DNA from: a virus
Virus record (IMG/VR): IMGVR_UViG_3300009130_000011
Span: 38,755-102,754 of that record
Reading direction: 5' to 3' (one strand)
DNA: 64,000 nucleotides
How positions within the stretch are numbered: the stretch's first letter is position 1; every line of letters starts with the position of its first letter. Below are positions 1-64,000 of this stretch, in pieces. The notes under the pieces are model-generated. The model was not told the DNA's origin and did not search any database. It worked only from the letters and a program-made list of their open reading frames with translations. The position numbers were made by a program, and so were the translations under genes.

Positions 1-334
1 CTTTGTCATATCGACAAATATGGTTTTCAATAATTTCAAGATCAGCAGAAATGCAAGACAAGCGATGTTTAAGCTCAAAGTTTTCTTTAATTAATCTTTC
101 TAAATTATCTTTAGTTATCTGTTGTTCTGCTTCTGTCATATAAGCGTAGGTTGAATCTTTCTTATTGCAAACATTATGGTTGCCATCTAAAACATTTGCT
201 TCTGTGCAACCACATTCCATTCTCCATGTATTTGTCTCGTCCAAGTACATTCCTTCCTTTTCTCTTTCTGCAAGCGTTTGCTTGACTGAATCTTCGTAAG
301 TTGGGTAATCGTCTCCTATAATTTCTTTATTCAT
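1..334 (-). CDS. Small unknown protein, C-terminus cut by left window edge
   Basis: The frame is open from the ATG at 334 to the window edge with no stop, giving 111 complete codons. It begins MNKEIIGDDYPTYEDSV. Cysteines at residues 41, 43 and 56 could form part of a small metal site. The visible C-terminal half is Lys/Glu-rich and probably helical. The ATG overlaps the end of the upstream gene by 8 bases, as expected inside an operon. No family was recognised. Confidence 0.75.
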   Translation of the reverse strand, partial: MNKEIIGDDYPTYEDSVKQTLAEREKEGMYLDETNTWRMECGCTEANVLDGNHNVCNKKDSTYAYMTEAEQQITKDNLERLIKENFELKHRLSCISADLEIIENHICRYDK

Positions 335-512
335 AAACTTTTTCGTGTTCAATTATCCCTTCGATATGATCTCTAAGTATTTCGTGCATAAGTTCAACAT
401 CATAAACTCTTTTACCTTCATCTGTCAAGGAAAAAAGAACAGGAATTAAAATCTTATCGTGATGGGGATAATCGTTATCCTTATGTATTTGAATTGTGTG
501 TGAATTTCTCAT
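327..512 (-). CDS. Small unknown protein (61 aa)
   Basis: A 61-residue charged protein with no membrane segment; the C-terminal half (ELMHEILRDHIEGIIEHEKVYE region) is probably helical. It overlaps both neighbours by short stretches, which supports a co-transcribed array. No family was recognised. Confidence 0.6.
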   Translation of the reverse strand: MRNSHTIQIHKDNDYPHHDKILIPVLFSLTDEGKRVYDVELMHEILRDHIEGIIEHEKVYE

Positions 513-636
513 CGTTAATTAATTCTATTAAAATTTCTTGATTATTAAATATTTCCTCTGCTAAAGTATTTATTTGGTCATCACTTAAAATAGAGTCTAT
601 TTCATAAAGAAAGTTTTGTATTTGTACTATTGTCAT
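481..636 (-). CDS. Small unknown acidic protein (51 aa)
   Basis: Starts MTIVQIQNFLYEIDSILSDD and ends KFTHNSNT. The start overlaps the upstream stop as ATGA, the commonest arrangement in this operon, while the 3' end overlaps the next gene by 32 bases. Acidic and helical; function unknown. Confidence 0.55.
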   Translation of the reverse strand: MTIVQIQNFLYEIDSILSDDQINTLAEEIFNNQEILIELINDEKFTHNSNT

Positions 637-842
637 TCGCCATGCCCCTCTGTATTTATAATAATATTTATGTGATCTAGCGCCCTCTCGATAGCTAAGT
701 CTTCGCCATGCTCTTCTGACTCTTTATCGTAATCATCAAGCATTTGTTGCGCTCTTTTGCTAGGAACGAGTTTATTTGAAACTAAATCTTTAAGTTTTGC
801 TATGAGGTAATCTCTCATTAGAATATGCTTTGATTTTGACAA
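633..842 (-). CDS. Small unknown protein (69 aa)
   Basis: A soluble 69-residue protein: a basic N-terminus (MSKSKHILMRDYLIAKLKD) followed by an acidic helical part with the run DDYDKESEEHGEDLAIERALDH. Overlaps the upstream gene by 25 bases. The split basic/acidic layout resembles small phage nucleic-acid-associated proteins, but no family was recognised. Confidence 0.65.
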   Translation of the reverse strand: MSKSKHILMRDYLIAKLKDLVSNKLVPSKRAQQMLDDYDKESEEHGEDLAIERALDHINIIINTEGHGE

Positions 843-1000
843 AATTCATTGAGATAAATTCCTTCTTGAATTAATTCGTCTTCGGTAAACTCCATAGGTT
901 CTTCCCATTCTTCATCATGGAGAAAGTAAGTGCCTGTGTAGGTATCGTAATAAAATTTTTCTTCAACTGAATCGTCTTCGTATATATAATTAATGTTCAT
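818..1000 (-). CDS. Small unknown acidic protein (60 aa)
   Basis: Very acidic and aromatic (YEDDSVEEKFYYDTYTGTYF at residues 6-25). It is the first gene of a unit: a TTGACA-N17-TAGAGT promoter ends six bases before its ATG, so the mRNA probably begins at the start codon itself. Could be a small protein-binding or DNA-mimic peptide, though nothing beyond acidity supports that. Confidence 0.7.
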   Translation of the reverse strand: MNINYIYEDDSVEEKFYYDTYTGTYFLHDEEWEEPMEFTEDELIQEGIYLNEFCQNQSIF

Positions 1001-1006
1001 ATTCGT

Positions 1007-1035
1007 ACTCTAGTATATTAAAATGATTCTGTCAA
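1007..1035 (-). promoter_or_regulatory. Sigma-70 type promoter, leaderless
   Basis: Minus strand TTGACA, 17-base spacer, TAGAGT, then six bases to the ATG at 1000. The expected +1 coincides with the start codon. Confidence 0.85.
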
Positions 1036-1218
1036 CACTAAATCTCCTGCTTCCCACATATCCCAATGAGATTCATAAGCATGATGCCAATCCTCATACT
1101 CTCCATTTTCTACGGAAATGGTTGCTTCTCGTTTAATTAACTCGTCATCAATTTCTTCCCAATTAAAATCGAGAGACATTTGATCTTTGTGGTAAACTAT
1201 TTCTTCTGTATCATTCAT
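1018..1218 (-). CDS. Small unknown acidic protein (66 aa)
   Basis: A 66-residue soluble protein rich in Asp/Glu and Trp (EDWHHAYESHWDMWEAGD at residues 42-59). It has its own promoter ending six bases before the ATG, and its 3' end contains the promoter for the next gene. No family was recognised. Confidence 0.7.
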   Translation of the reverse strand: MNDTEEIVYHKDQMSLDFNWEEIDDELIKREATISVENGEYEDWHHAYESHWDMWEAGDLVLTESF

Positions 1219-1224
1219 GCGTAA

Positions 1225-1253
1225 ACTCTATTCTAATTCTGATTCTTTGTCAA
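1225..1253 (-). promoter_or_regulatory. Sigma-70 type promoter, leaderless
   Basis: TTGACA, 17-base spacer, TAGAGT, then six bases to the ATG at 1218. It lies inside the 3' end of the preceding gene. Confidence 0.85.
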
Positions 1254-1407
1254 GCCCCAATTTTTTTACTTGTTCTTCAAATTCTTCACTATCTTGGTCA
1301 AATCGAAAGAAGTAATCCTCGCATACATACGCTTGCAAGTCTGCTAAAGACATATTTAAAACAACTTTTTCTGCAACTAATTGCATATTGTCATCTGTAT
1401 ATTCCAT
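1228..1407 (-). CDS. Small unknown acidic protein (59 aa)
   Basis: Begins MEYTDDNMQLVAEKVVLNMS and ends in an acidic helix (EEFEEQVKKLGLDKESELE). The ATG overlaps the upstream TAA as TAATG. The last codons also carry the -35 box of the downstream promoter, so coding and promoter functions overlap. Confidence 0.65.
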   Translation of the reverse strand: MEYTDDNMQLVAEKVVLNMSLADLQAYVCEDYFFRFDQDSEEFEEQVKKLGLDKESELE

Positions 1408-1634
1408 TATGCTATCTCCAATCTATAATATCCATTCTCTATTTGCTCTACTTCTGTGAGAGTTTCAAGACCATTGTAATCTTCATAAACTTCACGAATG
1501 TAATCTAAATCCTTACCAATGTAAAAAGTGGGTTGATATTCCTCTGACGCTCTTCCATTTGCTTTGTCTGCCTCAAGAATATAATCTAACATTTTTTGTG
1601 GCTCAATATTCCAAACTTTTCTTACATATTTCAT
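1407..1634 (-). CDS. Small unknown protein (75 aa)
   Basis: A mixed alpha/beta composition, beginning MKYVRKVWNIEPQKMLDYIL and ending LTEVEQIENGYYRLEIA. It is translationally linked on both sides (4-base ATGA-type overlap upstream, TAATG downstream). Soluble, function unknown. Confidence 0.7.
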   Translation of the reverse strand: MKYVRKVWNIEPQKMLDYILEADKANGRASEEYQPTFYIGKDLDYIREVYEDYNGLETLTEVEQIENGYYRLEIA

Positions 1635-1909
1635 TGTATATATTCTCTTTCTCTTAGGTTTTCTTCAAATTCTTTGTTAAATTCATTTAGCCAATTAGGA
1701 TTAGTTGCAACTTGTGCGACAATCTCCCAAGGATCGACCATCCATCCATCGGGAAAAAACTCTTCAAGGTCTACATCGTAATGAAATTTTATTTGATCTG
1801 TCAATGACATATCTTTCGTCCATTCTTTAAATGTTGGTAAGTCCATGATTACATTATCATAATATTCGCACTCATCTTCGTTTGTGCCATCGTATATAGG
1901 TTGTTTCAT
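1631..1909 (-). CDS. Small unknown acidic protein (92 aa)
   Basis: A 92-residue acidic protein with many aromatics (DECEYYDNVIMDLPTFKEW near the N-terminus, DLEEFFPDGWMVDPWE in the middle). First gene of a three-gene unit behind a promoter ending seven bases before the ATG. No family was recognised. Confidence 0.72.
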   Translation of the reverse strand: MKQPIYDGTNEDECEYYDNVIMDLPTFKEWTKDMSLTDQIKFHYDVDLEEFFPDGWMVDPWEIVAQVATNPNWLNEFNKEFEENLREREYIQ

Positions 1910-1916
1910 ATTTTCT

Positions 1917-1945
1917 AAACTAGGTTAATTTGCATGGTATGTCAA
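1917..1945 (-). promoter_or_regulatory. Sigma-70 type promoter, near-leaderless
   Basis: TTGACA, 17-base spacer, TAGTTT, then seven bases to the ATG at 1909. The bases from here to 2085 hold no gene I can support. Confidence 0.85.
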
Positions 1946-2085
1946 GCATTTTGTTGTGTTTTCGATAAAAAAATAGTATTTATATAGTTAAACAATTATT
2001 TTGCATCTTTTATCATGCGTTGTGAGTCATTTTTGCAACTTTTGATTAACAATTTGATTTATTCATCATCCATGATGCACAAAAT

Positions 2086-2319
2086 TCATTGCAATCTACC
2101 CCCTGCATCTAATACATTGCGAAGGCAACTTGATTGACCTGCTCTTGCGGTAACTTTCTTAGCATACTCAAATGAGCTTGGATCACTAAAGGTTTGCATA
2201 ACCATAGTTGATTTGTCAAGATAGACATTAAGACCCTTCTTGGGAATGGAATTTGCTATCTTCTCTGCGCTTTTGATTGATTGTTCTATATCTGCTAAAA
2301 ATGCTTGTGCGGTATTCAT
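2086..2319 (-). CDS. Small unknown protein (77 aa)
   Basis: A 77-residue protein with an N-terminal helix (NTAQAFLADIEQSIKSAEKI) followed by a beta-type middle (GLNVYLDKSTMVMQTF) and an Arg/Gly-rich end (RNVLDAGGRLQ). Monocistronic: its promoter ends nine bases before the ATG and about 180 bases follow it before the next gene. No family was recognised. Confidence 0.7.
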   Translation of the reverse strand: MNTAQAFLADIEQSIKSAEKIANSIPKKGLNVYLDKSTMVMQTFSDPSSFEYAKKVTARAGQSSCLRNVLDAGGRLQ

Positions 2320-2328
2320 ATAAAGGGA

Positions 2329-2357
2329 AGACTAATTTCTTTTTCCGTATTTGTCAA
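2329..2357 (-). promoter_or_regulatory. Sigma-70 type promoter, near-leaderless
   Basis: TTGACA, 17-base spacer, TAGTCT, then nine bases to the ATG at 2319. Confidence 0.8.
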
Positions 2358-2360
2358 GAA

Positions 2361-3581
2361 TTATTTGAAAGGAGTATTGATTTTTCTCGCAATATATTTC
2401 GTGTACTCACGCTCAACAGGGTCTTCTCCGTTTTCGCCCAACACTTTAGGGTAATAATATTTCTTACCCTTCTCCATGTTCACATACCTGTCATTTTTAT
2501 AGATGCGGAAATAAGGTAACTTGCCTAAAAATTTTCGTTTTTCTTTTGAAGTGTTATTTGAAGATGCGCTATTCTCATATTGGACTTTAGGTACATAAAT
2601 AATTTTATTCACTTCGCCTTTTGGTCTGCCCTTTATCTTTGCTTTGCCATCTTTTAAAGTGGATTGGGGTACATCATGTCGAATATGCGTAGGATCGCAA
2701 TGAGCATAAACCATAGATTTCAAACAAGTAACGACTCCACTAACTAAATGAGGAATTTCCTCTTTCGTAAGTTCTGCGCCATCTTTTGAGTTAAGCGTTA
2801 ATTTGGAAGTTGTGTCGGAATTTACAACTGAAAGTAATTCATCATAATTTCTTGAGAATAAGAATGGTAAAGTCTCATTGTCAACGCTGAATAGAACTGA
2901 GCCTAGAGTAGGAGTTTCTGCAAAAAAATGAATTCCTTCTTCTCGCTCACCAAGAAATTTATATGGGATGTTGAACTCATTTACTAATCCATCAAAAGAA
3001 CCTCTGTAAACTAAAAAAGTAGGCAAATCCGAATCTTCAAAGAAAAATTCAATAACTTTATGATGAAACCAAGGTATATCTGAAACGCTAGTTATTTGAG
3101 AACTATCACAAAACAAAGCATCTCTTGAGACTTCTTTCTGAATTTGAAATTGACAAGAGTTTCGCAAGTGCATTATTTTTGATAAAATAAAATAGAAATC
3201 AATCTCCCCCATAAACTTATTTAAATCTAAAGCAAAATTTATGAAATCTTTTCTTGTATGCTTCTTTGAAAGATTGTCAGCAAAATTTGCAAAATAAAAA
3301 TCTAAATGCTTTACTAGAGGCTCAATCCCATCGTAAGTGGAATGAGAAACATAGGTTCTGTTGTCTATTGGATAATAGTTTCCGTTTTTTTGAATGCCAT
3401 AATTCTTGAAGGGCTTTTGTATTTTCCCGCACTCTTCAAAAAATTTTATGCTAATTGGATTATCTGTCATAATTTTTGTATCTCTCATCCATTGTGTTCT
3501 AGTTTTACCTTGGTATAGCGTCTTGTCTTCGTAAACAGACCTATCAAACCCAAACTCTTTGTAGAAATCTTCGTAACTCAT
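2361..3581 (-). CDS. Unknown protein (406 aa)
   Basis: A 406-residue soluble protein with no motif I recognise. The N-terminal 100 residues look like a small folded unit with several Tyr (KNYGIQKNGNYYPIDNRTY), followed by a helical region. A basic linker follows at about residues 313-330 (KDGKAKIKGRPKGEVNKIIY), and a Lys/Tyr-rich C-terminus (FRIYKNDRYVNMEKGKKYYY) suggests nucleic-acid contact. It has its own promoter and lies upstream of the 2086-2319 gene but is separated from it by that gene's promoter. By size it may be an enzyme or DNA-binding protein of the early region; nothing firmer can be said. Confidence 0.85.
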   Translation of the reverse strand: MSYEDFYKEFGFDRSVYEDKTLYQGKTRTQWMRDTKIMTDNPISIKFFEECGKIQKPFKNYGIQKNGNYYPIDNRTYVSHSTYDGIEPLVKHLDFYFANFADNLSKKHTRKDFINFALDLNKFMGEIDFYFILSKIMHLRNSCQFQIQKEVSRDALFCDSSQITSVSDIPWFHHKVIEFFFEDSDLPTFLVYRGSFDGLVNEFNIPYKFLGEREEGIHFFAETPTLGSVLFSVDNETLPFLFSRNYDELLSVVNSDTTSKLTLNSKDGAELTKEEIPHLVSGVVTCLKSMVYAHCDPTHIRHDVPQSTLKDGKAKIKGRPKGEVNKIIYVPKVQYENSASSNNTSKEKRKFLGKLPYFRIYKNDRYVNMEKGKKYYYPKVLGENGEDPVEREYTKYIARKINTPFK

Positions 3582-3588
3582 AACCTTT

Positions 3589-3616
3589 ACAATAACATTG
3601 TTTATCTAGTTGTCAA
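3589..3616 (-). promoter_or_regulatory. Probable sigma-70 type promoter, near-leaderless
   Basis: TTGACA, 16-base spacer, TATTGT, then seven bases to the ATG at 3581. The -10 is weaker than at the other sites. Confidence 0.6.
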
Positions 3617-4130
3617 GCCCAAAAAGTTCTTCCATTAAATAATCAGCAGTAACCTTTGCTGATAGCCATTCCTTTTTTCTTTTGGAATTAAAAAGAGGTT
3701 CTCTGCATTTTGGGCAACGATATTTTACCCCTTTTCTTATTCTATGCCTTTTGTAGGTAATCTTGCACCCACAAGTATCTACATATTTGTGATGATTGTC
3801 GGGGTATTCTACTATTCCCTTATGCAATCTTTCGGGAGTTGCGCCAATCTCTATGCAAACTTGTTTCCATAGCTTGCCATGACCCTTGGCTTTTTTGCCA
3901 TATCTTGTCCACGATAAAGCGTGAGCAATTTCGTGTAGGATGGTATCCTCTACATCTTTTTCATTGTTTAACTCTACATACCACTCGGACAAAGAAATCT
4001 TTCTTTTTGTATAATGACATCGACCAAGAGAGCGTTTGCAATCTTCAAAACCAAAATGCCAAAGTTCATCAAAAAGCCCATGTTCGTCCATGTGAAGTAG
4101 GGCAAGTGCTTTTGCGTCATTTGTGTCCAT
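3606..4130 (-). CDS. SprT-like zinc metallopeptidase
   Basis: A 174-residue SprT-like domain protein. The core has the catalytic HExxH motif (LHEIAHALSW, about residue 65) and a downstream His in KGHGKLWKQV that would complete the zinc site. A C-terminal zinc ribbon follows, with CGC near residue 119 and CPKC near residue 138. In cells SprT/Spartan-family proteases cut proteins cross-linked to DNA; bacterial and phage members are little studied. It is behind its own promoter whose -10 ends seven bases before the ATG. A role in clearing protein-DNA adducts would match the UV endonuclease genes in this genome, which is inference. Confidence 0.88.
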   Translation of the reverse strand: MDTNDAKALALLHMDEHGLFDELWHFGFEDCKRSLGRCHYTKRKISLSEWYVELNNEKDVEDTILHEIAHALSWTRYGKKAKGHGKLWKQVCIEIGATPERLHKGIVEYPDNHHKYVDTCGCKITYKRHRIRKGVKYRCPKCREPLFNSKRKKEWLSAKVTADYLMEELFGLDN

Positions 4131-4137
4131 GCTTAAA

Positions 4138-4166
4138 ACACTAGACTAAATCTTGAATTATGTCAA
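4138..4166 (-). promoter_or_regulatory. Sigma-70 type promoter, near-leaderless
   Basis: TTGACA, 17-base spacer, TAGTGT, then seven bases to the ATG at 4130. A second TAGTCT lies inside the spacer. Confidence 0.85.
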
Positions 4167-4172
4167 GAACTT

Positions 4173-4385
4173 TTAACCATAGCTATTGGAAATTTCTTCA
4201 AGTATAAAATCTATATGACCATTCTTCATTGGAAACCCATGCCTGTTTTTGACGACATGATATTTGTCGCCTTCAACAACAATGACTTTTTGCATAGACC
4301 AAGTTAATTTCTCAACCAAATCTTTTGGTAGATTATTGTCTTTTTCTAAGATTAATGTTGACACTCTTCTTCTAGTCTTCTTCAT
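4173..4385 (-). CDS. Small unknown protein (70 aa)
   Basis: A basic N-terminus (MKKTRRRVSTLILEKDNNLP), then a compact region with VVEGDKYHVVKNRHGFPM. Overlaps the upstream gene by 14 bases and is the last gene of the unit before the SprT-like gene's promoter. Possibly nucleic-acid binding by charge; no family recognised. Confidence 0.65.
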   Translation of the reverse strand: MKKTRRRVSTLILEKDNNLPKDLVEKLTWSMQKVIVVEGDKYHVVKNRHGFPMKNGHIDFILEEISNSYG

Positions 4386-4587
4386 GCACTTCTTCTTCCA
4401 TTATTTTGTTAATTGCTCCATATATTTCATAGAGAAAATCTTTTTTAATATTATATAAATTAGATTTGCCTACTTTATATATATCTTCACCTTCGCAATC
4501 TGATAGTTGCCTATCAATATCTCTTAATGCAAGTTTTGCCATGCAGAATCCATGCCTTGCCCCACTATTAAATTCATCGTGCGCCAT
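4372..4587 (-). CDS. Small unknown protein (71 aa)
   Basis: Begins MAHDEFNSGARHGFCMAKLA and continues as a helical protein ending in INKIMEEEVHEED. The acidic tail is typical of the small proteins here. TAATG overlap with the upstream membrane peptide supports its start. Confidence 0.65.
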   Translation of the reverse strand: MAHDEFNSGARHGFCMAKLALRDIDRQLSDCEGEDIYKVGKSNLYNIKKDFLYEIYGAINKIMEEEVHEED

Positions 4588-4703
4588 TACTTCTTAAATT
4601 TATTATCTATCCAAACCTTGTAAGTATAAAGCGCCATCAACATAAATGTCAACAATAAACCATCAGTCCAAGATAAATCCCATAACTCTTTTATTTCACT
4701 CAT
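4587..4703 (-). CDS. Small single-helix membrane protein (38 aa)
   Basis: A 38-codon frame MSEIKELWDLSWTDGLLLTF... with one hydrophobic segment (about residues 14-28) and a basic C-terminus (DNKFKK). The stop forms TAATG with the next gene and the start overlaps the upstream TGA, so the frame fits the operon exactly. Probably an inner-membrane peptide of unknown role. Confidence 0.6.
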   Translation of the reverse strand: MSEIKELWDLSWTDGLLLTFMLMALYTYKVWIDNKFKK

Positions 4704-4878
4704 TGTTATTTGACTCTATTTTTTCTGCAATTAATTCCATTGCTTCTTTAAGGATTTCTTGTTCGCAGTCCATGTTGTTATATGCCCTCTGTAAATGCCT
4801 AATAAGGACGATAGACTTAGTGTATCCATCAAGCAAGCCTTTCTTGTAACCTGCATCATAATCATCCATTATCGGCAT
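4696..4878 (-). CDS. Small unknown protein (60 aa)
   Basis: A helical, amphipathic protein starting MPIMDDYDAGYKKGLLDGYT; the DAGYKKGLLDGY segment resembles the YxxGxxxG patterns often seen in small phage proteins (compare the gene at 19294). Overlaps both neighbours. Confidence 0.62.
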   Translation of the reverse strand: MPIMDDYDAGYKKGLLDGYTKSIVLIRHLQRAYNNMDCEQEILKEAMELIAEKIESNNNE

Positions 4879-5125
4879 ATTTAATTATTTCTCCATTTAA
4901 ATTTAATTCTCTTTCAATTTCCTTGGCAACATTTTCACCAACAGATATTTCATGGTCTTTCGATAGGGTATCTAATAATTCAATTAAATTTTTTCCTGTT
5001 TTATCTCTACCTTCTTCTCCTACTAGGAATAAATTCTCAGCAGTTATTAACATAAGATCATCTATCTTGATGATGATATGATTGATTGCATCTGTGTTTC
5101 CTCGTATTCCTAATTTTATTTTCAT
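4862..5125 (-). CDS. Small unknown protein (87 aa)
   Basis: An 87-residue soluble protein beginning MKIKLGIRGNTDAINHIIIK and continuing with alternating helix-forming stretches. Its 5' 68 bases overlap the upstream frame, which is more than usual here, so one of the two may have a different functional extent. Function unknown. Confidence 0.6.
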   Translation of the reverse strand: MKIKLGIRGNTDAINHIIIKIDDLMLITAENLFLVGEEGRDKTGKNLIELLDTLSKDHEISVGENVAKEIERELNLNGEIIKYADNG

Positions 5126-5330
5126 TTTTTACTTTTAAAATTAAATCTGTTCTTAAACTTTCTTTAGTTTCTACATTCTCCCATACAATGTAATCTTTGT
5201 CAAGACTAATACTAACTAGCATTAACCATCTATATATCGGATAAAAAATTACCCCTGTTAAATTATACCGCAAAAGATGAGAAATTAAGTCTCCTAAAAA
5301 ATAGAAAACTTTACTCAAATATGTTTTCAT
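5058..5330 (-). CDS. Small membrane-associated protein (90 aa)
   Basis: The N-terminal 45 residues (MKTYLSKVFYFLGDLISHLL, then GVIFYPIYRWLMLVS) resemble a recurrent small phage protein type with a hydrophobic, aromatic N-terminus. The C-terminal 22 residues overlap the next gene in another frame and look less protein-like. The upstream ATGA junction at 5327-5330 supports the start. Confidence 0.55.
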   Translation of the reverse strand: MKTYLSKVFYFLGDLISHLLRYNLTGVIFYPIYRWLMLVSISLDKDYIVWENVETKESLRTDLILKVKNENKIRNTRKHRCNQSYHHQDR

Positions 5331-5413
5331 TGATTTCTTCTATCTGTCTGTTGCTTAATTAACTTAGATATATTTTTAATAAAATTAATTTGTTGTTGCA
5401 TTGGTTGGCTCAT
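5327..5413 (-). CDS. Tiny unknown peptide (28 aa)
   Basis: A 28-codon frame, MSQPMQQQINFIKNISKLIK..., Gln- and Lys-rich, with an ATGA junction to the next gene. Short frames can occur by chance; the exact overlap is the main support. Confidence 0.4.
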   Translation of the reverse strand: MSQPMQQQINFIKNISKLIKQQTDRRNQ

Positions 5414-5434
5414 GTCAATATTTGATTCCGATAC

Positions 5435-5605
5435 TTATACACCATGTTTACCACTAATCCTAGCAATATCTCGCAAGACTTTTTCGTGATCTTTGATGTA
5501 TTGCAACATCGGAAGCAACACATTATTTATTAGATTAATAGTTTCTTCGCTATGGTCACTACTTAATCTTTCAATTTCTTTTTTAATTTTATTTTCTAAA
5601 GTCAT
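5435..5605 (-). CDS. Small unknown protein (56 aa)
   Basis: MTLENKIKKEIERLSSDHSE... followed by LLPMLQYIKDHEKVLRDIAR; helical and charged. ATGA overlap with the upstream gene supports the start. Function unknown. Confidence 0.6.
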   Translation of the reverse strand: MTLENKIKKEIERLSSDHSEETINLINNVLLPMLQYIKDHEKVLRDIARISGKHGV

Positions 5606-5787
5606 TCTTTCTTTTTAATTGGCGGGAATCTGCCCCAATCTCCCATACCATCATAATCTGCTTCGTCACCCAACTGAACCAATACATCTTTATTTATTTC
5701 AATTAACTCATCTATTTGCGCAACTGACAATTTAGATTGTTTTTCCCTGCGAAATAAACGCACTAATCTTTTTACAAAATTAATCAT
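5602..5787 (-). CDS. Small unknown protein (61 aa)
   Basis: A basic N-terminus (MINFVKRLVRLFRREKQSKL) that could bind membranes or nucleic acid, followed by an acidic, Gly-rich end (DEADYDGMGDWGRFPP). Linked to both neighbours by overlaps. No family recognised. Confidence 0.62.
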   Translation of the reverse strand: MINFVKRLVRLFRREKQSKLSVAQIDELIEINKDVLVQLGDEADYDGMGDWGRFPPIKKKE

Positions 5788-5872
5788 GCGAAGAGATCAT
5801 CAATAAAAAAACAACAACTAATGCAATGGTTATTGCGGTAAAATTCATCTGCAATATGTCAAAGACATCCAT
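5780..5872 (-). CDS. Tiny membrane peptide (30 aa)
   Basis: MDVFDILQMNFTAITIALVV... is almost entirely one transmembrane helix, ending MISSHD. The start overlaps the upstream TAA as TAATG and the stop overlaps the next ATG by 8 bases. Confidence 0.5.
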   Translation of the reverse strand: MDVFDILQMNFTAITIALVVVFLLMISSHD

Positions 5873-6492
5873 TATGCAACTAGCGCTAAATCTTGTGATA
5901 GAATACCTCTTTTGAGTGGCAAGACTCTATCTACAAGAAATTTTCTGACTGATTCAGTAATATCAGCAATCTCAATCAATTCTCTATGGGTTAGATAATT
6001 ATTATCTCCTTGACCCCCATAGGCAATTCTATAACCTTCATCATCAGCAAGAGAGACTTTATTTGTCTTTTTCATGCTATAATTACCGCTTGAGTCCTTT
6101 ACCCACTCATGCCTATCATGGAAAGAACCAATGTAAACTAAAGCGTCAAGAGATGCAAGGTGATTACCTTGGCTATCTTTTTTTTCTAGGTAATTAATGA
6201 AATCTAAATTCGCAGTAACATATTCTTTCTTAACATTCGTAAGTTGAACAAAAACTCCTTTGTAGCTATTTCTAGGGTAGTAAGTATAAACTTGCCCATT
6301 CCACCTCTGAGTATGGTGAGGAGTTGCGCCTGTTTTCTTTGCGATTGCCTCATGCCTACTCGTTTTGGTCGTCCAAGACAAAACATTGTCTTCGGGCAAT
6401 AGCTTTTTGGTTATAGCATTGCTTTTGAAAAAGATGTCTTTAGGACTAAATTGATTCCAATGAATTGGTTGATTTGCGAAATAATTATTCAT
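5872..6492 (-). CDS. Unknown protein (206 aa)
   Basis: A 206-residue soluble protein. Notable segments are SWTTKTSRHEAIAKKTGATP (about residues 39-58, resembling a helix-turn-helix-like stretch), an aromatic beta region (YTYYPRNSYKGVFVQLT) and a C-terminal helix pair ending LPLKRGILSQDLALVA. No catalytic motif is evident and I do not recognise the family. It is larger than most neighbours, so it may be the functional core of this small-gene cluster. Confidence 0.8.
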   Translation of the reverse strand: MNNYFANQPIHWNQFSPKDIFFKSNAITKKLLPEDNVLSWTTKTSRHEAIAKKTGATPHHTQRWNGQVYTYYPRNSYKGVFVQLTNVKKEYVTANLDFINYLEKKDSQGNHLASLDALVYIGSFHDRHEWVKDSSGNYSMKKTNKVSLADDEGYRIAYGGQGDNNYLTHRELIEIADITESVRKFLVDRVLPLKRGILSQDLALVA

Positions 6493-6665
6493 TTTTTTTC
6501 CTTTAATGTTTGATTGATATTTTCTGTAATAAGTTTCTCTATTTCAAGATCACTATACCCATCTAATACTAAATCGTAAGCATAGTCAAGAAAAATTTGC
6601 GCTTCAGAGTAAGAAAGTTTATTTTCTTCTAGTAAATCTGATATATATACGCTTGCTTCATTCAT
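6489..6665 (-). CDS. Small unknown acidic protein (58 aa)
   Basis: MNEASVYISDLLEENKLSYS... with an acidic helical middle and a basic end (LKEKK). The stop overlaps the next ATG as ATGA. Function unknown. Confidence 0.6.
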   Translation of the reverse strand: MNEASVYISDLLEENKLSYSEAQIFLDYAYDLVLDGYSDLEIEKLITENINQTLKEKK

Positions 6666-6876
6666 TAGTTTCCCAATTTTTTAATTGACCAAAAGTTTGC
6701 TCCCATTCATCTTTTACTTGAAGGTCGGGACATTCATCAAGTGGCTCAACTCCATAGATTAGCATTTCAATAATATTTGAGACACTCATGTTCATCGCTT
6801 CATATTCTGCGAGGTCATATCGCATTTCATCAATGGTAGGATTGCCTTCTCTTATTTCTCTTTGTGTAGTTCTCAT
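6658..6876 (-). CDS. Small unknown acidic protein (72 aa)
   Basis: Begins MRTTQREIREGNPTIDEMRY and continues acidic and helical, with VEPLDECPDLQVKDEWEQTF near the C-terminus. Short overlap with the next gene. No family recognised. Confidence 0.65.
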   Translation of the reverse strand: MRTTQREIREGNPTIDEMRYDLAEYEAMNMSVSNIIEMLIYGVEPLDECPDLQVKDEWEQTFGQLKNWETNE

Positions 6877-6879
6877 ATT

Positions 6880-7185
6880 TTAAGTTCCATTGTTATGGGG
6901 ATGCTTTAAAGCGAAATCCCTAACTTCTTTAAGAGCTTGACAGAACTCATCTACTTTGTCAAGAGGAATATCAAAATTTTTCCAATAAGACTCTCCATCC
7001 CTTGAGTGAGCGGTGCATTGAACTGAGCCTTCAACTAAAGAATCATTGTATTGCCCTAGATTTGTAATGGTAAACCCGCCAAGACGACAAGAATCCTTGC
7101 TACTACTCCAATAAGTAAAATGGGGGGCATCTGCTTTCTTGCGCCCCTTTGCCCAAGACACTTCTCTGCGAATTATTTTTGACAT
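6880..7185 (-). CDS. Small unknown protein (101 aa)
   Basis: A basic start (MSKIIRREVSWAKGRKKADA) followed by a beta-rich core with Ser/Thr/Gly (CRLGGFTITNLGQYNDSLVE, then GSVQCTAHSRDGESYW) and a C-terminal helix. The pattern suggests a compact single-domain protein; no function can be assigned. Confidence 0.7.
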   Translation of the reverse strand: MSKIIRREVSWAKGRKKADAPHFTYWSSSKDSCRLGGFTITNLGQYNDSLVEGSVQCTAHSRDGESYWKNFDIPLDKVDEFCQALKEVRDFALKHPHNNGT

Positions 7186-7187
7186 AA

Positions 7188-7511
7188 TTAATCTTCCCCT
7201 CTTTCTTTTTGTTTGCTTCTTGTCGCATTATATTCTAGTTCTGTAAGGTAAGAATAACCCGAAAGAAATTCTTCTTTACTTAAAGTATTAAAATCTTTCA
7301 TTTTTTCTTCGTCATCGCAAAAGTCACCATATTCAACAGGAGCATATCTTTTAGGAGTTTCGTCTTTAGTAAAACCTTCGGGTAAATATTTTACAAATTG
7401 ATTAACTATCTCACACGCTTTTAAGATTCGCAAATGTTCGTCTGTGCGCTCACCGATAGCAGAAACTTCTGCTTCGTTTACGACTATATTCAATGCTTCT
7501 TTAAAATTCAT
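7188..7511 (-). CDS. Small unknown protein (107 aa)
   Basis: I start it at the ATG at 7511 (MNFKEALNIVVNEAEVSAIG) because a longer frame would run deep into the upstream gene, which ends at 7501. The protein is acidic with a C-terminal Lys/Arg-rich tail (RSKQKERGED). Function unknown. Confidence 0.7.
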   Translation of the reverse strand: MNFKEALNIVVNEAEVSAIGERTDEHLRILKACEIVNQFVKYLPEGFTKDETPKRYAPVEYGDFCDDEEKMKDFNTLSKEEFLSGYSYLTELEYNATRSKQKERGED

Positions 7512-7719
7512 CTTTATTATCTTCTGCGGTAGCAACAACCAATAGCTTTACATCTTTCCCATTGCCTGTCAACCCTAAAGTTTTTACAACTTCTCCAAAA
7601 ATTGATCCATCTTCGGGGCGAATACTTACCCAAGCACAATTTTGCTTACCATCATCGGTAGTATAAACATCCCATTCATGTTCAAGCAATCTAGCTTTTT
7701 GATATTTAGTTAATCTCAT
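7501..7719 (-). CDS. Small unknown protein (72 aa)
   Basis: MRLTKYQKARLLEHEWDVYT, then a beta-type region (CAWVSIRPEDGSIFGEVVKT) and KDVKLLVVATAEDNKDEF. TAATG coupling to the upstream gene. No family recognised. Confidence 0.68.
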   Translation of the reverse strand: MRLTKYQKARLLEHEWDVYTTDDGKQNCAWVSIRPEDGSIFGEVVKTLGLTGNGKDVKLLVVATAEDNKDEF

Positions 7720-7946
7720 TATTCAATTTCTTTAATCGCAAGAAATTCAACATCTAGTTTTGTAACTCTTGCATATTGTTCATCTAAAACTTTTTGTAGC
7801 CTAGCAATGTATTCTACTTCATCGGGTTCTCTTGAGTGCATCCATTCCAATTCTGCTTCCAAGTCTTTAATGTGAGAACAGGCATCTCTTATTTCGCTCT
7901 TTAAATCTTCTTCTTTCTTTAAACCTTCCATAGCTTTTTTATTCAT
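7719..7946 (-). CDS. Small coiled-coil protein (75 aa)
   Basis: Nearly all charged helix with heptad-like spacing of Leu and Ile (MEGLKKEEDLKSEIRDACSH through LQKVLDEQYARVTKLDVEFL). Probably a dimeric coiled coil. TAATG overlaps on both sides. Confidence 0.65.
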   Translation of the reverse strand: MNKKAMEGLKKEEDLKSEIRDACSHIKDLEAELEWMHSREPDEVEYIARLQKVLDEQYARVTKLDVEFLAIKEIE

Positions 7947-8203
7947 TATGTTTCGTAAGTAGGATCATCACCATAAAGATCATCTATGCGTTTGTCAAGC
8001 CAATTACATTCATCGGCTTTTATTTTCCATGCAATCTCTCCATTTGTAGGATCAGCATATTCAATATTAAAATCACAATCGTCAAGAGTTTTGTATGGGT
8101 CATACTCTCGCACTATTTGTTCTGCCTCGTCTCGACTTTCTGCCTCGACATAAAAGCAATTAATTATTTTAATTCCAACACAATATTCTCTTTTTTTACT
8201 CAT
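7946..8203 (-). CDS. DpnD/PcfM-like small protein, copy 1
   Basis: An 85-residue protein with the segment CFYVEAESRDEAEQIVREYD (residues 16-35), the strand-helix signature (V-x-A-x-S-x-DEA-E) of DpnD/PcfM-like proteins. It is one of at least four proteins here sharing this signature (8483, 14381, 21076). The family occurs next to restriction-modification and conjugation genes, with unknown function. Short overlap with the upstream AbrB-like gene. Confidence 0.7.
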   Translation of the reverse strand: MSKKREYCVGIKIINCFYVEAESRDEAEQIVREYDPYKTLDDCDFNIEYADPTNGEIAWKIKADECNWLDKRIDDLYGDDPTYET

Positions 8204-8486
8204 TATTAAATTGTTCTATTCTTTCTTTTAATGCTTGCTCTACAAATTGATTAAAACTTAAATTTTGTTCGTGTGCGCACATCATGTATAATAACAACTC
8301 TTCTTCGCTAAAGTCAAGCTCAATCGTTTCATATTTAACTTTTGTTAAGAGAAATCCACCATCTTTTTCTATAAATTTAATTTCATCGCCCTCTTCCCAA
8401 CCTAAGCGATTTAAAACATCATCGGGGATAGTAAAATATAAATCGCCATCCTTATTTTCTTTTATTTCTAATTGTGATAATTTCAT
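8196..8486 (-). CDS. AbrB/MazE-like DNA-binding protein
   Basis: Residues 5-42 (LEIKENKDGDLYFTIPDDVL, then LGWEEGDEIKFIEK) match the swapped-hairpin SpoVT/AbrB fold used by transition-state regulators and MazE-type antitoxins. The remainder (EEELLLYMMCAHEQNLSFNQ...) looks like a short helical dimerisation tail. No toxin-like partner is evident beside it, so a stand-alone regulator is more likely than an antitoxin. 96 residues, typical for the family. Confidence 0.75.
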   Translation of the reverse strand: MKLSQLEIKENKDGDLYFTIPDDVLNRLGWEEGDEIKFIEKDGGFLLTKVKYETIELDFSEEELLLYMMCAHEQNLSFNQFVEQALKERIEQFNNE

Positions 8487-8689
8487 TTTAATTCCATTGA
8501 ATCTTCTTTAGATTCTTTTTCTTGTTCTTCTATAAAGCTAACTTCAGCATTTTGTTTCCACGCTTTACTTATTTCCCAATCGGCATCTAATTCTTCAAAT
8601 GCTCTTTTCTCTGCCTCGTCTTGCGATTCTGCATCAATAAAATAAGTGCGATAAGTTGTGCTTGCTATTTCTATTTCAAATGTTTTCAT
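8483..8689 (-). CDS. DpnD/PcfM-like small protein, copy 2
   Basis: Begins MKTFEIEIASTTYRTYFIDA and has AESQDEAEKRAFEELDADWE, the same strand-helix signature as the gene at 7946. The C-terminus is acidic. ATGA overlap with the next gene. Function unknown. Confidence 0.7.
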   Translation of the reverse strand: MKTFEIEIASTTYRTYFIDAESQDEAEKRAFEELDADWEISKAWKQNAEVSFIEEQEKESKEDSMELK

Positions 8690-8692
8690 TAT

Positions 8693-8986
8693 TTATTCCT
8701 CGTACATATAAATTGGAGTGTATTCGCCAAGATAAGCGCACTCCATATTAAAATTAAAATAATCTATTGCTTCATCGGGAGTCATACCATCTCTATTAAC
8801 AAGAGTTCCTACGATCATATCAACGGAATAAACGACTTTCCCATCACTAGAATACCCCATAATCGACTCATCAAAACCATCAGCGAATAATGCTTCGGGA
8901 TTATGCTCAGAAATAGTCTGCCTTAATCGTTCCGCACGATCAGCACGAATTTTTCTAATTTTATCTATTGTATCTTTTTCACTCAT
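8693..8986 (-). CDS. Small unknown protein (97 aa)
   Basis: The start is set at the ATG at 8986 (MSEKDTIDKIRKIRADRAER) because the -10 box ends seven bases upstream of it. The protein has an Arg-rich helical N-terminus and a soluble C-terminal part ending YLGEYTPIYMYEE. First gene of a long unit reaching the DpnD-like genes. No family recognised. Confidence 0.72.
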   Translation of the reverse strand: MSEKDTIDKIRKIRADRAERLRQTISEHNPEALFADGFDESIMGYSSDGKVVYSVDMIVGTLVNRDGMTPDEAIDYFNFNMECAYLGEYTPIYMYEE

Positions 8987-8993
8987 ATTCAAA

Positions 8994-9022
8994 AGACTAA
9001 AGTAAATTAATTAAAGAGTCAA
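8994..9022 (-). promoter_or_regulatory. Sigma-70 type promoter, leaderless
   Basis: TTGACT, 17-base spacer, TAGTCT, then seven bases to the ATG at 8986. Confidence 0.85.
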
Positions 9023-9029
9023 GACTTTT

Positions 9030-10028
9030 TTAGGCGAAAGCTAAGTTTTTTCTCATTAAGCGAATAGCTTTGTCTTTTTGCTTTACTTCGCACTCCCACT
9101 TGGCTTCCTTATTTGGCTCGATAGCAATAACAGGTGGAATATTACCTAGAGCAAAATACTCTGCATGAGAACGAGGTTTTTCGGGAGTGCCTTCAGACCA
9201 ATGAAAGACAGGAGCAATAAAGTTATGATCTCCTTCTCCTTGGTTGACCCATGTATAAGCGCAACGCTCTGCTTGAAATACGACATTGTGATCTTCTGAT
9301 GGATTGCAAAAATCATGTAAGTTGTCGTAGCAAACAGGAATACCTACCCCGAATGCATTAAATAAATGGTCGCTAAATTTAATACAATTATCTACATTAA
9401 AGAAACCTTTGTCTTCGTTCTCGATAGTCAAGCGTTTGTAAACACCTTTATCGCACATAGAAAGATTGCGAAAGAATCTAGTAGCAACTAACTCTAGCGT
9501 TTCATCTGCTTTTGGAGTATAGTTTATGTGAATGTTCATTGGTGCAGTATGATCTTGTGGAAGACCTAGCATATCAAGAACACTTGCTTGAAAATTTAAC
9601 TCATTAATTGTGCGAGCGACCTTATCTCTATCGGGAGACGCAAGAACATTGAACTGATCGGGGTGAGAGCCGATAGATATATTAAAATCTTTAGCGATTT
9701 TACCTGCAAATTCTAACTCTTCTTGTATAAGAGTTTTATCGGGTAAATCATCGAAAGTAACTTCTGTCTTTTCGTCAGTAACAAGAGGAAAGAGAGCAGA
9801 ACTAAGACGATAATGTAGGATGTTATTACTAATGCAATGGCGAATAATGTAGCGAGTAGTGCGAGCATTATGCAGAATCCTTTCTGATAGTTCTTTAATA
9901 GCTTCATCTTTGCCATCTCTTACACAAAGGTCGTTAAACCTTTTGCGAGTCATAGTTTTAAAAGAATACTTTTTCTTATCCTTCTGTTTTAATTCTTCGC
10001 TAATACAAGTTAAGCCTAATATTGTCAT
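9030..10028 (-). CDS. uvsE: UV damage endonuclease, copy 1
   Basis: A 332-residue UVDE/UvsE family protein with a TIM-barrel fold. Recognisable blocks are LGLTCISEELKQK at the N-terminus, LHYRLSSALFPL (about 70-81), ISIGSHPDQFNVLASP (about 117-132), LTIENEDKG (about 200), VCYDNLHDFCNPSED (about 235) and a C-terminal KWECEVKQKDKAI. The conserved His, Glu and Asp residues bind the metal cluster. The enzyme nicks DNA 5' of UV photoproducts. It has its own promoter and is monocistronic. A diverged second copy lies at 52879-53922. Length matches the family. Confidence 0.95.
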   Translation of the reverse strand: MTILGLTCISEELKQKDKKKYSFKTMTRKRFNDLCVRDGKDEAIKELSERILHNARTTRYIIRHCISNNILHYRLSSALFPLVTDEKTEVTFDDLPDKTLIQEELEFAGKIAKDFNISIGSHPDQFNVLASPDRDKVARTINELNFQASVLDMLGLPQDHTAPMNIHINYTPKADETLELVATRFFRNLSMCDKGVYKRLTIENEDKGFFNVDNCIKFSDHLFNAFGVGIPVCYDNLHDFCNPSEDHNVVFQAERCAYTWVNQGEGDHNFIAPVFHWSEGTPEKPRSHAEYFALGNIPPVIAIEPNKEAKWECEVKQKDKAIRLMRKNLAFA

Positions 10029-10036
10029 AGAGTATA

Positions 10037-10065
10037 ATTATCTTACAAAACAAAATAAATGTCAA
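10037..10065 (-). promoter_or_regulatory. Sigma-70 type promoter, near-leaderless
   Basis: TTGACA, 17-base spacer, GATAAT, then eight bases to the ATG at 10028. Confidence 0.85.
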
Positions 10066-10067
10066 GG

Positions 10068-10325
10068 CTAATCCCAAGATTGCCTTTCTTTTTCTGCAAT
10101 AAAGTCGCATAACCAATTTGCAAAATCTTTTAAGTCGTAATAAAATCTTTCTCGATTATCCTTGCTCATCCAAAACAAAGCATTATTTAAAAAACTTTTC
10201 ATTCTTCTTTGGACTATAATTAAATCCTTCGGCTCTAATTTCTTTAGACAATTATCAACCAAATGCGAAACATTGTTTACCAACTTATTTATCTCTTCGT
10301 CATCGCTATGCCATTTTTTAAACAT
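10068..10325 (-). CDS. Small unknown protein (85 aa)
   Basis: I use the ATG at 10325 (MFKKWHSDDEEINKLVNNVS), 8 bases inside the upstream gene, instead of a longer frame overlapping 53 bases. The protein is helical and basic, with FWMSKDNRERFYYDLKDFAN in the middle. No family recognised. Confidence 0.65.
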   Translation of the reverse strand: MFKKWHSDDEEINKLVNNVSHLVDNCLKKLEPKDLIIVQRRMKSFLNNALFWMSKDNRERFYYDLKDFANWLCDFIAEKERQSWD

Positions 10326-10515
10326 CTTTAGGATAAGCGTATGGCTTTTGTGGGGTGACAATCGCTTCAATTAAATCAAGAAAGTATGGTTGGAGTTTTT
10401 CTTCTACTTTATCTGCAACCATTTGCCTACCCGCTTCAGCGCCAAGATTGATCTGCACCTCTGATAGAGACTCAAGAGACTCTAAGATTGCCTTATTTAA
10501 ATCGCTCTTTTCCAT
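10318..10515 (-). CDS. Small unknown protein (65 aa)
   Basis: An acidic helical protein (MEKSDLNKAILESLESLSEV...) ending TPQKPYAYPKDV. TAATG-type coupling to the upstream gene. Function unknown. Confidence 0.65.
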   Translation of the reverse strand: MEKSDLNKAILESLESLSEVQINLGAEAGRQMVADKVEEKLQPYFLDLIEAIVTPQKPYAYPKDV

Positions 10516-10685
10516 TAATCAAAAATCCTCTCGTATTCTTCATTAAATTCTTCGTCTGATAAACTCATCAACCATGCCTCAACCTTATCTAAGGCATATT
10601 CCATTAGAGTTTCCATGTCCCATGAGTTTACTATTTCGTTAGATAGTTTTTCTAACTTTTCTGTACTAATATTTTCGGTAATCAT
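10515..10685 (-). CDS. Small unknown acidic protein (56 aa)
   Basis: MITENISTEKLEKLSNEIVN... with an acidic C-terminus (SDEEFNEEYERIFD). First gene of a three-gene unit; its ATG lies eight bases after a -10 box. Confidence 0.65.
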   Translation of the reverse strand: MITENISTEKLEKLSNEIVNSWDMETLMEYALDKVEAWLMSLSDEEFNEEYERIFD

Positions 10686-10693
10686 TTCTATTT

Positions 10694-10722
10694 ATATTAC
10701 TATTTGTTTTTTATATAGTCAA
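10694..10722 (-). promoter_or_regulatory. Sigma-70 type promoter, near-leaderless
   Basis: TTGACT, 17-base spacer, TAATAT, then eight bases to the ATG at 10685. Confidence 0.82.
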
Positions 10723-10724
10723 GC

Positions 10725-11270
10725 TCAAAATGGAACTTGATGCGCAGGGTCGTCCTGCTCAGATTCTTCTGCTTTATAAGCAACACCTTGACCGCCATTA
10801 GGAAAAATTACTTTTGCTTTCTTTGTTTGAAATGGGTTTTGAGATATGATTGTTTCATTTGTTCCGTATAAATCATCTAGCGCAAGAGTCATTGTCTCTA
10901 AAGCGTAGCGAGAATGTGTCATACTGCCATAAACACCCTTATTATCACAAAGAGTATATATTTTCATTAGATATTCTTTTGCGTCAATATGATTGCCTAT
11001 TTTTGACGCACACAAAAATTCTTTCCAAAAACGATAAGTTTCTCTTTTTCGGTAGCGTTTTTTTATTTGCTCTTCAATATTTTCTGATGGTGGATTAAAG
11101 TCTAATTCAGTTTGAACGGATTCAAAAACTTTTTTAGGAATTTTATAATTGCCATCTTTTGTTTGCAAACAATTCATGTAAACTAATTGTAAGACATTCT
11201 CAAACCTTCTTAAAATTTTATCTTTATCTATATTGCCTTGGAGTCTTGCTCCGCTCATTGTCATACTCAT
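10725..11270 (-). CDS. Unknown protein with SSB-like acidic tail (181 aa)
   Basis: A helical protein; residues 70-110 are very basic (KKRYRKRETYRFWKEFLCAS). The C-terminus ends EESEQDDPAHQVPF. An acidic stretch followed by a hydrophobic Pro-Phe end is the layout of the partner-binding tip of single-stranded DNA-binding proteins. No OB-fold is evident in the body, so I do not call it SSB. The start is uncertain: three Met codons lie in the first five residues. Confidence 0.75.
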   Translation of the reverse strand: MSMTMSGARLQGNIDKDKILRRFENVLQLVYMNCLQTKDGNYKIPKKVFESVQTELDFNPPSENIEEQIKKRYRKRETYRFWKEFLCASKIGNHIDAKEYLMKIYTLCDNKGVYGSMTHSRYALETMTLALDDLYGTNETIISQNPFQTKKAKVIFPNGGQGVAYKAEESEQDDPAHQVPF

Positions 11271-11461
11271 ATTAAATTAAATATTTTTAAAAGAATAATA
11301 ATTTGCAAAAACATTGTCATTGCAATCATTATAGTTTTTGCTTGCTCTGTGTCAAACTTTTTTTTGGATTCCACTACAACTTCTTTCGGCTTTGGGTTAT
11401 CTAAATGCTTTCCGTTTATATCTTTCCAATTTGCTATTGCTTGATTTTTTTTGCTTGGCAT
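11267..11461 (-). CDS. Small tail-anchored membrane protein (64 aa)
   Basis: Start taken at the ATG at 11461 (MPSKKNQAIANWKDINGKHL), just past the upstream stop. A basic hydrophilic part is followed by a single C-terminal transmembrane helix (TIMIAMTMFLQIIILLKIFN). Probably anchored in the inner membrane with a cytoplasmic N-terminus. Function unknown. Confidence 0.6.
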   Translation of the reverse strand: MPSKKNQAIANWKDINGKHLDNPKPKEVVVESKKKFDTEQAKTIMIAMTMFLQIIILLKIFNLI

Positions 11462-11465
11462 AGCA

Positions 11466-11744
11466 TTAGTTCCAATCAAAATCTGCGGATATTGCAAAAG
11501 CTAATCTATCTTTCCAAGGATTGCCGTATTTATCGAACTGAGTTGGATCACTAATTTTTACTATAATATTTGCGCCCCAAGCGTTTAGTTCTTCTCCATC
11601 GGTGCAATAATCGCAATCAATATTTAATGAGGGAGTGTCTTCTACATGAGTATCTTCTTGGTAATCAAGAAACCAAACAGGTACAGACAAACCTTCTTCT
11701 ACTAAATCTTCTCTAATTGTTAAATGACTATCTTTTACGCTCAT
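11466..11744 (-). CDS. Small unknown acidic protein (92 aa)
   Basis: MSVKDSHLTIREDLVEEGLS..., with CDYCTDG near residue 45 and an Asp/Trp-rich beta-type C-terminus (RLAFAISADFDWN). Soluble; no family recognised. Confidence 0.68.
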   Translation of the reverse strand: MSVKDSHLTIREDLVEEGLSVPVWFLDYQEDTHVEDTPSLNIDCDYCTDGEELNAWGANIIVKISDPTQFDKYGNPWKDRLAFAISADFDWN

Positions 11745-11745
11745 A

Positions 11746-11937
11746 TTACTTTTTGTTTAAATTATTTAAGGTTAATCCAAATTCTTCTCTTACATACCTT
11801 TTACTTTCGCCATTCAAAACCAACTGCTTATTTAAATTAAATGCTTCAAATTTTGTAAGAAGAATTGGTCTTTTGGGTAGAATTGGATTTGGTTTATCCC
11901 AATTAACCATGATGTAAGGTTTTAAGCTCAATTCCAA
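11746..11937 (-). CDS. Small unknown protein (63 aa)
   Basis: MELSLKPYIMVNWDKPNPIL... with KYVREEF-like basic helix near the C-terminus (SKRYVREEFGLTLNNLNKK). Overlaps the upstream gene by 10 bases. Shares the pattern 'alphabetic residues + GLxxxxK' with its upstream neighbour, so the two may be distant paralogs, but this is weak. Confidence 0.6.
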   Translation of the reverse strand: MELSLKPYIMVNWDKPNPILPKRPILLTKFEAFNLNKQLVLNGESKRYVREEFGLTLNNLNKK

Positions 11938-12104
11938 TCTTTCTCCAACACATATTTTTTTCTTACTCCATTTAATCCGAAAGCATAGTTTTTTGTTTTA
12001 GCTTCATATTCTGTTAGCTTTGCTCTCTTGAGAAAAGCGTAGCATGACTTTAAGTTTAAGTCGATTAAAACATAAGTGTGTAATGATGAATTATCTAAGT
12101 GCAT
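11928..12104 (-). CDS. Small unknown protein (58 aa)
   Basis: MHLDNSSLHTYVLIDLNLKS... followed by a basic segment with YAFGLNGVRKKYVLEKDWN. Follows the ligase gene's 3' end by 11 bases on the opposite side of the unit. Function unknown. Confidence 0.6.
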   Translation of the reverse strand: MHLDNSSLHTYVLIDLNLKSCYAFLKRAKLTEYEAKTKNYAFGLNGVRKKYVLEKDWN

Positions 12105-12115
12105 AATATAAAAAA

Positions 12116-13309
12116 TTATTCATAGTTTCTAAATCCGATTGCATACGGAAATCTAGGTATCCCATCGGGAGTAAGCTGAAAAAATTTGATAGTCGCTAAC
12201 TGACCAATATAATTCTTGCGATTATCATAAATTTCTTTAAGGTAATCGAATGAACCTTTAATATTTGAATTGAAAGTTTTTTGAGTATTCTCGCAAAAGC
12301 ATACTAGGTGCTTTGCAGTCCCACTACGATTACCATTACCTACATCAATGTCGATAACTCGATATTCTGCATCAATAAATTCTTTGCGTTTAAGAAGAGT
12401 TTTACTGCGCTTGTTCTCATAGCCTTCGTCCTTGCGAACCATTTGACCTTCGTAGCCTAAGTCGATATACTGACCATATAAATCGTCAAGCTCATCTTCA
12501 CTATCAACTTTAGATGTTTCTACAAGCAACACATTATGTTGAATAATGTTTGCACTTTTGTTGAAAGCGTTTTTAAGTTGATTAAAGCGCATATCGAATG
12601 TAGTATTCTCTGTGCAGTAATGATTAAGATAAGGTGCATCATACACATGGTACTCAATAGTCTCTTCTGCCTCTGCAAGCCTCTCTTCATAATCAACGAC
12701 TTTTTTTGCAAAAACATTGTCGCTCATCTTATCTGATTGAGTTGGTTTTTGTTTGCGAACAAGCGAAGTAATCTTATTGAAATTATCCCTCAAATCGTGA
12801 TTATACAACTCTCCATCAAGAATGGCATTTGGGTAGTCAAGAAAGAAGCTATTGAGGCTTTTGAGAATATGAGGAATACACTCTATCTCCTTGCCGTTAC
12901 GAGTGCGTCCTACGAGCGCATCATCTTCCATACGAACAACGCAACGAATACCATCAAGCTTTGGTTGGGAGTATATTGGATACTCAAGTTCACCCTTGCG
13001 ATCTTTATAATTATGCGCAAGCATTGGTTCATAAAACTTCTTCTCTTGCGCATCTATTTCATTGAACGCATAGCCCGAATCTAATTTCTTCTGAAACTTT
13101 GCTTGAGCCTCAAGCTCCGCTTGCTCTTCGGGGGTTGTTTCATTTGACCTACCGACATTTTTAGCGATTGTAGTCGTAGCCTTGTCTTGAGTCTTTTTGC
13201 CTTCGACAAGACCTTTGACTGCATAGAATGAATTGCCATCAATGTGCATAGTCCACTCACGCAACTTGCCTGTTGAATCTACTTTATATAGTGTGTCTAG
13301 TTTTTTCAT
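12116..13309 (-). CDS. ATP-dependent DNA ligase
   Basis: A 397-residue ligase. Residues 1-80 (LYKVDSTGKLREWTMHIDG, then KNVGRSNETTPEEQ) look like a WGR-type nicked-DNA-binding domain. The adenylation domain has motif I KLDGIR with Lys about 117, followed by VGRTRNGKEIE, DGELYNHD, and EGQMVRKDEGYENKRSKTLLKRK carrying the late motifs. The C-terminal OB domain ends FPYAIGFRNYE. It seals nicks using ATP, joining Okazaki or repair intermediates. It has its own promoter. Confidence 0.93.
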   Translation of the reverse strand: MKKLDTLYKVDSTGKLREWTMHIDGNSFYAVKGLVEGKKTQDKATTTIAKNVGRSNETTPEEQAELEAQAKFQKKLDSGYAFNEIDAQEKKFYEPMLAHNYKDRKGELEYPIYSQPKLDGIRCVVRMEDDALVGRTRNGKEIECIPHILKSLNSFFLDYPNAILDGELYNHDLRDNFNKITSLVRKQKPTQSDKMSDNVFAKKVVDYEERLAEAEETIEYHVYDAPYLNHYCTENTTFDMRFNQLKNAFNKSANIIQHNVLLVETSKVDSEDELDDLYGQYIDLGYEGQMVRKDEGYENKRSKTLLKRKEFIDAEYRVIDIDVGNGNRSGTAKHLVCFCENTQKTFNSNIKGSFDYLKEIYDNRKNYIGQLATIKFFQLTPDGIPRFPYAIGFRNYE

Positions 13310-13318
13310 TACTCAATA

Positions 13319-13347
13319 ATATTGACATAGATTTAAGGTGATGTCAA
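13319..13347 (-). promoter_or_regulatory. Sigma-70 type promoter, near-leaderless
   Basis: TTGACA, 17-base spacer, CAATAT, then nine bases to the ATG at 13309. The -10 match is moderate. Confidence 0.68.
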
Positions 13348-13351
13348 GATA

Positions 13352-13600
13352 TTATTTAAAATAATCAAACCTCTCAAGCTCATCTTCAGCCTCTTTCCCA
13401 AGATGAAAGAGCGCAACTGAAATTCTGTTATCATGGTTACTAATCATTAAAGAATATCCATCTATTCTAAGCCAAGCGTTGTGACCTGTCAAGACAAAAT
13501 CTTCTCCACCAAAAGAACCATCATCGTTCCCTACCGAATCATGTTTAATGTCGGGTTGGATGTTCATTTCAAAATTTACTGATTCAGATACAACACTCAT
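13352..13600 (-). CDS. Small unknown protein (82 aa)
   Basis: MSVVSESVNFEMNIQPDIKH..., Gly/Asp-rich in the middle (GNDDGSFGGEDFVLTGHN) and a beta-type C-terminal part (AWLRIDGYSLMISNHDNRIS). Probably a small beta-domain. Overlaps the upstream gene by 17 bases. Confidence 0.68.
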   Translation of the reverse strand: MSVVSESVNFEMNIQPDIKHDSVGNDDGSFGGEDFVLTGHNAWLRIDGYSLMISNHDNRISVALFHLGKEAEDELERFDYFK

Positions 13601-14177
13601 TTTTATGCTCCATTATTTTTTTAATTTCATCTCTAGCTTGCTCCCAATAGAAGCGTTTCATTTCATCGGTTTGACCAAATTGCTCGGCTCTAACCATGCA
13701 CATTCCATAATGATGCCATATTTTGCATATCTTGTCAATGTTTTTATCATCGGGTTTGACATTAAAATGATTCCAACAATTTTCTCCATCAATAGTTTCT
13801 GTTTCTATCCATTCAGCAGGAAAACCTTTAGCAAAATACATAAGACCATTGTGGTCTGCAAACTTTCTAGCAAGAGAAACAAAACTATCTTCTACTTCAT
13901 GTGACTCGTACAAGTTTGCATCCTCATACCAAGACTCGTAGACACTAATTTCAAATTGAAAAGTATCTTTAATTGCAACATATTCTTGTTGAAATTTTGG
14001 TCGATTGTCGTCACCATGCTCTAGTATGTCAACACTATGAAGTTTGCCATACCATTTCATGTGCTTCATTACTCGACTACTATAAATAATCTTTTGGAAC
14101 TCTTCAAGGAGTTCGCTATTAGACTTCGTAGTCGCTTGCGTTCTTCTAAAACTTACTGATAAACCTTCTCCACTCAT
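13584..14177 (-). CDS. Unknown protein (197 aa)
   Basis: A 197-residue soluble protein with SFRRTQATTKSNSELLEEFQ near the N-terminus and an aromatic, acidic middle (SVYESWYEDANLYESHEVED). The end (GMCMVRAEQFGQTDEMKRFY, then HKNECCI) is helical. No catalytic motif. The ATG overlaps the stop of the small membrane peptide upstream as ATGA. Confidence 0.8.
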   Translation of the reverse strand: MSGEGLSVSFRRTQATTKSNSELLEEFQKIIYSSRVMKHMKWYGKLHSVDILEHGDDNRPKFQQEYVAIKDTFQFEISVYESWYEDANLYESHEVEDSFVSLARKFADHNGLMYFAKGFPAEWIETETIDGENCWNHFNVKPDDKNIDKICKIWHHYGMCMVRAEQFGQTDEMKRFYWEQARDEIKKIMEHKNECCI

Positions 14178-14293
14178 AATATAATATATAATAAAAAACT
14201 AAGGGTGAGTATATTGATAACAATAGCGTATGTCAACAAAAAAATATCTTTTTTGCTCCAAGAGTTATCTTTTGGATCGTGAAATTGATTCAT
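14174..14293 (-). CDS. Small single-helix membrane protein (39 aa)
   Basis: MNQFHDPKDNSWSKKDIFLL... with one hydrophobic helix filling the C-terminal half. The stop overlaps the next ATG exactly. A promoter for the downstream gene lies inside this frame (14208-14236), so the frame may be translated from a longer transcript only. Confidence 0.5.
   Translation of the reverse strand: MNQFHDPKDNSWSKKDIFLLTYAIVINILTLSFLLYIIL
14208..14236 (-). promoter_or_regulatory. Sigma-70 type promoter with leader
   Basis: TTGACA, 17-base spacer, TATACT, followed by 30 bases to the ATG at 14177. One of the few promoters with a real 5' leader. Between 14294 and 14380 there is only a 22-codon hydrophobic GTG frame (14293-14361), which I do not annotate. 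Confidence 0.82.
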
Positions 14294-14380
14294 CAAAATG
14301 CTGAACACCACAAGGTAATGGTGATTGTTGCAATGATGAGTAATTCAATAAAAAAATTCACATCATTATGTACACTATAT

Positions 14381-14605
14381 TTATTCACTTGTCCAAGTTT
14401 CTTCAAGGGTAGCGTTCATATAATCTTTATGAGTGATTTCTCCAAGAGTACCCATAATGTCCATACCGCCCTCTTCTTCCAATAGCTTCCTTGCTTCATC
14501 TTCGGAATCTGCATCTATTTCATAAAAATAAGTTGCAGGGACGCTGAATACATAAGTATTTTTTTTGGTTAAATCCATTCTATCGTAATAATTGCCATGA
14601 CTCAT
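14381..14605 (-). CDS. DpnD/PcfM-like small protein, copy 3
   Basis: A 74-residue protein with YFYEIDADSEDEARKLLEEE (residues 27-46), the same strand-helix signature as the genes at 7946 and 8483. The remainder (GGMDIMGTLGEITHKDYMNA) is short and soluble. ATGA overlap with the upstream gene. Confidence 0.68.
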   Translation of the reverse strand: MSHGNYYDRMDLTKKNTYVFSVPATYFYEIDADSEDEARKLLEEEGGMDIMGTLGEITHKDYMNATLEETWTSE

Positions 14606-14991
14606 TTTTCAAATTCTACCTCTTTATTTCCTTTTTTATTATAACTAAATAAATATTGTTCTCTATCTGTATCAATCTGATGATAGGGATTATCTTTAGT
14701 TGGTGGATCAACTGCATAAGCACAAACATCCCAAGACCATGTACTAGGGTCAGTATATTCATACTCTCCCGAACCATCTTGCTTAACTACGCACCACTCG
14801 TCTCCACAATGAATATTATAATCTATATAATTACCATCTCCTAAATCATAGCTATTCCAATAGTCAAAGTTATCTCCTTCGGTTTCAATTTCGGGATTAA
14901 GCTCAACTTTTTTAATGTGAGTTAATGCTAAATCAATAATCGCTAGAGCGACTTCTTGAGGCGCTTTCCAAGTTTCTATTGTATTAATCAT
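14602..14991 (-). CDS. Unknown acidic protein (129 aa)
   Basis: MINTIETWKAPQEVALAIID..., then a Tyr/Asp/Gly-rich beta-type segment (YWNSYDLGDGNYIDYNIHCG) and CVVKQDGSGEYEYTDPSTWS. The high aromatic and acidic content is common among small phage proteins here. ATGA overlaps on both sides link it to the RuvB-like ATPase. Confidence 0.72.
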   Translation of the reverse strand: MINTIETWKAPQEVALAIIDLALTHIKKVELNPEIETEGDNFDYWNSYDLGDGNYIDYNIHCGDEWCVVKQDGSGEYEYTDPSTWSWDVCAYAVDPPTKDNPYHQIDTDREQYLFSYNKKGNKEVEFEK

Positions 14992-15941
14992 TTTGTTTCT
15001 CCTTCTAATATTCTTGCTATTAATTTTCTGCCATTTGGGGTTAGCTTTCTTTTGCCATCAATCTCAATAAAAGACTTTCTCAATAAGTACATTTCGTGAT
15101 CTTGCATTAGCGCAGTCTTGCTTAAACCTGTTTTTGCTGATAAAGATGTTAATGTGCAACACCCATCTTTGTGTAATATTTCTAAGATTTCCTTTTCTGT
15201 TCTTGATATTCCAAATGGAAGAATATCTAAAGTATCTCTTAAATCTTCTAAATCGTCAAGAGAAAAATTATCTTTTCCTTTAGCTTCGCAATAAAGATGG
15301 ACTTCTTTAGCTCTCTTTACCGCATTTCTCGCGTTGCCCCTAGTCGTCTTACTAAGTTTTTCTAAAACCTCGTCATCAATATTAATGTCATCACTAATAT
15401 TCAAAGCCATAATATTTGAAAGCTCATTGTAAGAATAAGGCTCAAAGTCTATTGGGGTCAACCTGTCTTTTAAAGGTGGAAACAACTTATCTGTTTCAGT
15501 CGTTGCAAACATATAGGTTTGTCTTGTAAAATCAAAATGACAAACAGACTCTTGCCAAATAAATTCTTTATTAGCGCTACTTTCAGTATTAAAAATAGTC
15601 AAAAAAGCATTGGTTAAATCTTTAGGTAATTCATGCGCCTCGTCAAACAAAATTGAAACTTCATTATTATTAATAACAGGCAAGAAGACTTGCTCAAAGA
15701 ATGTGTCCACATTAGACAATGTAGAACAATTCAATTCTAGTAATGGTCTTTTGCTCCCACTTTGATTGTGAAGCTCATTAGCAAACGCTTTAGCAAACTC
15801 TGTCTTGCCCAAGCCTTTCGCACCTGCAAAAAGCAAAAATGGGCATAAGCTAGTTTGATTGAAAGCCGATTTGTAAAAAGCTAATTTTCTTTTGACGCTT
15901 GATTGTCCTACCAAGCCACGAAACATTGTATCTGATTCCAT
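14988..15941 (-). CDS. RuvB-like AAA+ ATPase
   Basis: A 317-residue AAA+ protein resembling RuvB, the Holliday-junction branch-migration motor. Visible motifs: FRGLVGQSSVKRKL near the N-terminus, Walker A GAKGLGKT (about 40-47), Walker B ILFDEAHE (about 96-103), sensor 1 FATTETDKLF, and the arginine-finger motif LKDRLTPID. The C-terminal 70 residues form a winged-helix DNA-binding domain (CCTLTSLSAKTGLSKTALMQ). No RuvA partner is seen. It could also be a clamp-loader-like helper. Confidence 0.85.
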   Translation of the reverse strand: MESDTMFRGLVGQSSVKRKLAFYKSAFNQTSLCPFLLFAGAKGLGKTEFAKAFANELHNQSGSKRPLLELNCSTLSNVDTFFEQVFLPVINNNEVSILFDEAHELPKDLTNAFLTIFNTESSANKEFIWQESVCHFDFTRQTYMFATTETDKLFPPLKDRLTPIDFEPYSYNELSNIMALNISDDINIDDEVLEKLSKTTRGNARNAVKRAKEVHLYCEAKGKDNFSLDDLEDLRDTLDILPFGISRTEKEILEILHKDGCCTLTSLSAKTGLSKTALMQDHEMYLLRKSFIEIDGKRKLTPNGRKLIARILEGETK

Positions 15942-15951
15942 AATACCTTTC

Positions 15952-15980
15952 TATATTGAGCGAAAAAAAATAATTGTCAA
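15952..15980 (-). promoter_or_regulatory. Probable sigma-70 type promoter, near-leaderless
   Basis: TTGACA, 17-base spacer, AATATA, then ten bases to the ATG at 15941. The -10 is imperfect. Confidence 0.62.
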
Positions 15981-16246
15981 GAACTTTCGTCTCCAAATAA
16001 ATCGTCCATGACATTTATGCTAAAATCTTCTACGGAGTGACCTTTGGGCATGAGGGATTGTATGTACGCTACAACTTTCTTGCCTACTTCGTCATGTATA
16101 GTAGAAAAAGTATAAGTAGTCATATCTTTATCACTACCATAACCAAACTCTATTACGATATGACAATCATCAAGCACATCTTTATTTGTTATTGGGCAAG
16201 TCAAATTTAAATCCTCATCGTAGAATGGATCATTTTTTTTACTCAT
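15977..16246 (-). CDS. Small unknown acidic protein (89 aa)
   Basis: MSKKNDPFYDEDLNLTCPIT... with a beta-type middle (DDCHIVIEFGYGSDKDMTTY) and an acidic end. The CPIT near residue 17 lacks a second Cys pair. Its last codons overlap the downstream promoter. No family recognised. Confidence 0.68.
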   Translation of the reverse strand: MSKKNDPFYDEDLNLTCPITNKDVLDDCHIVIEFGYGSDKDMTTYTFSTIHDEVGKKVVAYIQSLMPKGHSVEDFSINVMDDLFGDESS

Positions 16247-16488
16247 TTTATAATTTTATTTTTAATTAAATCTTCAAAAACATGAAAAAGTTTTTCTTGC
16301 CTAGATTTATGCAACTCTTTCGCCCCAATTAACATATTTAGTATTTTGTCTTCAGAGGGATGCCCCACAAAAGCCGTAGGCGAGTCGGAAAAAGAATACA
16401 TTATTGTATCTATATCATCCTCTACCATAGCCATTTTCTGAATTGCTTCCTCTAAATCAAACCTGTCATATAATCCATTTTCTTTCAT
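16243..16488 (-). CDS. Small unknown protein (81 aa)
   Basis: Started at the ATG at 16488 (MKENGLYDRFDLEEAIQKMA), which overlaps the kinase-like gene's stop as expected. The protein is helical with a central DIDTIMYSFSDSPTAFVGHP. Function unknown. Confidence 0.68.
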   Translation of the reverse strand: MKENGLYDRFDLEEAIQKMAMVEDDIDTIMYSFSDSPTAFVGHPSEDKILNMLIGAKELHKSRQEKLFHVFEDLIKNKIIK

Positions 16489-16868
16489 TTTAAATAAGAC
16501 TCCCATCTATTTTTCATTAAGTTAATTGTTTCTTGTGGTACTCCATGTATATTTTGAAAAGAGTTTTGACACTCAATAACAAAAGGGGAATAATTAAATT
16601 CTTTAGCTAAAATAAAATATGGCTCTGCTTCCCACGCTTGAGAAAAAGTATTTGCTACTGCAATCACATTAGCTTTTTGGGTCATAGCATATTTAACATT
16701 TCTTTGGCAATTCTCATGTGCTATCTTTAATTTGCTTGCATCAAAGTTGTAGTTACCTGCTTGATCTGTAAACCAATCATCCGCAGAGTAAACCACAGGA
16801 GATAGCTTGTGGGCAAGGGTAGTTTTACCACTCCCCGAAAGACCTCTGATTATGTATAAAATGTTCAT
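16485..16868 (-). CDS. P-loop polynucleotide-kinase-like protein
   Basis: A 127-residue AAA_33/N4BP2-type kinase domain. The start is the ATG at 16868 because the -35 box covers an earlier possible start. It opens MNILYIIRGLSGSGKTTLAH with Walker A GLSGSGKT, then SADDWF, the helical AHENCQRNV segment, and VIAVANTFSQAWE; the C-terminus has NIHGVPQETINLMKNRWESY, characteristic of this group. These enzymes phosphorylate 5'-OH ends of RNA or DNA or small metabolites. With tRNA-Leu and a macro-domain gene beside it, an RNA-repair role is possible. Walker A resembles APS kinase, but the rest does not. Confidence 0.85.
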   Translation of the reverse strand: MNILYIIRGLSGSGKTTLAHKLSPVVYSADDWFTDQAGNYNFDASKLKIAHENCQRNVKYAMTQKANVIAVANTFSQAWEAEPYFILAKEFNYSPFVIECQNSFQNIHGVPQETINLMKNRWESYLK

Positions 16869-16878
16869 TACGCTATAT

Positions 16879-16907
16879 AAACTAAGAAAAAAAAATTTAA
16901 ATGTCAA
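16879..16907 (-). promoter_or_regulatory. Sigma-70 type promoter, near-leaderless
   Basis: TTGACA, 17-base spacer, TAGTTT, then ten bases to the ATG at 16868. It lies just downstream of tRNA-Leu. Confidence 0.82.
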
Positions 16908-16914
16908 GCAAAAA

Positions 16915-16999
16915 TGGTGCGGATGGTGGGAATCGAACCCACACTCCCAAGGGAAACGGATTTTAAGTCCGTAGCGTCTACCAATTCCGCCACATCCGC
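16915..16999 (-). tRNA. tRNA-Leu (anticodon UAA), CCA encoded
   Basis: An 85-base class II tRNA. The acceptor GCGGATG pairs with CATCCGC, followed by A and an encoded CCA. The anticodon stem-loop reads CGGA-CTTAAAA-TCCG with anticodon TAA, and the T arm has GGGTTCGATTCCC. It reads UUA, a common codon in this AT-rich genome. It begins immediately after the stop of the macro-domain gene. Confidence 0.95.
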
Positions 17000-17521
17000 C
17001 TACGCTAAATCAAACTTAACTATATAGCATTGTATCGGAGAGTCAAGAAAAATATCTTCAATCATTGCTTTTATAATGCCCCAATTTCCCCCCGCTAAAC
17101 CGCAAGAAATTCCGTATGGCAATCCAAGAACAGGGGGTGGACTTCCATCGTATTCATGTTTATTTACATTCATCTCAAAAAGGTCTTGCTCTACTTTTTT
17201 TAATGCTTGCCAAAACTTTTCGTAATGAACTTGTCTTGAGCCATCTCCAATACTTGCTTGGTTATACATATTGTATATATATTTGTCGCCATTTATTTTG
17301 GCTTTTGAGAATTTTCCGAGCCAATGAACATATTGTCCATTGTGGTCGTACTCTTGGTTAAATGCCTTCCAATCTGCTTCGTATGCTTCGGGATAGCGAT
17401 CTTTAATCTGTTTAGCTATACCTGCTCCCATGATGTGCATAGTATTGCAGGAATGGGCGATAGTATTAATATCGTTTGGAAAATCGAGGAGATTGCCTTC
17501 TATCTGTGTTACTTCTGCCAT
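17000..17521 (-). CDS. Macro domain protein
   Basis: A 173-residue macro domain. Start at the ATG at 17521 (MAEVTQIEGNLLDFPNDINT), nine bases after the -10 box. Signature segments are the N-terminal GNLLD, IAHSCNTMHIMGAGIAKQI carrying the ADP-ribose-binding loop, and the C-terminal VLGLPYGISCGLAGGNWGII. The family binds or hydrolyses ADP-ribose derivatives, including ADP-ribose-1''-phosphate from tRNA splicing. Neighbouring tRNA-Leu and PNK-like kinase suggest RNA repair; reversal of ADP-ribosylation-based host defence is the alternative. Confidence 0.9.
   Translation of the reverse strand: MAEVTQIEGNLLDFPNDINTIAHSCNTMHIMGAGIAKQIKDRYPEAYEADWKAFNQEYDHNGQYVHWLGKFSKAKINGDKYIYNMYNQASIGDGSRQVHYEKFWQALKKVEQDLFEMNVNKHEYDGSPPPVLGLPYGISCGLAGGNWGIIKAMIEDIFLDSPIQCYIVKFDLA
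17019..17046 (-). promoter_or_regulatory. Sigma-70 type promoter for tRNA-Leu
   Basis: TTGACT, 16-base spacer, TATAGT, ending 19 bases before the tRNA 5' end. It lies inside the 3' coding end of the macro gene. Confidence 0.78.
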
Positions 17522-17530
17522 AATTGCTCG

Positions 17531-17559
17531 ACTATACATGAAGAAGCAAAGGATGTCAA
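17531..17559 (-). promoter_or_regulatory. Sigma-70 type promoter, near-leaderless
   Basis: TTGACA, 17-base spacer, TATAGT, then nine bases to the ATG at 17521. This decides the start against an earlier ATG at 17539. Confidence 0.87.
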
Positions 17560-17566
17560 GAACTAT

Positions 17567-17797
17567 TTACCAACTATTTATTGAGATGTTTTCTCTGTTG
17601 TCCTTATCTCTCTCCATTTTATTCAAGAGTCTTTTGAGAGTTCCTTCCCCCGACTTTAAGTAGTCTTTGCTATTAAGCATATCTCTAATCATCTGTCGGT
17701 AATATCTCCCTTTATAAGACCAACCTAAATCAAAGCCTCTATGCAAGCCTTTCTGATGAGCTTCTTCAAACTCATTACTTATACCGCTATCAAACAT
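17567..17797 (-). CDS. Small unknown protein (76 aa)
   Basis: MFDSGISNEFEEAHQKGLHR..., then DLGWSYKGRYYRQMIRDMLN and a basic C-terminal helix (KRLLNKMERDKDNREN). The YxxG repeats (QKGLHRGFDLGWSYKG) resemble those in the gene at 19294. Possibly nucleic-acid binding; unknown. Confidence 0.62.
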   Translation of the reverse strand: MFDSGISNEFEEAHQKGLHRGFDLGWSYKGRYYRQMIRDMLNSKDYLKSGEGTLKRLLNKMERDKDNRENISINSW

Positions 17798-17829
17798 AAT
17801 AAATTTATTTAAATTAATTTTTCTACATA

Positions 17830-18039
17830 TTAATCTTTTTCAAATTGTTTTAAAACTTCTAATCTCCCCTGCGCATCATCGAGCAAACATAGGGCTTCTT
17901 TGGCATTGTTGTAAAAATCTTCTGTCGAATGATCTCCTATGCCAACTGCTTTTTCTCCGAGTAAATGGAGACTTAACTTCGCTTTATCTACATCTGCTTG
18001 CGCAGAGTTTTTTAACATATTGTATAATAATTTATTCAT
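17830..18039 (-). CDS. Small unknown helical protein (69 aa)
   Basis: Started at the ATG at 18039 (MNKLLYNMLKNSAQADVDKA); a longer frame would overlap the better-supported membrane peptide at 18032-18133. The body is helical with a Gly-rich turn (LLGEKAVGIGDHSTEDF). Function unknown. Confidence 0.6.
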   Translation of the reverse strand: MNKLLYNMLKNSAQADVDKAKLSLHLLGEKAVGIGDHSTEDFYNNAKEALCLLDDAQGRLEVLKQFEKD

Positions 18040-18133
18040 CGTTTGTAAATAATAATATAAAACTAGCAAAAATGCAATAACAAAATACCCCAATCACACA
18101 AATAGTATCCCATGCCCATTCTAAAAATTTCAT
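18032..18133 (-). CDS. Small single-helix membrane protein (33 aa)
   Basis: MKFLEWAWDTICVIGVFCYC... with one hydrophobic helix through residue 29 and an acidic end (TNDE). The ATG overlaps the upstream TGA exactly, which favours this frame over the alternative longer frame of the next gene. Confidence 0.55.
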   Translation of the reverse strand: MKFLEWAWDTICVIGVFCYCIFASFILLFTNDE

Positions 18134-18549
18134 AAGTTGCTTTGTGCCTCAGCGATTCTTTGCCTTAATTCTGTGCTTGAGAACTCATGTGATCTTTCGT
18201 TGTAATAAATCTCAATGCCTTTTGATTGACAAATGTCAAGCCCCGAAAAATTATCACCTTTATAGTCAGCGCCAATAATTCTCACATCAATAGGGTAAGC
18301 CCATAAAATATCATGCAAATCTTTTTCAAGATTATATGGTATAACTTCATCAACATATTCTACTGAAGATAATTGAATATAGCGCTCAACCACACTTTGA
18401 ATAGGTTTATTTTTCTGAGGGCGCTCGATCTGAGGGTCAATGTGAAGACCACAAATAAGATAATCGCAAACAGATTTTGCTTCTTTTAGCATTAAGATAT
18501 GACCTGCATGAAGAAGATCAAAGGTTGAAAATGTAATTCCTGTTTTCAT
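18130..18549 (-). CDS. Glycerol-3-phosphate cytidylyltransferase-like protein
   Basis: A 139-residue nucleotidyltransferase-fold protein. The CTP-binding HxGH motif is HAGH (about residues 14-17, in TFDLLHAGHILMLKEAKS), and the second signature is RSHEFSSTELRQRI near the C-terminus, equivalent to the RTxGISTT loop. Such enzymes make CDP-activated polyol phosphates, as in teichoic-acid or LPS synthesis; the substrate here is unknown. It lies among small unknown genes, away from the glycosyltransferases. Length matches TagD. Confidence 0.85.
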   Translation of the reverse strand: MKTGITFSTFDLLHAGHILMLKEAKSVCDYLICGLHIDPQIERPQKNKPIQSVVERYIQLSSVEYVDEVIPYNLEKDLHDILWAYPIDVRIIGADYKGDNFSGLDICQSKGIEIYYNERSHEFSSTELRQRIAEAQSNL

Positions 18550-18827
18550 CGCTTAATTTTTTTTATGCACTCTATATTTGATTTGTACATTTCTTTTTGT
18601 CTTCTTAGTTCGTTCCCTGCTCCTTGCAAGGTGCTAATGGCTTTATTTTCGGTCATTCTACCATCAAGCACCATGCCGACACAAATTGTCACCTCTCTTG
18701 CATTAACTCGATAAGGGAAATTCCTGCAAAGAAATTTATAAAAGCGACCGCTTATTTTCCCATGCTTTAATTTTTTATGCAAAAATCTTCTGTAATTGCA
18801 ATTTTTAGTATTATGTAATGTTTTCAT
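18546..18827 (-). CDS. Small basic unknown protein (93 aa)
   Basis: Strongly basic (MKTLHNTKNCNYRRFLHKKL, then KHGKISGRFYKFLCRNFPYR) and helical at the C-terminus (LRRQKEMYKSNIECIKKIKR). Probably nucleic-acid binding by charge. ATGA overlap with the cytidylyltransferase-like gene. Confidence 0.68.
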   Translation of the reverse strand: MKTLHNTKNCNYRRFLHKKLKHGKISGRFYKFLCRNFPYRVNAREVTICVGMVLDGRMTENKAISTLQGAGNELRRQKEMYKSNIECIKKIKR

Positions 18828-19122
18828 AACTTATAGGCTTTTTTAATTTATTTATTTGAAGTTTAGTTTCTTCAAAAAATTCTCTATCTGCGTCAACTCT
18901 CCACTCTGCACCTTCACCTTCGGGGTAATCAATATAGCAATAATGAGTGACATCTCCTGTTAAGAACCCTGCATCGCTACCAAATACATGGTTATTTGAA
19001 TCGTGATAATCTTCGTCTCTACCATAGTAAAAACCTGTCCACACTCCTGTTCCCTCAAAGAAGTAAAGCAATCTTACACCTTCTTCGGGAATCTCGTCTT
19101 CAATTTTAATCCAATTTATCAT
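18811..19122 (-). CDS. DUF551-like small protein
   Basis: A 103-residue protein starting MINWIKIEDEIPEEGVRLLY and carrying a later GDVTHYCYIDYPEGEG, the two signature blocks of DUF551-type proteins (WIxxEDxxPExG and GDVTHW). The family is frequent in phages and of unknown function. The C-terminal 30 residues are extra helical sequence. Overlaps both neighbours. Confidence 0.75.
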   Translation of the reverse strand: MINWIKIEDEIPEEGVRLLYFFEGTGVWTGFYYGRDEDYHDSNNHVFGSDAGFLTGDVTHYCYIDYPEGEGAEWRVDADREFFEETKLQINKLKKPISYENIT

Positions 19123-19297
19123 TTTCTTCTTCTGAGAACCATTCGTATTCTGTGTTAAATAATTCGTCTACATTTTTAGGATGAAAGCCCATGCTTACCA
19201 TTAAGCCCTTAAACATATCTGCCAAGCCTTCTGCATCTACATCTTCATTGGATTCAACGCTATAAGTTTTATTATAATTAGTAATTGATATTTTCAT
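19106..19297 (-). CDS. Small unknown acidic protein (63 aa)
   Basis: Started at the ATG at 19297 (MKISITNYNKTYSVESNEDV) since the upstream gene stops at 19294. It begins with a strand and ends acidic (YEWFSEEENDKLD). Function unknown. Confidence 0.62.
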   Translation of the reverse strand: MKISITNYNKTYSVESNEDVDAEGLADMFKGLMVSMGFHPKNVDELFNTEYEWFSEEENDKLD

Positions 19298-19506
19298 TTT
19301 TTCTGCCCCCAAAATCCGCAAAGACAGGGTTGGTTATCTTTCTGATTTGCGCCTTCTTTGTAGCCCTTATCGTACGCCTCTGTTTGATTTTTTAGCATAC
19401 TTTTTTCAAAATTTTTAGCAAGATATTCTTGTGCATCTGCCCACCCTTTATCGTAGCCTTTTTGATAGTTTATTTCTTCGCTTATTTGTTCAATCATTTT
19501 TTTCAA
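19294..19506 (-). CDS. Small helical protein with YxxG repeats (70 aa)
   Basis: MKKMIEQISEEINYQKGYDK... with three related motifs, YQKGYDKGWAD, YDKGYKEGAN and a C-terminal CLCGFWGQKK. The repeated YxKGxxxG pattern suggests a small assembling protein. The final Cys pair CLC could bind metal. Function unknown. Confidence 0.62.
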   Translation of the reverse strand: MKKMIEQISEEINYQKGYDKGWADAQEYLAKNFEKSMLKNQTEAYDKGYKEGANQKDNQPCLCGFWGQKK

Positions 19507-19507
19507 A

Positions 19508-19699
19508 TTATTTTTTTATAGAGCGTATAATTTGCTCTATTCCATGTGAATTTTTTGTAACAATAGATTCCCCATTTGATAAAGCTATTCTGTAGAAAAT
19601 AGAGTCTCCATGCGCTTTTTCTTTTACATACATAACCTGCTTTGGATTTATATGGTACTTTTCATTATTTGAATCTTCAACTTGAATAATATTTTTCAT
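19508..19699 (-). CDS. Small unknown protein (63 aa)
   Basis: MKNIIQVEDSNNEKYHINPK... followed by a beta-rich core (VMYVKEKAHGDSIFYRIALS) and a basic end. Resembles a single small beta domain such as a LytTR- or KOW-sized module, but I cannot name it. Confidence 0.65.
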   Translation of the reverse strand: MKNIIQVEDSNNEKYHINPKQVMYVKEKAHGDSIFYRIALSNGESIVTKNSHGIEQIIRSIKK

Positions 19700-19716
19700 A
19701 ATATTTTTTATTTAAA

Positions 19717-19905
19717 TTAATTTTTAAGTTCTTTAAATTTTAAAATCCATTTCTCAACATCTTTAATTTCTGAAAATATTTCATTTAAATTTTCTTTCTT
19801 TGGCTTATTTACGCAATGTAAAACTTCTACCGATAGCTCGTTCAATTCTTCCGCAAGTTTAAGTAGGATATGCCTTTCTCTGCGCCTGTTTTCAATTTCT
19901 CTCAT
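19717..19905 (-). CDS. Small helical protein, MazG-like fragment pattern (62 aa)
   Basis: MREIENRRRERHILLKLAEE..., then LNELSVEVLHCVNKPKKENL and EIFSEIKDVEKWILKFKEL. The spacing of Glu in EELNELSVE and EIKDVE recalls the EExxE...ExxD layout of MazG-type nucleotide pyrophosphohydrolases, but it is only 62 residues and the match is weak. Confidence 0.58.
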   Translation of the reverse strand: MREIENRRRERHILLKLAEELNELSVEVLHCVNKPKKENLNEIFSEIKDVEKWILKFKELKN

Positions 19906-20275
19906 TTAAATCGTTAATTAGTTGTTTGATTTCTTCGCCTGTAACCCTGTGGTTTTCTAATAAATCGATAGTAGCAACCCTCAAAGCGTAAAGTGTATTA
20001 ATGTCAATTTCTCTTTCTGGTGGAATGTCTATATTTTCTTCATGCAAGGGGATTATGTCATCCAAGCAAACTAATTGCTTGCCGTAGAATAAATCTAAAT
20101 CTTTGTTTATTTGCAAAAATGCCGTTAGTAATTTATGTGGATTGTTTACTTCCTTTTTTAATTGTTTAATGTTCTCGTAAAGTATTTCGTTTTCTTGCTC
20201 AAGAGGATATATTTTCTCTAGTAAAAAATCATGGGTCATCCATAGCAGTTCTATCTGTTCCTTTCTGCTCACCAT
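19892..20275 (-). CDS. Unknown helical protein (127 aa)
   Basis: MVSRKEQIELLWMTHDFLLE..., coiled-coil tendency through residue 50, then a mixed part with PLHEENIDIPPEREIDINTL. TAATG junction with the upstream gene. No family recognised. Confidence 0.68.
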   Translation of the reverse strand: MVSRKEQIELLWMTHDFLLEKIYPLEQENEILYENIKQLKKEVNNPHKLLTAFLQINKDLDLFYGKQLVCLDDIIPLHEENIDIPPEREIDINTLYALRVATIDLLENHRVTGEEIKQLINDLNERN

Positions 20276-20526
20276 TAAAAAGCTCCGTACACCTCTTGTC
20301 GATCTTCTTCTGTAAAGCCAAAATCATTTTCATGCAAATTATTGTGGGCTTGATATGCCTTTTGAAGCTTTACGCGGAAATCGTCTAATGTTTCATTATT
20401 TATGTAATGCTTATTTGTAAATTCAGCAATCGCTTCCGCAACCAACTTCATTTCAAATGGGCTGGATATGAAATTGGCTTCCATGGTTTGGTGCGCAGAA
20501 TTTATATAAATAACTTCGGTTTTCAT
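20275..20526 (-). CDS. Small unknown protein (83 aa)
   Basis: MKTEVIYINSAHQTMEANFI..., with a helical middle (LVAEAIAEFTNKHYINNETL) and an acidic C-terminus (GFTEEDRQEVYGAF). TAATG overlaps on both sides. Function unknown. Confidence 0.65.
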   Translation of the reverse strand: MKTEVIYINSAHQTMEANFISSPFEMKLVAEAIAEFTNKHYINNETLDDFRVKLQKAYQAHNNLHENDFGFTEEDRQEVYGAF

Positions 20527-20702
20527 TATAAAAATTTATATAGTATATTTAGCTGAGAAGTACCAAGATACCTTGTAACATAAGCGCAAAATTCTGCGAC
20601 CCTAGAAGCGCTCCACTTCTCTTCGTTAATAATATTTCCGACTTCAGAAAAGCCGCCGTCTTGCCATAGTTCTGTAAGTTGTACAAACGATGTATTATCC
20701 AT
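20526..20702 (-). CDS. Small unknown protein (58 aa)
   Basis: MDNTSFVQLTELWQDGGFSE... with a helical middle (KWSASRVAEFCAYVTRYLG). The stop forms TAATG with the next gene. Upstream, 20703-20815 holds no minus-strand gene; a weak TTGACT-N16-CATTAT at 20767-20794 may be its promoter. Confidence 0.6.
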   Translation of the reverse strand: MDNTSFVQLTELWQDGGFSEVGNIINEEKWSASRVAEFCAYVTRYLGTSQLNILYKFL

Positions 20703-20815
20703 TTTTTTATATATTTGAGTTTTTATTGTTTTGCTTTTGAGACTTTTATCTCATTGACTAAGAACAATAATGCATATTCGGCAGGCAAAGTCAAGCTTTT
20801 TGTGTATTTTTTTAT

Positions 20816-20992
20816 ATGAGGAACAGGATAATCGATTATTTGACTGTGGAAATTATGGCTGACAAAAGCTTTAAAGTCCATTACGCGGTAAGGGTTAGAG
20901 CTGCTTGGGCGCTTGCTGAAAAAAAATATGAGACGCTGACTGAAGAAGAAAAGGAGGAAATTATAAAAAAAATAAAACAACAGGGCGGTTAA
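20816..20992 (+). CDS. Small plus-strand protein (58 aa)
   Basis: One of only four plus-strand genes I support. The frame opens at the ATG at 20816 (MRNRIIDYLTVEI) or at an internal ATG at 20855 (MADKSFKVHYAVRVRAAWAL). The C-terminus is a Lys/Glu helix (LTEEEKEEIIKKIKQQGG). It ends one base from the 3' end of tRNA-Thr, so the two converge. No clear plus-strand promoter was found. Function unknown. Confidence 0.6.
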   Translation: MRNRIIDYLTVEIMADKSFKVHYAVRVRAAWALAEKKYETLTEEEKEEIIKKIKQQGG

Positions 20993-20993
20993 A

Positions 20994-21069
20994 TGGAGCC
21001 ACCTGTCAGGATCGAACTGACGACATCCTCATTACAAGTGAGGTGCTCTACCATCTGAGCTAAGGTGGC
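20994..21069 (-). tRNA. tRNA-Thr (anticodon UGU), CCA encoded
   Basis: A 76-base tRNA with acceptor GCCACCT pairing to AGGTGGC, discriminator T, and encoded CCA. The anticodon arm is CCTCA-CTTGTAA-TGAGG, giving TGT, and the T arm contains CAGTTCGATCCTG. It reads ACA. Located six bases after the upstream gene, probably co-transcribed with it. Confidence 0.95.
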
Positions 21070-21075
21070 AATATA

Positions 21076-21321
21076 TTAATCCAAAACTTGCTGGACATCT
21101 TCTAGAACCCATTTATCTGCATAGGGATCTTTTCTTTCCACGCTAATGGTTTGGCTAATGAAATTCTTTCTTTCCATCATTGCAAAATGAAATTCTAAGG
21201 CTTGCTCGGCATTTATTGCTTGAAAATAATGAAACGAATCATTCGCTTCATGACCTGCACCTGCGTTATATTTGACGCGAAAGGTGTAGAGCTTTGGTTG
21301 TTCATATTTCTTTTTTTTCAC
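21076..21321 (-). CDS. DpnD/PcfM-like small protein, copy 4
   Basis: An 81-residue protein: a basic start (MKKKKYEQPKLYTFRVKYNA), then FHYFQAINAEQALEFHFAMM, a diverged form of the strand-helix signature seen in the genes at 7946, 8483 and 14381. The end is acidic (DKWVLEDVQQVLD). Immediately upstream of tRNA-Thr. Confidence 0.62.
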   Translation of the reverse strand: MKKKKYEQPKLYTFRVKYNAGAGHEANDSFHYFQAINAEQALEFHFAMMERKNFISQTISVERKDPYADKWVLEDVQQVLD

Positions 21322-21352
21322 ACTATATTATAAAATTTTTAAGAGAAAATTT

Positions 21353-21538
21353 CTAAGTAAATGACTCGTCTTTATGCCCTTTATTAGGGCAAGTTGCATC
21401 ATGAAACCAAACTGAAGCCACACTAGCTTTTGTGGAATTAAACGGAAGAATCACCCAATAAAGCATTTCTGAGACAGGATGCCCGATGACATTATGAATA
21501 AACCAATTTCTGAATATCTTGTTTGTTATAGTTTTCAT
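21353..21538 (-). CDS. Small phage protein with IHNVIGHP motif (61 aa)
   Basis: MKTITNKIFRNWFIHNVIGH followed by PVSEMLYWV and VWFHDATCP. The WFIHNxxxHP...WxHDxTCP arrangement is a recurrent phage protein type with unknown function; the His residues suggest metal binding or a membrane-surface protein. Overlaps the upstream gene by 47 bases. Confidence 0.7.
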   Translation of the reverse strand: MKTITNKIFRNWFIHNVIGHPVSEMLYWVILPFNSTKASVASVWFHDATCPNKGHKDESFT

Positions 21539-22157
21539 GTTTGTTTAATAATTTAATTATATTTACTAAAGCTTTGTCTGCAATTTCGTCTTTTTGTTGG
21601 CGATTGCAATTTGGAAAAGCGCAATTATATATTAAAATATTTTTTGAATTGTAAGTTTTACTAAGCTTAAAGCAGAGAGAGCATAGCAAAATTAATACGA
21701 TCTTAAATTTTAATTTAGGGTGTTTTATTTTCAGGTAAGCACTTAACTCTTCGCATTCATGTATATCATTTTTTATCGACCAATCATGTTTTGTCGCATA
21801 TTCTGCATTATGATGAGATTCTAGATGACCCCGTTTAAGGAAAATTAATTGATCATCTTTCAGTTCAAGCAATTCCATAAAACGGACAATTCTTCTTTTC
21901 ATGGCTTGTTCGTCCTTAGGAAACGTATTATGAGGAAAAATTAATTTAGACTCTAAATTCATCGGATGCTCATCTCCGTGTGAATTTATAAATTTATCTT
22001 GAGGTAAAAAATTTTTAAAATTATTTTTAATTATGTTTGAAACTCCTCCGTGTGGTATTACCCAGTCGAAGGGCAAAGAAAAATTCCTTAAGTTTAAATC
22101 TCGAAGTTTTTCAGCTATTTGACATCCATAGCCCAAAGAAATGTAGATATTTTGCAT
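21492..22157 (-). CDS. DUF1796-like (papain-like cysteine peptidase-type) protein
   Basis: A 221-residue protein starting MQNIYISLGYGCQIAEKLRD, then RNFSLPFDWVIPHGGV. SLGxxCxxAxxLRxxxLRxxSxPFDW is the signature of DUF1796, a putative papain-like cysteine peptidase family; Cys13 would be the nucleophile and His61/His64 candidate partners. Members often occur in surface-polysaccharide loci. Here it heads a run of methyltransferase, nuclease-like and glycosyltransferase genes, which fits. Confidence 0.8.
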   Translation of the reverse strand: MQNIYISLGYGCQIAEKLRDLNLRNFSLPFDWVIPHGGVSNIIKNNFKNFLPQDKFINSHGDEHPMNLESKLIFPHNTFPKDEQAMKRRIVRFMELLELKDDQLIFLKRGHLESHHNAEYATKHDWSIKNDIHECEELSAYLKIKHPKLKFKIVLILLCSLCFKLSKTYNSKNILIYNCAFPNCNRQQKDEIADKALVNIIKLLNKHENYNKQDIQKLVYS

Positions 22158-22159
22158 AC

Positions 22160-22951
22160 TTATATTGAGTAGGGAAACCCCTGATAGTTAATAACTCTCC
22201 TATTTGGGTCGTTAGGTTTATCTAATTTTGTTGGAAATGTTGATTTATTAAGATTCGGCTCGCCTTTTATGTCTGCCTTCCTTATGTATGTCATTTCAAA
22301 ACACTCGGCAACTCTTGTGGAAACTTCATCATTAACATGATAGCAAACAGAACCACAATTATTGGGGTTAAAATGAATTGCCCAATGGCTTGAAGATAAT
22401 CTTTCTAAGCACCTCCATTTGTATCGCTCATATGGCTCATGGAACTCAATGGCGATTTGCTTGAATTTAGATAGCTGGTCATCATCAAGGCTATTTAGCC
22501 AAATATATTCGTCTCCTTCTATGTCCATCTTTAAAAAAATGTCATCATAGTCTTTCAACAAGTTAGATAAATTATCTTCTTTTTTAGAGTTTTTATCTGA
22601 GATATTCTTGCTGTAGAATTTTATTCTTCTATCTTTTGTAGGCATCTTCTCTATAGAGCCATCAAAAGCGTAAGCTGGAACATCATTGAGAGATAGAAAA
22701 TCTTGCTCAAAAGAGTCATCGTCATTGACTCCTGCACTAATTAAGCAATCGTAAGTCAAACCCTCTGCAATTACATAGCCTCCATCTCCATCTCTGCCAA
22801 CACGAATTTTATTGAAAGGTGATTCATGTATTAAAATAGAAGCTAATGGAAAATCTTTATTAATGAACTTAAACTTGTCTAGCCTAACAATATCTGCCAC
22901 ATCTATACCCATTTGTTGAGCAAAAGATAGATAATAACTTGGTAGATTCAT
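22160..22951 (-). CDS. FkbM-like SAM-dependent methyltransferase
   Basis: A 263-residue protein with RVGRDGDGGYVIAEGLTYDC (about residues 50-69), LISAGVNDDDSFEQDF as the SAM-binding loop, and FLKMDIEGDEYIWL (about 139-152), the post-motif typical of FkbM-type methyltransferases. The C-terminal part (EFHEPYERYKWRCLERLSSS) matches the family's variable tail. Such enzymes often O-methylate sugars in surface glycans; the glycosyltransferase two genes downstream supports that. Substrate unknown. Confidence 0.82.
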   Translation of the reverse strand: MNLPSYYLSFAQQMGIDVADIVRLDKFKFINKDFPLASILIHESPFNKIRVGRDGDGGYVIAEGLTYDCLISAGVNDDDSFEQDFLSLNDVPAYAFDGSIEKMPTKDRRIKFYSKNISDKNSKKEDNLSNLLKDYDDIFLKMDIEGDEYIWLNSLDDDQLSKFKQIAIEFHEPYERYKWRCLERLSSSHWAIHFNPNNCGSVCYHVNDEVSTRVAECFEMTYIRKADIKGEPNLNKSTFPTKLDKPNDPNRRVINYQGFPYSI

Positions 22952-22953
22952 AT

Positions 22954-23514
22954 TTATTTAAATATATTAAAAAATTCTTTTGGATGAATTAATTCTGAAT
23001 AAGGAAGGTTATACATGTCAACTTTTGTGGTAAAGTCATTGCTATTGTCCACATCTCCTTTCTTCCATAGTTTAGCTTTTTTAAAATACTCGTCTCTTTC
23101 CATGAAGCCACAAAACCATACGCTTAATGGGTTGTAATACTGCCTAGGATGTTCTTTTGTTGAGCGTTGAAAGGTTATACTTAAAAATAAGTAATAATTA
23201 GGTTGTTGGTGCTTGCTTGTGTCTGCTATAGAAGCATCGTAATAAGACTTAGGATTGGCAGTCCTGCGCTTAGTCTTTACTTCAAGATCAATCTCTGTAG
23301 AGCCTTTGTATTTTATTAAATCTCTGTCATATTTGGATCTACCAAGTTCGCAACTAACATTATTTGCCTTAATATGTTTTGCAATTGAAAACTCCCCTAA
23401 ATATCCAGCCCTATTACCCCCACCTTTAGTTATTGAATTATTTATTTCTCCAAGTTCTTCAGCCTTTTTTTTGGCTTCTGCGATCATTGCGTGAGTAAAT
23501 GGTATTTCAATCAT
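22954..23514 (-). CDS. PD-(D/E)XK nuclease-like protein
   Basis: A 186-residue protein. N-terminal GGGNRAGYLGEFSIAKHIKA, then KYDRDLIKYKGSTEIDLEVK followed by TKRR: the E...D...(x)ExK arrangement (Glu about 43, Asp about 64, Glu-x-Lys about 78-80) matches the catalytic core of PD-(D/E)XK nucleases. Tyr-rich C-terminal half. Probably a DNA endonuclease; target unknown. ATGA overlap with the upstream glycosyltransferase gene. Confidence 0.75.
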   Translation of the reverse strand: MIEIPFTHAMIAEAKKKAEELGEINNSITKGGGNRAGYLGEFSIAKHIKANNVSCELGRSKYDRDLIKYKGSTEIDLEVKTKRRTANPKSYYDASIADTSKHQQPNYYLFLSITFQRSTKEHPRQYYNPLSVWFCGFMERDEYFKKAKLWKKGDVDNSNDFTTKVDMYNLPYSELIHPKEFFNIFK

Positions 23515-24371
23515 AAATCTTTATGCCATGTCTGTAGGCTTTGGTGAATGAAGAAAGTATTCGGATGGTCTTCTGCTTTAACAGTAAAGGGTAGAAATCT
23601 TGACCAAGCTGCAGAAGCTGGGTTGTCATTATCAACTTTACTTAGATTTTTTGGATGAAAACTATCATAAACCACCCAAGGGTTTTCTTTGTCAATACTT
23701 GGAACTCTAGGCAGATTAACGCAGAACCAAGGAAATACATTAACTCCGTTTCCTGTTGCTAAATTTTCTGTTGCGTTTTTATACTTTATGTACGCTTCTC
23801 TTAGAAATCTTGGGCCAGTACTCCTTAATACGTTTTGGGTTTTAGGGTTCACATGAGGATTTGCTTTTAATTTTTTTTCTTGCTGAAATTGATAAGCTTG
23901 CAAACAAAAATGAACGAAAGGCCAAAACGGATCGCCTTTTGAAGAAACCATAATCCCGTTAAAAATTGTTTTTTGCAGGAAGAAAGCATTAGGGTATTCT
24001 TCAAAAAGAAATACTGATTTAGCACCTGCCCCAGATCTGTCGAGCGGCTGAATGACCCCTTTGTCTAGAAAATTAATCATTCTAGCAATGGGCTGAACTG
24101 CCTCCATGTCTAAGTCTAAATAAATGCCTCCATAGCGGTGCAAATAAAAATATCTGCAAGCATCAGCTTTTTGCACTGGCCATTTATAAGAATCATATGT
24201 GGGGAGAAACCAATTATAATGATCTTTAATTAAATTGTAATTATCTTCGTCGGACCAAAACTTATATTCAAAATTAGGATTAATTTTTAACAAGCGTTCG
24301 CGGTAAAGGCTTTCTTCTTTAGTTATTGAGTCTTCATCCTTCTGACTCTGGTGAATAATTTTTGGAATCAT
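23511..24371 (-). CDS. GT32-type glycosyltransferase
   Basis: A 286-residue protein. I start it at the ATG at 24371 (MIPKIIHQSQKDEDSITKEE), just beyond the IF-1 stop. It has the GT32 (Gly_transf_sug) blocks: IPKIIHQ, YKFWSDEDNYNLIKDHYNWF, VQKADACRYFYLHRYGGIYL and DLDMEAVQPI with the DxD catalytic motif. Enzymes of this family transfer sugars, often mannose or galactose, to surface polysaccharides. The C-terminus has VYDSFHPKNL and FFIHQSLQTWH. Confidence 0.88.
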   Translation of the reverse strand: MIPKIIHQSQKDEDSITKEESLYRERLLKINPNFEYKFWSDEDNYNLIKDHYNWFLPTYDSYKWPVQKADACRYFYLHRYGGIYLDLDMEAVQPIARMINFLDKGVIQPLDRSGAGAKSVFLFEEYPNAFFLQKTIFNGIMVSSKGDPFWPFVHFCLQAYQFQQEKKLKANPHVNPKTQNVLRSTGPRFLREAYIKYKNATENLATGNGVNVFPWFCVNLPRVPSIDKENPWVVYDSFHPKNLSKVDNDNPASAAWSRFLPFTVKAEDHPNTFFIHQSLQTWHKDL

Positions 24372-24372
24372 C

Positions 24373-24657
24373 TTATCTTTTTCTCGGGCCAAAACTTCTT
24401 TTTGGAGATTGTTTGTTTGAGACGGGGTTTCTGAGTCGATATATGATTCTGGCTTTGTCCAGATCTAAGGGGCTCATCTCCATCTTAACAAGATCGCCAA
24501 CAGTAATCTTAATAAAATGTTTTCTAAGTTTTCCAGATATGTGAGCTAAGACCTCATGACCATTTGAAAGCTCTGCGCGGAACATGGTGCTCGGTAGAAC
24601 TGCAGTTATTTTTCCCTCAACCTCCACCATCCCTTGACTTTTTTTATTCGGACTCAT
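24373..24657 (-). CDS. infA: Translation initiation factor IF-1
   Basis: A 94-residue protein whose residues 10-76 closely match bacterial IF-1: [66 protein letters not shown]. This single OB-fold binds the ribosomal A site during initiation. The usual protein is about 72 residues; here there is a nine-residue N-terminal addition and a basic 18-residue tail ([18 protein letters not shown]). The start overlaps the sigma factor gene by 14 bases. A phage-encoded IF-1 is unusual, and could adapt host ribosomes to phage mRNAs. Confidence 0.94.
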
Positions 24658-25174
24658 TGTATTTATTTAAAATTTTTTTAGCTTTATGAATGGTTCTTCG
24701 TCGATAGCTGTATATATTGCGCATTGAATACCCTGTTTCGTGAGACATTTGTTTTGGACTCTTGCCTTCCAGCATTTTATCAAACATAATTAAAGACTTT
24801 GAAGAAAGATTTGACCTAATTACTTCTATCAAGCGCATTCTCTCCATTTTTATTTCATGCAAAATTTTCTCTTCAAGTTTTTCATCCGCCAAGAATTCAT
24901 ATAGAGGCTCTGCTCCATACGAAACTCTTTTCAATTCTCTAGCCCTCTTTTTTTTAAAAGCCATGAGAGTGAAACGAGCTACAGAAAAAGCCCAAGGCAA
25001 AAAGTCTCTAGAATCGTCAAAGTTATCCCGTTTTTTGATGAGAGTCAAATTAGTCTCTTGTAAGATGTCATTAACTTCGTCAGCATAATAATGCATTGAA
25101 GATAGAAAGCTTTTTAGCTTAGTCTGGCTGTCAGACATATTTTTGAAATAAGCGTCTTTAACTAACTTGGACAT
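24644..25174 (-). CDS. ECF-type RNA polymerase sigma factor
   Basis: A 176-residue sigma-70 family factor. Region 2 is visible as [20 protein letters not shown] and [20 protein letters not shown]; region 4 as [20 protein letters not shown] and [20 protein letters not shown], a helix-turn-helix. The DVLQETN...FxxWAxxIAR style resembles the Rhodopirellula/Verrucomicrobium sigma family. It sits directly upstream of IF-1, so the same mRNA encodes a transcription and a translation factor. No anti-sigma gene is beside it. Confidence 0.88.
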
Positions 25175-25177
25175 AAA

Positions 25178-25591
25178 TTAATGGATGCAAGCTCCTCCTT
25201 TTTTTAGAAAAGCCATAAAATCCGATAAAAAAGTTTTGTTACCGCTAAAGTGCATCATTAATGTATTGTGATCTTTGTTGCGAAGCGCATCATAATAATC
25301 TTCATAACCGTCATCATCATAGCCAAAGTGTTTGAAAAAATCTGTGATCTGCTCGTCTGGAATGTCCTCATATGCCACTTCAATTGCTTGAAATAATTTC
25401 TCACAATCTCCTTGAGTTATTTTTTGACCATCATTGCTGAGATAAGAGCCGTCCCAAGATTCATCATTTTCTAGAAGTGTGCCAGCAGGTTCCCAGCCGT
25501 ATGCTTCGCCTAATAAAAGCAAAGGCCTCCACTCAAAAAAGTTTATATTAAACTCTTCGCTATCTTCTATGCTAACTAAAGTGAAGCCCAT
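25178..25591 (-). CDS. Unknown acidic protein (137 aa)
   Basis: MGFTLVSIEDSEEFNINFFE..., Asp/Trp/Tyr-rich with helical middle (QLFQAIEVAYEDIPDEQITD) and end FMAFLKKGGACIH. It may be a small regulator or immunity-type protein, but no family was recognised. It precedes the sigma factor gene in the same operon. Confidence 0.7.
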   Translation of the reverse strand: MGFTLVSIEDSEEFNINFFEWRPLLLLGEAYGWEPAGTLLENDESWDGSYLSNDGQKITQGDCEKLFQAIEVAYEDIPDEQITDFFKHFGYDDDGYEDYYDALRNKDHNTLMMHFSGNKTFLSDFMAFLKKGGACIH

Positions 25592-25722
25592 TATGGATTT
25601 ATCGTTTCAGAATTAGACAAGATTAAATCTAGCTTTTCATCTATTTTTAGAAGCTGACTTTGAAAATAAAATACAAAAATAATAGCTATTAAGCTCCAAA
25701 TATACTTTTGTTTAATCCTCAT
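25591..25722 (-). CDS. Small membrane-anchored protein (43 aa)
   Basis: MRIKQKYIWSLIAIIFVFYF... gives an N-terminal transmembrane helix, followed by an acidic amphipathic tail (QLLKIDEKLDLILSNSETIN). TAA-ATG adjacency with the next gene. Function unknown. Confidence 0.55.
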   Translation of the reverse strand: MRIKQKYIWSLIAIIFVFYFQSQLLKIDEKLDLILSNSETINP

Positions 25723-25984
25723 ATTGAGGATTCCAGTAAACATTATCAAAAAGAACTAGTTCTACTTTTTCCCCGTGATCAACTTCAAAACCTACGGGGT
25801 CACCTTCTCCTACGGGAAAGTCACTATCCTTATAAAAAAATTCTAAAAAATCTGTCGCGAAAACAATGTCTTCGCTATTTAATGCTAATCTAGATTGGCT
25901 AGTTGTGGTAGAGAAAGATTCCTCTGTTTGACCAATTAGCTTTTCTCTAGAACCTGTAACAAATGATGCTTTAATGCTTTTCAT
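25712..25984 (-). CDS. Small unknown protein (90 aa)
   Basis: MKSIKASFVTGSREKLIGQT... followed by a beta-type region with acidic loops (DFPVGEGDPVGFEVDHGEKV) and NVYWNPQYED. Probably a small beta-barrel type domain; no family recognised. Confidence 0.66.
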   Translation of the reverse strand: MKSIKASFVTGSREKLIGQTEESFSTTTSQSRLALNSEDIVFATDFLEFFYKDSDFPVGEGDPVGFEVDHGEKVELVLFDNVYWNPQYED

Positions 25985-25988
25985 AAAA

Positions 25989-27125
25989 TTATTTCAAAAG
26001 CCCCCAATGAAAGTTTGTTTTAGCCTTTCCTCTTTCTTTGTATTCTTCCTCTGTAACTAGACATCTTTCTTTAAGACGAGACACTCGAGTTTTATTATGA
26101 TAGCACTGTATCACAAATAACATTTCTCGATAAAAAGAACTAAAAGCTCCCCCTCCATGAGATTTTGCCCCTCGTTTGATCTTTATTCTGTCAGAATATC
26201 TCACTCTTGATACTTCTCGAAATTTACCTACCACAACATTTTCATCTGGGCAATCTTCTCCTTGCATTGCAATATTGACCCCTTCTTTTTGGAGATTTAG
26301 AAAACCATCGCTGTCCGCAGTAAGCATTTGCCAGAGAGTTTTTGCTTTCTCGGGGTGGCGTTGCCAATATTGGAAAAGAGCTACGTGATGCCCATCAAAA
26401 AGAGGTCTCGTTTTGTCTTGGTTGTTTATAATCTCCACAGCTTCCCTTGCTACTTCATTATAAGTTTTCCCCTGCTCTGACGGAAAGTCTTCTCTCATAA
26501 TTTCTTGAGCTTCTTGTTTGGTGCATAAACCCTTGTCCATGCCGTCGCCACTAAGAGTCTTTCTAAACGAATTATATATAAGTTTAAGAGCTTTTGCTCC
26601 GACTTTGTCGCTTTTCTTAATGCACCCATTAAGAATTGCAGTATCAACTAAAGATCTTGATGCTCCGCCATCTACGATGTCTGCCATTTCGGGCGGCTGG
26701 CCTTTTAAGACAAGAAAGGGGGCTGAAAATTCTGCAAGGTTATCGGGGTTTCTTAGTTCGGCAGTTTTAACAACCGCCCTAAGTCTATGCTCTCCATTAA
26801 TACGAGTTCCGTCTTCGGTGAACATTAAGCAATCGTTCCCAGATTTCCACTCACCTCGATCCATTGATCTGGAGTATTCTGATACAAAAGATTTCCTGAG
26901 AGTTCGATTGTAACCATTGTGATGGTCCAAAATGTGCTTCGCTTCTTCGCCATTAATATAAGCTAGGACAGGTATTGGATCATAATGCGCAGATATAAAA
27001 CGATGAACAGGTTTAAGATTGCCATCTACCATTTCCCAATATGGTGAATGCTGCTTTCTTGAAGCTTCTGTAATCATTTCTGAGTTTGAATTAATTTGAT
27101 TGCGATTTTTAACTTTCGTCTTCAT
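25989..27125 (-). CDS. ParB-like protein
   Basis: A 378-residue protein, start at the ATG at 27125 (MKTKVKNRNQINSNSEMITE). The N-terminal third contains RSMDRGEWKSGNDCLMFTED and GTRINGEHRLRAVVKTAELR, the G-x-H-R-L-x-A signature of ParB/Srx-type domains common in phages, followed by VLKGQPPEMADIVDGGASRS. The C-terminus is long and basic (RYSDRIKIKRGAKSHGGGAF). ParB-like phage proteins may act as CTP or ATP switches or nucleases; no partner ParA is present. Confidence 0.82.
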   Translation of the reverse strand: MKTKVKNRNQINSNSEMITEASRKQHSPYWEMVDGNLKPVHRFISAHYDPIPVLAYINGEEAKHILDHHNGYNRTLRKSFVSEYSRSMDRGEWKSGNDCLMFTEDGTRINGEHRLRAVVKTAELRNPDNLAEFSAPFLVLKGQPPEMADIVDGGASRSLVDTAILNGCIKKSDKVGAKALKLIYNSFRKTLSGDGMDKGLCTKQEAQEIMREDFPSEQGKTYNEVAREAVEIINNQDKTRPLFDGHHVALFQYWQRHPEKAKTLWQMLTADSDGFLNLQKEGVNIAMQGEDCPDENVVVGKFREVSRVRYSDRIKIKRGAKSHGGGAFSSFYREMLFVIQCYHNKTRVSRLKERCLVTEEEYKERGKAKTNFHWGLLK

Positions 27126-27396
27126 TGTTTTGTAATAACTTATTGACATTTAAAGCTTCATCGAAAACGAATTGACCGCTTTCGGCTAGGCTATCTAAAT
27201 CTTTTTGTTTTATTTGGGTTTTTTCTGTTTTGCGAAACCAATTTCTTTGCGCCATACTTGTGACAAAACGCATGAAAGAAAAGGCATAAACTTTATTTAA
27301 GCAAACTTTATTGCCGTCTGCTTGGGTGATTGTAAATGTTTTATTCTCATCGTCCCATTCAAATTTTGCGTATTTTAGAGATCTTTCAATTTTCAT
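27109..27396 (-). CDS. Small unknown protein (95 aa)
   Basis: MKIERSLKYAKFEWDDENKT..., with KVYAFSFMRFVTSMAQRNWF in the middle and an acidic tail. First gene of the ParB-like unit behind its own promoter. No family recognised. Confidence 0.7.
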   Translation of the reverse strand: MKIERSLKYAKFEWDDENKTFTITQADGNKVCLNKVYAFSFMRFVTSMAQRNWFRKTEKTQIKQKDLDSLAESGQFVFDEALNVNKLLQNNEDES

Positions 27397-27405
27397 TATT
27401 CTTTA

Positions 27406-27434
27406 ATGTTAGCACAAAGAGGTTTAATTGTCAA
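27406..27434 (-). promoter_or_regulatory. Sigma-70 type promoter, near-leaderless
   Basis: TTGACA, 17-base spacer, TAACAT, then nine bases to the ATG at 27396. It overlaps the 3' end of the upstream gene. Confidence 0.82.
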
Positions 27435-27600
27435 GATTATTTTTGACGAATTTTTCCGCTTCATCAAAAGCTTCTGGATGATATTTCTTGCACCATTTCA
27501 ATACCCATTCTTTAACATAGATATTAACTAAATCTTCTTTATCGAAATTAATCGAATACTTCCCGCATGGAGTTGGCTCTCTACGCTGTCTAACTCGCAT
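27424..27600 (-). CDS. Small unknown basic protein (58 aa)
   Basis: MRVRQRREPTPCGKYSINFD... then KEWVLKWCKKYHPEAFDEAE. Arg-rich N-terminus with a Cys, suggesting nucleic-acid contact. Overlaps the epimerase gene by 11 bases. Function unknown. Confidence 0.62.
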   Translation of the reverse strand: MRVRQRREPTPCGKYSINFDKEDLVNIYVKEWVLKWCKKYHPEAFDEAEKFVKNNLDN

Positions 27601-28414
27601 TGAAACACCTCTTCAACCCTTCTTCAATGCTTACCTTTGGTTCCCATCCTAAAGCTTTTAGCTCTGATATATCTGCAAGAGTATTTCTCGCATCACCTTT
27701 TCTCGCTGAAGCGTATTTCCAAGACACGCCTTTATTATGCTCGTCAATATAGTTTTTAATATAGTTCATTGATACGGCTTTTCCAGATCCAACATTAAAA
27801 TATTTTCCATTAAATTTTTGCTCGCTGTTCATCACAAAAATATTAGCAGATACAATATCCTCAACATGAACTAAGTCTCTGGTCTGTTCTCCGTCTCCGT
27901 CCATTCTTAATTGATCGCATTTCCTTATTTTTTCCATCCAAGCTGCAATTGCAGTAGTATAAGCTCCTCCATATGGCTGGTCTTCAGAATACGCATTAAA
28001 ATATCTCAAGCAAACTGTATCCATCCCATATAAGCGAGAATAAAGCTCACACTCCATCTCTGACATTAGTTTATGTAATCCGTAGGGAGATAAGGGAACT
28101 CCGTCTCCATGCCCCATAATTGCAGAAGAAGAAGAGAAAATAAACCTTTTTACCCCATGGTCTTTACTCCACTCTAGAAGTCTAGAGGTCGATAAAACAT
28201 TTTGTTTTAAAGTATAGCTCGGCGACTCTACAGACATTTCAACTCTGGGAAGCGCCGCAAAATGAAATACAAAATCGAAATCGCCGTCAGGTAATCGTTC
28301 ATTCAAATCTTCTCCATCTTTTAGGTCAATTCCTACTACAGGCTTACCTAGCATTTTAACTTTTTTGTATAGGTGTCCACCTATATACCCTTTATGGCCA
28401 GTTACTAATATCAT
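27590..28414 (-). CDS. NAD-dependent sugar epimerase/dehydratase
   Basis: A 274-residue extended short-chain dehydrogenase; start at the ATG at 28414 (MILVTGHKGYIGGHLYKKVK) with the glycine-rich TGxxGYIG nucleotide motif. The catalytic tyrosine motif is YGLHKLMSEMEC, and DGEQTRDLVHVEDIVSANIF is the family's substrate region. Most like GalE/WbpP-type UDP-sugar 4-epimerases. It would supply a modified UDP- or dTDP-sugar to glycosyltransferases here. Overlaps the lipoprotein gene by 23 bases. Confidence 0.88.
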   Translation of the reverse strand: MILVTGHKGYIGGHLYKKVKMLGKPVVGIDLKDGEDLNERLPDGDFDFVFHFAALPRVEMSVESPSYTLKQNVLSTSRLLEWSKDHGVKRFIFSSSSAIMGHGDGVPLSPYGLHKLMSEMECELYSRLYGMDTVCLRYFNAYSEDQPYGGAYTTAIAAWMEKIRKCDQLRMDGDGEQTRDLVHVEDIVSANIFVMNSEQKFNGKYFNVGSGKAVSMNYIKNYIDEHNKGVSWKYASARKGDARNTLADISELKALGWEPKVSIEEGLKRCFNAS

Positions 28415-28730
28415 TTTTTTTATTACTATTATATGGATAAAGCCAACCTCTGCCAGAATGAATTTCTTCTGTATCTGGAGGTTGTTCAAATTTTAAATTA
28501 AGAGACTCTACTATTTTATTCGCTTCCTCAGATTTTAGTGGAAGCATTTCTCCGTCAACCCACACTGCATAAGGTAAAGACCCATTAAGATTGAATGGAT
28601 GGGGCAATCGGTTTACTTCGACTACAGGCTCAACAGCAAGATTGGGAAAAGGTTCGATGTCCTTAGTCACGCTAGTAAAGCATCCAGACATAAAACTGAG
28701 GTATAAGAATAATCCCGCTTTTTTTATCAT
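28392..28730 (-). CDS. Putative lipoprotein (112 aa)
   Basis: Start at the ATG at 28730 (MIKKAGLFLYLSFMSGCFTS): Lys-rich start, hydrophobic stretch and FMSGC as lipobox, so Cys17 would be lipidated. The mature protein has a Pro-rich loop (VEVNRLPHPFNLNGSLP) and ends SNKKNDISNWP. It could be an outer-membrane-attached phage protein, for example for exclusion or release; nothing confirms this. Confidence 0.72.
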   Translation of the reverse strand: MIKKAGLFLYLSFMSGCFTSVTKDIEPFPNLAVEPVVEVNRLPHPFNLNGSLPYAVWVDGEMLPLKSEEANKIVESLNLKFEQPPDTEEIHSGRGWLYPYNSNKKNDISNWP

Positions 28731-28737
28731 TAAAAAT

Positions 28738-28766
28738 ACTTTAGCAGAAAAACAATTTTCTGTCAA
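28738..28766 (-). promoter_or_regulatory. Sigma-70 type promoter, leaderless
   Basis: TTGACA, 17-base spacer, TAAAGT, then seven bases to the ATG at 28730. Confidence 0.86.
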
Positions 28767-28794
28767 GTGTTAAAAGGAAAAAATTTATGCGGAG

Positions 28795-28962
28795 CTATTT
28801 CCACTTGCAATAATTTGGGTCTTCGAGCCTTTTCCTTCGCATATAGTCCCGCTTTTGCTGCCTCCGTTTTTCTAGATTCTCTTCATCATACTTCTTACGC
28901 GCGCGCGTAAGAGCTTTTTTCCCTGATTCTGTCGAGGCGTATTTCTTTTGTCTATCGTCCAC
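28795..28962 (-). CDS. Small very basic phage protein (55 aa)
   Basis: A GTG-start frame (28962) with MDDRQKKYASTESGKKALTR, then ARKKYDEENLEKRRQQKRDY and ending LEDPNYCKWK. Highly Lys/Arg-rich with a Lys-rich repeat style typical of small phage proteins. No ATG is available in frame, so GTG is inferred. It contains the CG palindrome at 28893-28912. Confidence 0.62.
   Translation of the reverse strand: MDDRQKKYASTESGKKALTRARKKYDEENLEKRRQQKRDYMRRKRLEDPNYCKWK
28893..28912. repeat. 20-base perfect palindrome with (CG)n core
   Basis: Twenty bases reading TCTTACGCGCGCGCGTAAGA, identical on both strands. Alternating CG of ten bases is very unusual in this AT-rich genome. It lies inside the coding region of the small basic protein (codons for LTRARK). 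Either a coding coincidence or a structural or protein-binding site. Confidence 0.8.
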
Positions 28963-28967
28963 TATGA

Positions 28968-29156
28968 CTAATCTCTCTGTCGAATATTTTTTTTGGTTTT
29001 TGGTTTTTTGCTGAAGATCGCATCAAAATTTTCTCTATATTGCTCCGAAAAAATGTTTCGAGGTTGATCTCCTTTTCCTGCTTGAGTATTATATTTATTG
29101 TTAAAATCTCGAACGATTTGTTTCTCTGATTTTTTTTGTTTAGGTTTTGATTTCAT
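28968..29156 (-). CDS. Small basic phage protein with GKGDxPRN motif (62 aa)
   Basis: MKSKPKQKKSEKQIVRDFNN, then AGKGDQPRNIFSEQYRENFD and IFSKKPKTKKNIRQRD. The GKGDxPR...Y..N.D.IF pattern is a recurring small phage protein type, likely nucleic-acid associated. Stop overlaps the next ATG. Confidence 0.7.
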   Translation of the reverse strand: MKSKPKQKKSEKQIVRDFNNKYNTQAGKGDQPRNIFSEQYRENFDAIFSKKPKTKKNIRQRD

Positions 29157-29395
29157 TTTATACTAATCGGTTCGAACCAAACTGTGCAACTATCAAGCCG
29201 CAAATCTTTTTGAACTTGAGTGCAACAATAGCCAATTTGAGCCATTCTTTCTGTTAGCGTAGTTAAATAGTTGATGTCTAGTTTGCATTTAATCTCTTCG
29301 CATTCAATCTGCGCATCGCTTTCGGCTTTATGCATAATAGTCGACACACAAATGTCGCTAGAGAATTCTTCGCACACAGAAACACCTATAGTCAT
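29153..29395 (-). CDS. Small unknown protein (80 aa)
   Basis: Start at the ATG at 29395 (MTIGVSVCEEFSSDICVSTI), seven bases after a -10 box. Several Cys (VCEEFSSDIC, IECEEIKC, GYCCTQ) suggest metal binding or disulfides. Ends CTVWFEPISIK. No family recognised. Confidence 0.68.
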   Translation of the reverse strand: MTIGVSVCEEFSSDICVSTIMHKAESDAQIECEEIKCKLDINYLTTLTERMAQIGYCCTQVQKDLRLDSCTVWFEPISIK

Positions 29396-29402
29396 ATCAA
29401 CT

Positions 29403-29431
29403 ATATTAACACGATCCAAGACAAAAGTCAA
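29403..29431 (-). promoter_or_regulatory. Sigma-70 type promoter, leaderless
   Basis: TTGACT, 17-base spacer, TAATAT, then seven bases to the ATG at 29395. Confidence 0.85.
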
Positions 29432-29449
29432 GGATAATATACTCAGCTC

Positions 29450-29605
<156 letters not shown>

Positions 29606-29684
29606 TTTAAATTTAATTAAATGTTAATATAATTTATTATAAAATATAATCGGAAATATTTACACAAAAAAGTAATTTAAGAGA

Positions 29685-30050
29685 TTACATATCTTTGGGC
29701 CACTGAATTGAGCCTAACCCCTCATCTCTTTGAAGGTCTATCCCTATGGCTCTAGCTCCCGGCTTTGCAGGATCCATATCATTAACCAAGAATCTCGGGC
29801 CTCTTTCAATTTCCATTATAAGCCTATCATAAGGAAGATTGTGCTCGGCAAGCTCCTTAACTGTGTGATCTCTTAAGTATTCTGGGCGAGCTGTAGTTAA
29901 TATAATCATATGCCCGCACTCGCGCCAATAATCTAATTTTTCTTTGACTCCGAATAAAAGCTCTGGCTTGGAGCTTAAGTAAGTCTCAAATTTTCTATAT
30001 TTAAATAGAGTGCCGTCAATATCGCAAAAAATTGTGTTTTTTTTCTGCAC
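29685..30050 (-). CDS. HAD-superfamily phosphatase-like protein
   Basis: A 121-residue HAD-fold protein. Motif I is FCDIDGTLF with nucleophile Asp10 and DxDGT; motif II is ILTTARPEYL (about residues 50-59). Motif III/IV is less clear, with FLVNDMDPAKPG as candidate metal-binding region. Short, like phage polynucleotide 3'-phosphatases or nucleotidase-like HADs, possibly for DNA or RNA end repair or metabolite dephosphorylation. It is just downstream of a DUF5872-like gene. Confidence 0.82.
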   Translation of the reverse strand: MQKKNTIFCDIDGTLFKYRKFETYLSSKPELLFGVKEKLDYWRECGHMIILTTARPEYLRDHTVKELAEHNLPYDRLIMEIERGPRFLVNDMDPAKPGARAIGIDLQRDEGLGSIQWPKDM

Positions 30051-30056
30051 GAAAAT

Positions 30057-30725
30057 TTATTTTTTGCTATCTGCAGAAGGCTTTGGTACGCACTCTCCGT
30101 CTTTTTCGACATAACCCGGCTTGCAATTAGGTGGGTAACCTCCTTCATGCTCCGCCTTAGACTTTTCTTTCTTTTTCTTCTTCTTTGAAGACTCTTGAGC
30201 CTTTTTTAAAGATTTGGGGTCTGGATAGTCTTTGTCTCCCGGTTTTGCAGGTCTGTAATTCTTGCCTTCTCTCTTCTTTTTTTCTCGGATATTATGCCAC
30301 AAGCCTTTTCCTTTAGCGTCTGACTCGTCAAGAAACTCAACCATTTCGTCTTCGTGGTCTTCTTCCCCTTTTGTAACTTTCTTTACGCTATTCTTGCTCC
30401 ACATTTTACAACTCCAATAGCGAGCTTTAGTCTTAGGGCCGGGATTGTCGCAATTATGCCTAGCTCGGAAACTTTTTCTACGTTCAGGACTATCGCGCTT
30501 TATCTCCATATTCGGATCGCCAAAATTAACTTTAACTACGTTGCCTTTTTCATTTTTAACGTATACAGAAAATTTCTTTGGGCCTTTGGGGGTTCTAAAG
30601 GGTTTATTAAGCTTTTTGCCTTTATTTTCTTCGGCAGCCCAAGCTTCTTGCGTTACTTCTTCTTCAGTGCCTTCGGCATCCCTGAGTTGCGCTCTAATTT
30701 CTTGACTAAAGTCTAATTCTTTCAT
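30057..30725 (-). CDS. DUF5872-like phage protein (scaffold or capsid-associated type)
   Basis: A 222-residue protein with KGPKKFSVYVKNEKGNVVKV, then NFGDPNMEIKRDSPERRKSF, RARHNCDNPGPKTKARYWSC and KMW: a conserved phage domain (DUF5872) found in tailed phages, sometimes next to or fused with prohead proteins. The C-terminal third is Lys-rich with a Cys pair (PNCKPGYVEKDGEC). Structural or nucleic-acid role possible; function not established. This is good evidence that the window is phage. Confidence 0.82.
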   Translation of the reverse strand: MKELDFSQEIRAQLRDAEGTEEEVTQEAWAAEENKGKKLNKPFRTPKGPKKFSVYVKNEKGNVVKVNFGDPNMEIKRDSPERRKSFRARHNCDNPGPKTKARYWSCKMWSKNSVKKVTKGEEDHEDEMVEFLDESDAKGKGLWHNIREKKKREGKNYRPAKPGDKDYPDPKSLKKAQESSKKKKKKEKSKAEHEGGYPPNCKPGYVEKDGECVPKPSADSKK

Positions 30726-30765
30726 ATCAGCTTATTATACACAAATTTGTGAAAAATTAAACTAT

Positions 30766-31218
30766 TTATTTCCTGCTTTTTACAACTTTTTGATAGTACT
30801 CTTTGTCCCAGAAGCTATAGTAATTAGTTTTACTCAATCGATCTGCATATTTGTTTAATTCTGATAAAGGTTGTATAAAAAGGATTGCATATTCATTATT
30901 GCTGGTTTTTATGCCGTTAATTTTATTGATTTGATCGGGGTGATCCCAAATTAACCAAAGATCTCTATCCCTAGAATATTTCTCATGAATGGAGCAGAAC
31001 CAATCTAGCCAATCTATATCATATTTATCCTTATCTGCATACAATAGATAAAGCATTGGATGTTCTGTGTTACTCATGCATCTCACCGCATCTGCCCAGA
31101 TGTCAGCCGATTCTATTATTTCAATTTTATCGAGAAAAGGTTTTGCAAAAGGGCAAATTGCATGGCCTCCAAGCTCTTTTCTTTTTAGTGAAACATATTC
31201 TATGTAGTCATCAATCAT
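30766..31218 (-). CDS. Unknown protein (150 aa)
   Basis: MIDDYIEYVSLKRKELGGHA..., soluble with a Trp- and Asp-rich middle (YDIDWLDWFCSIHEKYSRDR) and a Tyr-rich end (TNYYSFWDKEYYQKVVKSR). ATGA overlap links it to the transferase-like gene upstream. No family was recognised; the context suggests work with the same substrate. Confidence 0.72.
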   Translation of the reverse strand: MIDDYIEYVSLKRKELGGHAICPFAKPFLDKIEIIESADIWADAVRCMSNTEHPMLYLLYADKDKYDIDWLDWFCSIHEKYSRDRDLWLIWDHPDQINKINGIKTSNNEYAILFIQPLSELNKYADRLSKTNYYSFWDKEYYQKVVKSRK

Positions 31219-31991
31219 TTAAAAAAATTTTTGTCATCATGCCTTTTTATTTTATCTAGGTCTTTTGTTTTTTCTATTTTTGAATCTCTCTCGCATAAAA
31301 ACTTGTAATGTTCTATATCATTAGACCATTCTGCGCCCGTCCAAAATTCAAACCCAGAATAGTCTGACTTATATATGCAGCAATTTTCATAACCCATTCC
31401 TAGATACATATAATCCTTGCTATGGTCAATGCAATAATCTATCTCTGCCAAATTAGCATATTTGCCTAGATATAGTTTTGGATTTTCATAATCCCATGCG
31501 AACTGAGTAGAGAAAACACTATTCGAGCCAACGTCTCTTAGGAAAGTAAATGCAATGGGCGATCCGTCTACATAATAAAGAATAAAATATTTTTTATACT
31601 TTTCCCTTTTGATTAAAGGTTTTAAATCCCAGCTTTTAAAACCTCTATACTTAGTATATTTCTCAAATATGGAAGCTAGAATATTCAAATTAATGTCATC
31701 CGCTTGGACCACCTCCGTTGTCACCTCTTTGCATTTTTTTCTAGCTTTCTTTGTTCTCCTAGTGTCTTTAAATAAACTTAAATCAATTCTTGTTTGTCTG
31801 GCTTGATACCAATCTGACTTGTCCTCTTCAAAAACATTAGATATCGTCTTGGGTTCCGAATAATCATCGGGCAGCCAACCTTCTTGTAGAGCTATATCTT
31901 CTTCATGTTCTCCGACCTTAGCCATGCAATCAAAAAATAAATAATCATGTTCTGCTATGGCTCCCGAATAATGCCTAAAGTAAACCCTCAT
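31215..31991 (-). CDS. Aminoacyl-tRNA-protein transferase-like (GNAT fold) protein
   Basis: A 258-residue protein resembling arginyl/leucyl-tRNA-protein transferases. N-terminal ALQEGWLPDDYSEP corresponds to the GWxxxxxxYxP block and DWYQARQTRIDL to the SxSQRR region, without the usual N-terminal Cys cluster. C-terminally, SVFSTQFAWDYENPKLYLGK, CIDHSKDYMYLGMGYENCCI and YKSDYSGFEFWTG align with the SLGxY...YLGYW...YKxxFxPxE region of the GNAT-like domain. Family members add Arg or Leu to protein N-termini to mark them for degradation. Here a different acyl donor or substrate is possible. ATGA overlap with the SpeD-like gene. Confidence 0.7.
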   Translation of the reverse strand: MRVYFRHYSGAIAEHDYLFFDCMAKVGEHEEDIALQEGWLPDDYSEPKTISNVFEEDKSDWYQARQTRIDLSLFKDTRRTKKARKKCKEVTTEVVQADDINLNILASIFEKYTKYRGFKSWDLKPLIKREKYKKYFILYYVDGSPIAFTFLRDVGSNSVFSTQFAWDYENPKLYLGKYANLAEIDYCIDHSKDYMYLGMGYENCCIYKSDYSGFEFWTGAEWSNDIEHYKFLCERDSKIEKTKDLDKIKRHDDKNFFK

Positions 31992-32392
31992 GCCAAGTCT
32001 TCGTCAAACATTCTCCAGTCTTTTGTGTTTTCGATTTCTCTGTCAAGAAATTTGCAACCCAAAGATAGAGGCTTGAATTTATTTAATTCATCTAAAACAG
32101 AGTTTCGGTCGAATTTCTTGCAGCTATAAACATCAAGTTGGACTAAATTTGGATTAGACTTTTCCCAAGAATGTAAACTTATATGGCTAGTTGTAATAAG
32201 GCAAAATGCACTTATGCCTTCATTGCCTTTTTTGTCGCACCCCACCGCTTTGGGTGGACAAAGCATTTCCATGCCTATCTTTTTGACCAATCTCTTAATC
32301 CAAGATTCAGTAAAATCGACACAAACAAAAGGTGTCTTTTCAAAAGTCGCGTTTACTAATAAATGTTTATGTTTTAATCTTTTATCTTCCAT
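31988..32392 (-). CDS. SpeD-like pyruvoyl decarboxylase homolog
   Basis: A 134-residue homolog of prokaryotic S-adenosylmethionine decarboxylase. The core ITTSHISLHSWEKSNPNLVQ then LDVYSCKKFD aligns with the family block SESHLTIHSFPE...DVYTC, keeping the Ser cleavage/pyruvoyl site, the His and the Cys. The residue before the Ser is Thr where SpeD has Glu, and the usual Pro is missing. Some SpeD relatives have become ornithine or arginine decarboxylases, which is a plausible alternative. A more canonical SpeD is at 46704-47117. Co-transcribed with the transferase-like gene. Confidence 0.8.
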   Translation of the reverse strand: MEDKRLKHKHLLVNATFEKTPFVCVDFTESWIKRLVKKIGMEMLCPPKAVGCDKKGNEGISAFCLITTSHISLHSWEKSNPNLVQLDVYSCKKFDRNSVLDELNKFKPLSLGCKFLDREIENTKDWRMFDEDLA

Positions 32393-32405
32393 GCATCAAT
32401 TTACA

Positions 32406-32528
32406 CTAGATCTGAGGTTCTGACAAAATCTTTATCGATATCAATATACCTATTACGACTAAAAAATATACAGCGATAAGCCCTAAAAAGCATATAATTG
32501 GAAAAACCATATCAATGATCTTTTTCAC
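32406..32528 (-). CDS. Small membrane protein with strong ribosome binding site (40 aa)
   Basis: GTG start at 32528, chosen because a near-perfect Shine-Dalgarno (AGGAGGA) lies seven bases upstream; this is one of the clearest such sites in the window. MKKIIDMVFPIICFLGLIAV... with one long hydrophobic helix and a short tail (SEPQI). Holin-sized, but too little to call. Confidence 0.6.
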   Translation of the reverse strand: MKKIIDMVFPIICFLGLIAVYFLVVIGILISIKILSEPQI

Positions 32529-32599
32529 TTTAAAATCCTCCTCCTAAAAATAAGCAAGCGCAAGCCATCCACGCTAAAACGATTTGACTTTGCCTAAAA

Positions 32600-33832
32600 T
32601 TACTTGCTCGGAATCTCCATCAAGCGGAGATCGTCTATAATTTTTTTGTTAAGGTCTGATTCTTTGGCTGAAGGATCAGAAATTAAACTATATATTAACC
32701 CACCAATAAAAGCAAGTGCAAAAATGCCTACAACCACCCACGCTATATTGTTTTTCCAAAAGGAAGGCTTTCGTGGTGAAGGAGGGGGTTTTACAGGCGA
32801 GGGTTTTGGCTTTAAAGGCGGAGGCGAAGGAGGCTCGGGCTTTGGCTCGGGCTTTGGCTCGGGCTTTGGCTCGGGCTTTGGCTCGGGCTTTGGCTCGGGC
32901 TTTGGCTCGGGCTTTGACTCTCCTTCTGTGATCATTTTTTTAACATCTATAACTCCGTAACCCCAATCATTGTCTCTACCTATAGTGCCTTTATCATTGG
33001 TATATTTTAGCAAATGCTCTTTAACTTGAGCTACTGTTTTGCAATCGTTTTTCCCTGTTTCTTTTTCTTGCTTTCTATGTTTGGAGATCATTAGAGCAAT
33101 AACTCCAGCGATAAAGGGGCAAGCCATTGAGGTTCCACTAAGCGATGCATAAGAATTATTCAAAAAAGTGCTAGATATATTAGAGCCGGGCGCTGCCCAG
33201 TCTACTTCTGGACCACGGGAGGAAAAAGAGGATACTCTTCCATATTTGTCATAGGCTGCAACAGCTATAGTAGATTCAAAGGCTGCTGGATAATTTACCC
33301 CGCCAGACCCAGAATTACCAGCCGCGCAAACGACAGGAATGTGCATATCATTGGTTAATTGTTTTATAATTTTTTCCATTTTTGGAGATGGAGTTGAGCC
33401 GCCAAGAGACATAGATATAATATCTGGCTTGAGTCGTTTTGCAGCCTGAAGCGCATTGACTAAACCTTCATAGCTACCTGAACCACTTTTGCTTAAAGCT
33501 TTTATACATATACATTTAGCTTTAGGCGCTACACCTACATAACCTTTTTTATTGTTCTTTGCGCAGATTATTCCTACGCAATGAGTTTGGTGTCCGTTAT
33601 AGTCAAAAATGTCTTCTCCTTGTATGAAATTTTCGCCTTCTATTGCGTTATCTCCTATGTCTTCGTGATCAGGCATGCCTGTATCTATCACGACAATAGT
33701 TACTCCTTCTCCTTGAGTTACTTTCCAAGTGTCTGGAATATTCTGATATTTCAAACTCCAGTCAAGAGATTGAGAAAGCGAAGTGAAGACCTCTTCGACT
33801 TTAAAGTCTGGGAGGAAGGTTTTCTTTTTCAT
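32600..33832 (-). CDS. Membrane-anchored subtilisin-like serine protease
   Basis: A 410-residue S8 peptidase. The triad is clear: Asp in VTIVVIDTGMPDHED (about 50), His in YNGHQTHCVGI (about 84), Ser in LSGTSMACPF (about 233), with oxyanion Asn in CAAGNSG. There is no N-terminal signal peptide or propeptide. After the catalytic domain come seven PEPK repeats, a Pro/Lys-rich linker and a C-terminal transmembrane helix (WVVVGIFALAFIGGLIYSLI), so the enzyme is predicted to face the cytoplasm on the inner membrane. Phage-borne subtilases with this layout are unusual. Substrate unknown. Confidence 0.92.
   Translation of the reverse strand: MKKKTFLPDFKVEEVFTSLSQSLDWSLKYQNIPDTWKVTQGEGVTIVVIDTGMPDHEDIGDNAIEGENFIQGEDIFDYNGHQTHCVGIICAKNNKKGYVGVAPKAKCICIKALSKSGSGSYEGLVNALQAAKRLKPDIISMSLGGSTPSPKMEKIIKQLTNDMHIPVVCAAGNSGSGGVNYPAAFESTIAVAAYDKYGRVSSFSSRGPEVDWAAPGSNISSTFLNNSYASLSGTSMACPFIAGVIALMISKHRKQEKETGKNDCKTVAQVKEHLLKYTNDKGTIGRDNDWGYGVIDVKKMITEGESKPEPKPEPKPEPKPEPKPEPKPEPKPEPPSPPPLKPKPSPVKPPPSPRKPSFWKNNIAWVVVGIFALAFIGGLIYSLISDPSAKESDLNKKIIDDLRLMEIPSK
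32832..32915. repeat. 12-base tandem repeat, seven units
   Basis: Seven consecutive ggctcgggcttt units (minus strand encodes Lys-Pro-Glu-Pro repeats) forming the linker between subtilase and membrane helix. The near-perfect copies suggest recent expansion. Confidence 0.9.
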
Positions 33833-33847
33833 TTCGATTATTTAAGA

Positions 33848-33970
33848 TTAGCAACTGCAATTTTTGCAGTTATCACAATCGACGCACTCTTTGTTGCATT
33901 CGCAGCTAGCTTTCGGAGAACTGCATGCGGATACCAAGATGCCAAATAAAATAGCAATATATTTCTTCAT
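33848..33970 (-). CDS. Small Cys-rich lipoprotein (40 aa)
   Basis: MKKYIAILFGILVSACSSPK: a textbook lipoprotein signal with lipobox LVSAC, lipidated Cys16. The 24 residues after it contain seven Cys in the pattern CxC-x3-C-x2-C-x2-C-x2-C-x-C. Such a density is metallothionein-like and could bind metals or be fully disulfide-bonded in the periplasm. Located between a coiled-coil gene and the subtilase gene. The stop-start overlap with the coiled-coil gene supports the frame. Confidence 0.7.
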   Translation of the reverse strand: MKKYIAILFGILVSACSSPKASCECNKECVDCDNCKNCSC

Positions 33971-34113
33971 TTTTTTGCCTTATTTTTGTCGCAGCCACAC
34001 TTGACTGACGATTTTAAAATTAATAATTCGTTTTGGAGTTTTTTATTCTCATTTAATAGGAACTTAATTCTATCTTCAAGCTCCACTCTTTTTCTGTAAT
34101 CATAATTACTCAT
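33967..34113 (-). CDS. Small coiled-coil protein with C-terminal CGC (48 aa)
   Basis: MSNYDYRKRVELEDRIKFLL... with heptad-like Leu spacing, then SSVKCGCDKNKAKK. Coiled coil plus a CGC metal- or disulfide-site. ATGA overlap with the Cys-rich lipoprotein gene, so the two may act together. Confidence 0.6.
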   Translation of the reverse strand: MSNYDYRKRVELEDRIKFLLNENKKLQNELLILKSSVKCGCDKNKAKK

Positions 34114-34156
34114 GCATATATATACACCAAATATTGCGAGCGACCCAAAAATCTAC

Positions 34157-35671
34157 CTAGTAATTCTTGGATTCTATAATCTCTTTACAGCTTACATTGT
34201 TCATCTCCATAGACTTATGAAAATCTTTTTCCATGGCTTTTGATAGATTAAGCTCCTCTTCTTCAAGGCTGGTATTGTATCCAGCATAATGAATTAAGAA
34301 ATCTCCATTTTTGTAAGCTTTGTCTCCTTTGTGGGCTATATTTTTAGGGTAACTGTTGATTAGGGACTGGTCAACTATCTTTACATGTTTTTTAAAATCA
34401 GTCTCATGAATCATATAAGATAAAGCGGGTTGGTCTTGATATCCTACATATTTATATTGACCTCCAAGTAGGTCTCGCCACCTGTTTAGATAGTAGTACA
34501 TTATTTGACTCCCTCCTTTAATTAAAACATTGCCACTGTTTATTCCATTGCGATCTTTTGTGATTAACATAAGTTTCTCTTCTGTAAATTCTTTCGCTAA
34601 CTCTTCAAGGTTAAAATCAAAATTCATAATACAAACATCTGCGTCGCTCAAAAAAAGAAGATTATATTTATGATAGTTTTCTATCAAGCAATCTACTTTA
34701 ACCCAGCCGGGGCGCTTATTTGGGTCTTGAATTTTTTCGTATTCTTTTTTTCTGGGGATGATTAATTCGTATTTATTTCTTTTGCAATAAATGTTTTTAG
34801 ATATCATGCCAAGCCTAACTTGACTGTCGTAGGCATCTCCAATGATGGGGGTTATTATGCCAGTTTTTTGGAAGTATTTGGACATTGAAATATCAAATTT
34901 GTTAAAACTAACTTTTCCCATGCGCCTGTGCGCTGGACCGCCCATTTTGATAGGATCTCCTCTATAATGGTGGTACCTTGCAACTTCAAAAGGTACCGCA
35001 ATGCTCTCTACGCATTCGCCCCCTATACTGTGTACATCGCAAATGTCATTACCGTCTCTAAATTTGATGCCCTTAATCATAGATTTAAATTGAGTCAAAT
35101 GATCGTAGCCCCAGTCGAATATTTTTCTAACCGATTTTTCTTTAACCCTTTTATTGAAGACTCTCTGAGGAAATTCTAATCTTAAGCTGTGGTTAGAATC
35201 TGGCTGATCTGATAAAAAACTTTTTATATTCTTATGTTTATTTAAAAATAAAAATTCATCTACATCCATGAATAGCCACCAATCCGAATAGTTATTTTCC
35301 GCGCAATTTTTGTAACCAGTAATTTGTGATTCTGGATATGCAGTAGAATGATCTTTGCCATATATCCAAGATTTTAAAAAAACTTTGCCTTTGTACTCTT
35401 CGAGTATTTTATTAAGTTGTTTTAGCGCTTCTTCAGAAGTAAGTTCTAAACAATATTCTGCGTCTGGTTTTTTTGCCCACTTAATATTTTTTTCTTGCCT
35501 TGATAATTCTCTAGCTCCAGCCTGTAGATATTCATCGCTATCAGAGGGAGCGTCGCCGTTATTGTAGATATAGATTTTATCTACCCCAAGACTTAGGTGA
35601 TGCTCAATCCATTCTTCGATGAATGGAAGCTCCATCCTTGGGATTAGCAGCGTATAGAGGGAAACATTCAC
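34157..35671 (-). CDS. Two-domain glycosyltransferase (GT92-like plus GT34-like)
   Basis: A 504-residue protein with two sugar-transferase domains. The N-terminal half begins MNVSLYTLLIPRMELPFIEE and has DWWLFMDVDEFLFLNKH (about 130-146, D-x-D) and HYRGDP, as in GT92/GT2-type enzymes. The C-terminal half has LLFLSDADVCIMNFDF (D-x-D about 342-344), DRNGINSGNVLIKGGSQIMY and DQPALSYMI, then SLINSYPKNIAHKGDKAYKN, as in the GT34 galactosyl/mannosyltransferase family. The fusion suggests two successive linkages made by one protein. It opens the sulfotransferase island. Confidence 0.82.
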   Translation of the reverse strand: MNVSLYTLLIPRMELPFIEEWIEHHLSLGVDKIYIYNNGDAPSDSDEYLQAGARELSRQEKNIKWAKKPDAEYCLELTSEEALKQLNKILEEYKGKVFLKSWIYGKDHSTAYPESQITGYKNCAENNYSDWWLFMDVDEFLFLNKHKNIKSFLSDQPDSNHSLRLEFPQRVFNKRVKEKSVRKIFDWGYDHLTQFKSMIKGIKFRDGNDICDVHSIGGECVESIAVPFEVARYHHYRGDPIKMGGPAHRRMGKVSFNKFDISMSKYFQKTGIITPIIGDAYDSQVRLGMISKNIYCKRNKYELIIPRKKEYEKIQDPNKRPGWVKVDCLIENYHKYNLLFLSDADVCIMNFDFNLEELAKEFTEEKLMLITKDRNGINSGNVLIKGGSQIMYYYLNRWRDLLGGQYKYVGYQDQPALSYMIHETDFKKHVKIVDQSLINSYPKNIAHKGDKAYKNGDFLIHYAGYNTSLEEEELNLSKAMEKDFHKSMEMNNVSCKEIIESKNY

Positions 35672-35675
35672 GCTA

Positions 35676-36497
35676 TTAAAGGGTTTTTATACTAAAGGCT
35701 TTTTTCACCCAAAATCCGCATTCATTTTTTGTCGAAAGGTCAATGTCTAAGGCGCGTGCGCTTCCTGAGTGCTGTTCATCGTGAGTGCAGTTATATACCG
35801 CAGCACGAAAGGGAATACTCTCGCCTTTGTAGCCTTTTTTACTAAAATATTGAAATGATTTTTGGTGTGCTCCAATAATATTATATAAATAGAACTTTGT
35901 TGTTGAGTTTATTATATCTTCCTGAGAGCAATTTAAATTAATCTCGTTAAAATTTATTTCTTTTTTTAGTATATTTAGTTTTGTTATATTAGAAGTTCCG
36001 CATGTCGCCGAAAAATTATTCATATCGGATAATTTATTTTGCTTCAAAAGCTTGTAGCCTTTTTTAACTTTTAAAAAATCTTTTTTAGAATTGTTGACAT
36101 ATCTTGCAAGTTTTTTATGAATAAAATCATCCGCGTCGACAAACATAACATAATGATTTTCTTTGTTTGCTTTTTGAATTTGACTTAAAGCAAGTGCGTA
36201 CTTCGTTCCTCTGTCCTTCTTGATTTGACTCATGCCTACACCGGGCTCGACTTGACGATGGCATTGCCAAGAATCAGTAGGCGCAGGCGGCGCCCAGTTT
36301 ACTTCAAGGAATCTTACATTTTTAATTTTTGGATGATTAGAAAAGTCATTTAATGTTTTGTTAGATACAACGATGACATTGAAATTTTTATCTGTTTGGT
36401 TGCAAACAGAAACAAGGGTGTTTTCCAAAAGTTTCCATGTTGTGTCATATGAATGACAATTTTTGTAATGTTTGACGGATATAATAAAAGTTATCAT
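35676..36497 (-). CDS. GT2-like glycosyltransferase
   Basis: A 273-residue protein with MITFIISVKHYKNCHSYDTT as nucleotide-sugar-binding start, VIVVSNKTLNDFSNHPKIKN, and HYVMFVDADDFIHKKLARYV with DADD as the catalytic aspartates. The C-terminal part (CTHDEQHSGSARALDIDLST) is uncommon. Part of the sulfotransferase island; four bases after the GT92/GT34 gene. Substrate unknown. Confidence 0.8.
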   Translation of the reverse strand: MITFIISVKHYKNCHSYDTTWKLLENTLVSVCNQTDKNFNVIVVSNKTLNDFSNHPKIKNVRFLEVNWAPPAPTDSWQCHRQVEPGVGMSQIKKDRGTKYALALSQIQKANKENHYVMFVDADDFIHKKLARYVNNSKKDFLKVKKGYKLLKQNKLSDMNNFSATCGTSNITKLNILKKEINFNEINLNCSQEDIINSTTKFYLYNIIGAHQKSFQYFSKKGYKGESIPFRAAVYNCTHDEQHSGSARALDIDLSTKNECGFWVKKAFSIKTL

Positions 36498-36500
36498 TTG

Positions 36501-37082
36501 TTATTCTCCAAATTTGTAACTGAAATACTCGATATCTTTTGCGTATTTTTCAGCAACGATTTGACGAGTTTCGTCATCATAATATTCAGTATAGTGTTTA
36601 TGTTTTGATTTGTTTTCATGAGGAAGTTTTTGGTATGGTATTCCGATTTTGTCGCAGATGGTGTTGAAGTCTTCTTGGAGGTTTTCAAATCTTCCGATGA
36701 AATCAACCAAGCAATTCCCACCATCATCTAAAATCCAAGGTAATTGTATGGGGTTAAACTTAACTGCAATACCTTTTTTATTTATATATCCACTTTCAGG
36801 ACACGATTGAAATGCTAAAATAAACTCACGAAATGTTAAGTTATATTTTCCATTTTTATTTCTTTGTATATAAAAATATTGAGATACCATTTTATCCCAC
36901 GGGTTTCTTACAAAAGTAAACTTAAAATAGTTGTTCCATTTTTTATTGTCTACTTCTTTTTTGTAATTTTTTGCAAATTTATGAATTCTCCCTTCTTGGC
37001 TTCCATGGAAAAATTTTACAATAGACGAACCACCCGTTTTAATGATGTGAATAAATATACATTTATGTTTATGACTTATCAT
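36501..37082 (-). CDS. PAPS-dependent sulfotransferase, copy A
   Basis: A 193-residue Sulfotransfer_2-type protein. The 5'-phosphosulfate-binding loop is IHIIKTGGSSIVKF (about residues 10-23) and the 3'-phosphate site is FTFVRNPWDKMVSQYFYIQR (about 55-74). It ends FENLQEDFNTICDKIGIPYQ, KHKHYTEYYDDETRQIVAEK and FGE. These last 60 residues are almost identical in copies B and C, so the three arose by duplication. The family moves sulfate from PAPS to carbohydrate hydroxyls. Shorter than eukaryotic members. No PAPS-making gene is in the window. Confidence 0.9.
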   Translation of the reverse strand: MISHKHKCIFIHIIKTGGSSIVKFFHGSQEGRIHKFAKNYKKEVDNKKWNNYFKFTFVRNPWDKMVSQYFYIQRNKNGKYNLTFREFILAFQSCPESGYINKKGIAVKFNPIQLPWILDDGGNCLVDFIGRFENLQEDFNTICDKIGIPYQKLPHENKSKHKHYTEYYDDETRQIVAEKYAKDIEYFSYKFGE

Positions 37083-37085
37083 TTC

Positions 37086-37751
37086 TCATTCTCCAAATTT
37101 GTATCCGAAATACTCGATGTCTTTTGCGTATTTTTCCGCAATGATTGCTCTCGTTTCGTCGTCGTAGTATTCGGTGTAGTGTTTATGTTTGCTTTTGTTT
37201 TTGCGTGGAAGTTTCTGATGAGGTATTCCAATTTTGTCACAGACGATATCAAAGTCTTCTTGAAGGTTTTCAAATCTACCGATGTAGTCGGGTATTTGAG
37301 TTCCATCTTTTCGGAAAAGTTGATTGAATGGATTGAAGTATGGAGCGCAGTGATTTTGAACGGACTTTTTATACTGATCCTCGATGTATTCTTTCTGCTT
37401 TTCATTCGTAAATTCAGACTCCCATAGACGTAATAATTCTATCTGCGAAATATCTTCAGGGTCTACATCAAGCGCGAATCTTGTAAATTTTGAAAAGCTA
37501 ATATTTTTAACCCACCTCGGCTTCCTCCAACTGTTAAACATTGAATAACTTGAAACTATCCTGTCCCAAGGATTTCTTACGAATGAAAACTTGAAAAAGT
37601 CTGCATATTTATCATCACTAGAAAAACCACCATCGATAACTCTATTTACGCTATCTATTTTCACGCCAAATTTCGCCACCACATTTCCGACGCTACTTCC
37701 TGCGCATTTTGCCGTGTGAATAAAAATACATTTTTCTTTTTTATTTTTCAT
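37086..37751 (-). CDS. PAPS-dependent sulfotransferase, copy B
   Basis: A 221-residue paralog with MKNKKEKCIFIHTAKCAGSS as the 5'-phosphosulfate loop, SFVRNPWDRIVSSYSMF as the 3'-phosphate site, and the conserved C-terminal block KHKHYTEYYDDETRAIIAEK. Central part (FTRFALDVDPEDISQIELLR) differs from copy A, consistent with a different acceptor. Three bases separate it from copy A. Confidence 0.9.
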   Translation of the reverse strand: MKNKKEKCIFIHTAKCAGSSVGNVVAKFGVKIDSVNRVIDGGFSSDDKYADFFKFSFVRNPWDRIVSSYSMFNSWRKPRWVKNISFSKFTRFALDVDPEDISQIELLRLWESEFTNEKQKEYIEDQYKKSVQNHCAPYFNPFNQLFRKDGTQIPDYIGRFENLQEDFDIVCDKIGIPHQKLPRKNKSKHKHYTEYYDDETRAIIAEKYAKDIEYFGYKFGE

Positions 37752-37754
37752 TTG

Positions 37755-38345
37755 TTATTCTCCAAATTTGTAACCGAAACACTCAATGTCTTTTGCATAT
37801 TTGTGAGCGATAAAATTGCGAGTTTCATCGTCGTAGCATTCGGTATAATGTTGATGCTTGCTGCTGTTTTCGCGAGAGAGTCTTTGGCGCGCAACTCCAA
37901 TTTTGTCACAAACAGTATCGAAATCTTCTTGAAGGTTCTCCGTTTTGCCTACGAAATCCATTTGATTTTTTCCGTCAATTTCTATGTAGTCAAACATGGG
38001 TTGAAAATGCATATATTCAAAAAAAGGAGCTTCAAAAACAAATTGTTCAAAAGAATTGTAGCTTTCGATTTTTTGTTTTAAAGAAAGATCTTGCTTATTG
38101 CCGAAACCCCCGGCTTTTAAGTAAGAATATGCGCTTAAAAACCTATCCCACGGGTTTCTGACAAATGTAAATTTAAAATACTTTGGCTTGCGAGCAATAT
38201 CCCCTTCTATACTGTCAACGTATTTTGCGTCTTTAATTTTACTATGGTCTCCGGGGAATCTAGGAATGCCCAGACACGGCTTAATAGAATTGCCTGCGCA
38301 TTTGGGAATATGAATAAAAATAAATTTGTTTTTATGGTGAATCAT
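37755..38345 (-). CDS. PAPS-dependent sulfotransferase, copy C
   Basis: A 196-residue paralog: MIHHKNKFIFIHIPKCAGNS as the 5' loop, FTFVRNPWDRFLSAYSYLKA as the 3' site, and the shared end SKHQHYTECYDDETRNFIAH. Overlaps the pyrophosphatase gene by 14 bases. Likely the same glycan pathway with a different acceptor. Confidence 0.9.
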   Translation of the reverse strand: MIHHKNKFIFIHIPKCAGNSIKPCLGIPRFPGDHSKIKDAKYVDSIEGDIARKPKYFKFTFVRNPWDRFLSAYSYLKAGGFGNKQDLSLKQKIESYNSFEQFVFEAPFFEYMHFQPMFDYIEIDGKNQMDFVGKTENLQEDFDTVCDKIGVARQRLSRENSSKHQHYTECYDDETRNFIAHKYAKDIECFGYKFGE

Positions 38346-38841
38346 TTTTAATACTTTCGTTTATAATTTGATATGCCATTTCTTTTTCGTGCCAATCAAA
38401 CACTTCAACCTTTTTCCCATTTAAATCTTTGTAATGCTGAAAGAAATTAGAACAAATTTTTAAGAATAAAGAGTTTACATCTTCTAGGCATGTATATTTG
38501 TTTACATGACAGGTGGGCGTAGCTAAAATTTTATAATCTTTCATACCATCGTCTTCCATGTCGAGCGCACCTATAGGAGTACACTCTACGAGAGTACCCC
38601 TGTCTATTGGGGAGTGATTGTATACCAAAACATCTAATGCATCTCCGTCTCCTCCAAGCGTATTTGGTATAAACCCGTAACTGCAAGGATACATAAAAGC
38701 AGAGGTTAAGCTTCTGTCATAAAAGAAAACTCCTAACTCGTTGTCGTATTCATACTTTGCGTTAGTGCCTTTAGGTATTTCTATAATACAGTTAATGATT
38801 TTTGGGGATTCTTTATGAATCGGTAAATTATATAAATTCAT
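38332..38841 (-). CDS. ppa: Inorganic pyrophosphatase (family I)
   Basis: A 169-residue soluble pyrophosphatase. Signature parts: INCIIEIPKGTNAKYEYD (substrate Lys), YPCSYGFIPNTLGGDGDALD with the metal-binding DGDALDVLV, and DDGMKDYKILATPTCHVNKY. All main acidic ligands appear present. The enzyme hydrolyses PPi, driving reactions that make nucleotide sugars or PAPS. Its position between sulfotransferase copies supports a role in supplying activated sulfate or sugars, though a host-like role in nucleic-acid synthesis is equally valid. Confidence 0.93.
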   Translation of the reverse strand: MNLYNLPIHKESPKIINCIIEIPKGTNAKYEYDNELGVFFYDRSLTSAFMYPCSYGFIPNTLGGDGDALDVLVYNHSPIDRGTLVECTPIGALDMEDDGMKDYKILATPTCHVNKYTCLEDVNSLFLKICSNFFQHYKDLNGKKVEVFDWHEKEMAYQIINESIKNDSP

Positions 38842-38847
38842 TTTGTT

Positions 38848-39642
38848 TTAGATTATTTTGTTATGCCACAGCCCTATACCCCTGAAGAATGACTCAAGGT
38901 GATAAGGGGTGTCGTATAGTTTCAAAGTTTTAAATCCAGAATAAGGAGGGATTGGGTGAGATATAAAGCATTCTGAAATATTTTGATTGTGTCTGTTGAT
39001 AACTTTTTGCTTTAAAAGCCTAACGCTCAGATCCCCGCAAATAAAATCTTCTGCTTCTTGTATAGAGCGCTCATCTTTAACGACATGAATTAAAGTTTCT
39101 TGCTCGTCAAGGAGTCTAAAATTGAATGCAATTTGATCATCAAAAGCTCCTGACTTATGAAGTTTTGGGCGTTCCAGTATAGATTTAAAAAGTTTTATAG
39201 TTTTTTCGTTTGATCGTACACAAATCCAGCCCATGCATATTGAGCAGTGAAATTTTTTAAAAAATCTAGTATAATTTGGCATATTGCCCACAGATGCTAT
39301 TACATCATAACCTTCAATTATATAGTCTTTAGGATTTTTAAGCCAAACTGCGTCTAAATCTGAGTGAATAATATTTTTTCCTGAATCAATTAATCTTAAA
39401 AGCTCCTTAAAGCGCGCTCCCCAATCAGCTTTAAATCCATCAGAAAAAATTTCTTTTTTAAGAATTTTAGTTTTTATATTATGATCGATTAGGTAATCAT
39501 TTATTTCGTCATCCATACAAATAACTGAATAGTTTTCAATTCCGAGGTCTTCTAAATGAAGCGCCCAATTTAAGGCGATGCGTTTAAAGCGCCCGTCCCC
39601 AAAGCCAACTATCTCAAAATCATCTATCAAATTAGAACTCAT
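38848..39642 (-). CDS. GT77-type nucleotide-sugar transferase
   Basis: A 264-residue protein with GFGDGRFKRIALNWALHLED, SGKNIIHSDLDAVWLKNPKD (D-x-D about residues 94-96), HCSICMGWICVRSNEKTIKL and SGAFDDQIAFNFRLLDEQET: the Nucleotid_trans (PF03407) block order. Such proteins add sugars such as galactose or xylose. It lies in the sulfotransferase island, so it likely builds the acceptor chain. Confidence 0.82.
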   Translation of the reverse strand: MSSNLIDDFEIVGFGDGRFKRIALNWALHLEDLGIENYSVICMDDEINDYLIDHNIKTKILKKEIFSDGFKADWGARFKELLRLIDSGKNIIHSDLDAVWLKNPKDYIIEGYDVIASVGNMPNYTRFFKKFHCSICMGWICVRSNEKTIKLFKSILERPKLHKSGAFDDQIAFNFRLLDEQETLIHVVKDERSIQEAEDFICGDLSVRLLKQKVINRHNQNISECFISHPIPPYSGFKTLKLYDTPYHLESFFRGIGLWHNKII

Positions 39643-40249
39643 ATTTTAAATGCTCTATATCTTTAGAGTAGTAATCTTGAACTATTGCCCGAGTCTCATC
39701 TGTATAGTGTTCTCTATAATCTTTGTGGTCGCTAGAATTTTTGTTGGGAATTTTAGAATAAGGGATGCCTATTTTTGAGCAGAGAAGCTCCCAGTCTGAG
39801 TTAAAACTCTCAATTTTTCCAATGAAATCAATGTGCTTCAGGTCTTTTTCTAGAATTAAATCTCCAACTATCTTACGAAAATGAATGTAATTGCATCCAC
39901 GCAGTTGATCTTTTACAAAATCAGTAAACTTTGTATCTGGAAGATTGTTATCTTTACAAAATTTTGAATCCATCTTATTGCCCCCTCCAGACTTTAGGTA
40001 AAAAAAAGCGCTAACCAGTCTATCAAAAGGGTTTCTGACAAAAGTAAATATTTTGTAGGAATCTTTGTTTATGTAAATTTCTTGCCCGCACGGCCTAATT
40101 AGATAGTAGTCATCCATTATGACTCTAAGCCTAGGGTGGCCCAACCCCATTTTTTCTTCGTCTCTATATGGCTCAAGAACTGAGCGCAAGGAAGTTCCTG
40201 CGCATTTTGGTAAATGAAGGAAGGCAAATTTTTTTGAGTGGCTAATCAT
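39632..40249 (-). CDS. PAPS-dependent sulfotransferase, copy D
   Basis: A 205-residue sulfotransferase: KKFAFLHLPKCAGTSLRSVL as the 5' loop and IFTFVRNPFDRLVSAFFYLK as the 3' site. C-terminal block DETRAIVQDYYSKDIEHLKY aligns with copies A-C but is clearly more divergent at DNA level. Overlaps the GT77 gene by 11 bases. Confidence 0.9.
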   Translation of the reverse strand: MISHSKKFAFLHLPKCAGTSLRSVLEPYRDEEKMGLGHPRLRVIMDDYYLIRPCGQEIYINKDSYKIFTFVRNPFDRLVSAFFYLKSGGGNKMDSKFCKDNNLPDTKFTDFVKDQLRGCNYIHFRKIVGDLILEKDLKHIDFIGKIESFNSDWELLCSKIGIPYSKIPNKNSSDHKDYREHYTDETRAIVQDYYSKDIEHLKYEF

Positions 40250-40250
40250 A

Positions 40251-40922
40251 TTAAAAAGAATATTTTAAAAAATCTATATCACATTCATATATTTTTTCTA
40301 CAAGCCTTTTGTCAGAAAGAGAATATATGTCTCTATAAAATGTGTCGTGGCTCTTGTTTGAATGAGGGAGTTTGCTAGATGGCGTGCCTATCATGTTGCA
40401 AACAAAATCAAAATCTTCTTGAAAACTGTCTAGCCTACCTACAAAATCAACCAAAAGATTTGGACCTTCAAAAATAAAATCACATTGAGGTTGAAATTGA
40501 ACATGATCCGGCGATGATATTATCGCATTAAGGTAATCTGTAAAGCCAAACTCGCCATTATCTGGAAGACTCATCCATTCGCATAAGTCAGGCCTGTGAT
40601 TTTTTGTATAAAAAAATTGAGATACTGCTCGCTGATATGGATTTCTAGCAAAACAAAATTTAAAATAAGAATCAAAAATATCTTTTTCTATAGCTTTTTT
40701 TATAGTTTTTGCAGGCAGATGTTGCATCCCGCCGGTAATGCCATATTGATTTCTGAAGCCGAGTCCCGATAGGCAATACTCTGGATTTTTACCCTCGCCA
40801 ATACCCATCCAAAAATTTTCGGTAATGCGATCTTCTTCTGGGAATAAAAGATCTTCAATGCTAGTGCCTCCACATTTTGGGATGTGGATAAAAATAGAAT
40901 TGTATTTATTTAGCAGGGGCAT
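40251..40922 (-). CDS. PAPS-dependent sulfotransferase, copy E
   Basis: A 223-residue, most divergent member: NSIFIHIPKCGGTSIEDLLF as the 5' loop and FKFCFARNPYQRAVSQFFYT as the 3' site. The middle has PDHVQFQPQCDFIFEGPN and the end SNKSHDTFYRDIYSLSDKRL. First gene of the island in transcription order after the 159-residue gene. Starts two bases after copy D ends. Confidence 0.88.
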   Translation of the reverse strand: MPLLNKYNSIFIHIPKCGGTSIEDLLFPEEDRITENFWMGIGEGKNPEYCLSGLGFRNQYGITGGMQHLPAKTIKKAIEKDIFDSYFKFCFARNPYQRAVSQFFYTKNHRPDLCEWMSLPDNGEFGFTDYLNAIISSPDHVQFQPQCDFIFEGPNLLVDFVGRLDSFQEDFDFVCNMIGTPSSKLPHSNKSHDTFYRDIYSLSDKRLVEKIYECDIDFLKYSF

Positions 40923-40923
40923 T

Positions 40924-41403
40924 TTAGAATAAGTCTTCTAGATCTTCTAAACTAATGGACTCCCCAGCCTCATCTGAGAGATCGTCCAATGACTTTCTAA
41001 AATTTGCTATCGAGCTTTCACTAAACCCGTAAAAGGTTATTTCCCAAAGCAAATGAGCAAGCGCTTCTGCGTCACAAATTTGCGCTTTCTTATTAACTTC
41101 GACATCTATAAGGTCTTCCCAGAGTACCAAATCTATTGCGAAAGTATCTTTACTTTCTTGTAGGCAAACATCAATAAAGCTCTCACTTAGGTCGTCTTCT
41201 GGGTCGCTTGGAAACTCTCTAATTAAAATTTTATAATCTTTTTTTAAATTTAAATCTTTTTTAAGAAGGTTATTCCATACGTCAAGGTATGCTACATCAA
41301 ATTTTTCAACCTCGCTTGAATCTCTATCCTTATAGTAGATTTTATAGAGAAAATTAAAAACATTTTTGTATACATTTGAATTGATTAGCTCTCGTAGTGT
41401 CAT
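40924..41403 (-). CDS. Unknown acidic protein (159 aa)
   Basis: A 159-residue acidic protein, MTLRELINSNVYKNVFNFLY..., with KIYYKDRDSSEVEKFDVAYL and a helical acidic end (LDDLSDEAGESISLEDLEDL). It begins the operon leading into the sulfotransferase island, two bases before copy E. No family recognised; it could be a helper of the pathway or unrelated. Confidence 0.7.
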   Translation of the reverse strand: MTLRELINSNVYKNVFNFLYKIYYKDRDSSEVEKFDVAYLDVWNNLLKKDLNLKKDYKILIREFPSDPEDDLSESFIDVCLQESKDTFAIDLVLWEDLIDVEVNKKAQICDAEALAHLLWEITFYGFSESSIANFRKSLDDLSDEAGESISLEDLEDLF

Positions 41404-41645
41404 ATTGGGGACTTATAAATTGGGTATTCTTCTGCAGGTGTGTTTGGAGGAATAATGAAACTAGGATAGTCAGCGCTGCTCCCATATTCTAAAAATTGAA
41501 TATAAACAGACTGCGCTTTAATCGCTTGGTTTTGTTTGTAAATCGTATCTTCGAGGTTTTTACACCGCTCGCTCTCTTCATACAAAAGATAAAGAAAGAA
41601 AGCACATAGAAAGCCTAGGAAATGTATTAACCTTTTATCGTTCAC
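41400..41645 (-). CDS. Small membrane-anchored protein (81 aa)
   Basis: MNDKRLIHFLGFLCAFFLYL... one N-terminal transmembrane helix, then a helical segment (YEESERCKNLEDTIYKQNQA) and a Pro/Tyr-rich end (SFIIPPNTPAEEYPIYKSPI). Spanin-like size but no lysis context. ATGA overlap with the next gene. Confidence 0.62.
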   Translation of the reverse strand: MNDKRLIHFLGFLCAFFLYLLYEESERCKNLEDTIYKQNQAIKAQSVYIQFLEYGSSADYPSFIIPPNTPAEEYPIYKSPI

Positions 41646-41658
41646 GCAAATGTTTACA

Positions 41659-41835
41659 CTAAATTCTGTTGTATCTAGAATTATAAGTGCTCATTCCGCA
41701 AAACATTGCCATTAAAATTGAGAAAATTGCTGCCAAATTTGAATCAAAAATAAAAACTACAGTAACTAATACATTTATTACAGCGCAAATAAAAAGTAGT
41801 CTACCCGTAAAATTTAAATCTGCCCAAGACTTCAT
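41659..41835 (-). CDS. Small two-helix membrane protein (58 aa)
   Basis: MKSWADLNFTGRLLFICAVI..., with two hydrophobic segments (about 13-30 and 37-52) and a basic end (YNSRYNRI). Its start overlaps the sigma-like gene's stop. Function unknown; a holin-like role is possible but unsupported. Confidence 0.6.
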   Translation of the reverse strand: MKSWADLNFTGRLLFICAVINVLVTVVFIFDSNLAAIFSILMAMFCGMSTYNSRYNRI

Positions 41836-42971
41836 TTTTTATTACCAATCCTAGGCAGCAAGCCTGTGGAGGTGAAATGCCCTCTTTTGGCTGCAACAGA
41901 CGAAATTGGCTTGCCAATAATCTCTGAAACTTCTTTGACAGAATATCCTTCTAGGAATAAATCTAGAATTTTTTGGGTTTCTTTTTTTGAATAAGCTGGC
42001 TTTGATTTAACTAAGCAAAAAGAAAGCCTATTCTTTACAGCAAAAGCCACAACTTGCCTTTTGGAGTATTTCCCATTTAAAAACTGCTTAGAAACTTCAT
42101 CAGATGTAAGTATTTTAGCATTTTTAAGTAGAAAAGATTTTAAAAAAGGCTTGTCCTTATCTTGCATGCTACAATATCCACTATCTGTGGAAAAGAAATC
42201 TTTTATCGACTGGTATCCTTTTGAAACGTTTTTAAAAGAATGATCATTAACTACAGATTTATCAAAATGATTCCTTATCTTTTCAAAAACAGTAATTTGA
42301 GTGATGGAAATTGCTTGGCGGGTCACGCCTAATGCCTCTGAGATTTCTTCTTGCTTCATTCCTTTTTCTAGCATAGATAAAACTCTAATTTCTTGATCCG
42401 TAAGAACCCCAGAGTACTCTTTGAGCATTTTTATTAAGTACTCGCATCGAGCATTTCTATCAAAATCTTCGAAAAAAGAATCCTCTTCCCCGTTGAAATC
42501 TACTGCAAGTTCAAAAGAACTTTTGAAGCCATCTTCGGTGTAATGAGTGTTATCTGTCCTTCTTTTTACATAAGATTGATTTGCTATTCTGCTGTATGTC
42601 CAGCGGCAAATGTTTTTTACAAAAGAAAAAGCTAACTTGCGAAAGCCTATGCAAGAGAAATCTCCATTAAATTCATGAATTAACTCATCTCTTTTTTTTA
42701 AGAAAGATAAATTTACTTCACTTACTAATTCCTCATGGCTCAGAAGATGATTCGCCCCCCTATACTTTCCTATAATTTTATTAATATCCTCTTGGTACTC
42801 CTCAAGGAAGGCATCAAATTTCTTAATATGAGCGGGGTGAGCTTGTGGGATAGGCTCTTTTTCTCCATAGCTGGCCTGAATATGCTCTTTTTGGCGGTCT
42901 TTAGTCGTCTTTATCCTGCCGTCAGTATTAATCGTAATATCATCTGGTAAGTAAGAGTCTTGGATCTTCAT
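41832..42971 (-). CDS. Sigma-70-like transcription factor with extra C-terminal HTH
   Basis: A 379-residue protein. The central part has a region-2-like segment (LLSHEELVSEVNLSFLKKRD then FRKLAFSFVKNICRWTYSRI) and a clear region 4: GVLTDQEIRVLSMLEKGMKQ, EEISEALGVTRQAISITQIT. The C-terminus adds YSKKETQKILDLFLEGYSVK, EVSEIIGKPISSVAAKRGHF, a Myb/GcrA-like helix-turn-helix. It could be a phage middle or late sigma factor with its own promoter specificity. It differs strongly from the ECF factor at 24644. Overlaps the next upstream gene by 4 bases. Confidence 0.78.
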   Translation of the reverse strand: MKIQDSYLPDDITINTDGRIKTTKDRQKEHIQASYGEKEPIPQAHPAHIKKFDAFLEEYQEDINKIIGKYRGANHLLSHEELVSEVNLSFLKKRDELIHEFNGDFSCIGFRKLAFSFVKNICRWTYSRIANQSYVKRRTDNTHYTEDGFKSSFELAVDFNGEEDSFFEDFDRNARCEYLIKMLKEYSGVLTDQEIRVLSMLEKGMKQEEISEALGVTRQAISITQITVFEKIRNHFDKSVVNDHSFKNVSKGYQSIKDFFSTDSGYCSMQDKDKPFLKSFLLKNAKILTSDEVSKQFLNGKYSKRQVVAFAVKNRLSFCLVKSKPAYSKKETQKILDLFLEGYSVKEVSEIIGKPISSVAAKRGHFTSTGLLPRIGNKK

Positions 42972-44071
42972 AGGCCGTTTTTCTGATTAAGGTTTTTTAT
43001 GATTCGAGTAGGAAGGCGATCAGCTTCAAAAAGACGCCGATAAGGCTTTCCGCGCCCAAAAGGACTGGGGTATTCTTCCGACCAGTTTACAAGATGCTTA
43101 GTAGTGCGAAGAAACTTTCGAAGCGTAGCGATTTGCATCCCTAAATACTCCGCAGCTTTAACGCGACAATTAGAATGTCTATCCAGCGCATCCTTAATTT
43201 TTGGAATACGTTCTTGCCACCTCTTTTCCTTCTTAGCTTTGATAGCCTTCTTCATATTAGCCGCGCGTTTAGCTTCAGATTCGGGAGAAAGATTAAAAGG
43301 GCAAAAACCTGCAGTCATCCTTTTCTTCATAGCTTTTTTTTGGGCATCAGAAAGGGCTTTTCTGTCTGGCTTTCGGCATTCGGAAAAAGGTTTTGTTGGT
43401 GGATATTCTTTCTGCCAATCAATAGATGGAAATTTAGCCATAAGTTTATAAATTTTATGCCTACTAATTCCTAGTTCTCTTGCCGCCTTGCATCGATTCC
43501 CGTTGCATTTGACCAGCGCACTTATTAAAGAACTACGAGTCGAATCCATTGCAGCTTTATTCCACTTGACCCACTTGCCATGATATATCATTCCCTCTCT
43601 TTGTTCAAGAGGTAAAATTATGCCCTTTCGGTGTTTGGCAGACCAATTTTCTTTTCCTTTTTTAAAGCCGATTTTAGAAAGGTGTTCGTAGTCTGTAGCA
43701 TTAAAACGATTGCTTTTTTCGGGAGACCTAGGCACCTCTAATTTATAGAGCAAATTATTAGGATTTGGAAATGAGGCGTCCCTTATCTGCTCCCACTGTT
43801 TTATCCCCAGTCGAACATTATTTTTACTTTTATAGTTTTTATGAAACATAAAGCCATGTATGGCTTTGGCTACAGCGGGAGGATCTTGAAAGCTAAGCCT
43901 GTCTTGTAGTAAGCGTTTAGCCTCTTCATAAGATTTTGCTTTTATAAAAACCTTATAATCTTTTTGCGAGCCATTTTTTGAGTGTTCTGTATAATTTATA
44001 TTCCAATATCTATGCGTCGCAAAAGTTTTATTCCGAAATTTTTTTTGAGCGTTAGTCTTTTTTCTTGCCAT
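42968..44071 (-). CDS. DNA-binding protein with two Fis-type HTH motifs
   Basis: A 367-residue very basic protein. Start at the ATG at 44071 (MARKKTNAQKKFRNKTFATH), seven bases after the -10; the -35 overlaps any earlier start. Two helix-turn-helix segments of Fis type are visible: ALVKCNGNRCKAARELGISR (about 191-210), followed by HKIYKLMAKF, and ALDRHSNCRVKAAEYLGMQI (about 305-324), followed by ATLRKFLR. Between them is a Lys-rich stretch. Co-transcribed with the sigma-like factor, suggesting a joint regulatory pair. No nuclease motif seen. Confidence 0.78.
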   Translation of the reverse strand: MARKKTNAQKKFRNKTFATHRYWNINYTEHSKNGSQKDYKVFIKAKSYEEAKRLLQDRLSFQDPPAVAKAIHGFMFHKNYKSKNNVRLGIKQWEQIRDASFPNPNNLLYKLEVPRSPEKSNRFNATDYEHLSKIGFKKGKENWSAKHRKGIILPLEQREGMIYHGKWVKWNKAAMDSTRSSLISALVKCNGNRCKAARELGISRHKIYKLMAKFPSIDWQKEYPPTKPFSECRKPDRKALSDAQKKAMKKRMTAGFCPFNLSPESEAKRAANMKKAIKAKKEKRWQERIPKIKDALDRHSNCRVKAAEYLGMQIATLRKFLRTTKHLVNWSEEYPSPFGRGKPYRRLFEADRLPTRIIKNLNQKNGL

Positions 44072-44078
44072 GGGAGTA

Positions 44079-44107
44079 ATTGTATCATGGCTTAATGAAA
44101 ATGTCAA
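44079..44107 (-). promoter_or_regulatory. Sigma-70 type promoter, leaderless
   Basis: TTGACA, 17-base spacer, TACAAT, then seven bases to the ATG at 44071. Confidence 0.88.
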
Positions 44108-44113
44108 GTAAAA

Positions 44114-44341
44114 TTAAGAATCTTCTTCAATGAAATCATCAGAATCTTCTTCGTCAAAGTCAAATTCCCAAAACTCTGAGTCCATTTCAAATAAAATGGT
44201 TCCGCCTTGAGATAGCTCATATACTTTCTCTTGTAATGCCCCTATAATAGTTATAGAATTGATGTCAAATTCTTCAAGATACCTTTCAACCATAGAATCT
44301 AAATCAAACCTAAATGCGTCTGTCTGAGCGTCATAATCCAT
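44114..44341 (-). CDS. Small unknown acidic protein (75 aa)
   Basis: Start at the ATG at 44341 (MDYDAQTDAFRFDLDSMVER). An acidic protein with SITIIGALQEKVYELSQGGT and an extremely acidic tail (EFWEFDFDEEDSDDFIEEDS). A DNA-mimic or partner-binding role is possible. It lies just after the terminator at 44356-44392. Confidence 0.68.
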   Translation of the reverse strand: MDYDAQTDAFRFDLDSMVERYLEEFDINSITIIGALQEKVYELSQGGTILFEMDSEFWEFDFDEEDSDDFIEEDS

Positions 44342-44355
44342 ATAGATATATATAC

Positions 44356-44392
44356 ACAAAAAAACAAAGGGGGCTCGAAATGAGCCCCCTTT
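44356..44392 (-). terminator. Rho-independent terminator
   Basis: On the minus strand an 11-bp stem AAAGGGGGCTC/GAGCCCCCTTT with a 5-base loop, followed by a T-run. Strong GC stem plus U-tract. It ends the unit that starts at the promoter at 47375-47403. Confidence 0.93.
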
Positions 44393-44417
44393 GCGCTTTA
44401 AAAGGCTTATTGAGCCT

Positions 44418-44651
44418 TTATTCGCCTTGCTTTTGTAGCAAGCCAACCAACAAAAGAAGTGTGATTAGACCTGCAAGGCTTGCACCTTCTCCGACAAATC
44501 CATTGATAATGTCTTGAAGGTTGCCGATTACATTCATACCGGCTGCTTCACCGAATACGACTTGCGCGAGGACAAGCAATCCGATGACTGACGTTAATAC
44601 TGTGAATAGCCCACCGATGGCAGACTTGACGGTTTCAGCGATGTTTTCCAT
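44418..44651 (-). CDS. Small two-helix membrane protein, probably highly expressed (77 aa)
   Basis: Start at the ATG at 44651 (MENIAETVKSAIGGLFTVLT), three bases after the porin-like gene's stop. Two hydrophobic helices (about residues 13-33 and 54-70) separated by GMNVIGNLQDIINGFVGEGA. The GC content and codon use look higher than nearby genes. Immediately followed by a strong terminator, as for an abundant mRNA. Could be a holin-like or coat-like membrane protein; cannot be decided. Confidence 0.72.
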   Translation of the reverse strand: MENIAETVKSAIGGLFTVLTSVIGLLVLAQVVFGEAAGMNVIGNLQDIINGFVGEGASLAGLITLLLLVGLLQKQGE

Positions 44652-44653
44652 AA

Positions 44654-45322
44654 TTAGAACTTTACTTTGATTCCCGCTCCCCAAAAGACGTCGGAATCAG
44701 TTTGAGTCTCTGAATCGTTATAGCTCACATTTGCAAATGCAGTTGCGCTATCAGTGATAGAGCGGCTAGCTGTCGCGGAGATTTCGTAATACTCAACCCC
44801 ATCGTTAGCTGCAAGATCGGTAAGACCAGCGCCAGCCGAAAGATCAAGGTTTACAACATCAAGATCGAAGCTGTGGCCAACTGAAAATGCATATGTATAC
44901 AAGCTTTCATCGAGATTTCTGTATACCGAAGCGCTAGGCGAAAGTAATACATCAAAAGTTCCAGAAACAAATGCCTCTAATTCTGATGGTCCTGCTTCAA
45001 GCTCATAGTGAAGAAGCCCTGCAGCAATAGATAGCGAATCTCCAAACAAAGAAGCTGTCATGCCTGCAGAAATGTCATACTTGTCGTCTCCAGCTTCCAT
45101 GCTTTGGCTAGTAGAAAAGTCTACAAAAGAACTGAAACCAGCTAGGCCAAAATCAAGTCCTAGGTTAGCGGATAAAGCTTCTTGAGAAACTGTTTGTCCA
45201 CGAAAAAACACATCAGACGAGAATCCAAGTCCAACATCTCCTTGAAGCTTAGCTTCTTGGGCGAAGGCGGCGTTAATAATAGACCCTGCTAGGGTCGCGA
45301 GTAATAGTAGTTTTGTTTTCAT
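44654..45322 (-). CDS. Outer-membrane beta-barrel (porin-like) protein
   Basis: A 222-residue protein with a signal peptide (MKTKLLLLATLAGSIINAAF, cleavage near AFA-Q), then alternating beta strands; VGLGFSSDVFFRGQTVSQEA resembles TorF-type putative porins (xSDYxFRGxSQS). The C-terminus FWGAGIKVKF ends in Phe, the usual outer-membrane assembly signal. About 12-14 strands are possible. A phage-encoded outer-membrane protein could alter the host surface to block superinfection or change nutrient entry. Base composition is richer in G+C than neighbours, which may reflect acquisition or expression. Confidence 0.82.
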   Translation of the reverse strand: MKTKLLLLATLAGSIINAAFAQEAKLQGDVGLGFSSDVFFRGQTVSQEALSANLGLDFGLAGFSSFVDFSTSQSMEAGDDKYDISAGMTASLFGDSLSIAAGLLHYELEAGPSELEAFVSGTFDVLLSPSASVYRNLDESLYTYAFSVGHSFDLDVVNLDLSAGAGLTDLAANDGVEYYEISATASRSITDSATAFANVSYNDSETQTDSDVFWGAGIKVKF

Positions 45323-45345
45323 ATTTTAATTTTTGTTTTATGAAA

Positions 45346-45912
45346 TTATTTTATCCTAATCTCCTTCCAATAAACTTGTTTATCATTTACTAAGCTTCTA
45401 ATGTGTCTTTGTTTGGCGCTAAGCTGACTTTTGCCCATCTTGACTTCAATAAAAGTAACTCGCTCATCATCAAATGAAATGTAATCTATCGGCCTTCCTA
45501 AAAATACGCAGTTTTCTGGATCAAACTCAAATTGATCTAAGAAAGGAGCCAATGTCTCCGCAATATTTCCAAGTCTAACTTCACCGCTTTTCTTTTGAGA
45601 TAAAACTTTTTTACGTTGTTCTACTTCTTCTTTTAACTTTTCTTCTGTTTCTTCTAGCTGCTTTTCAAGATCTTTAGAATGAGTTCGCTCGTCTTCTAGA
45701 AATTGCTTTCTAATTTTTGAAACGTTTTCTGATTTTTCTTTTTCAAGTTCTTGGCTCATTACCTCTATTTTGAGGGAGCCAATTTCTTCTTTTAGTTGTT
45801 GTATTAAATCTGTATTAGGTTCAAGCTTTTTATTCTGACGCTTTAATCTGAAGAGGAAAAATAATAATATTATTATAACCCCGAGAAGAAAAAGTTCTAT
45901 AAAAAAATTCAT
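45346..45912 (-). CDS. Membrane-anchored Holliday-junction-resolvase-related endonuclease
   Basis: A 188-residue protein: an N-terminal transmembrane helix (MNFFIELFLLGVIIILLFFL), an acidic coiled coil (about residues 45-105), and a C-terminal Endonuc_Holl-type domain: SGEVRLGNIAETLAPFLDQF, VFLGRPIDYISFDD, ERVTFIEVKMGKSQLSAKQR with the catalytic EVK, and HIRSLVNDKQVYWKEIRIK. The family is predicted to cut DNA. In a polyamine operon next to porin-like gene, its role is unclear. Confidence 0.85.
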   Translation of the reverse strand: MNFFIELFLLGVIIILLFFLFRLKRQNKKLEPNTDLIQQLKEEIGSLKIEVMSQELEKEKSENVSKIRKQFLEDERTHSKDLEKQLEETEEKLKEEVEQRKKVLSQKKSGEVRLGNIAETLAPFLDQFEFDPENCVFLGRPIDYISFDDERVTFIEVKMGKSQLSAKQRHIRSLVNDKQVYWKEIRIK

Positions 45913-45917
45913 ATTTG

Positions 45918-46703
45918 TTATGAAGCAAAGTAATCAACTCTATTAATTTGATTTGTTGACCATAGAGATCTGTGCTCTGGGTCTGCATCTGTTATGCAAA
46001 GAAAATCTGGGTGGTGGTCTTGGTAAAAATTAGCAAAGATAACATTTAAATCTAGTCTACCGCTGCAATAGTGTGTCATTATCGCTCCATCTGGATTGCA
46101 GACTCTGATTAGCTCTTTATGAACTTCTGGATCATTAAATTTAAAAGCTCCTTTATCTGTTAGGTCTCCTATAATTATATCGAAAGAATTATCTTTGCAG
46201 GTTTTAATTAACTCAAAGCCGTCACCATATGTTATGTTAACATTTGGGTTATTCAAAGCTTTATTAGTAAAAGAAATGTATTCTGAAAGAATTGTAACTA
46301 ACTGATGGTCTAATTCAAAGCATTCAACCCCTGTGGCTCCATTATCTAAAAGCAGCGACGCTAATCCTAAGTCTCCTCCCCCAATTATTAATATTCTATC
46401 TAAGGGGATATCTCTTTCAAGCATTTTTAAGGCGCTTAAATAAATCGAATGGGTTTCATCTCCATAACATTCTTCTTCTTCGTTTTGAGAAACTCCCAGT
46501 TGGTATTCGTCATCTATAAAAACACGTAGATCTCCCATTGGAGACCTGTAAAGACTGAGCTTTTGGCCTGATGCAGTATTAGCATTAAGTATCAGCTTGT
46601 CATTATTTACGCAGTTTAATTGCAAAGGCATGCTTACCGAACGGCCTGTTTGCGTTTCCTCATTGAATCTCCAATGAGTAAAAAATGATGAAGGAGTATT
46701 CAT
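45918..46703 (-). CDS. speE: Spermidine synthase-like aminopropyltransferase
   Basis: A 261-residue polyamine synthase. SPMGDLRVFIDDEYQLGVSQ and NEEEECYGDETHSIYLSALK match the N-terminal and the Gly-rich catalytic loop; ILIIGGGDLGLASLLLDN (G-G-G-D) is the SAM-type site, CFELDHQLVTILSEYISFTN the E-L-D motif, and DIIIGDLTDKGAF the substrate Asp region. It transfers an aminopropyl group from decarboxylated SAM to putrescine, making spermidine, or a related diamine. Directly downstream of speD in the same operon, which strongly supports the pathway. Confidence 0.9.
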   Translation of the reverse strand: MNTPSSFFTHWRFNEETQTGRSVSMPLQLNCVNNDKLILNANTASGQKLSLYRSPMGDLRVFIDDEYQLGVSQNEEEECYGDETHSIYLSALKMLERDIPLDRILIIGGGDLGLASLLLDNGATGVECFELDHQLVTILSEYISFTNKALNNPNVNITYGDGFELIKTCKDNSFDIIIGDLTDKGAFKFNDPEVHKELIRVCNPDGAIMTHYCSGRLDLNVIFANFYQDHHPDFLCITDADPEHRSLWSTNQINRVDYFAS

Positions 46704-47117
46704 TTAAAATGAAGGGATCTTTTTTATATTTTTCCCAATTTTTCTGCGGAAGGTTTCTATTGTTACTGACACTTGGTGCTGGCCTTCTTCTACAAAACGA
46801 CCTAAAATGAGACTGGACAACAATCTTTGGTTTACTTTCGAGCAAGTGAATAGATCAAAAAACATAACTTTTTTCTCTGGCCAAGTATGAAAGCTTAAAT
46901 GAGACTCTGCAAGCAAAGCAAGAAGGGTAAACCCATAAGGGTCAAAGCTATGAGATTGGCACTTTAGAAGATTTAAGCTTAAGGCGCTGCATATGTCTTG
47001 ACAGAGAAGGGTATAGAATTCGTCTTTATCTTTTAACTTTTCCTCTTCTACATTGCAAACACATCCAAGGACATGAGTTTGACTATTCAAGTCAAGAACT
47101 TTAGTATCTATAGACAA
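46704..47117 (-). CDS. speD: S-adenosylmethionine decarboxylase proenzyme
   Basis: A 137-residue pyruvoyl enzyme. TLLALLAESHLSFHTWPEKK then VMFFDLFTCSKVN is the SpeD core: Glu-Ser cleavage site giving the pyruvoyl Ser, catalytic His, and Cys in the FDLFTC motif. N-terminal VLGCVCNVEEEKL matches the family's start. It makes decarboxylated SAM for SpeE, which follows one base later. A second, less canonical homolog lies at 31988-32392. Confidence 0.92.
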   Translation of the reverse strand: MSIDTKVLDLNSQTHVLGCVCNVEEEKLKDKDEFYTLLCQDICSALSLNLLKCQSHSFDPYGFTLLALLAESHLSFHTWPEKKVMFFDLFTCSKVNQRLLSSLILGRFVEEGQHQVSVTIETFRRKIGKNIKKIPSF

Positions 47118-47119
47118 GG

Positions 47120-47365
47120 CTATTTTTTTGTTAATGATATGATCCTGTCGTGCCTAAAAGACCTTACCGCTTTTCTGCCATAACAGTACGCTTTAAACCC
47201 TACATTGCTTCGCTCATCATTTTTGTTTCCAAAGGAGCTGTACAAATCAATCTTTCCTATCTGATATGTCTTAACTTTATTGTCGCTATTTTTATATACT
47301 ACATAGTATCTAGGTTCACTTGAGAGCGATTCTAAAGTTTTTTGTATGTACTTTTTGAGATTCAT
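47120..47365 (-). CDS. WYL-like domain protein (81 aa)
   Basis: Start at the ATG at 47365 (MNLKKYIQKTLESLSSEPRY), nine bases after the -10. The C-terminal half (TYQIGKIDLYSSFGNKNDER, then FKAYCYGRKAVRSFRHDRII) resembles WYL-type ligand-sensing domains seen at the ends of phage and bacterial proteins. First gene of the polyamine/porin unit, so it may regulate it. Only the domain is present; no HTH. Confidence 0.75.
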   Translation of the reverse strand: MNLKKYIQKTLESLSSEPRYYVVYKNSDNKVKTYQIGKIDLYSSFGNKNDERSNVGFKAYCYGRKAVRSFRHDRIISLTKK

Positions 47366-47374
47366 AAAGAAGCT

Positions 47375-47403
47375 AGTATAGCACAAAAATTTTTTATTGT
47401 CAA
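47375..47403 (-). promoter_or_regulatory. Sigma-70 type promoter, near-leaderless
   Basis: TTGACA, 17-base spacer, TATACT, then nine bases to the ATG at 47365. Drives the 44.4-47.4 kb unit. Confidence 0.9.
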
Positions 47404-47408
47404 GCTTT

Positions 47409-47651
47409 TTAATCGTCTTTAGGAAAGAAGCCATGTTTTTCGCAAACACCTACGCTATAGCCAACCTTCCAATTAAAATGCTGGATGTACAAAACCAACC
47501 CCCCAATTACGTACATGCGCCAATCATCTATAGAAAACGATGTAAAAAGCAAAAGGGCAACTAGAAAAAGCGGGCAATATTTGTTTGCACAATAGTCTAT
47601 CACTGTATTGAATTGAGATTTTGATTCGAATATTTCTTGATTTTCTTTCAT
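47409..47651 (-). CDS. Small membrane protein (80 aa)
   Basis: MKENQEIFESKSQFNTVIDY then CANKYCPLFLVALLLFTSFS: an N-terminal hydrophilic part followed by two possible transmembrane segments (about 29-42 and 46-60), a basic turn, and a C-terminal EKHGFFPKDD. It has its own promoter with an 18-base gap to the ATG. No family recognised. Confidence 0.7.
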   Translation of the reverse strand: MKENQEIFESKSQFNTVIDYCANKYCPLFLVALLLFTSFSIDDWRMYVIGGLVLYIQHFNWKVGYSVGVCEKHGFFPKDD

Positions 47652-47669
47652 AATTTTTATTTATGAAAG

Positions 47670-47698
47670 ATATTAGCACGAGAATGCTCTAGTGTCAA
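47670..47698 (-). promoter_or_regulatory. Sigma-70 type promoter with short leader
   Basis: TTGACA, 17-base spacer, TAATAT, then 18 bases to the ATG at 47651. The -35 lies at the DUF1501 stop. Confidence 0.85.
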
Positions 47699-48966
47699 GA
47701 CAAAATATCAAAAATCGGTGGCTCCCCATTGGAGACTTTAAATGGCCTTCCGCTGGGTGAGTATGTAATCTTCTCTATGCTTAAGCCCATCGCATGTGCA
47801 ATAGTAGCATTTATAGATGGCACATCAACGCCGTTTTCTTCTACATAATGAGCCCTGTCGTCAGATTTGCCATAAACGAATCCTTCTTTTACGCCTCCTC
47901 CTGCGAATAAAACGCTAAATGCGGAGGGGTGGTGATCTCTGCCGACCCTTCCAGCTTTAACTTCTGGAGTTCTTCCAAACTCACTTGCCACAACGACCAT
48001 TGTATCCGAGAGTAGACCTCTCAGGTTTAAATCTTCTAATAAAGAGCTCAAGCCAGCATCTAAAACGGTACCTCTTGTTTCCATGTTTCCAAAAACATCG
48101 TTATGCATGTCCCAGCCGCCATAAGAAACCTCAACAAATCTAACTTTATTTTCCACCAGCCTCCTTGCTAAAAGACAGCCTTGACCAAAATTATCTCTGC
48201 CATATTTATCTCTAAGCGACTCTGGCTCCTTGCTTAGGTCAAAAGCTTCAAGATCTTTGCTTTTCATTAGGCTAATGGCATTGTCATACAAATCTGAGTA
48301 AGCTCTAACTTGTTTTTGCGGAAAAGACTCTGTAAAATTTTTATTTAATACCCGTGAAGCATCTAGACGCTTGTGATATAAATTTTCTTCAACATATCCA
48401 GACTTTTTTACATTCTGTATGCCTGCATTTGGATTGCCTAGCGGTAATGGGCCATGCTTACTTTCAAAATAGCCTGCGCCTATAATCCCGCTACCCCCGT
48501 TGATTTTTACATTGTCAGGAAGGGTTTTGTTCAGCTTATCGCAAAGTTTACTAATCCAGCTCCCCATGCTTGGGTGAATAATTGTGCCCCTTTTTTGGTA
48601 GCTAGTATGAAGCAAATAGTTTGCTTGTTCGTGAGCTCCTTGATTACTATTAACCGACCTAACTAAAGAGGCAAGGTGCATCTGTTGGGCAGTTTTGGGG
48701 AGCCAATTGCCCAGCTGTATCCCGTCTGCTGAAGTATTTATAGCAGTAGTTTCTCCCATTACATCTTTATTTTCAGGCTTAGGATCGAAGGTGTCTAGAT
48801 GGGTCATGCCTCCCCTCATATTTAGAAAAATAACGTGACGAGCGGTTGGCATTTTTGTTGTTTTAGCCATGAGCTCCGAGCCATAAACCAGAGCGCTGAC
48901 GCCAAGATAGCTCCTAGCTATTTCTTTTGCAAATTGCCTGCGAGATAATTCATCTAACATTTTCAT
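47695..48966 (-). CDS. DUF1501 protein with Tat signal
   Basis: A 423-residue DUF1501 protein. The start MKMLDELSRRQFAKEIARSY has a twin-arginine motif SRRQFAK followed by a hydrophobic stretch, so it is probably exported folded. Core blocks: ARHVIFLNMRGGMTHLDTFD, CLLARRLVENKVRFVEVSYG, GWDMHNDVFGNMETRGTVLD, and ASEFGRTPEVKAGRVGRDHH, giving the alkaline-phosphatase-superfamily metal ligands. In Planctomycetota and Verrucomicrobiota, DUF1501 genes sit next to DUF1549/DUF1553 genes, as here, with unknown substrate. Their presence points to the host and to host-gene capture. Confidence 0.92.
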   Translation of the reverse strand: MKMLDELSRRQFAKEIARSYLGVSALVYGSELMAKTTKMPTARHVIFLNMRGGMTHLDTFDPKPENKDVMGETTAINTSADGIQLGNWLPKTAQQMHLASLVRSVNSNQGAHEQANYLLHTSYQKRGTIIHPSMGSWISKLCDKLNKTLPDNVKINGGSGIIGAGYFESKHGPLPLGNPNAGIQNVKKSGYVEENLYHKRLDASRVLNKNFTESFPQKQVRAYSDLYDNAISLMKSKDLEAFDLSKEPESLRDKYGRDNFGQGCLLARRLVENKVRFVEVSYGGWDMHNDVFGNMETRGTVLDAGLSSLLEDLNLRGLLSDTMVVVASEFGRTPEVKAGRVGRDHHPSAFSVLFAGGGVKEGFVYGKSDDRAHYVEENGVDVPSINATIAHAMGLSIEKITYSPSGRPFKVSNGEPPIFDILS

Positions 48967-48977
48967 GGTATAACTTT

Positions 48978-51005
48978 CTATTTAATAAATATAAATTCGT
49001 GTGCATTTAAAAGAATCCAAGAGACGTGTTTAAATCCATCCTTTTCATCGACATATTGTTTTAGTAATGTCGATTCGTTCGACATAGGTTTTCTTGAAAG
49101 AATTGAGAGAAAAGCATTTTCCACTTGTTTTTGTTTACTTTTTTCTGATTGCATTTGAACTATAAAGTCGGCATCTTTTTTATTTAAGATATTGGATTCG
49201 ACAAACCCGTTTAGCAAATTTAAAACTTGCGTAGTATTAGGCTCTGCGTTGCTGTTGTCTATCTGTTCTTTATCGCTGCCTCCAAACTGTCTAATTAAAT
49301 GGCCTCCCGGAGCAGGATAAGGTAGGTAGCTACTACGCACCAAGCTTCTGTCTTTGAACTTTTTATTATTAGCTTCGTAAGTGCTTAAAATCGCTAGGAG
49401 ATTCCTGTTCCCAGCATTTTCTTCTGCAAGTTGTTTGAAGTCTGCATAAATTTCTTCTCCTGTCATGTCTTTATATCGATCATAAATTACTGAATAGTCT
49501 TGCTGGTTGTATAAATAAACCCTGCCTGCGGAGTCTATGTCATTATAAACTAAAGTAACTAAAGAATCCCACAACTGCTCTCCAGTCATTCTTCTCAGGA
49601 TTGGGCCTTCGAAATTATATTCTTCAAGGCTTTTGTAGTCTTGTTTTTTTGCAGACCTTTGAAATAGTTTGGTATTTAAAAGAATTCTTTCGTATTCCCT
49701 TAAATCGTAATTCACTGAAACTAATAGACGCTCTAGATATTTCATTAGCTTTTGATTGCTTGCTACCGTATCGTCCATCATAGTGTCTATCGGTTCTATT
49801 AGCCCTGCGCCAAAAATTCTTTTCCAGATTCTGTTTGCAATCATGGTGGTGAATCTGGGGTTATCTTTGCTTGTTAACCAATCTGCAAAAACTTTTCTAC
49901 TACTACCTTGTGTGGTTTCTGTAGGTTTTGGAGTGAAAATTGCCTTGGCGAAAACAGTATCGCCCGGCTTGCCATCGTCCTCCGCAAAATCTCTAGGAAG
50001 TTTTATTGTGCCTGTTCCATTGTTTTCAATCCCTGATTGAATAGAATCTCTCACTACATTTCTCCAATTGTTAAAGAGGCCTGCGTTTGCATCCCCATCC
50101 GCATTAATTGCTCGGCTAAGTTCGCCTATTGATTTGCCTTGATTTCTAAGTCTAACGTTTCCAATGCCCGAAGTGAATGCAGTCATTTCGTAGAATTGGC
50201 GCTGGCTCCACTTGTCAAATGGGTGATTATGACACATCGCGCATTCAAGCCTAGTCCCCAAAAAGATTCTTATTGTATGTGAGAGATTATCTTCCTGCAT
50301 GCCTCGATCTCGCAGGTAATAACTTATAGCTTCTCCTCCATCCAGAAGCCTTCCGCTGCTTCCAATTAACTCCCTAACCATTTGATCGTAAGGTTTTTTA
50401 GATTCAATTGAATCTCTGAGCCATTTCCTGTATACCGAACCTACGTTAATGTTGGTTCCGTTGATTCTATCTTTCACCCTAAGCATGTCGCTCCACCAAT
50501 TCATTTGGTGATTTGTATATCCAGATGAATTTAATAGCTTTTGTATCAATTTATCTTTTTTAGAAGAGTCTCTATCGTTAACAAAAGAAAGTAATTCGTC
50601 TTGTGTTGGTATCCTTCCTGCGACCGTAAGATAAAGCCTTCTTGCATAAGCATAATCATCTAAAGGCTTAGTTTTATATAAGCGTTTGCTCCTTAAATTT
50701 TGCTCAATAAGCTCATCGATATATGCTGCATAGCCATTTAAGGTTCTTTGGTCTAGGGGTATTTTTGAGGGTGGGATGCTGCTGTATCTATTTTCCGAGT
50801 GATAAAGTTCAATTTGTTTTTGACTATCAATCGTAAGCGCTTCTATTTTAAATCTAAATTGCTGTAAATCTTTATCCCTAGCAATTCTAACATGAGTTTC
50901 ATTTGCATCCAATATTTTCGCCTCAAGAGAGTTGCCATCCTTGAAATAAAGGGTGGAGCCAAAACAAAAAGTAGTGGTAAGGAAGAAAAATAATAAAGCC
51001 TTCAT
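48978..51005 (-). CDS. DUF1549/DUF1553 protein
   Basis: A 675-residue secreted protein with signal peptide MKALLFFFLTTTFCFGSTLY. It has an SH3-like N-terminal part (FKDGNSLEAKILDANETHVR), then DUF1549: YARRLYLTVAGRIPTQDELL, WWSDMLRVKDRING, and RLECAMCHNHPFDKWSQRQF with a CxxCH c-type haem motif. DUF1553 follows: NPRFTTMIANRIWKRIFGAG, GPILRRMTGEQLWDSLVTLV and RKPMSNESTLLKQYVDE. The usual DUF1549 proteins are larger (about 800-1000 aa) with an extra cytochrome domain; this one is compact. Pairs with DUF1501 downstream. Function is unproven, possibly redox or carbohydrate related. Confidence 0.92.
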   Translation of the reverse strand: MKALLFFFLTTTFCFGSTLYFKDGNSLEAKILDANETHVRIARDKDLQQFRFKIEALTIDSQKQIELYHSENRYSSIPPSKIPLDQRTLNGYAAYIDELIEQNLRSKRLYKTKPLDDYAYARRLYLTVAGRIPTQDELLSFVNDRDSSKKDKLIQKLLNSSGYTNHQMNWWSDMLRVKDRINGTNINVGSVYRKWLRDSIESKKPYDQMVRELIGSSGRLLDGGEAISYYLRDRGMQEDNLSHTIRIFLGTRLECAMCHNHPFDKWSQRQFYEMTAFTSGIGNVRLRNQGKSIGELSRAINADGDANAGLFNNWRNVVRDSIQSGIENNGTGTIKLPRDFAEDDGKPGDTVFAKAIFTPKPTETTQGSSRKVFADWLTSKDNPRFTTMIANRIWKRIFGAGLIEPIDTMMDDTVASNQKLMKYLERLLVSVNYDLREYERILLNTKLFQRSAKKQDYKSLEEYNFEGPILRRMTGEQLWDSLVTLVYNDIDSAGRVYLYNQQDYSVIYDRYKDMTGEEIYADFKQLAEENAGNRNLLAILSTYEANNKKFKDRSLVRSSYLPYPAPGGHLIRQFGGSDKEQIDNSNAEPNTTQVLNLLNGFVESNILNKKDADFIVQMQSEKSKQKQVENAFLSILSRKPMSNESTLLKQYVDEKDGFKHVSWILLNAHEFIFIK

Positions 51006-51030
51006 AAAAAGAAATACACTTCTTTGAAAA

Positions 51031-51428
51031 TGGTGGAGGTGGCGGGAGTTGAACCCGCGTCCTAATCGCTTTCAAGCAATCACTTCTACAAGCTTAGTTA
51101 GTTTCTTTTTGAGTTGTTGATACTAACATCGAACTTCCTGTTTCAATTATTTGCAGTTTATTAACAGGTAAACCTTTTCTGTTTTGCAGATCAATGACCC
51201 CTTATCCCTTTTATCTGCGTCAAAAGGTAAGAGGTTAGCAGGTTAAGCTGCTAAGGCGAGCTTACGGCTCTTGAAACCGAAACGCTTCGCAGCGATGCGG
51301 TTCTTGAAACCGAGAGCTCTAACACGGTTTTTAGCGCCATGTAAAGCTTTGCACATTGATAACGAAGCCAAGTGCATCTCCGGCTTGCGGTGAAAGAATC
51401 CAACGCTAGTCGAATCCAGAACACCCCC
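51031..51428 (-). ncRNA. ssrA: tmRNA with a long basic tag
   Basis: The 5' end GGGGGTGTTCTGGATTCGAC and the 3' end GCGGGTTCAACTCCCGCC... followed by ACCTCCACCA match tmRNA; the acceptor GGGGGTG pairs CACCTCC with one G-U. The tag reading frame is at 51246-51335 and begins AKNRVRAL, contains the near-repeat GFKNR/GFKSR, and ends KLALAA before TAA. At about 30 residues with ten Lys/Arg and no acidic residue it is much longer and more basic than typical tags (about 10 residues in E. coli). CCA is encoded. tmRNA rescues stalled ribosomes and tags the peptide for proteolysis. Confidence 0.95.
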
Positions 51429-51444
51429 ATAAATTTTTCAAAGA

Positions 51445-51472
51445 ACTATAGTTTATACACTAAAATTTGTAA
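51445..51472 (-). promoter_or_regulatory. Possible tmRNA promoter
   Basis: TTACAA, 16-base spacer, TATAGT, 16 bases before the tmRNA 5' end (leader removed by RNase P). Weaker than others. Confidence 0.5.
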
Positions 51473-51701
51473 TTCTGAGCCTTATTTGCTCAAGATTTCC
51501 ACTCCTTACAAGAGTTCCGCTTAGGAATATGCAATCTTTGCCAAAAATACTATGCGGCTTTGCTATAACCCCTAGTACGCTCCCTTCTTTACTCTTAAAC
51601 TCAAGCATGTCTTGCTCAAGGCTGAGAATTGACGAGCCTTCGTAGAAATCTCCAATCATATCCTCACAATCACAGTCTAAAACTTCCGCACTGCAATTCA
51701 T
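51453..51701 (-). CDS. Small unknown protein (82 aa)
   Basis: MNCSAEVLDCDCEDMIGDFY... then beta-type LVRSGNLEQIRLRITNFSV. Cys at residues 3, 10 and 12. The 3' end overlaps the possible tmRNA promoter. No family recognised. Confidence 0.65.
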   Translation of the reverse strand: MNCSAEVLDCDCEDMIGDFYEGSSILSLEQDMLEFKSKEGSVLGVIAKPHSIFGKDCIFLSGTLVRSGNLEQIRLRITNFSV

Positions 51702-51702
51702 T

Positions 51703-51867
51703 CTAATTATAATACTTGGACATAACGCTTCTATTAAGCTTTAGTTGCTTAATCATATACCAAGCCTTAAATGGAACTGCAGCCGCCCACCCGAAGCTCA
51801 TAATTAACCCACATGTTCCAGACCAAGTCCAGAAACTTGAAAAAATAAATTCTAAAACTTCAGTCAT
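51703..51867 (-). CDS. Small membrane protein (54 aa)
   Basis: MTEVLEFIFSSFWTWSGTCG..., hydrophobic middle (LIMSFGWAAAVPFKAWYMI), basic end (KQLKLNRSVMSKYYN). One or two transmembrane segments; one base before the next gene. Unknown. Confidence 0.6.
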   Translation of the reverse strand: MTEVLEFIFSSFWTWSGTCGLIMSFGWAAAVPFKAWYMIKQLKLNRSVMSKYYN

Positions 51868-51926
51868 TGTCTATCGTCCACTTGATTCCAAATTTTTTGC
51901 TGATATTTTTTTTATAAAAAATTATT

Positions 51927-52214
51927 TTAAATTTTTAATAAAAGAGATTCTATGCTTTTTATCTCTTCTATTTCTGAGCGAAGTTCTCGTAACGCTCTCT
52001 CCCTGTGCCAATCTAGATCTTCTTGTTTTGCAATTCCTACGCCGGGATTATATACGGGATTAGACCACCGTTCTACGGTGTGCTTTACATTTTTGAGCCT
52101 ATCTTCTAAGGATTTCTTAAGAATAGAAAGCTCCTCTTTTGTGAAATGAATGCCGTAGACAACTTCTCCCTCAATCGAGTTACCAAATTCCATTCTTTCC
52201 ATAATATCTGACAC
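51927..52214 (-). CDS. Small helical protein (95 aa)
   Basis: GTG start at 52214 or internal ATG at 52202 (MERMEFGNSIEGEVVYGIHF). Then a long charged helix (LSILKKSLEDRLKNVKHTVE, REAALRELRSEIEEI-type). Probably coiled coil. With the -10 ending five bases before the GTG, leaderless GTG initiation is possible. Unknown function. Confidence 0.62.
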   Translation of the reverse strand: MSDIMERMEFGNSIEGEVVYGIHFTKEELSILKKSLEDRLKNVKHTVERWSNPVYNPGVGIAKQEDLDWHRERALRELRSEIEEIKSIESLLLKI

Positions 52215-52219
52215 ACCTT

Positions 52220-52248
52220 ATGATAACCTCAAAAAAATAAAAAGTCAA
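52220..52248 (-). promoter_or_regulatory. Sigma-70 type promoter
   Basis: TTGACT, 17-base spacer, TATCAT, five bases before the GTG at 52214 or 17 before the ATG at 52202. Confidence 0.78.
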
Positions 52249-52250
52249 GT

Positions 52251-52889
52251 CTAAAAAACCTTAAAGGAATCTCTTCCTAGAAAATCTTCAGCTAAATCAA
52301 TAAGTAAAAAATATAAATAATGAAAATCTTTACTCAAGTATTCTGGAGACATGCAAACAAATACTTCTGCAAAACTTTTTTCTTTTAATTTGGCGTCAGA
52401 AATTGTGTTGTAAAAATAAATCGATCTTTCTTGCTCTACCCTGCCATCTTTTAATACGTTAGAGTTGAATTTTCCGTAAGATAAAGATTGTGACTGCAAG
52501 GAAAGTAAATCTTGTTGAGGGAGAAGTTCAGAACTTCTATTTTTAATCCAATGGTATTCATTTAAAAGTCCAGATCTCATTGTCCATCCCACCCAATTGC
52601 TTTCGCATACTACCCCATCTTCGAAGCCAACCATATCTTCTGGTTCGTAGTAAATGTCGTGGTGGTCATCTATATTATATATATTAACTAAAGAGCGACC
52701 GCTTATACATGATAGTATATCGGAATGAGTTTGAGAAAAGGAAATATTTGGCAGATCTTTATGTGTCGAGCCGTATTGCTTGGAAATAATACCTGTAAAG
52801 AGCCTTATGATATCCCTCAGGCTGCGCTCGTCTTTGCAAAAATCGACATCTATAGATAGGATATTGAAATCCTCTGTATCATTGGTCAT
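52251..52889 (-). CDS. Unknown protein with Asp/His-rich motifs (212 aa)
   Basis: A 212-residue protein with NILSIDVDFCKDERSLRDII (about 8-27) and VNIYNIDDHHDIYYEPEDMV (about 67-86). The pair DxD and DDHHD is reminiscent of arginase-fold metal sites such as UPF0489-type proteins, but the rest is too different to assign. Overlaps the UvsE copy by 11 bases, so the two are translated together. Function unknown. Confidence 0.72.
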   Translation of the reverse strand: MTNDTEDFNILSIDVDFCKDERSLRDIIRLFTGIISKQYGSTHKDLPNISFSQTHSDILSCISGRSLVNIYNIDDHHDIYYEPEDMVGFEDGVVCESNWVGWTMRSGLLNEYHWIKNRSSELLPQQDLLSLQSQSLSYGKFNSNVLKDGRVEQERSIYFYNTISDAKLKEKSFAEVFVCMSPEYLSKDFHYLYFLLIDLAEDFLGRDSFKVF

Positions 52890-53922
52890 AGATTGCGTTA
52901 TAGCGTTCCCTAGTTAGCCTTCTAAGCTCTTCTTCTGTTAGCTTTTCTTCTGGCTCTGGCTCTAGCATTTTTGCAATTGCGAGATCGCCTTTTCTTACGT
53001 CACATTCCCATTTAATTTGATAATCAAACGTAGGTATTGGAGTAGAAAGATAGTCTGCGTGCTTTGCAGTCCCTGCTACCCCTTCGCTCCAGCGAAATAA
53101 AGGAATTACTCCTCCCCACGTCTCATGAAAAGCCCCTATGTTAACTTCTTGATCTAAGGCTTTATCTATAAGCTCAGAGGGGTTGCATTTATCATGAAGG
53201 TTGTCATAAACCAATGCAAAGCCGTGTCCATGTTCTTCCAAGCAATAAACGTGAAAATATTTAAATAATCTATAGCAGTTCCAAGTTCCTTGATCGTCGC
53301 AATCAAGGGCAATCCTGCGTTGAGCGCCTTTATCTAATTTTTTAAATGAAGAATAAAATCTATCTACAAATTGTATGAAGTCATCATGATAATACTCGCC
53401 TTTATCGTTTACGCCAACCTGTTCGCCAATCTCAATACATATCGGCGAAGATAAATTTTGTTGACAGCCGAGAGTATCCAGAAACCAAGCATGAAAATTA
53501 AACTCTTTAATGGTTTTTTCAGATATTTCTTCAGCTTCGCTAGCCAAGGAGTTAAATCCATCTGGATGAATTGATAATGATATCCCCACGCTCTTGGCGC
53601 CTTTGCCAATATCTTTAATCTTATCAACTATAGAGTTATAGGAAGGTAAATCTCCTAGCGAAATATTTACAGTCGGGTCGGAAACTAGCGAAAAAATTGA
53701 ATTGCTGAGCCTGTAGTTTACGATGCCTAACTCTGCGCAATGAGAAATAATTTTTTTTGTGAGTGATAAATTATGATTTATAACACTTTCGAGCTTTGCA
53801 AGCGCCTCCGCATCGCCTCCTTCGCTTCCTAGCTCGTCAAACTCTCGACGAGTCATGCCTTGAAAAACATTAGAGGAGTCTTCTTCTAGAAGAATTTCGC
53901 TAGTTCCTATTAGTCCGTACAT
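52879..53922 (-). CDS. uvsE: UV damage endonuclease, copy 2
   Basis: A 347-residue UVDE-type protein, quite different from the copy at 9030. Matching blocks: NYRLSNSIFSLVSDP (about 67-81), ISLSIHPDGFNSLASE (about 113-128), RRIALDCDDQGTWN, LVYDNLHDKCNPSELIDK (about 238-255) and KWECDVRKGDLAIAKM. The E of the usual LTIENEDKG block is changed to LDCDDQG, so metal binding may differ. It has a 30-residue C-terminal acidic tail. It would nick at UV photoproducts or another lesion. Confidence 0.9.
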   Translation of the reverse strand: MYGLIGTSEILLEEDSSNVFQGMTRREFDELGSEGGDAEALAKLESVINHNLSLTKKIISHCAELGIVNYRLSNSIFSLVSDPTVNISLGDLPSYNSIVDKIKDIGKGAKSVGISLSIHPDGFNSLASEAEEISEKTIKEFNFHAWFLDTLGCQQNLSSPICIEIGEQVGVNDKGEYYHDDFIQFVDRFYSSFKKLDKGAQRRIALDCDDQGTWNCYRLFKYFHVYCLEEHGHGFALVYDNLHDKCNPSELIDKALDQEVNIGAFHETWGGVIPLFRWSEGVAGTAKHADYLSTPIPTFDYQIKWECDVRKGDLAIAKMLEPEPEEKLTEEELRRLTRERYNAIYDQ

Positions 53923-53929
53923 AATATGT

Positions 53930-53958
53930 ATAATACACCAATTTTATGATTTAATCAA
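53930..53958 (-). promoter_or_regulatory. Probable sigma-70 type promoter, leaderless
   Basis: TTGATT, 17-base spacer, TATTAT, then seven bases to the ATG at 53922. Overlaps the stop of the upstream gene. Confidence 0.72.
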
Positions 53959-54609
53959 TTCTTTATCCCAAAAATTTAAATGTAAGGTAGCATTAATACT
54001 TGACCCTTGGTGCGGGTTAATTAAATATGGATAAGAAGAGTCAAAAAAAACTGCTCTATTGAATTTATGTGGAATGTTTATAGTATGTTCCGTAGGGTGT
54101 CCATCTTTTAAGCATTCAAAAGAATCGCATAAAGATATCCCTCCGCCTACAACTTCATCGGGAGTTATGAAGACGCAACAAGACCATAAAGGAAGCGAAG
54201 AAGCTATATCGATCTTGTTAAACATTGGTTCGCCATCTGGATTGGAAATATTCTTGCATAAATCGTCCCACGCCAACGTCTTCTCGTCAAGGTCTAATCT
54301 AAAATTTGGGGCAGGCGCATTTACAGTTTGAAAATTTATCCAAAATTCTATGCTTTTTATCTTTTCTACAATTGGATCAAACAAATGCTTCGCTCGATCT
54401 TTAATTAAATTAAAAATAATATTATTTAATAACTCTCCAGAATATATTCTCTCTGGCCTGTTTAGGGATTCTAAATCTGTTGCGCCTTTCATTATAGCGC
54501 CCGAATCTAAACCTTTGCGACGAGAGTGGTCTTTAGCCCAATCTTCAAACCACATTATCATTGAATCGCTTTGCGTTGCGTCGTCAAAAATGTTAATTGT
54601 ATTCCACAT
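53944..54609 (-). CDS. Possible 2-oxoglutarate/iron oxygenase-like protein
   Basis: A 221-residue protein whose C-terminal half has LPLWSCCVFITPDEVVGGGI, then HTINIPHKFNRAVFFDSSYP and PHQGSSINATLHLNFW, the double-stranded beta-helix pattern (FN-RAV-FDSSxPH..P..GS...L.L.FW) of 2OG-Fe(II) oxygenases; His200ish in PHQGS would be a ligand. The usual HxD pair is less clear (FRLDLDEKTL). Low to moderate support. It starts 18 bases from a divergent plus-strand gene. Confidence 0.72.
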   Translation of the reverse strand: MWNTINIFDDATQSDSMIMWFEDWAKDHSRRKGLDSGAIMKGATDLESLNRPERIYSGELLNNIIFNLIKDRAKHLFDPIVEKIKSIEFWINFQTVNAPAPNFRLDLDEKTLAWDDLCKNISNPDGEPMFNKIDIASSLPLWSCCVFITPDEVVGGGISLCDSFECLKDGHPTEHTINIPHKFNRAVFFDSSYPYLINPHQGSSINATLHLNFWDKELIKS

Positions 54610-54627
54610 TATGTGTATATAATAAAA

Positions 54628-54945
54628 ATGATTGTACTTATAGAAGGGTCATTAAGCGAACCTCCAAGCTCTGTCTATTGCTTTAGGGATTTAACTCTCT
54701 ATGCTAATGTATTCTTAGATGCTGATGTATTAGTTGAGTGTGATAAAGAAAATATAGATTTATATTGGGAGTGGTTAAGAAAAAGATGCGCCATGGACTT
54801 TATTAGAGATATTTTAGGATTTGGGGAGCAGGAAGGGATAAGAATTGGCTCTGGACAGGAAGGAGTTGCAAATATAATAATAGATAAAATAGATGAATAT
54901 TCTTTAAATGGAGTGATATCAAAATTAAATACTTTCAAGAATTGA
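54628..54945 (+). CDS. Plus-strand unknown protein (105 aa)
   Basis: Plus-strand gene starting at the ATG at 54628 (MIVLIEGSLSEPPSSVYCFR). A TATAAT box at 54618-54623 sits four bases before the ATG, too close for normal initiation, so a leaderless start a few bases in, or an upstream promoter, is possible. The protein is acidic, with LDADVLVECDKENIDLYWEW and IIIDKIDEYSLNGVISKL. Tail-to-tail 21-base overlap with the gene at 54925. Function unknown. Confidence 0.65.
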   Translation: MIVLIEGSLSEPPSSVYCFRDLTLYANVFLDADVLVECDKENIDLYWEWLRKRCAMDFIRDILGFGEQEGIRIGSGQEGVANIIIDKIDEYSLNGVISKLNTFKN

Positions 54946-55629
54946 TCTACCGCAAAAAAAGTTGAAGGTTTCTTTTTGCTCTTGAATTGATGGATACTGT
55001 TTGTAATGCATGTCAGGATTTACACAGGCACCTAGTGGACTAACGCAAAGCAGATTGAAGGCAAATTTATACCTTTGTATCCAATCCTCGAAGGAATTTA
55101 ATCTTACCCCTGTCTGTTTCATGGTTTTTATTATATCCTCTTTCGTTGAACCAACGCCTTCTATAAAAGGATACATAAAAGTATGGTTAAATCCTGCGCA
55201 GTAAACTGAGCAGCCACGTATAACGTGAACTAAATTATCAGTAATTTTTACTAAATTATCTTTGGGGTAAGTTCCGAGCAATATGGCTTCCCAATGGCTC
55301 CCTCGAGATAATCGAAAGTTTTCAGAAAGGTCATTTAACCCTCCAGTTATAGAAGATAGGTTTATAAAACTAGTGCTATCTAAAAAAACAAGGGCATTAG
55401 ATTTGCCGTCTCCGTAAGCCTTCTCTAGGAGGTGTCTATAAGAGTAAAAGATCTTCGCTTCACAAGAAGATATTTCATCAAGCCCAAACTCAGAAAAAGA
55501 TGGGGGAGAAAAAAACTCTACCCTGCTAGAGATTCCTAGCTTTTGACACTCAAGTTCAGCATTTTGCTTTCCATTCTCGGAAAGCGTTATGCAATAGATT
55601 CCTTGAAAGAAATCTAGAGGGCCATTCAC
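54925..55629 (-). CDS. GT25-like glycosyltransferase
   Basis: A 234-residue protein beginning MNGPLDFFQGIYCITLSENG, then NAELECQKLGISSRVEFFSP and SSCEAKIFYSYRHLLEKAYG: the pattern of GT25-type (LPS biosynthesis) transferases, with AKIFYSYRHLL aligning with the SHxxxW helix. The metal motif reads ALVFLDSTSF where the family has VLEDD, so catalysis may be altered. Ends CVSPLGACVNPDMHYKQYPS. Moderate confidence. Confidence 0.75.
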   Translation of the reverse strand: MNGPLDFFQGIYCITLSENGKQNAELECQKLGISSRVEFFSPPSFSEFGLDEISSCEAKIFYSYRHLLEKAYGDGKSNALVFLDSTSFINLSSITGGLNDLSENFRLSRGSHWEAILLGTYPKDNLVKITDNLVHVIRGCSVYCAGFNHTFMYPFIEGVGSTKEDIIKTMKQTGVRLNSFEDWIQRYKFAFNLLCVSPLGACVNPDMHYKQYPSIQEQKETFNFFCGRSILESI

Positions 55630-55884
55630 TTAGCTTTCTGGGGAAGCGCCTTCGCTACCCGCTTCTTCATACTGCTTTAAGAGATCGCGAATCTCTTCGT
55701 CAGAAGATTCATTGATTTTATCCCTCGCCGCCACAATAGACTGATCTCTTAGCACTTGAAAAGCTGCAGAAAGAGTAACGTTATTAAGGATGTTATTGGC
55801 GATAGGCACTACAAGCTTTTCTTTATCCTCGTCGAGGATTTTTTCTTCGCTTGCTGCTTCTTTTGTCGATGATGCTTCAGTCAT
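55630..55884 (-). CDS. Small unknown acidic protein (84 aa)
   Basis: MTEASSTKEAASEEKILDED..., low-complexity acidic N-terminus, then KLVVPIANNILNNVTLSAAF and an acidic helix (SSDEEIRDLLKQYEEAGSEG). Immediately before the GT25-like gene. Possible structural or chaperone-type peptide; unknown. Confidence 0.65.
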   Translation of the reverse strand: MTEASSTKEAASEEKILDEDKEKLVVPIANNILNNVTLSAAFQVLRDQSIVAARDKINESSDEEIRDLLKQYEEAGSEGASPES

Positions 55885-56059
55885 TTTTATTATCTTTTAA
55901 TTGTTTAATAATGTTTTCGTAAATCTTACGAGATAGAATCTTTTCTCTGCCTTTTATTTCTACTAGAACGTAATTTACGCCCCAAGTTGAATCCATATCA
56001 TTAACGAGCTTGATATCATCAAGCTCCAATACGTCGTCTTCAACTTCTTCAGCGCTCAT
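55877..56059 (-). CDS. Small unknown protein (60 aa)
   Basis: MSAEEVEDDVLELDDIKLVN, then VNYVLVEIKGREKILSRKIY. Acidic start and basic C-terminus; overlaps both neighbours. Function unknown. Confidence 0.62.
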   Translation of the reverse strand: MSAEEVEDDVLELDDIKLVNDMDSTWGVNYVLVEIKGREKILSRKIYENIIKQLKDNKND

Positions 56060-56298
56060 GACTGAACAAAAGTTGATAAATTAGAAATAGGTTCATATGG
56101 TATAGGTCTGCCCGAAGGGTTTTTAATTACATGAAAAAAATTATCATTGCACAATATAATTATTGTAAAAGCAGAAGAGAAAAAGTCTACTCCAAATTTA
56201 GAAATAAACTCGTCCCTGAGGTTATTTAAAAGATCTTCAGTGGGTTCCTGTAATCTTTGGACATAATCAAGCTCATCTATGCTGCTTACTATTACCAT
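56056..56298 (-). CDS. Small unknown protein (80 aa)
   Basis: MVIVSSIDELDYVQRLQEPT..., then FSSAFTIIILCNDNFFHVIK with IIIL core and RPIPYEPISNLSTF. Compact alpha/beta; unknown. ATGA overlap with the next gene. Confidence 0.62.
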   Translation of the reverse strand: MVIVSSIDELDYVQRLQEPTEDLLNNLRDEFISKFGVDFFSSAFTIIILCNDNFFHVIKNPSGRPIPYEPISNLSTFVQS

Positions 56299-56366
56299 TT
56301 GAAGCTATGTGTGCAAAGCCAATAAATTCCAACTGCGATTGATCCTACTACCCATAATAATTCCAT
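56292..56366 (-). CDS. Tiny membrane peptide (24 aa)
   Basis: MELLWVVGSIAVGIYWLCTH... is a single hydrophobic helix with a charged end. It overlaps the next gene's start. Could be real or chance. Confidence 0.35.
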   Translation of the reverse strand: MELLWVVGSIAVGIYWLCTHSFKW

Positions 56367-56377
56367 AATTTTTTTCC

Positions 56378-56941
56378 TTATCTATATTTTTTTCTAAGCA
56401 ATCTCCATCTGTCGCTATCAATATCTTTTTCTCCATTATGTATAGCGTACAACATATCGACTATCTCGTCAACATTATTATAAATATATTTATGAGGGAA
56501 CATGCCTAGCATCCAAAGCGGGGTTTTTGCTTTGCCACCCTCCATGCTGACAAACACAGGTTTTTTCATTCTTACTGCGGTGACGATTTCTTCCGCAGAA
56601 CCCCACGAGGCAACATCTGGAACAAGATGGGCAACGATAAAATCGCTTCGATCTACTAAGTTTAGATCATATGCTCTAACTGTCTTCATCCTCTCTGTAA
56701 CTCTGTCGTACTGCTTTGTCTTCATCCAGACTTCCATCTCTTGTCTGGTAGCCTCATCCTCTTCAACATCTTTAATAAAAGGCTTGTCATAGGGGTTAAA
56801 GCATGTAATGTTTAGGGGTTCTAAGTCTTCGGTAATATCTTCCCTCCAGTCTCTACCGCTTATATATTGCATATGCCCGACTAGATAAGTTTTTGTCCCT
56901 TCTAGGGCTTTTGGCCCATTATTGTTTATAACTTTCCTCAT
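56378..56941 (-). CDS. Nucleoside 2-deoxyribosyltransferase-like protein
   Basis: A 187-residue protein: GTKTYLVGHMQYISGRDWRE (about 15-34), NITCFNPYDKPFIKD (about 44-58), YDLNLVDRSDFIVAHLVPDV (about 91-110) and SWGSAEEIVTAVRMKKPVFV (about 112-131). This is the N-deoxyribosyltransferase (NDT/TIR-like) Rossmann fold, with the conserved catalytic Glu about 117 and substrate-contact Asp96/99. The family transfers deoxyribose between bases or splits nucleotides; phage members may salvage nucleotides or counter NAD-based defence. It has its own promoter. Confidence 0.85.
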   Translation of the reverse strand: MRKVINNNGPKALEGTKTYLVGHMQYISGRDWREDITEDLEPLNITCFNPYDKPFIKDVEEDEATRQEMEVWMKTKQYDRVTERMKTVRAYDLNLVDRSDFIVAHLVPDVASWGSAEEIVTAVRMKKPVFVSMEGGKAKTPLWMLGMFPHKYIYNNVDEIVDMLYAIHNGEKDIDSDRWRLLRKKYR

Positions 56942-56950
56942 AATGAATAT

Positions 56951-56979
56951 AATATATAATATTTCTAAAGATAAGTCAA
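56951..56979 (-). promoter_or_regulatory. Sigma-70 type promoter, near-leaderless
   Basis: TTGACT, 17-base spacer, TATATT, then nine bases to the ATG at 56941. Divergent from the plus-strand gene at 57001. Confidence 0.82.
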
Positions 56980-57000
56980 GAAAAAAAGTGTACCATAAGT

Positions 57001-57189
57001 ATGGGCTTACAGGAAATTAATGCAAGATTTTTTGGAAATGATGATTCTGATTGTGGAGATCCTTTGTTATGCGATTTAAAGAATCAATACATAAAAGAAA
57101 AAAATTCTGGGGGGTGTTCTGGCTGCAAAGCCAGAAGATTAAGGGCAAAGTTTGAAGCGTTAATAGTTAAAAAACTAAACGAGAAGTGA
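57001..57189 (+). CDS. Plus-strand small Cys-containing protein (62 aa)
   Basis: Starts at the ATG at 57001: MGLQEINARFFGNDDSDCGD. The segment GGCSGCKARRLRAKFEALIV has CxxC and a Lys/Arg-rich helix, a pattern seen in small phage proteins. A second Cys pair is CGDPLLC. Overlaps the next gene by 4 bases. Promoter unclear (TACCAT at 56991-56996 without a -35). Function unknown. Confidence 0.7.
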   Translation: MGLQEINARFFGNDDSDCGDPLLCDLKNQYIKEKNSGGCSGCKARRLRAKFEALIVKKLNEK

Positions 57190-57539
57190 CGAAGGATTTT
57201 CTTGAGTTTTACTTGTGGGGATTGCTCGTCTCCATAAATTTAATAATTACTTTTTACTCGAGCTCTATAAAAATAAAAGTTTTTGAAATGTTATACCTTG
57301 TTTTAAAGAAAAAACATCAAGTTATAACCTTAGAAGATTTTGACGACTACGTATTTCGAAACTGGGGAGCTTTTGGGGAGATGCTAACATGCTCTTTGTG
57401 CTTTGGGTTTTGGTTAAGTATTTTTATATCTACGGCAATGCAGCAATACTTTAATTTACCTGTTTACTACATAGTATTTTCAGCTTTTTCTTGGCCAAGT
57501 TTGTCTTCCATAGCTTTAAGAGCTTATATGCGTGAGTAG
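57186..57539 (+). CDS. Plus-strand membrane protein, DUF1360-like (117 aa)
   Basis: Uses GTG at 57186 in the overlap with the previous stop. Two or three hydrophobic helices and the motif MLTCSLCFGFWLSIFISTAM (CxxCxGFW), as in DUF1360 membrane proteins. The C-terminus overlaps the minus-strand gene at 57516 tail to tail. Probably co-transcribed with the Cys-protein; a paired membrane complex is possible. Confidence 0.72.
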   Translation: MTKDFLEFYLWGLLVSINLIITFYSSSIKIKVFEMLYLVLKKKHQVITLEDFDDYVFRNWGAFGEMLTCSLCFGFWLSIFISTAMQQYFNLPVYYIVFSAFSWPSLSSIALRAYMRE

Positions 57540-58280
57540 TATTCTCGCCTCTTTTGCAGGGATATCGTCAAAGGAATGCCAATCTTGAATTAAATCATTC
57601 TTATAGCGATTGCTCTTCCAGAGTTCTCTTAGCACATCTTTGAATTCTTCAAAACTACTGCAGCCAAGCTTATCTTTCGCATGAGAAGATAGAATTGAAG
57701 ATGGAGAGATATCGTTTACTTTAGAGGATGGCCTAGAGGATTCTTTGGGCGCATCCTTTGAAGAAGAATCTATTTCATCAACCCCTACAATGTGAATATT
57801 TAAAAAGTTTCTAACACATCTTACAAAAGCTCTGTTGCAAGCTATAGTCTCTAAAAATTTGGTGGCAAAAGAACTTGTGTTATCTAAAGTTGCATTTGCT
57901 GCGTCTTCAAAAATCACTGCACTACCTTCCGTTTCATAATTACCTATGAAGCGAATTTTACAAGAAACTGCTACATGATCATGTTCACATTTTATAAAGT
58001 TGTACTCCACTGAGTCAAAACCTCTGAGCCTTGCGAGTTCTTTAATCCCTCCAAGCTTAATTAGAAGTTTATTATCACTTAACCCTTCAATACTTTGGGG
58101 AACCGGCTTGTCATATGTTTCAAAATAACTTTTGTTTGGAAATAGGTGCTCTGGCTTTATCATTGCCCTCCAGTCTATAAACCCATCTTCTTGAAAAACA
58201 TGGTCTACTCCTACAATTAGTCCGTTTTCATCTCTCCCGCGTTTTAACGACGGCTCTGCTTTCTTTTTTGCTGTTGCCAT
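57516..58280 (-). CDS. Conserved-looking unknown protein (254 aa)
   Basis: A 254-residue protein. The middle PQSIEGLSDNKLLIKLGGIK, ELARLRGFDSVEYNFIKCEH, AVSCKIRFIGNYETEGSAVI and FLETIACNRAFVRCVRNFLN look well conserved in style. A helical AxNRAFVRxVRNFL segment recalls RecT/Erf or Rad52-like annealing proteins, which I consider possible but not shown. The C-terminal quarter is Ser-rich and acidic. Followed two bases later by a GT9-type gene. Confidence 0.75.
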   Translation of the reverse strand: MATAKKKAEPSLKRGRDENGLIVGVDHVFQEDGFIDWRAMIKPEHLFPNKSYFETYDKPVPQSIEGLSDNKLLIKLGGIKELARLRGFDSVEYNFIKCEHDHVAVSCKIRFIGNYETEGSAVIFEDAANATLDNTSSFATKFLETIACNRAFVRCVRNFLNIHIVGVDEIDSSSKDAPKESSRPSSKVNDISPSSILSSHAKDKLGCSSFEEFKDVLRELWKSNRYKNDLIQDWHSFDDIPAKEARILLTHISS

Positions 58281-58281
58281 T

Positions 58282-59472
58282 TTATTTAATGTTGAATAGT
58301 TTATAATGTGGAGCCCACTCCCAAAATAAATCTTGATTTAGTATTTCAATACCTCCGTTGAGACCTCTTGAGTCTGCGGCTGGCATTGGAATTTCTTCTT
58401 TTTGGTGAGCTTCGCTTGCATACTTATTTTGATTGGAGAATATAACTCTCGATGTTTTAAAGAGAGTAGTATCGCATATTTTCTCTGGTTTGTCAACACA
58501 TTTTTTAGAATATTTTTCTAAAGACAATACTTGCCAGTCAAAATAGTGCATCCTATAGGAAGATATTAGATCTTCATCTTCAGTCTTGAGTTCGAATGGA
58601 ATTCCGGCAGTCTGTAGAATCTTTAAGTAATCTATTGGAATTTTAACTTGCTGCCCAGATATAATAAAAATAATTTTTTTAATATTATTTTTAAAAGGAA
58701 AAATTGTTGCAAGATCTATCTGTTCTTTCGCAATAATATCACATTTACAGTAACTCAACCAAGAAGCTAAATTATTTGAGCTGTGATGCTTGTCCATTCT
58801 GACGCGGAGTTCAGAGCCAGAAAAATGTGCATTAGGTAAAAAATTTGGGATAACGTCAATGCTAACTTTGCCAAAATTAGAGCCTACATAAAAACAATCT
58901 AAATCATTTAAGTTATGATTTATGTTTAATAAATTTAAACCTTCGGACGCAATGTCGTCTGGGCAAATCATGTTGATCGTTTTAGGTGATTCATTATTTG
59001 AATAGCTCGGTTTTAAGCCCTTCCTGTCACTTTCCAGCAAGACTGTAGTTGAGTCGTCTCTCCAATAGGGCGCAGAGTGTTGTTTGTACATATTGGAATA
59101 AAGCCCTACGATAGGAACTTTAAAGTGGGAGGCAAGGTGTATTGGTAGGCTATCTATACCAATATGCAATGAGCTTTTTGAAAGAACATACGCAAGTTGC
59201 TTTAGATTTGTTTTTCCTCTCAAGTCCTTGCAATAAGGAACTAGCGGATCGTCTTTCATTCCAACTTGAAAAATAGAAATCCCTTCTTCCTTTAAAAAAG
59301 GCAGCATAGAGGAGACTGCATCACCAAAATAGTCATAGTTCCTAGATTCAAACTTTGCACTATTGTGAATTGTAATATACTTATCAACACCAGTTGGATA
59401 AAAAAGTGTTTCTATATGCGGTTTACCTATTTTTAGGCCGCAACTCAAGGCATACTGTTCTAAGATGTGCAT
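58282..59472 (-). CDS. GT9-type C-terminal half plus extra domain
   Basis: A 396-residue protein. Residues 1-180 hold the nucleotide-sugar half of GT9/heptosyltransferases: YITIHNSAKFESRNYDYFGD, LRGKTNLKQLAYVLSKSSLH, IGIDSLPIHLASHFKVPIVG (D-S-x-P-x-H-L-A). The N-terminal acceptor half is absent but exists as the end of the next upstream gene (59460-61373). The C-terminal 200 residues (VGSNFGKVSIDVIPNFLPNA onward) match no family I know. The split could be a two-protein enzyme. Confidence 0.78.
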   Translation of the reverse strand: MHILEQYALSCGLKIGKPHIETLFYPTGVDKYITIHNSAKFESRNYDYFGDAVSSMLPFLKEEGISIFQVGMKDDPLVPYCKDLRGKTNLKQLAYVLSKSSLHIGIDSLPIHLASHFKVPIVGLYSNMYKQHSAPYWRDDSTTVLLESDRKGLKPSYSNNESPKTINMICPDDIASEGLNLLNINHNLNDLDCFYVGSNFGKVSIDVIPNFLPNAHFSGSELRVRMDKHHSSNNLASWLSYCKCDIIAKEQIDLATIFPFKNNIKKIIFIISGQQVKIPIDYLKILQTAGIPFELKTEDEDLISSYRMHYFDWQVLSLEKYSKKCVDKPEKICDTTLFKTSRVIFSNQNKYASEAHQKEEIPMPAADSRGLNGGIEILNQDLFWEWAPHYKLFNIK

Positions 59473-61373
59473 TCTAATTCGAGCTCTATTTTGTCTTTGC
59501 CATTATGCAAATAGTTCAGTTGTCTTTGAGTGCCTATGTGGGGTAAGTAAGCTACCTCAAAAAAACCTTTGTGCGCTCCCGCGCCTTCAAGGAAAAGAAG
59601 CTGCTCGCAGGATTCAGAATAAGGGATTACTTTATGAATATAAGGATTTCCATCTAACAAAGAAATGAATTGAGGTTTAGTGAAAAAATAAATGTTGTGA
59701 TCTGGGTATAAGTTTTTAATTCTGCCTAAAAGAGAAGTAGACATAAAGACATCTCCAGCGCTCTCAGGCATAACAAAAGCTATTCTCTTCCCCTCGTCAT
59801 CATCTAGAAAATCAGAAAGATCTTTTTTTCCAAAATTGTCTTGGTTTTCTTTTGCTGCAATTTTTTTAAAGTAAGAAAGTATTGTTTTTCTGTCTTTTCC
59901 TGCAGAAAACTGAGACATCCAGTACTTATGCCCTTCGTCACTAGCATCGACATCGGCATTTAAAATGTTTTTGTAAAGATCGAAGAGCCACTCGGCGTCA
60001 TCTTCTATGTCTGGTGGAATGTAGTCTGGATTGCGTTTTTTCTCAGAAAAATCAAAATCCCAATCACAAAATGGTAATTCATCTATAATTTTTTCTAACT
60101 TAGCGCCTATAACTTTTGTATCATAGCGTTCTAGTACAAATTTTCTAGCTTCTTTACCCATTTTAGACTTATCTTTTTTTGACATCTGAAAAACTTGAGT
60201 CAGCTTTCTTGATATGTCTATGTGGTCTGTCGTTGCTTTTATAAATTGCGTGCCGGGCTCTCTGTATGGTGACCAATTGAGGGCCATACCTCCGGAGCCT
60301 TCACCAACTGAATCTGTGCCACAGCTATAGTCCGTAACCAAAGTTATAAGCTCACAAAGTTTTGCTTCTTGAATTGGAATTTCTTGACCACCAGAAGTAA
60401 AAGGATGACAGTATACATCCATCAAATTATATATTTGATTTAATTGATCTTCCGAAACTCCACACTTGACATTTGATGTTTGCTGAGTTTTTTTAGACTT
60501 ACAGTAGGGACAGTCCTTATCTTGCCCAGAAAAAGGTTTTATTTCAAATCTTTTACATTTATTACATAAATAAGTTGTTAAGACTCTTTCTTCTGGAATG
60601 CCAAACTCTTTAATTAGCCTTGGAATTTCCCAGCCCTCAGACCAATGAGTGTGAAGAAGTAGTACTGCATCTGCAGACTTGTTTTCTTCGCAGAAATTTT
60701 TAAAACCTTCCAGTAGATTGGGGACGCTTTTGCGAAGCTGATTCCTAAAAACATACCCAATAACAAATTTATTATTATTTAAATTAAATTTATTTCTTAA
60801 TATTTCTCTCTCAGAATTTTTAATTTTAAAAAAGTGGTCGGTCTCGATGCTTCCATGAAGGGTTTTAACGTGGGAGTGTCCTAGGCTATTTAATTCATTA
60901 GACGCAAATGAAGCCCATGTATAAAAATTACTGATTTTAGGGGCTGCATTGACCGCCATGGGTAAAATAGGAGAACTGTCTAATGTAGTCCAGATCATGC
61001 AGCTTAATTTATTCCACCACTTTCTATCCCAATAACCATCAAACGCCCAAATATCTTCAGCCCCGATGTAAATGTCAGGCTTTACTTCTTTTATTATTTG
61101 ATCTATCATTTCTGATCCATAAGCCGCTCGTTTTGCTAGGCCGGGATCTTTGTTAATTTGCGCTCGCTGCGCTGGGTTGTTAGGGAGAGTGCCGATGGCC
61201 TCCCAAGGCATCAGCTCTAAAGAGGGCTCTCCATATGCAAATCCATTTGCAGCTTCTACTATTTCGTACTTTTCGGTATTAAATAAATGCTTTAAAATGT
61301 TTTTTGCGTTCTTGCCGAAGCCAGTAAATACCTTACTGTGATTGGAGTGGAAGAGAATTTTTTTCTTTCTCAT
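59460..61373 (-). CDS. GT4-type glycosyltransferase with zinc ribbon and GT9 N-half
   Basis: A 637-residue protein. Residues 1-430 are a GT-B glycosyltransferase of GT4 type: HSNHSKVFTGFGKNAKNILK, IETDHFFKIKN, IGYVFRNQLRKSVPNLLEGF and MDVYCHPFTSGGQEIPIQEA (E7E-like). A zinc ribbon is inserted before it: TTYLCNKCKRFEIKPFSGQD then CPYCKSKK (two CxxC knuckles). The C-terminal 120 residues carry the acceptor half of a GT9 enzyme: IAFVMPESAGDVFMSTSLLG and VIPYSE. Its 3' end overlaps the gene holding the other half by 13 bases. Modifies phage or host glycans. Confidence 0.82.
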   Translation of the reverse strand: MRKKKILFHSNHSKVFTGFGKNAKNILKHLFNTEKYEIVEAANGFAYGEPSLELMPWEAIGTLPNNPAQRAQINKDPGLAKRAAYGSEMIDQIIKEVKPDIYIGAEDIWAFDGYWDRKWWNKLSCMIWTTLDSSPILPMAVNAAPKISNFYTWASFASNELNSLGHSHVKTLHGSIETDHFFKIKNSEREILRNKFNLNNNKFVIGYVFRNQLRKSVPNLLEGFKNFCEENKSADAVLLLHTHWSEGWEIPRLIKEFGIPEERVLTTYLCNKCKRFEIKPFSGQDKDCPYCKSKKTQQTSNVKCGVSEDQLNQIYNLMDVYCHPFTSGGQEIPIQEAKLCELITLVTDYSCGTDSVGEGSGGMALNWSPYREPGTQFIKATTDHIDISRKLTQVFQMSKKDKSKMGKEARKFVLERYDTKVIGAKLEKIIDELPFCDWDFDFSEKKRNPDYIPPDIEDDAEWLFDLYKNILNADVDASDEGHKYWMSQFSAGKDRKTILSYFKKIAAKENQDNFGKKDLSDFLDDDEGKRIAFVMPESAGDVFMSTSLLGRIKNLYPDHNIYFFTKPQFISLLDGNPYIHKVIPYSESCEQLLFLEGAGAHKGFFEVAYLPHIGTQRQLNYLHNGKDKIELELECTS

Positions 61374-61378
61374 ATAGA

Positions 61379-61933
61379 CTAGGATTCTTCTCTCTCGTCT
61401 TTTCTTCTTTTTAAGTCTTTAATTTGCTTGCGGAGTCTTTGGTCGTAAAGCTTGCTAAAATAAAAGTCAATGAGCGCGCTTAAGGCTTCCACTTCTCCCG
61501 GCTCAAGACCTATTCTAAAGGAATTATTTCCATGTCTGGTTATGGTCAGGCCAAATGCAGGGAGAACTAAACTTTGTTCTTCTAGTTTTTTTGTCTTGGG
61601 ATTTAGGATTGATATCTTGGACGGTTTATCCCAAGGAGTAAAGCGAATTGTGGTTTGATTTGACTCGTGTTGATGGAAGGTCGAATAGGGCTGTCTATTT
61701 TTTATAGAACTTTTGATTGCACCCAGCTCAAATTCTCCAAGCTTTACATTGATAGACTTTTCTGGATTGCCAGCATTGCCTTTAAATGATCCAACTCGAG
61801 CCTTTTGATCCCATCCTGACTGTAGGATGGCACTTATAAAAAGAATGTGCTCTTCGTTTTTTTTGTCTCTACCTATTTGGAATTGAAACGCGCAGCCCGT
61901 GTTACTTTTGTTTGGTTTATATATTGAAAGCAT
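61379..61933 (-). CDS. Unknown protein, possible ssDNA-binding type (184 aa)
   Basis: A 184-residue protein: MLSIYKPNKSNTGCAFQFQI, then KARVGSFKGNAGNPEKSINV, KLGEFELGAIKSSIKNRQPY, and a basic helical C-terminus (RLRKQIKDLKRRKDEREES). The beta-rich body plus basic tail recalls Whirly- or PC4-like nucleic-acid-binding proteins, but I do not claim the match. First gene of the glycosyltransferase unit behind a consensus promoter. Confidence 0.72.
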   Translation of the reverse strand: MLSIYKPNKSNTGCAFQFQIGRDKKNEEHILFISAILQSGWDQKARVGSFKGNAGNPEKSINVKLGEFELGAIKSSIKNRQPYSTFHQHESNQTTIRFTPWDKPSKISILNPKTKKLEEQSLVLPAFGLTITRHGNNSFRIGLEPGEVEALSALIDFYFSKLYDQRLRKQIKDLKRRKDEREES

Positions 61934-61955
61934 AATTATAATTAAGTTACGCTCA

Positions 61956-61984
61956 ATTATAAACTATAATTTCTGTAATGTCAA
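61956..61984 (-). promoter_or_regulatory. Consensus sigma-70 type promoter with leader
   Basis: Perfect TTGACA, 17-base spacer, TATAAT, then 22 bases to the ATG at 61933. The best consensus match in the window. Confidence 0.93.
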
Positions 61985-62023
61985 GACTTTTTTAGTGGAA
62001 ATGGAATCTCTGCAGGCAAGCTT

Positions 62024-64000
62024 TTAGTGCAGCGCTACCCAGCTTCCGTTTGCTCGTCCGTAAAATTTGTTGTCAGTGGTATTATAGATCATTTCTCCAT
62101 TAGTGGCATTTTGCATGTTATTCATTTGAGCCGTTGTCATCCTAGGTAAAATAGATTGTGTCTCGAGAGATGATAAACTAAGGGAGTGGTCTTGAATTGT
62201 CTTTGAAGTGTTTTTAATGAAACTAGGTAGATCATAGTATTCGTTATTATCTCCCACAACAAACAAGCCATTTTGAACAATAAATGATCCGTCTTCTTTT
62301 ATAATTATATCTGATGACATCTCCTTCCAATTGCCATTAGAATCTCTTCCAATAAAATAAGTAGGCATCCATGGGCAATCTGATTTTGTAAAAGTTTGAG
62401 AAGGAGACCAGTATGTCGAACCATCAATAATTAAAATAGTTCTCCAGAAATAAGTTGTATCAGCTGCAAGCCCATGCGCTTGATATGTAAAAATTTGACC
62501 TGCAGTCTCAACCCATCTACCCGCAACAGGAAAAGAGCCAGCACTATCAAAAAATGAGACATCATCCCATTCTCCGTAATCTGCCGTGCCTTCGTCTGTT
62601 TCGCCCCATACAACTCCGAGAATGAAATCGGCTGAAAGGCCACCATCGACGGTAAAGTTTAATTGCTCTCTATCTGTATCAACGCAATCATTAGAGACCG
62701 CAGAAAAAGAATATGTTATTGAGCTCGGGTCAGAAGGTTCTGTAGTCTTTCTCGCATTTACAGGTGGCCATTGAGCGTTTGTTAGTGAAGGAATTTCGAT
62801 CCAAGTAATTGCATTTCCTAAAAATGTTGTTATTCCATCTTGAACTGGAGTTAAGCCATGATCCATTTGGTGTGCTGTATTTGGCATATGCCAAGTGGCT
62901 CCAGACGGATCGTCGTTATAAGTGTGCGTATGCGAGCCTCCAGAATTAGGGTTGCCTACTTGGTTTTCATAGTAATCTGCTTCAGCTTTAGTTGCAAATA
63001 AAGGGTATGAATAGTAGCCATCAGGACTTTCTATATACCTAAAAGTCATCGACGGAGCTGGGGTAGGCGTAGGCGTTGGAGTGCTCGGAGCTGGGGTAGG
63101 CGTAGGCGTTGGAGTGCTCGGAGCTGGCGTTGGAGTGGGCGTTGGAGTAGGTGTTGGGGTGGGTGTTATTCCTGCTGGCACATCGTAGTAAACCCAGTCA
63201 GACCAAGTATATGGCGAAGGGCCTGTTGATGCATTTCTGTACCTTGCACGAGACGGTCCCGAAACGGCGGCTGTCCACCCAAAGGGAGATGTTCCATAAT
63301 CGGTTGCTTGAAGACCCCCTTGGTAACTAGAAGTGGCTGGATCCCAATGCTCGACATCTATCGTATATTCTCCTCCGGCAGTATTATTTTGTAAAACTCC
63401 AAGCGTGAACTCGGCCCTGTTCATATTGGAGTTAAACCAAAAAACACGCACCGACATGCTGTGCCCTATGTCTTGGTTGCCCGAAATAGTTCCTCCTCCT
63501 GAATAAGTGTCTGTTGTACCCGGATCTGTTACAGCTGGGTCTGAAGGGTTAGGTGTTGGCGTGGGTGTTGGGGTTGGAGTTGGCGTTGGAGTGGGCGTTG
63601 GAGTAGGTGTTGGGGCTGTTATACCATTAGATGAATAATATACCCATTTAGACCATGTGCTGCTAGAGTCATTAAGATGTCTATACCTTGCTCTGTTGTT
63701 TCCGGGATTGCCGGGAGTATAAGCGGTTGCCCATCCGTAAACGGTTTGAGAAGTTACGTTATTATAGGCTCCACTTGCTTTATATTCATTATCACCAACC
63801 GACCAAAACTGTGTCTCTAACCTGTAATTATCTGTCGGATAAGCTGAAAGCTGACCAAGCGTATAAATTGCTCTATATGTTGGAAGAGTATTCCCGGGCG
63901 CATGGGAGTGCCACGAAACGGCAACGGATAAACTATGGTCTTGCGGGCCGCCAGTGTTAGTATCTTCAGGTCCAGTCTCAGTCCAAGTATGGGTTGTTCC
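62024..64000 (-). CDS. Fibre-like protein with repeated domains, N-terminus off right edge
   Basis: The frame is open from the window end to the stop at 62024, so at least 658 residues are present; the ATG at 63457 is internal. It has two similar modules, HSLSVAVSWHSH... and HSMSVRVFWFNS..., each followed by a RARYR...W(S/D)WVYY segment and by long (Thr-Pro) linkers. The rest includes HTYNDDPSGATWHMPNTAHQ, a fibronectin-like SYTF...YFWRTILIIDG part and a tail with ITTDNKFYGRANGSW. This repeat-and-linker layout fits a virion appendage or adhesin. No chaperone motif was seen. Confidence 0.8.
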   Translation of the reverse strand, partial: GTTHTWTETGPEDTNTGGPQDHSLSVAVSWHSHAPGNTLPTYRAIYTLGQLSAYPTDNYRLETQFWSVGDNEYKASGAYNNVTSQTVYGWATAYTPGNPGNNRARYRHLNDSSSTWSKWVYYSSNGITAPTPTPTPTPTPTPTPTPTPTPNPSDPAVTDPGTTDTYSGGGTISGNQDIGHSMSVRVFWFNSNMNRAEFTLGVLQNNTAGGEYTIDVEHWDPATSSYQGGLQATDYGTSPFGWTAAVSGPSRARYRNASTGPSPYTWSDWVYYDVPAGITPTPTPTPTPTPTPAPSTPTPTPTPAPSTPTPTPTPAPSMTFRYIESPDGYYSYPLFATKAEADYYENQVGNPNSGGSHTHTYNDDPSGATWHMPNTAHQMDHGLTPVQDGITTFLGNAITWIEIPSLTNAQWPPVNARKTTEPSDPSSITYSFSAVSNDCVDTDREQLNFTVDGGLSADFILGVVWGETDEGTADYGEWDDVSFFDSAGSFPVAGRWVETAGQIFTYQAHGLAADTTYFWRTILIIDGSTYWSPSQTFTKSDCPWMPTYFIGRDSNGNWKEMSSDIIIKEDGSFIVQNGLFVVGDNNEYYDLPSFIKNTSKTIQDHSLSLSSLETQSILPRMTTAQMNNMQNATNGEMIYNTTDNKFYGRANGSWVALH
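63055..63168. repeat. Thr-Pro linker repeat (33-base units)
   Basis: Two exact 33-base copies (63055-63087, 63088-63120) plus a partial third encode the (Thr-Pro)n/Ala-Pro-Ser linker of the fibre-like gene. Likely expanded by slippage. Confidence 0.85.
63549..63617. repeat. Thr-Pro linker repeat, second
   Basis: A second (Thr-Pro)n-encoding stretch of similar hexamers (gtggcgttggagt-like) between the two modules of the same gene. Confidence 0.8.

Follow-up and report, generated by a model that had tools for sequence, protein, structure and literature searches.

The 102.7-kb IMG/VR record of a marine virus, a tailed phage as indicated by the presence of TerL, carries an island of sulfotransferase (ST) and glycosyltransferase (GT) genes, which is probably a glycan sulfation island diversified by cassettes; the variable sulfated glycans that it would provide are most likely located on virions. 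The island was analyzed in a window of 64,000 nucleotides (positions 38,755 to 102,754 of record IMGVR_UViG_3300009130_000011), in which it occupies positions 34157-40922 on the minus strand. It is among the fastest-changing spots in the genome, as judged by the comparison with one sister phage.

Gene content and layout of the island

The island contains five PF03567 ST genes, a GT92/GT34-type fusion, a GT2, a PF03407 gene, and a pyrophosphatase gene (Table 1). All five ST genes were intact open reading frames on the minus strand, where the sequence-only reading had placed them, and its naming of a GT92/GT34 fusion, a GT2, a GT77, and a pyrophosphatase among the STs agreed with matches to PF13704/PF01697 plus PF05637, PF00535, PF03407, and PF00719, respectively. 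Because the intergenic spacing was 6 nt at most and went down to overlaps, the island looks like one operon. Scans for promoters and terminators gave a signal no better than chance, and no transmembrane segments were predicted by hydropathy in the island proteins. The glycan gene set of this phage reaches past the island.

Table 1. Features of the island and further genes of the phage (window coordinates; “sister” is the identity to the copy in the sister phage)
Feature	Position	Strand	Evidence and remarks
DUF6557 protein, directly upstream of ST5	40924..41403	-	PF20194, 58 bits
ST5, Sulfotransfer_2, 223 aa	40251..40922	-	PF03567, 46 bits; PHROG 3347; sister 82%
ST4 sulfotransferase, 205 aa	39632..40249	-	PF03567, 65 bits; sister 91%
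PF03407 Nucleotid_trans (GT77-type) glycosyltransferase, 264 aa	38848..39642	-	64 bits; sister 92%
Inorganic pyrophosphatase, 169 aa	38332..38841	-	PF00719, 164 bits; sister 96%
ST3 sulfotransferase, 196 aa	37755..38345	-	PF03567, 69 bits; sister 65%; model pLDDT 92.1
ST2 sulfotransferase, 221 aa	37086..37751	-	PF03567, 54 bits; without candidate catalytic His34
ST1 sulfotransferase, 193 aa	36501..37082	-	PF03567, 58 bits
GT2-type glycosyltransferase, 273 aa	35676..36497	-	PF00535, 25.7 bits (cut-off 23.3); no sister copy
GT fusion, N-terminal GT2_4/GT92 type, C-terminal GT34	34157..35671	-	PF13704, PF01697, PF05637; sister 97%
Conserved 3' module of ST3	37755..37958	-	Repeat family; sister cross-matches
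Conserved 3' module of ST2	37086..37283	-	Repeat family; sister cross-matches
Conserved 3' module of ST1, about the last 67 codons	36501..36704	-	Repeat family D1; 75-81% to sister ST 3' ends
GGAGAA, last two codons of ST3, proposed Shine-Dalgarno for ST2	37758..37763	-	Sequence and GGA enrichment
GGAGAA, end of ST2, proposed Shine-Dalgarno for ST1	37089..37094	-	Sequence and GGA enrichment
GGAGAA, end of ST1, proposed Shine-Dalgarno for GT2	36504..36509	-	Sequence and GGA enrichment
GT4-type transferase, weak DUF4214 match, 637 aa	59460..61373	-	PF00534, phrog_2170; glycan gene outside island
GT9 (heptosyltransferase-type)	58282..59472	-	PF01075; glycan gene outside island
NDP-sugar epimerase/dehydratase	27590..28489	-	PF01370, PF16363; glycan gene outside island
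DXD-type glycosyltransferase	23511..24392	-	PF04488, 71 bits; glycan gene outside island

Relatives of the DUF6557 gene are also located just upstream of a pyrophosphatase gene in other viral loci (L031, L047, L067, L076). A dedicated helper role of the pyrophosphatase in sulfation was considered; the link was not established, with its relatives adjoining DUF6557 in other viruses. Two of the six pyrophosphatase loci, both on short contigs, were devoid of an ST gene.

Predicted PAPS-dependent carbohydrate sulfotransferases

The five ST genes are predicted to encode PAPS-dependent carbohydrate sulfotransferases. Their products scored 46 to 69 bits with the PF03567 Sulfotransfer_2 profile (cut-off 22; E 1e-11 to 1e-18), and all matched PHROG 3347, “Galactose-3-O-sulfotransferase.” A profile search that could have given these proteins another identity thus confirmed them as STs. 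The record had no match to the PF00685 profile because the STs belong to PF03567. A conserved histidine, His34, which we take from family knowledge to be the candidate catalytic base, is present in 157 of 178 viral homologues and aligned in ST1, ST3, ST4, and ST5. Lysine K15, G18, and S20 of the 5' PAPS loop and R63, N64, P65, and S71 of the 3' phosphate motif were aligned in 5/5 STs, so that the intact PAPS loops proposed earlier were indeed found; ST2 lacks the candidate catalytic histidine. The 3' phosphate-binding motif of Sulfotransfer_2 is PxxRxxS (PMC11625862); it is exact in ST2 to ST5, and ST1 has a lysine at the arginine of the motif, with R63 and S71 being invariant.

A PDB sequence search with one ST returned no relative at E<0.01, and a search with the ST alignment returned a single weak match (E 0.36). 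The top PDB fold matches of the predicted ST3 structure were sulfotransferases, including heparan-sulfate 6-O-, 2-O-, and N-sulfotransferases, with a probability of 0.99 but an E value of only 4e-3 and TM values of 0.45-0.53. Compared to named viral sulfotransferases, the model reached an E value of 6e-10.

PAPS supply and host

ATP sulfurylase (PF01747), APS kinase (PF01583), and a CysQ-type phosphatase for PAP removal (PF00459) were absent from the record in profile searches with working controls. The description of the island as a “whole sulfation set” was therefore too strong, and, with no genes for PAPS synthesis in the record, PAPS must come from the host. The host is uncultivated, and its placement in the PVC superphylum is plausible, since DUF1501 and PSCyt2/PSD1 genes are present in the phage. 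The DUF1501 gene was up to 53% identical to genes from samples of both Verrucomicrobiota and Planctomycetota, so that this comparison, tried as a phylum test, did not separate the two; the host phylum suggested at first is plausible at the level of the superphylum.

Hypervariability between sister phages

The sister phage (L003/G001) is collinear with this phage over about 103 kb at a DNA identity of about 88%, and the median coverage-weighted identity of 64 genes of at least 150 aa was 90%. The GT2 gene has no counterpart in the sister, and the coverage-weighted identities of ST2, ST1, and ST3 were 42%, 49%, and 65%, which places the replaced genes ST1, ST2, and GT2 among the most divergent of the genome. 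In ST1 and ST2, the 5' two thirds were replaced relative to the sister; only the 3' part of about 200 nt aligned, any-to-any. A scan for further sister phages by two flanking genes yielded L003 only. This hypervariability of the island is new here, and it suggests continual alteration by these viruses of a coat of sulfated sugars. The sequence-only reading had pointed out neither the hypervariability nor the mosaic genes and the putative ribosome-binding sites inside them.

Mosaic sulfotransferase genes

The ST genes have a mosaic structure, in which about 67 codons at the 3' end keep 75-85% DNA identity while the remainder is replaced. The 3' modules of ST2 and ST1 share 85% amino acid identity versus 25% in the N part, and the 3' part of about 200 nt is common to ST paralogues and across phages. 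In an unrelated pair of phages, L006 and L048, the alignment extended to position 10050, was followed by an unaligned stretch at 10051-10367, and resumed for the last 225 nt or so at 81%, with the breakpoint being the same as between the phage and its sister. Mosaicism with one breakpoint in unrelated phage pairs is, as read from these alignments, apparently a new observation.

Part of the 3' conservation must be due to fold constraint, and Y167, Y171, D186, and Y192 in the C-terminal part are conserved across the family. These residues, together with the confounded tests of tree incongruence, are consistent with strong purifying selection on the C-terminal third without any recombination, which we regard as improbable as the whole explanation of the mosaic. 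In pairs with similar C parts, the synonymous codon identity was raised in the C part only (0.64-0.67 versus 0.49-0.51 expected; N part, 0.50-0.51 versus 0.47-0.48 expected), and this points to a younger common ancestry of the 3' module. Independent phage pairs have one common place at which the DNA alignment breaks off abruptly, and some ST orthologues show the opposite pattern, with 0.79 in the N part and 0.60-0.64 in the C part. The rank correlation between N and C parts was 0.24, that within a part 0.39-0.40. The AU test of N/C incongruence was extreme, but it also gave rejection in odd/even-column controls of one region, the N half, and is thus confounded. The case for recombination is therefore built on the codon identity, the alignment breaks, and the rank correlation. 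A simple tandem duplication is not supported as the origin of the arrays: the nearest relative was in the same array for just 11 of 160 viral STs.

The conserved ST 3' end encodes FGE followed by a stop, with GGAGAA as the Gly-Glu codons. This terminus was found in 59 of 176 viral versus 6 of 86 bacterial STs. The terminal glycine was encoded by GGA in 51/59 cases versus 35% internally (p = 3e-14, overstated because the sequences are related). The conserved ST 3' end thus may double as the putative Shine-Dalgarno sequence of the next gene, which is also new here.

Proposed function and alternatives

In the proposed mechanism, a glycan would be built or extended in the infected cell by soluble GTs, after which several STs of family PF03567, whose activity and regiospecificity we infer, would put sulfate on it using host PAPS. 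That the island has several STs suggests more than one acceptor site or sugar. A phage structural protein would be the most likely carrier of the glycan. Cassette exchange would replace whole ST and GT genes and also the 5' two thirds of an ST gene with the candidate catalytic histidine, the 3'-phosphate loop, and the variable substrate region, while the 3' part would stay common. If GGAGAA serves as the ribosome-binding site for the gene that follows, cassettes could be exchanged with the operon left intact. The selective reason may be escape from recognition by the host or by competitors.

Alternatively, the island could remodel the host surface (LPS, capsule, or a sulfated exopolymer) and thereby block superinfection or aid release instead of decorating virions, which is rather unlikely but the strongest of the other functions. 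Bacterial ST homologues are widespread, related viral islands have Caps_synth, GT25, and NodZ neighbours, and Pontiella of the Verrucomicrobiota makes sulfated glycosaminoglycan-like exopolymers (PMC7356697). No multi-transmembrane flippase, polymerase, or initiating transferase was evident by hydropathy, which argues against such remodeling, but the enzymes could still use host lipid-linked precursors in the cytoplasm. We know of no sulfated DNA glycan, the STs match carbohydrate-sulfotransferase families, and a thymidylate-synthase-type hydroxymethylase (PF00303) was absent from the record in the profile search; shielding of the phage DNA from nucleases by GT- and ST-dependent modification is thus highly improbable, despite the numerous soluble GTs and the virus GTs that, as referred to in PMC12619734, hypermodify DNA (Pyle 2024). 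Just as improbable is a metabolic function in which the STs would sulfate small metabolites to store sulfur or for detoxification. Viromics papers usually file phage STs as auxiliary metabolic genes (PMC12285232, PMC8290583), but the consistent GT neighbours, the carbohydrate-ST families, the array structure, and the hypervariability are ill-suited to this function.

Virion decoration is the preferred reading. The array, the hypervariability between sisters, and the architecture of the cassettes speak for an arms race over recognition and against a metabolic role. The function of sulfotransferases in phage genomes was described as unclear in 2023 (PMC10580990), and these three features make the question testable. 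Marine phages may, as a tentative proposal, share recombinational ST diversification by a variable 5' specificity module and a common 3' module bearing the ribosome-binding site of the next cassette. If true, such a shared system would let populations generate ever-new sulfated glycan coats, a role comparable to that of variable surface antigen cassettes. The islands would also be a source of numerous carbohydrate sulfotransferases of compact size (about 200 aa), and the natural ST chimeras could help to map which part determines substrate choice.

Occurrence and comparison with known systems

Multi-ST islands recur in IMG/VR, with 21 records containing 2 to 11 ST matches each, and are rare around bacterial ST homologues. 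ST3 matched just 2 of 50,697 phage records, at one place in each. The island was earlier called unusual, which holds for isolates but not for uncultivated viruses. A search of a literature library for multi-sulfotransferase phage islands found none. Elsewhere, viral STs have many kinds of GT neighbours, including GT47, GT10, GT11, GT90, Fringe, and Caps_synth, and relatives of GT2 (55-56%) directly follow an ST pair in L009/L008.

Single STs are known in phages. Annotated examples of the same family or fold come from Stenotrophomonas phage DLP6, cyanophages, Ralstonia phage phiRSL1, and Roseobacter phage SIO1 (gp5.1); these and PHROG 3347 differ in that no cultivated phage with a comparable array was found among the 50,697 phage records. 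With PF03567 Sulfotransfer_2 of the HS2ST or chondroitin sulfotransferase type, the viral proteins share the profile score, the PSB lysine, the PxxRxxS-type loop, and the fold match, but they are short (190-225 aa), soluble, several per genome, and exchanged in their 5' parts. The cluster for a GAG-like exopolymer in the PVC bacterium Pontiella sulfatireligans likewise has a sulfotransferase among GT2/GT4 genes; it is cellular, however, and its STs were reported with PF13469 and not PF03567 (PMC7356697). Virion glycosylation by phages is known, and in the mycobacteriophage example, as far as it is referred to in PMC12619734 (Freeman 2023), the GTs are likewise phage-encoded and the virion is the target; the island described here adds sulfation and arrays of paralogues to this, with a virion target that we infer.

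Identity of the island sulfotransferases

The island at 34157-40922 contains five sulfotransferase (ST) genes, ST1 to ST5, and their enzyme family is secure. All five products exceeded the cut-off of PF03567, matched PHROG 3347 and kept the lysine of the PAPS loop as well as the phosphate-loop R/S pair, so that the five sulfotransferases with intact PAPS loops proposed in the sequence-only reading held up. A 105-sequence AlphaFold model of ST3 reached a pLDDT of 92, and its best PDB folds were sulfotransferases, including heparan-sulfate 6-O-, 2-O- and N-sulfotransferases, at modest statistics (E 4e-3, TM about 0.5); the match to named viral sulfotransferases was stronger than that to those in the PDB. 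A histidine present in 157 of 178 viral homologues is taken to be the candidate catalytic base. It is missing from ST2 and from several of its nearest relatives (viral loci L059, L007, L046 and L076), which may use another base or have an altered function.

Gene arrangement and proposed embedded ribosome-binding site

The window spans bases 38755-102754 of an IMG/VR virus record of 102,754 bp, whose remainder (L001/L002) was read as well. The record encodes a tailed-phage terminase large subunit, an rIIA homologue, a DNA ligase, a clamp-loader-like ATPase and sigma-factor-like proteins. Almost every gene (162 of 184 kept ORFs) is on the minus strand. From 40922 down to 34157, the island on this strand reads ST5, ST4, PF03407 transferase, pyrophosphatase, ST3, ST2, ST1, GT2 and a GT2_4/GT92-GT34 fusion (GT, glycosyltransferase), with junctions ranging from 6-nt gaps at the widest down to overlap. 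No promoter or terminator signal exceeded chance in the island, and no transmembrane segments were predicted in its proteins.

Features of the phage record outside and inside the island (window positions unless prefixed)
Feature	Position	Strand	Remark
ST1	36501-37082	−
ST2	37086-37751	−
ST3	37755-38345	−
ST4	39632-40249	−
ST5	40251-40922	−
GT29 (sialyltransferase-type) + methyltransferase fusion	L001 (remainder of record):12572-13678	+	In sister, GT29 half alone conserved (92%)
Contig-end protein	62024-63457
Variable-locus protein	44654-45322	−	222 aa, signal-like N-terminus, possibly outer-membrane type
DUF1501 protein	47695-48966	−
PSCyt2/PSD1 (DUF1549/DUF1553) protein	48978-51005	−
tmRNA	51031-51428	−	RF00023, 135 bits; predicted tag of 31 residues, basic
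AdoMet decarboxylase	31988-32392	−	Possible phage polyamine pathway, with next
Spermidine-synthase-type protein	45918-46703	−
ATE_C match (arginyl-tRNA-protein transferase C-terminal)	31215-31991	−	Close relative in viral locus L065
phrog_8420 endonuclease-family paralogue	9030-10028	−
phrog_8420 endonuclease-family paralogue	52879-53922	−	Matches UV-endonuclease UvdE
Subtilisin-like protease	32600-33832	−	Proline-rich PEPKPEPK repeat, hydrophobic C-terminal segment

The 3' ends of ST1 to ST3, each proposed to act as ribosome-binding site for the gene that follows, consist of AAATTTGGAGAA and the stop codon; 3 bases further on comes the ATG of the next gene. A GE terminus occurs in 59 of 176 viral STs; 88% of these 59 have a Shine-Dalgarno (SD)-like string in the final codons and 73% an ATG at most 9 nt from the stop. 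The penultimate glycine is encoded by GGA in 51 of the 59 genes compared to 185 of 524 internal glycines (p = 3e-14, overstated through shared descent), a codon choice that points to selection on the DNA sequence itself.

Hypervariability and mosaic genes

Sister phage G001 is collinear along its whole length, with 88% DNA identity in the alignable 87% of the genome and a median coverage-weighted identity of 90% for 64 genes encoding 150 aa or more. Among the lowest-scoring of these were ST2 (42%), ST1 (49%) and the island GT2, which is absent from the sister; ST3 reached 65% and the remaining island genes 82-97%. Elsewhere, low values were found for the contig-end protein (30%, with the gene perhaps truncated by the sister contig end), the protein at the left window edge (45%) and the GT29-methyltransferase fusion (48%), and the gene at 44654 has no sister counterpart, making this another variable locus.

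In the exchanged region, ST1 and ST2 were alignable over the last ~200 nt only, where their 3' ends match those of all three sister STs there at 75-85%. Residue identity between ST1 and ST2 is 85% in the last ~67 codons (“C part”) versus 25% in the 5' two thirds (“N part”). In an unrelated group (L006/L048), the flanking genes are shared at ~81%, and the DNA alignment of the corresponding ST is lost near codon 17 and regained over the final ~225 nt. Where two STs have similar C parts, 0.64-0.67 of synonymous codons agreed there versus 0.49-0.51 expected, while the N parts of such pairs were near saturation. Uneven protein constraint would not easily confine the excess to the C part; a common ancestor of the 3' segments that is younger than that of the N parts could. 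Topology tests for mosaicism were set aside because split-half controls gave rejections too, and tandem duplication was discarded as the source of the arrays, the nearest relative being in the same locus for only 11 of 160 STs. Judged from sequence, the island thus appears, with good support, to be composed of hypervariable, mosaic, translationally coupled cassettes.

Host and possible function

A DUF1501 plus PSCyt2/PSD1 pair, as carried by this phage, is a hallmark of the PVC superphylum, which includes Verrucomicrobiota and Planctomycetota. Of 21 ST-rich virus records, 10 contain DUF1501 (this phage and 9 others), and together with the pair this points to a PVC host; the best DUF1501 identity, 53%, came from samples of both phyla and does not separate them. 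Glycan sulfation is the likely function of the island. APS kinase, ATP sulfurylase and PF00459 phosphatase are all absent from the record, so PAPS would be supplied by the host. Further sugar-related genes outside the island encode a GT4-type enzyme (weak DUF4214 match), a GT9, a DXD-type GT, an NDP-sugar epimerase/dehydratase, an FkbM methyltransferase and the GT29 fusion. Decoration of the virion is the preferred reading, and decoration of the host surface the chief alternative; a Verrucomicrobiota genus makes a sulfated GAG-like exopolymer (PMC7356697), so sulfated glycans are plausible in PVC hosts. A role in DNA modification is disfavoured since no thymidylate-synthase-type hydroxymethylase was found in the record.

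Occurrence of multi-sulfotransferase loci

In IMG/VR, 286 confirmed stretches encode an ST relative. After removal of near-duplicates, at least two STs within about 8 kb were present in 49 of 63 viral loci and at least three in 27, versus 13 and 2 of 79 bacterial and archaeal genome-contig loci, a contrast that is indicative, as loci were chosen by likeness to the present STs and some genome contigs are possibly viral. Whole virus records (n = 21) had 2-11 PF03567 matches, median 6, whereby a single gene can yield two. Numerous GT kinds and sugar enzymes are encoded beside viral STs. Among annotated phage genomes, ST3 was matched in two records only; sulfotransferases of phages, with a function termed unclear, are as such already known (PMC10580990).

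What the first reader, a model, noticed from the sequence alone, without database searches (positions are those of the whole stretch)
51031..51428. tmRNA with about 30-residue, highly basic tag
The tag frame starts AKNRVRAL, has a repeated GFKNR/GFKSR segment, and ends KLALAA. It has ten basic and no acidic residues, unlike short, mostly neutral or acidic tags such as in E. coli. A repeat-built tag might be recruited to other proteases or bind RNA. Its place beside host-like genes suggests capture from the host.
Basis: seen in the sequence. Interest (0 to 1): 0.75.

Follow-up and report, generated by a model that had tools for sequence, protein, structure and literature searches.

The report
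Phage tmRNA with long charged tag
A large phage, probably of Verrucomicrobiota, carries its own ribosome-rescue RNA whose protein-tagging peptide is three times the usual length and strongly positive, while a very close relative has at the same genomic spot a version with a strongly negative tag, so the tag looks like an exchangeable, selected part rather than a fixed bacterial signal.

Summary
The tmRNA is real: window 51031-51428, minus strand, RF00023 at 135 bits, with G3.U70, T-arm and H5 intact. The tag is GAKNRVRALGFKNRIAAKRFGFKSRKLALAA: 31 aa, ten basic, no acidic residues. The window lies in a virus record with terminase, rIIA and rIIB. Nineteen viral records carry one tmRNA clade (support 100/99, tag excluded). 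Thirteen have basic tags (20-33 aa, +4 to +12), five acidic (34-41 aa, -9 to -11), one a host-like tag. The basic frame is under purifying selection (pN/pS 0.23, reversed in other frames). Between the window and its closest relative (neighbour protein 92% identical) the tag is unrelated, and tmRNA and neighbour trees conflict, so tmRNA alleles move between viruses. Sampled Verrucomicrobiota mostly have 9-10 aa tags; one order has 15-23 aa tags, and two tiny-genome families in it have basic ones (+3 to +8). None has this tmRNA or a tag over 23 aa. Best reading: canonical trans-translation with host SmpB and probably ClpXP (LALAA end kept), plus a charged, repeat-containing extension that tunes delivery. 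RNA binding as a general role is unlikely: sister tags are acidic.

The parts
51031..51428 (-). one-piece tmRNA gene (ssrA), 398 nt, CCA encoded
   Evidence: ARAGORN, Rfam RF00023 135.1 bits
51246..51338 (-). tag reading frame, 31 codons: GAKNRVRALGFKNRIAAKRFGFKSRKLALAA; resume codon GGC at 51336-51338
   Evidence: pN/pS 0.23 across eight 31-aa viral relatives
51243..51245 (-). tag stop codon TAA, in the loop of H5
51297..51311 (-). first repeated segment, GFKNR
   Evidence: short-tag relatives L029, L030 and L044 have one unit fewer
51264..51278 (-). second repeated segment, GFKSR
51246..51260 (-). C-terminal LALAA, ClpXP-type degron end
   Evidence: shared by most viral basic tags and many host tags; degron role is established knowledge, not tested here
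51235..51254 (-). helix H5 around the stop codon (7 bp), compensated in relatives
51339..51428 (-). tmRNA 5' part (acceptor 5' strand, H2 strand, PK1 region)
51031..51242 (-). tmRNA 3' part after the stop codon (most of H5, pseudoknot region, T-arm, acceptor 3' strand with G3.U70)
48978..51005 (-). DUF1549/DUF1553 (PSCyt2/PSD1) protein, 26 nt after the tmRNA 3' end, same strand
   Evidence: Pfam; relatives in 12 other viral records
47695..48966 (-). DUF1501 protein
   Evidence: Pfam, E 4e-107
51445..51473 (-). promoter-like ATTACA-17-TATAGT just upstream; number of such sites in the region is near chance

Best explanation
A working phage-encoded one-piece tmRNA. In the infected cell it is charged with alanine by host AlaRS, loaded by host SmpB onto ribosomes stalled on broken mRNAs, and adds Ala plus the 31-aa tag GAKNRVRALGFKNRIAAKRFGFKSRKLALAA to the nascent chain. 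The LALAA end then sends the product to host ClpXP. Shown: the tmRNA anatomy, selection on the tag frame as protein, its spread through one viral clade, gain or loss of one ~11-codon repeat unit, and replacement by an acidic-tag allele at the same place in a close relative. Inferred: expression, SmpB and ClpXP use, and that the long charged part adapts delivery (fit to a host adaptor or protease, or keeping tagged fragments soluble) rather than binding nucleic acid. Ancestry: probably from Verrucomicrobiota of the order whose tags are already 15-23 aa, then lengthened and made basic in the virus.
For: RF00023 full-length match at 135 bits. Acceptor stem with G3.U70, T-stem, encoded CCA and a stop-codon hairpin in all viral members, H5 weak only in L033 and its pairs compensated between members. 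Tag frame pS 0.41 vs pN 0.095, reversed in frames +1 and +2. Nineteen-record viral clade, 100/99, on a tree built without the tag. C-terminus LALAA in most basic tags, EMVA or EMAA in the acidic ones. No SmpB in 15 viral records, SmpB in the two host genomes tested. No ClpP in 14 viral records, ClpP in all 22 host genomes tested. Virus record with terminase, rIIA/rIIB and PhoH. Host order tags 15-23 aa with K-N-x-V/I...F...AA, close to the viral pattern.
Against: No expression, tagging or degradation data. The viral records are fragments, so a viral SmpB or protease elsewhere is not excluded. The placement of the viral clade among hosts is weakly supported (54/91) and the host is not identified. 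The role of the charged part is inference only.
Confidence: 0.65

Rival explanations
1. Tag matching: the viral tag type follows the host. Basic-tag viruses infect hosts whose own tags are long and basic, acidic-tag viruses infect hosts with acidic tags, so the extreme charge is a host trait that the virus copies through recombination or selection for the host's adaptor or protease.
For: Basic 19-23 aa tags occur in two tiny-genome families of the same order (GKKNVIRGLKFGKSKSYAMAA, GIRNRRNRKVMKLSFGNKAKLAA, GKNKKGKLVKGLFGRKARMAA) and moderately acidic 16-18 aa tags in another family (GENNIVSFEPELEALAA). The single-repeat viral tag resembles some host tags above shuffles (z 4.7 to GKKNIIRGLKFGSSESFAMAA).
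Against: On the body tree the viral clade does not group with the basic-tag hosts. The best-scoring host tag for the 20-aa viral tag is not basic (GNSNNVVEFPGASQEFAMAA, z 5.4). No host tag exceeds 23 aa and none has the repeat. The window and G001 are close relatives (92% neighbour protein), likely with similar hosts, yet have opposite tags.
Confidence: 0.25
2. Retargeting: the basic tag sends tagged chains to another place or protease (Lon, a phage adaptor, nucleic acid or membrane) during infection, as the long Mesoplasma florum tag goes to mf-Lon.
For: Length and charge are far from sampled host tags, the sequence is under selection, and there is a precedent for a species-specific tag and Lon protease pair (PMC9097571).
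Against: The LALAA end is kept. Hosts with basic tags have ClpP. Sister tags are acidic, so nucleic-acid binding cannot be a general function. The basic tag is not more amphipathic than shuffles.
Confidence: 0.2
3. No special function: repeat slippage lengthened the tag and drift made it charged; only rescue and the last residues matter.
For: One repeat unit is absent in L029, L030 and L044, so length is tolerated.
Against: pN/pS 0.23 over the whole tag and ten of thirteen records keeping 31-33 aa with nearly the same sequence. Both charge types are extreme and conserved within their clades.
Confidence: 0.1

Closest known systems
one-piece bacterial tmRNA, Rfam RF00023, of Verrucomicrobiota
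   Same: full architecture, G3.U70, H5 with stop codon, G/A resume codon...ALAA end
   Different: tag of 31 aa with net +10 against mostly 9-10 aa and net -3 to +1; at most 23 aa and +8 in two tiny-genome families
phage-encoded tmRNAs: mycobacteriophages Bxz1 and Wildcat, Bacillus phage G (PMC4131195), marine phage Melnitz (PMC9004378)
   Same: complete tmRNA carried by a large phage; Melnitz tmRNA is likewise closer to those of another lineage than its host's
   Different: Melnitz has a two-piece SAR11-like tmRNA; here it is one-piece, in a Verrucomicrobiota-like clade, with alternative tags of opposite charge. Tags of those phages were not compared here
long tag of Mesoplasma florum with mf-Lon (PMC9097571)
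   Same: species-specific tag outside the E. coli pattern
   Different: M. florum tag is read by its Lon; here the LALAA end is kept and candidate hosts have ClpP

Membership tests
one-piece tmRNA (RF00023) | covariance-model match over the full length | tested here: met
   135.1 bits, model 1-374, cut-off 47
one-piece tmRNA (RF00023) | tRNA-like domain: 7-bp acceptor with G3.U70, T-arm, CCA | tested here: met
   7 of 7 acceptor pairs, G3.U70, 5-bp T-stem, CCA
one-piece tmRNA (RF00023) | tag frame with stop codon in helix H5 | tested here: met
   7-bp hairpin around TAA
one-piece tmRNA (RF00023) | resume-codon context | tested here: met
   UUACAU|GGC, matching the host and viral consensus UANNU before a G codon
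one-piece tmRNA (RF00023) | tag translated as protein | tested here: met
   indirect: codon-level selection; no peptide data
one-piece tmRNA (RF00023) | pseudoknots PK1-PK4 | tested here: inconclusive
   region aligned by the model, but several helices show mismatches; pseudoknots not tested apart
one-piece tmRNA (RF00023) | works with SmpB | not testable with these tools
   SmpB absent in viral records, present in two hosts
ClpXP-type SsrA degron | C-terminal ...LAA | tested here: met
   KLALAA
ClpXP-type SsrA degron | degradation by ClpXP | not testable with these tools
   none
two-piece (permuted) tmRNA as in phage Melnitz | permuted gene order | tested here: not met
   continuous one-piece match
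Mollicute-type Lon-directed long tag | hosts without ClpP, tag read by Lon | tested here: not met
   ClpP found in all 22 Verrucomicrobiota genomes tested, including both basic-tag families; true host unknown, Lon recognition not tested

The most novel reading that the evidence does not exclude
In these phages the tmRNA tag is an exchangeable address: viruses swap whole tmRNA alleles whose tags have opposite extreme charge, so that rescue products are steered to different host adaptors, proteases or fates during infection, overriding the host's own short tag.
Probability: 0.2. Interest if true: 0.8.

Novelty: new variant of a known kind. Interest (0 to 1): 0.6.

Why it matters
SsrA tags are usually treated as short, near-constant degrons. 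Here a viral tmRNA clade keeps the RNA body and the C-terminal degron but carries 20-41 aa tags that are either strongly basic or strongly acidic, under purifying selection, and replaced wholesale between close relatives. That makes it testable whether the upstream part of the tag chooses the fate of rescued proteins, and why phages carry tmRNA at all.

Tried and rejected
Inversion of the basic tag as the source of the acidic one: local alignments to the reverse complement are no better than codon shuffles. Tiny-genome hosts as ClpP-free, Lon-dependent cells: all have ClpP. Loss of tmRNA in the family of G014 (only 19 of 42 with a full RF00023 match): a host tmRNA query finds at least a fragment in 31 of 42, several cut at contig ends, so much of it is assembly breaks. 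Amphipathic helix in the basic tag: not above shuffles. Relatives of the tag in solved structures: none. Relatives among INPHARED phages: only 36-76 nt of the 3' end. Pattern GGGGGTGNTCTGGATTCGACTNG gave nothing because it was mis-specified, corrected. Tag as DNA-level chance repeat: rejected by the codon test. Searches that errored.

Full report
Observation. ARAGORN and Rfam RF00023 both give a one-piece tmRNA at 51031-51428, minus strand. The tag is GAKNRVRALGFKNRIAAKRFGFKSRKLALAA: 31 residues, ten basic, none acidic. The acceptor stem with G3.U70, T-stem, CCA and stop-codon hairpin are intact.

Setting. The window is part of a 102,754-base virus record. The rest of the record encodes terminase large subunit, rIIA, rIIB and PhoH, and the window encodes DNA ligase, clamp loader and sigma-factor-like proteins. 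It is a large tailed phage. The nearest cellular relative found for a neighbouring gene is in a Verrucomicrobiota genome (38% identity; that search reaches only close relatives). The tmRNA stands 26 nt before a DUF1549/DUF1553 gene, followed by DUF1501.

Relatives. Scans by the neighbouring protein, by the tag DNA and by the 5' end gave viral records with homologous tmRNAs, read by hand. Thirteen have basic tags. Ten of these are 31-33 aa and +8 to +12. Three are 20-21 aa and +4 to +7, with one repeat unit fewer, at two places in the tree. Five have acidic tags of 34-41 aa and -9 to -11 (for example GEGYDSIEELLEAAREEYDNLVQFEQAEELEMVA). One (L042) has AKNIVSFEDFVHSEELALAA, like host tags. On a tree built without the tag these nineteen form one clade (100/99). 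The acidic ones are one side of a branch (94/97) and lie inside the basic ones (98/91 for both together). Fewer basic-to-acidic changes are needed if basic came first, but inner supports are modest.

Selection. Among eight 31-aa tags the pooled pS is 0.41 and pN 0.095; in the other two frames pN exceeds pS. Pairs are not independent and part of the frame is also RNA structure, but the frame contrast is clear. The tag is read as protein and kept.

Exchange. The window's DUF1549/1553 protein is closest to that of G001 (92%, 100/100), and the flanks of the tmRNA agree at 84-93%. Yet G001 has the acidic tag, and its tmRNA body is about 82% like the window's. The window's tmRNA body is 93% like that of G005, whose neighbouring protein is only 70% identical. 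So tmRNA alleles have been replaced at a conserved place.

Hosts. RF00023 matches in Verrucomicrobiota were read for tags. Most are 9-10 aa and neutral or slightly acidic. In one order many are 15-23 aa. Two families with 0.7-1.0 Mb genomes have basic tags (+3 to +8), among them GIRNRRNRKVMKLSFGNKAKLAA and GKNKKGKLVKGLFGRKARMAA. Of 85 distinct host tags nine have net charge +3 or more, all in these families, and none is longer than 23 aa. A BLAST of the window tmRNA against 387 genomes of the phylum found only its 3' end, at most about 90 nt. The sample is not the whole phylum and the host is not known.

Mechanism. No SmpB in 15 viral records and no ClpP in 14, so host factors are needed unless they lie in missing parts. 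Hosts tested have both. Chlamydia, also of the PVC group, uses ClpX for SsrA-tagged proteins (PMC9601184). With LALAA kept, ClpXP is the likely end point. The charged part is selected, but its role is inferred. Since both signs of charge occur on the same RNA body, a general RNA-binding role is unlikely; a fit to host adaptors or proteases, or keeping fragments soluble, fits both.

Known and new. Phage tmRNAs are known (PMC4131195; PMC9004378), and the most frequent tag length is 10 aa (PMC11915505). I found no report of long, oppositely charged alternative tags in one viral tmRNA clade, within an open-access library only. That bacterial tags in general are rarely this long or basic, apart from Mollicutes, is from my own knowledge and was not tallied here.

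Noticed in passing
window 47695-51005: The DUF1549/DUF1553 gene is followed by DUF1501, types familiar from Planctomycetota and Verrucomicrobiota; the DUF1549/1553 protein recurs in at least 12 other viral records (58-92% identity). The DUF1501 N-terminus (LSRRQFAKEIARSYLGVSAL) looks like a Tat signal by eye.
   Followed up: partly
family of G014, e.g. G480:C12 and G481:C2: Copies of the last 25-28 nt of the host tmRNA lie kilobases apart near the tmRNA, and several contigs end inside it: a busy integration site that also hides the tmRNA from searches.
   Followed up: partly
L015, L017, L020, L021, L027, L032, L033, L034, L036, L044, L125, L190, L191: ARAGORN misses these tmRNAs or calls a wrong or shortened tag, so long and charged tags are probably under-reported in automatic annotation.
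   Followed up: yes
L034, L035, L039: A second, distant viral tmRNA type with tag A(D/N)NVIDMAPSVAEADEILARLGFQEAALVA (30 aa).
   Followed up: no
L040, L049 (L058, L059): tmRNA-like viral sequences at 36 bits, below the RF00023 cut-off, near a tRNA-Lys, with a possible tag GFIGSAKTQPAIAA.
   Followed up: no
L026, L041: tmRNA called as permuted by ARAGORN, tag ANDNVYALAA, probably the two-piece marine alphaproteobacterial type.
   Followed up: no
window 34157-41403: Run of glycosyltransferase-like and several sulfotransferase-like genes (one hits PHROG galactose-3-O-sulfotransferase); the rest judged by eye.
   Followed up: partly
window 32600-33832: Subtilase-like protease (phrog_3677) with a PEPK-repeat linker and a C-terminal hydrophobic segment.
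   Followed up: no
window 45918-47117: Spermidine-synthase-like and AdoMet-decarboxylase-like genes side by side; a second AdoMet-decarboxylase-like protein at 31988-32392 by eye only.
   Followed up: no
window 52879-53922: UvdE-type UV endonuclease; a similar protein at 9030-10028 by eye only.
   Followed up: no
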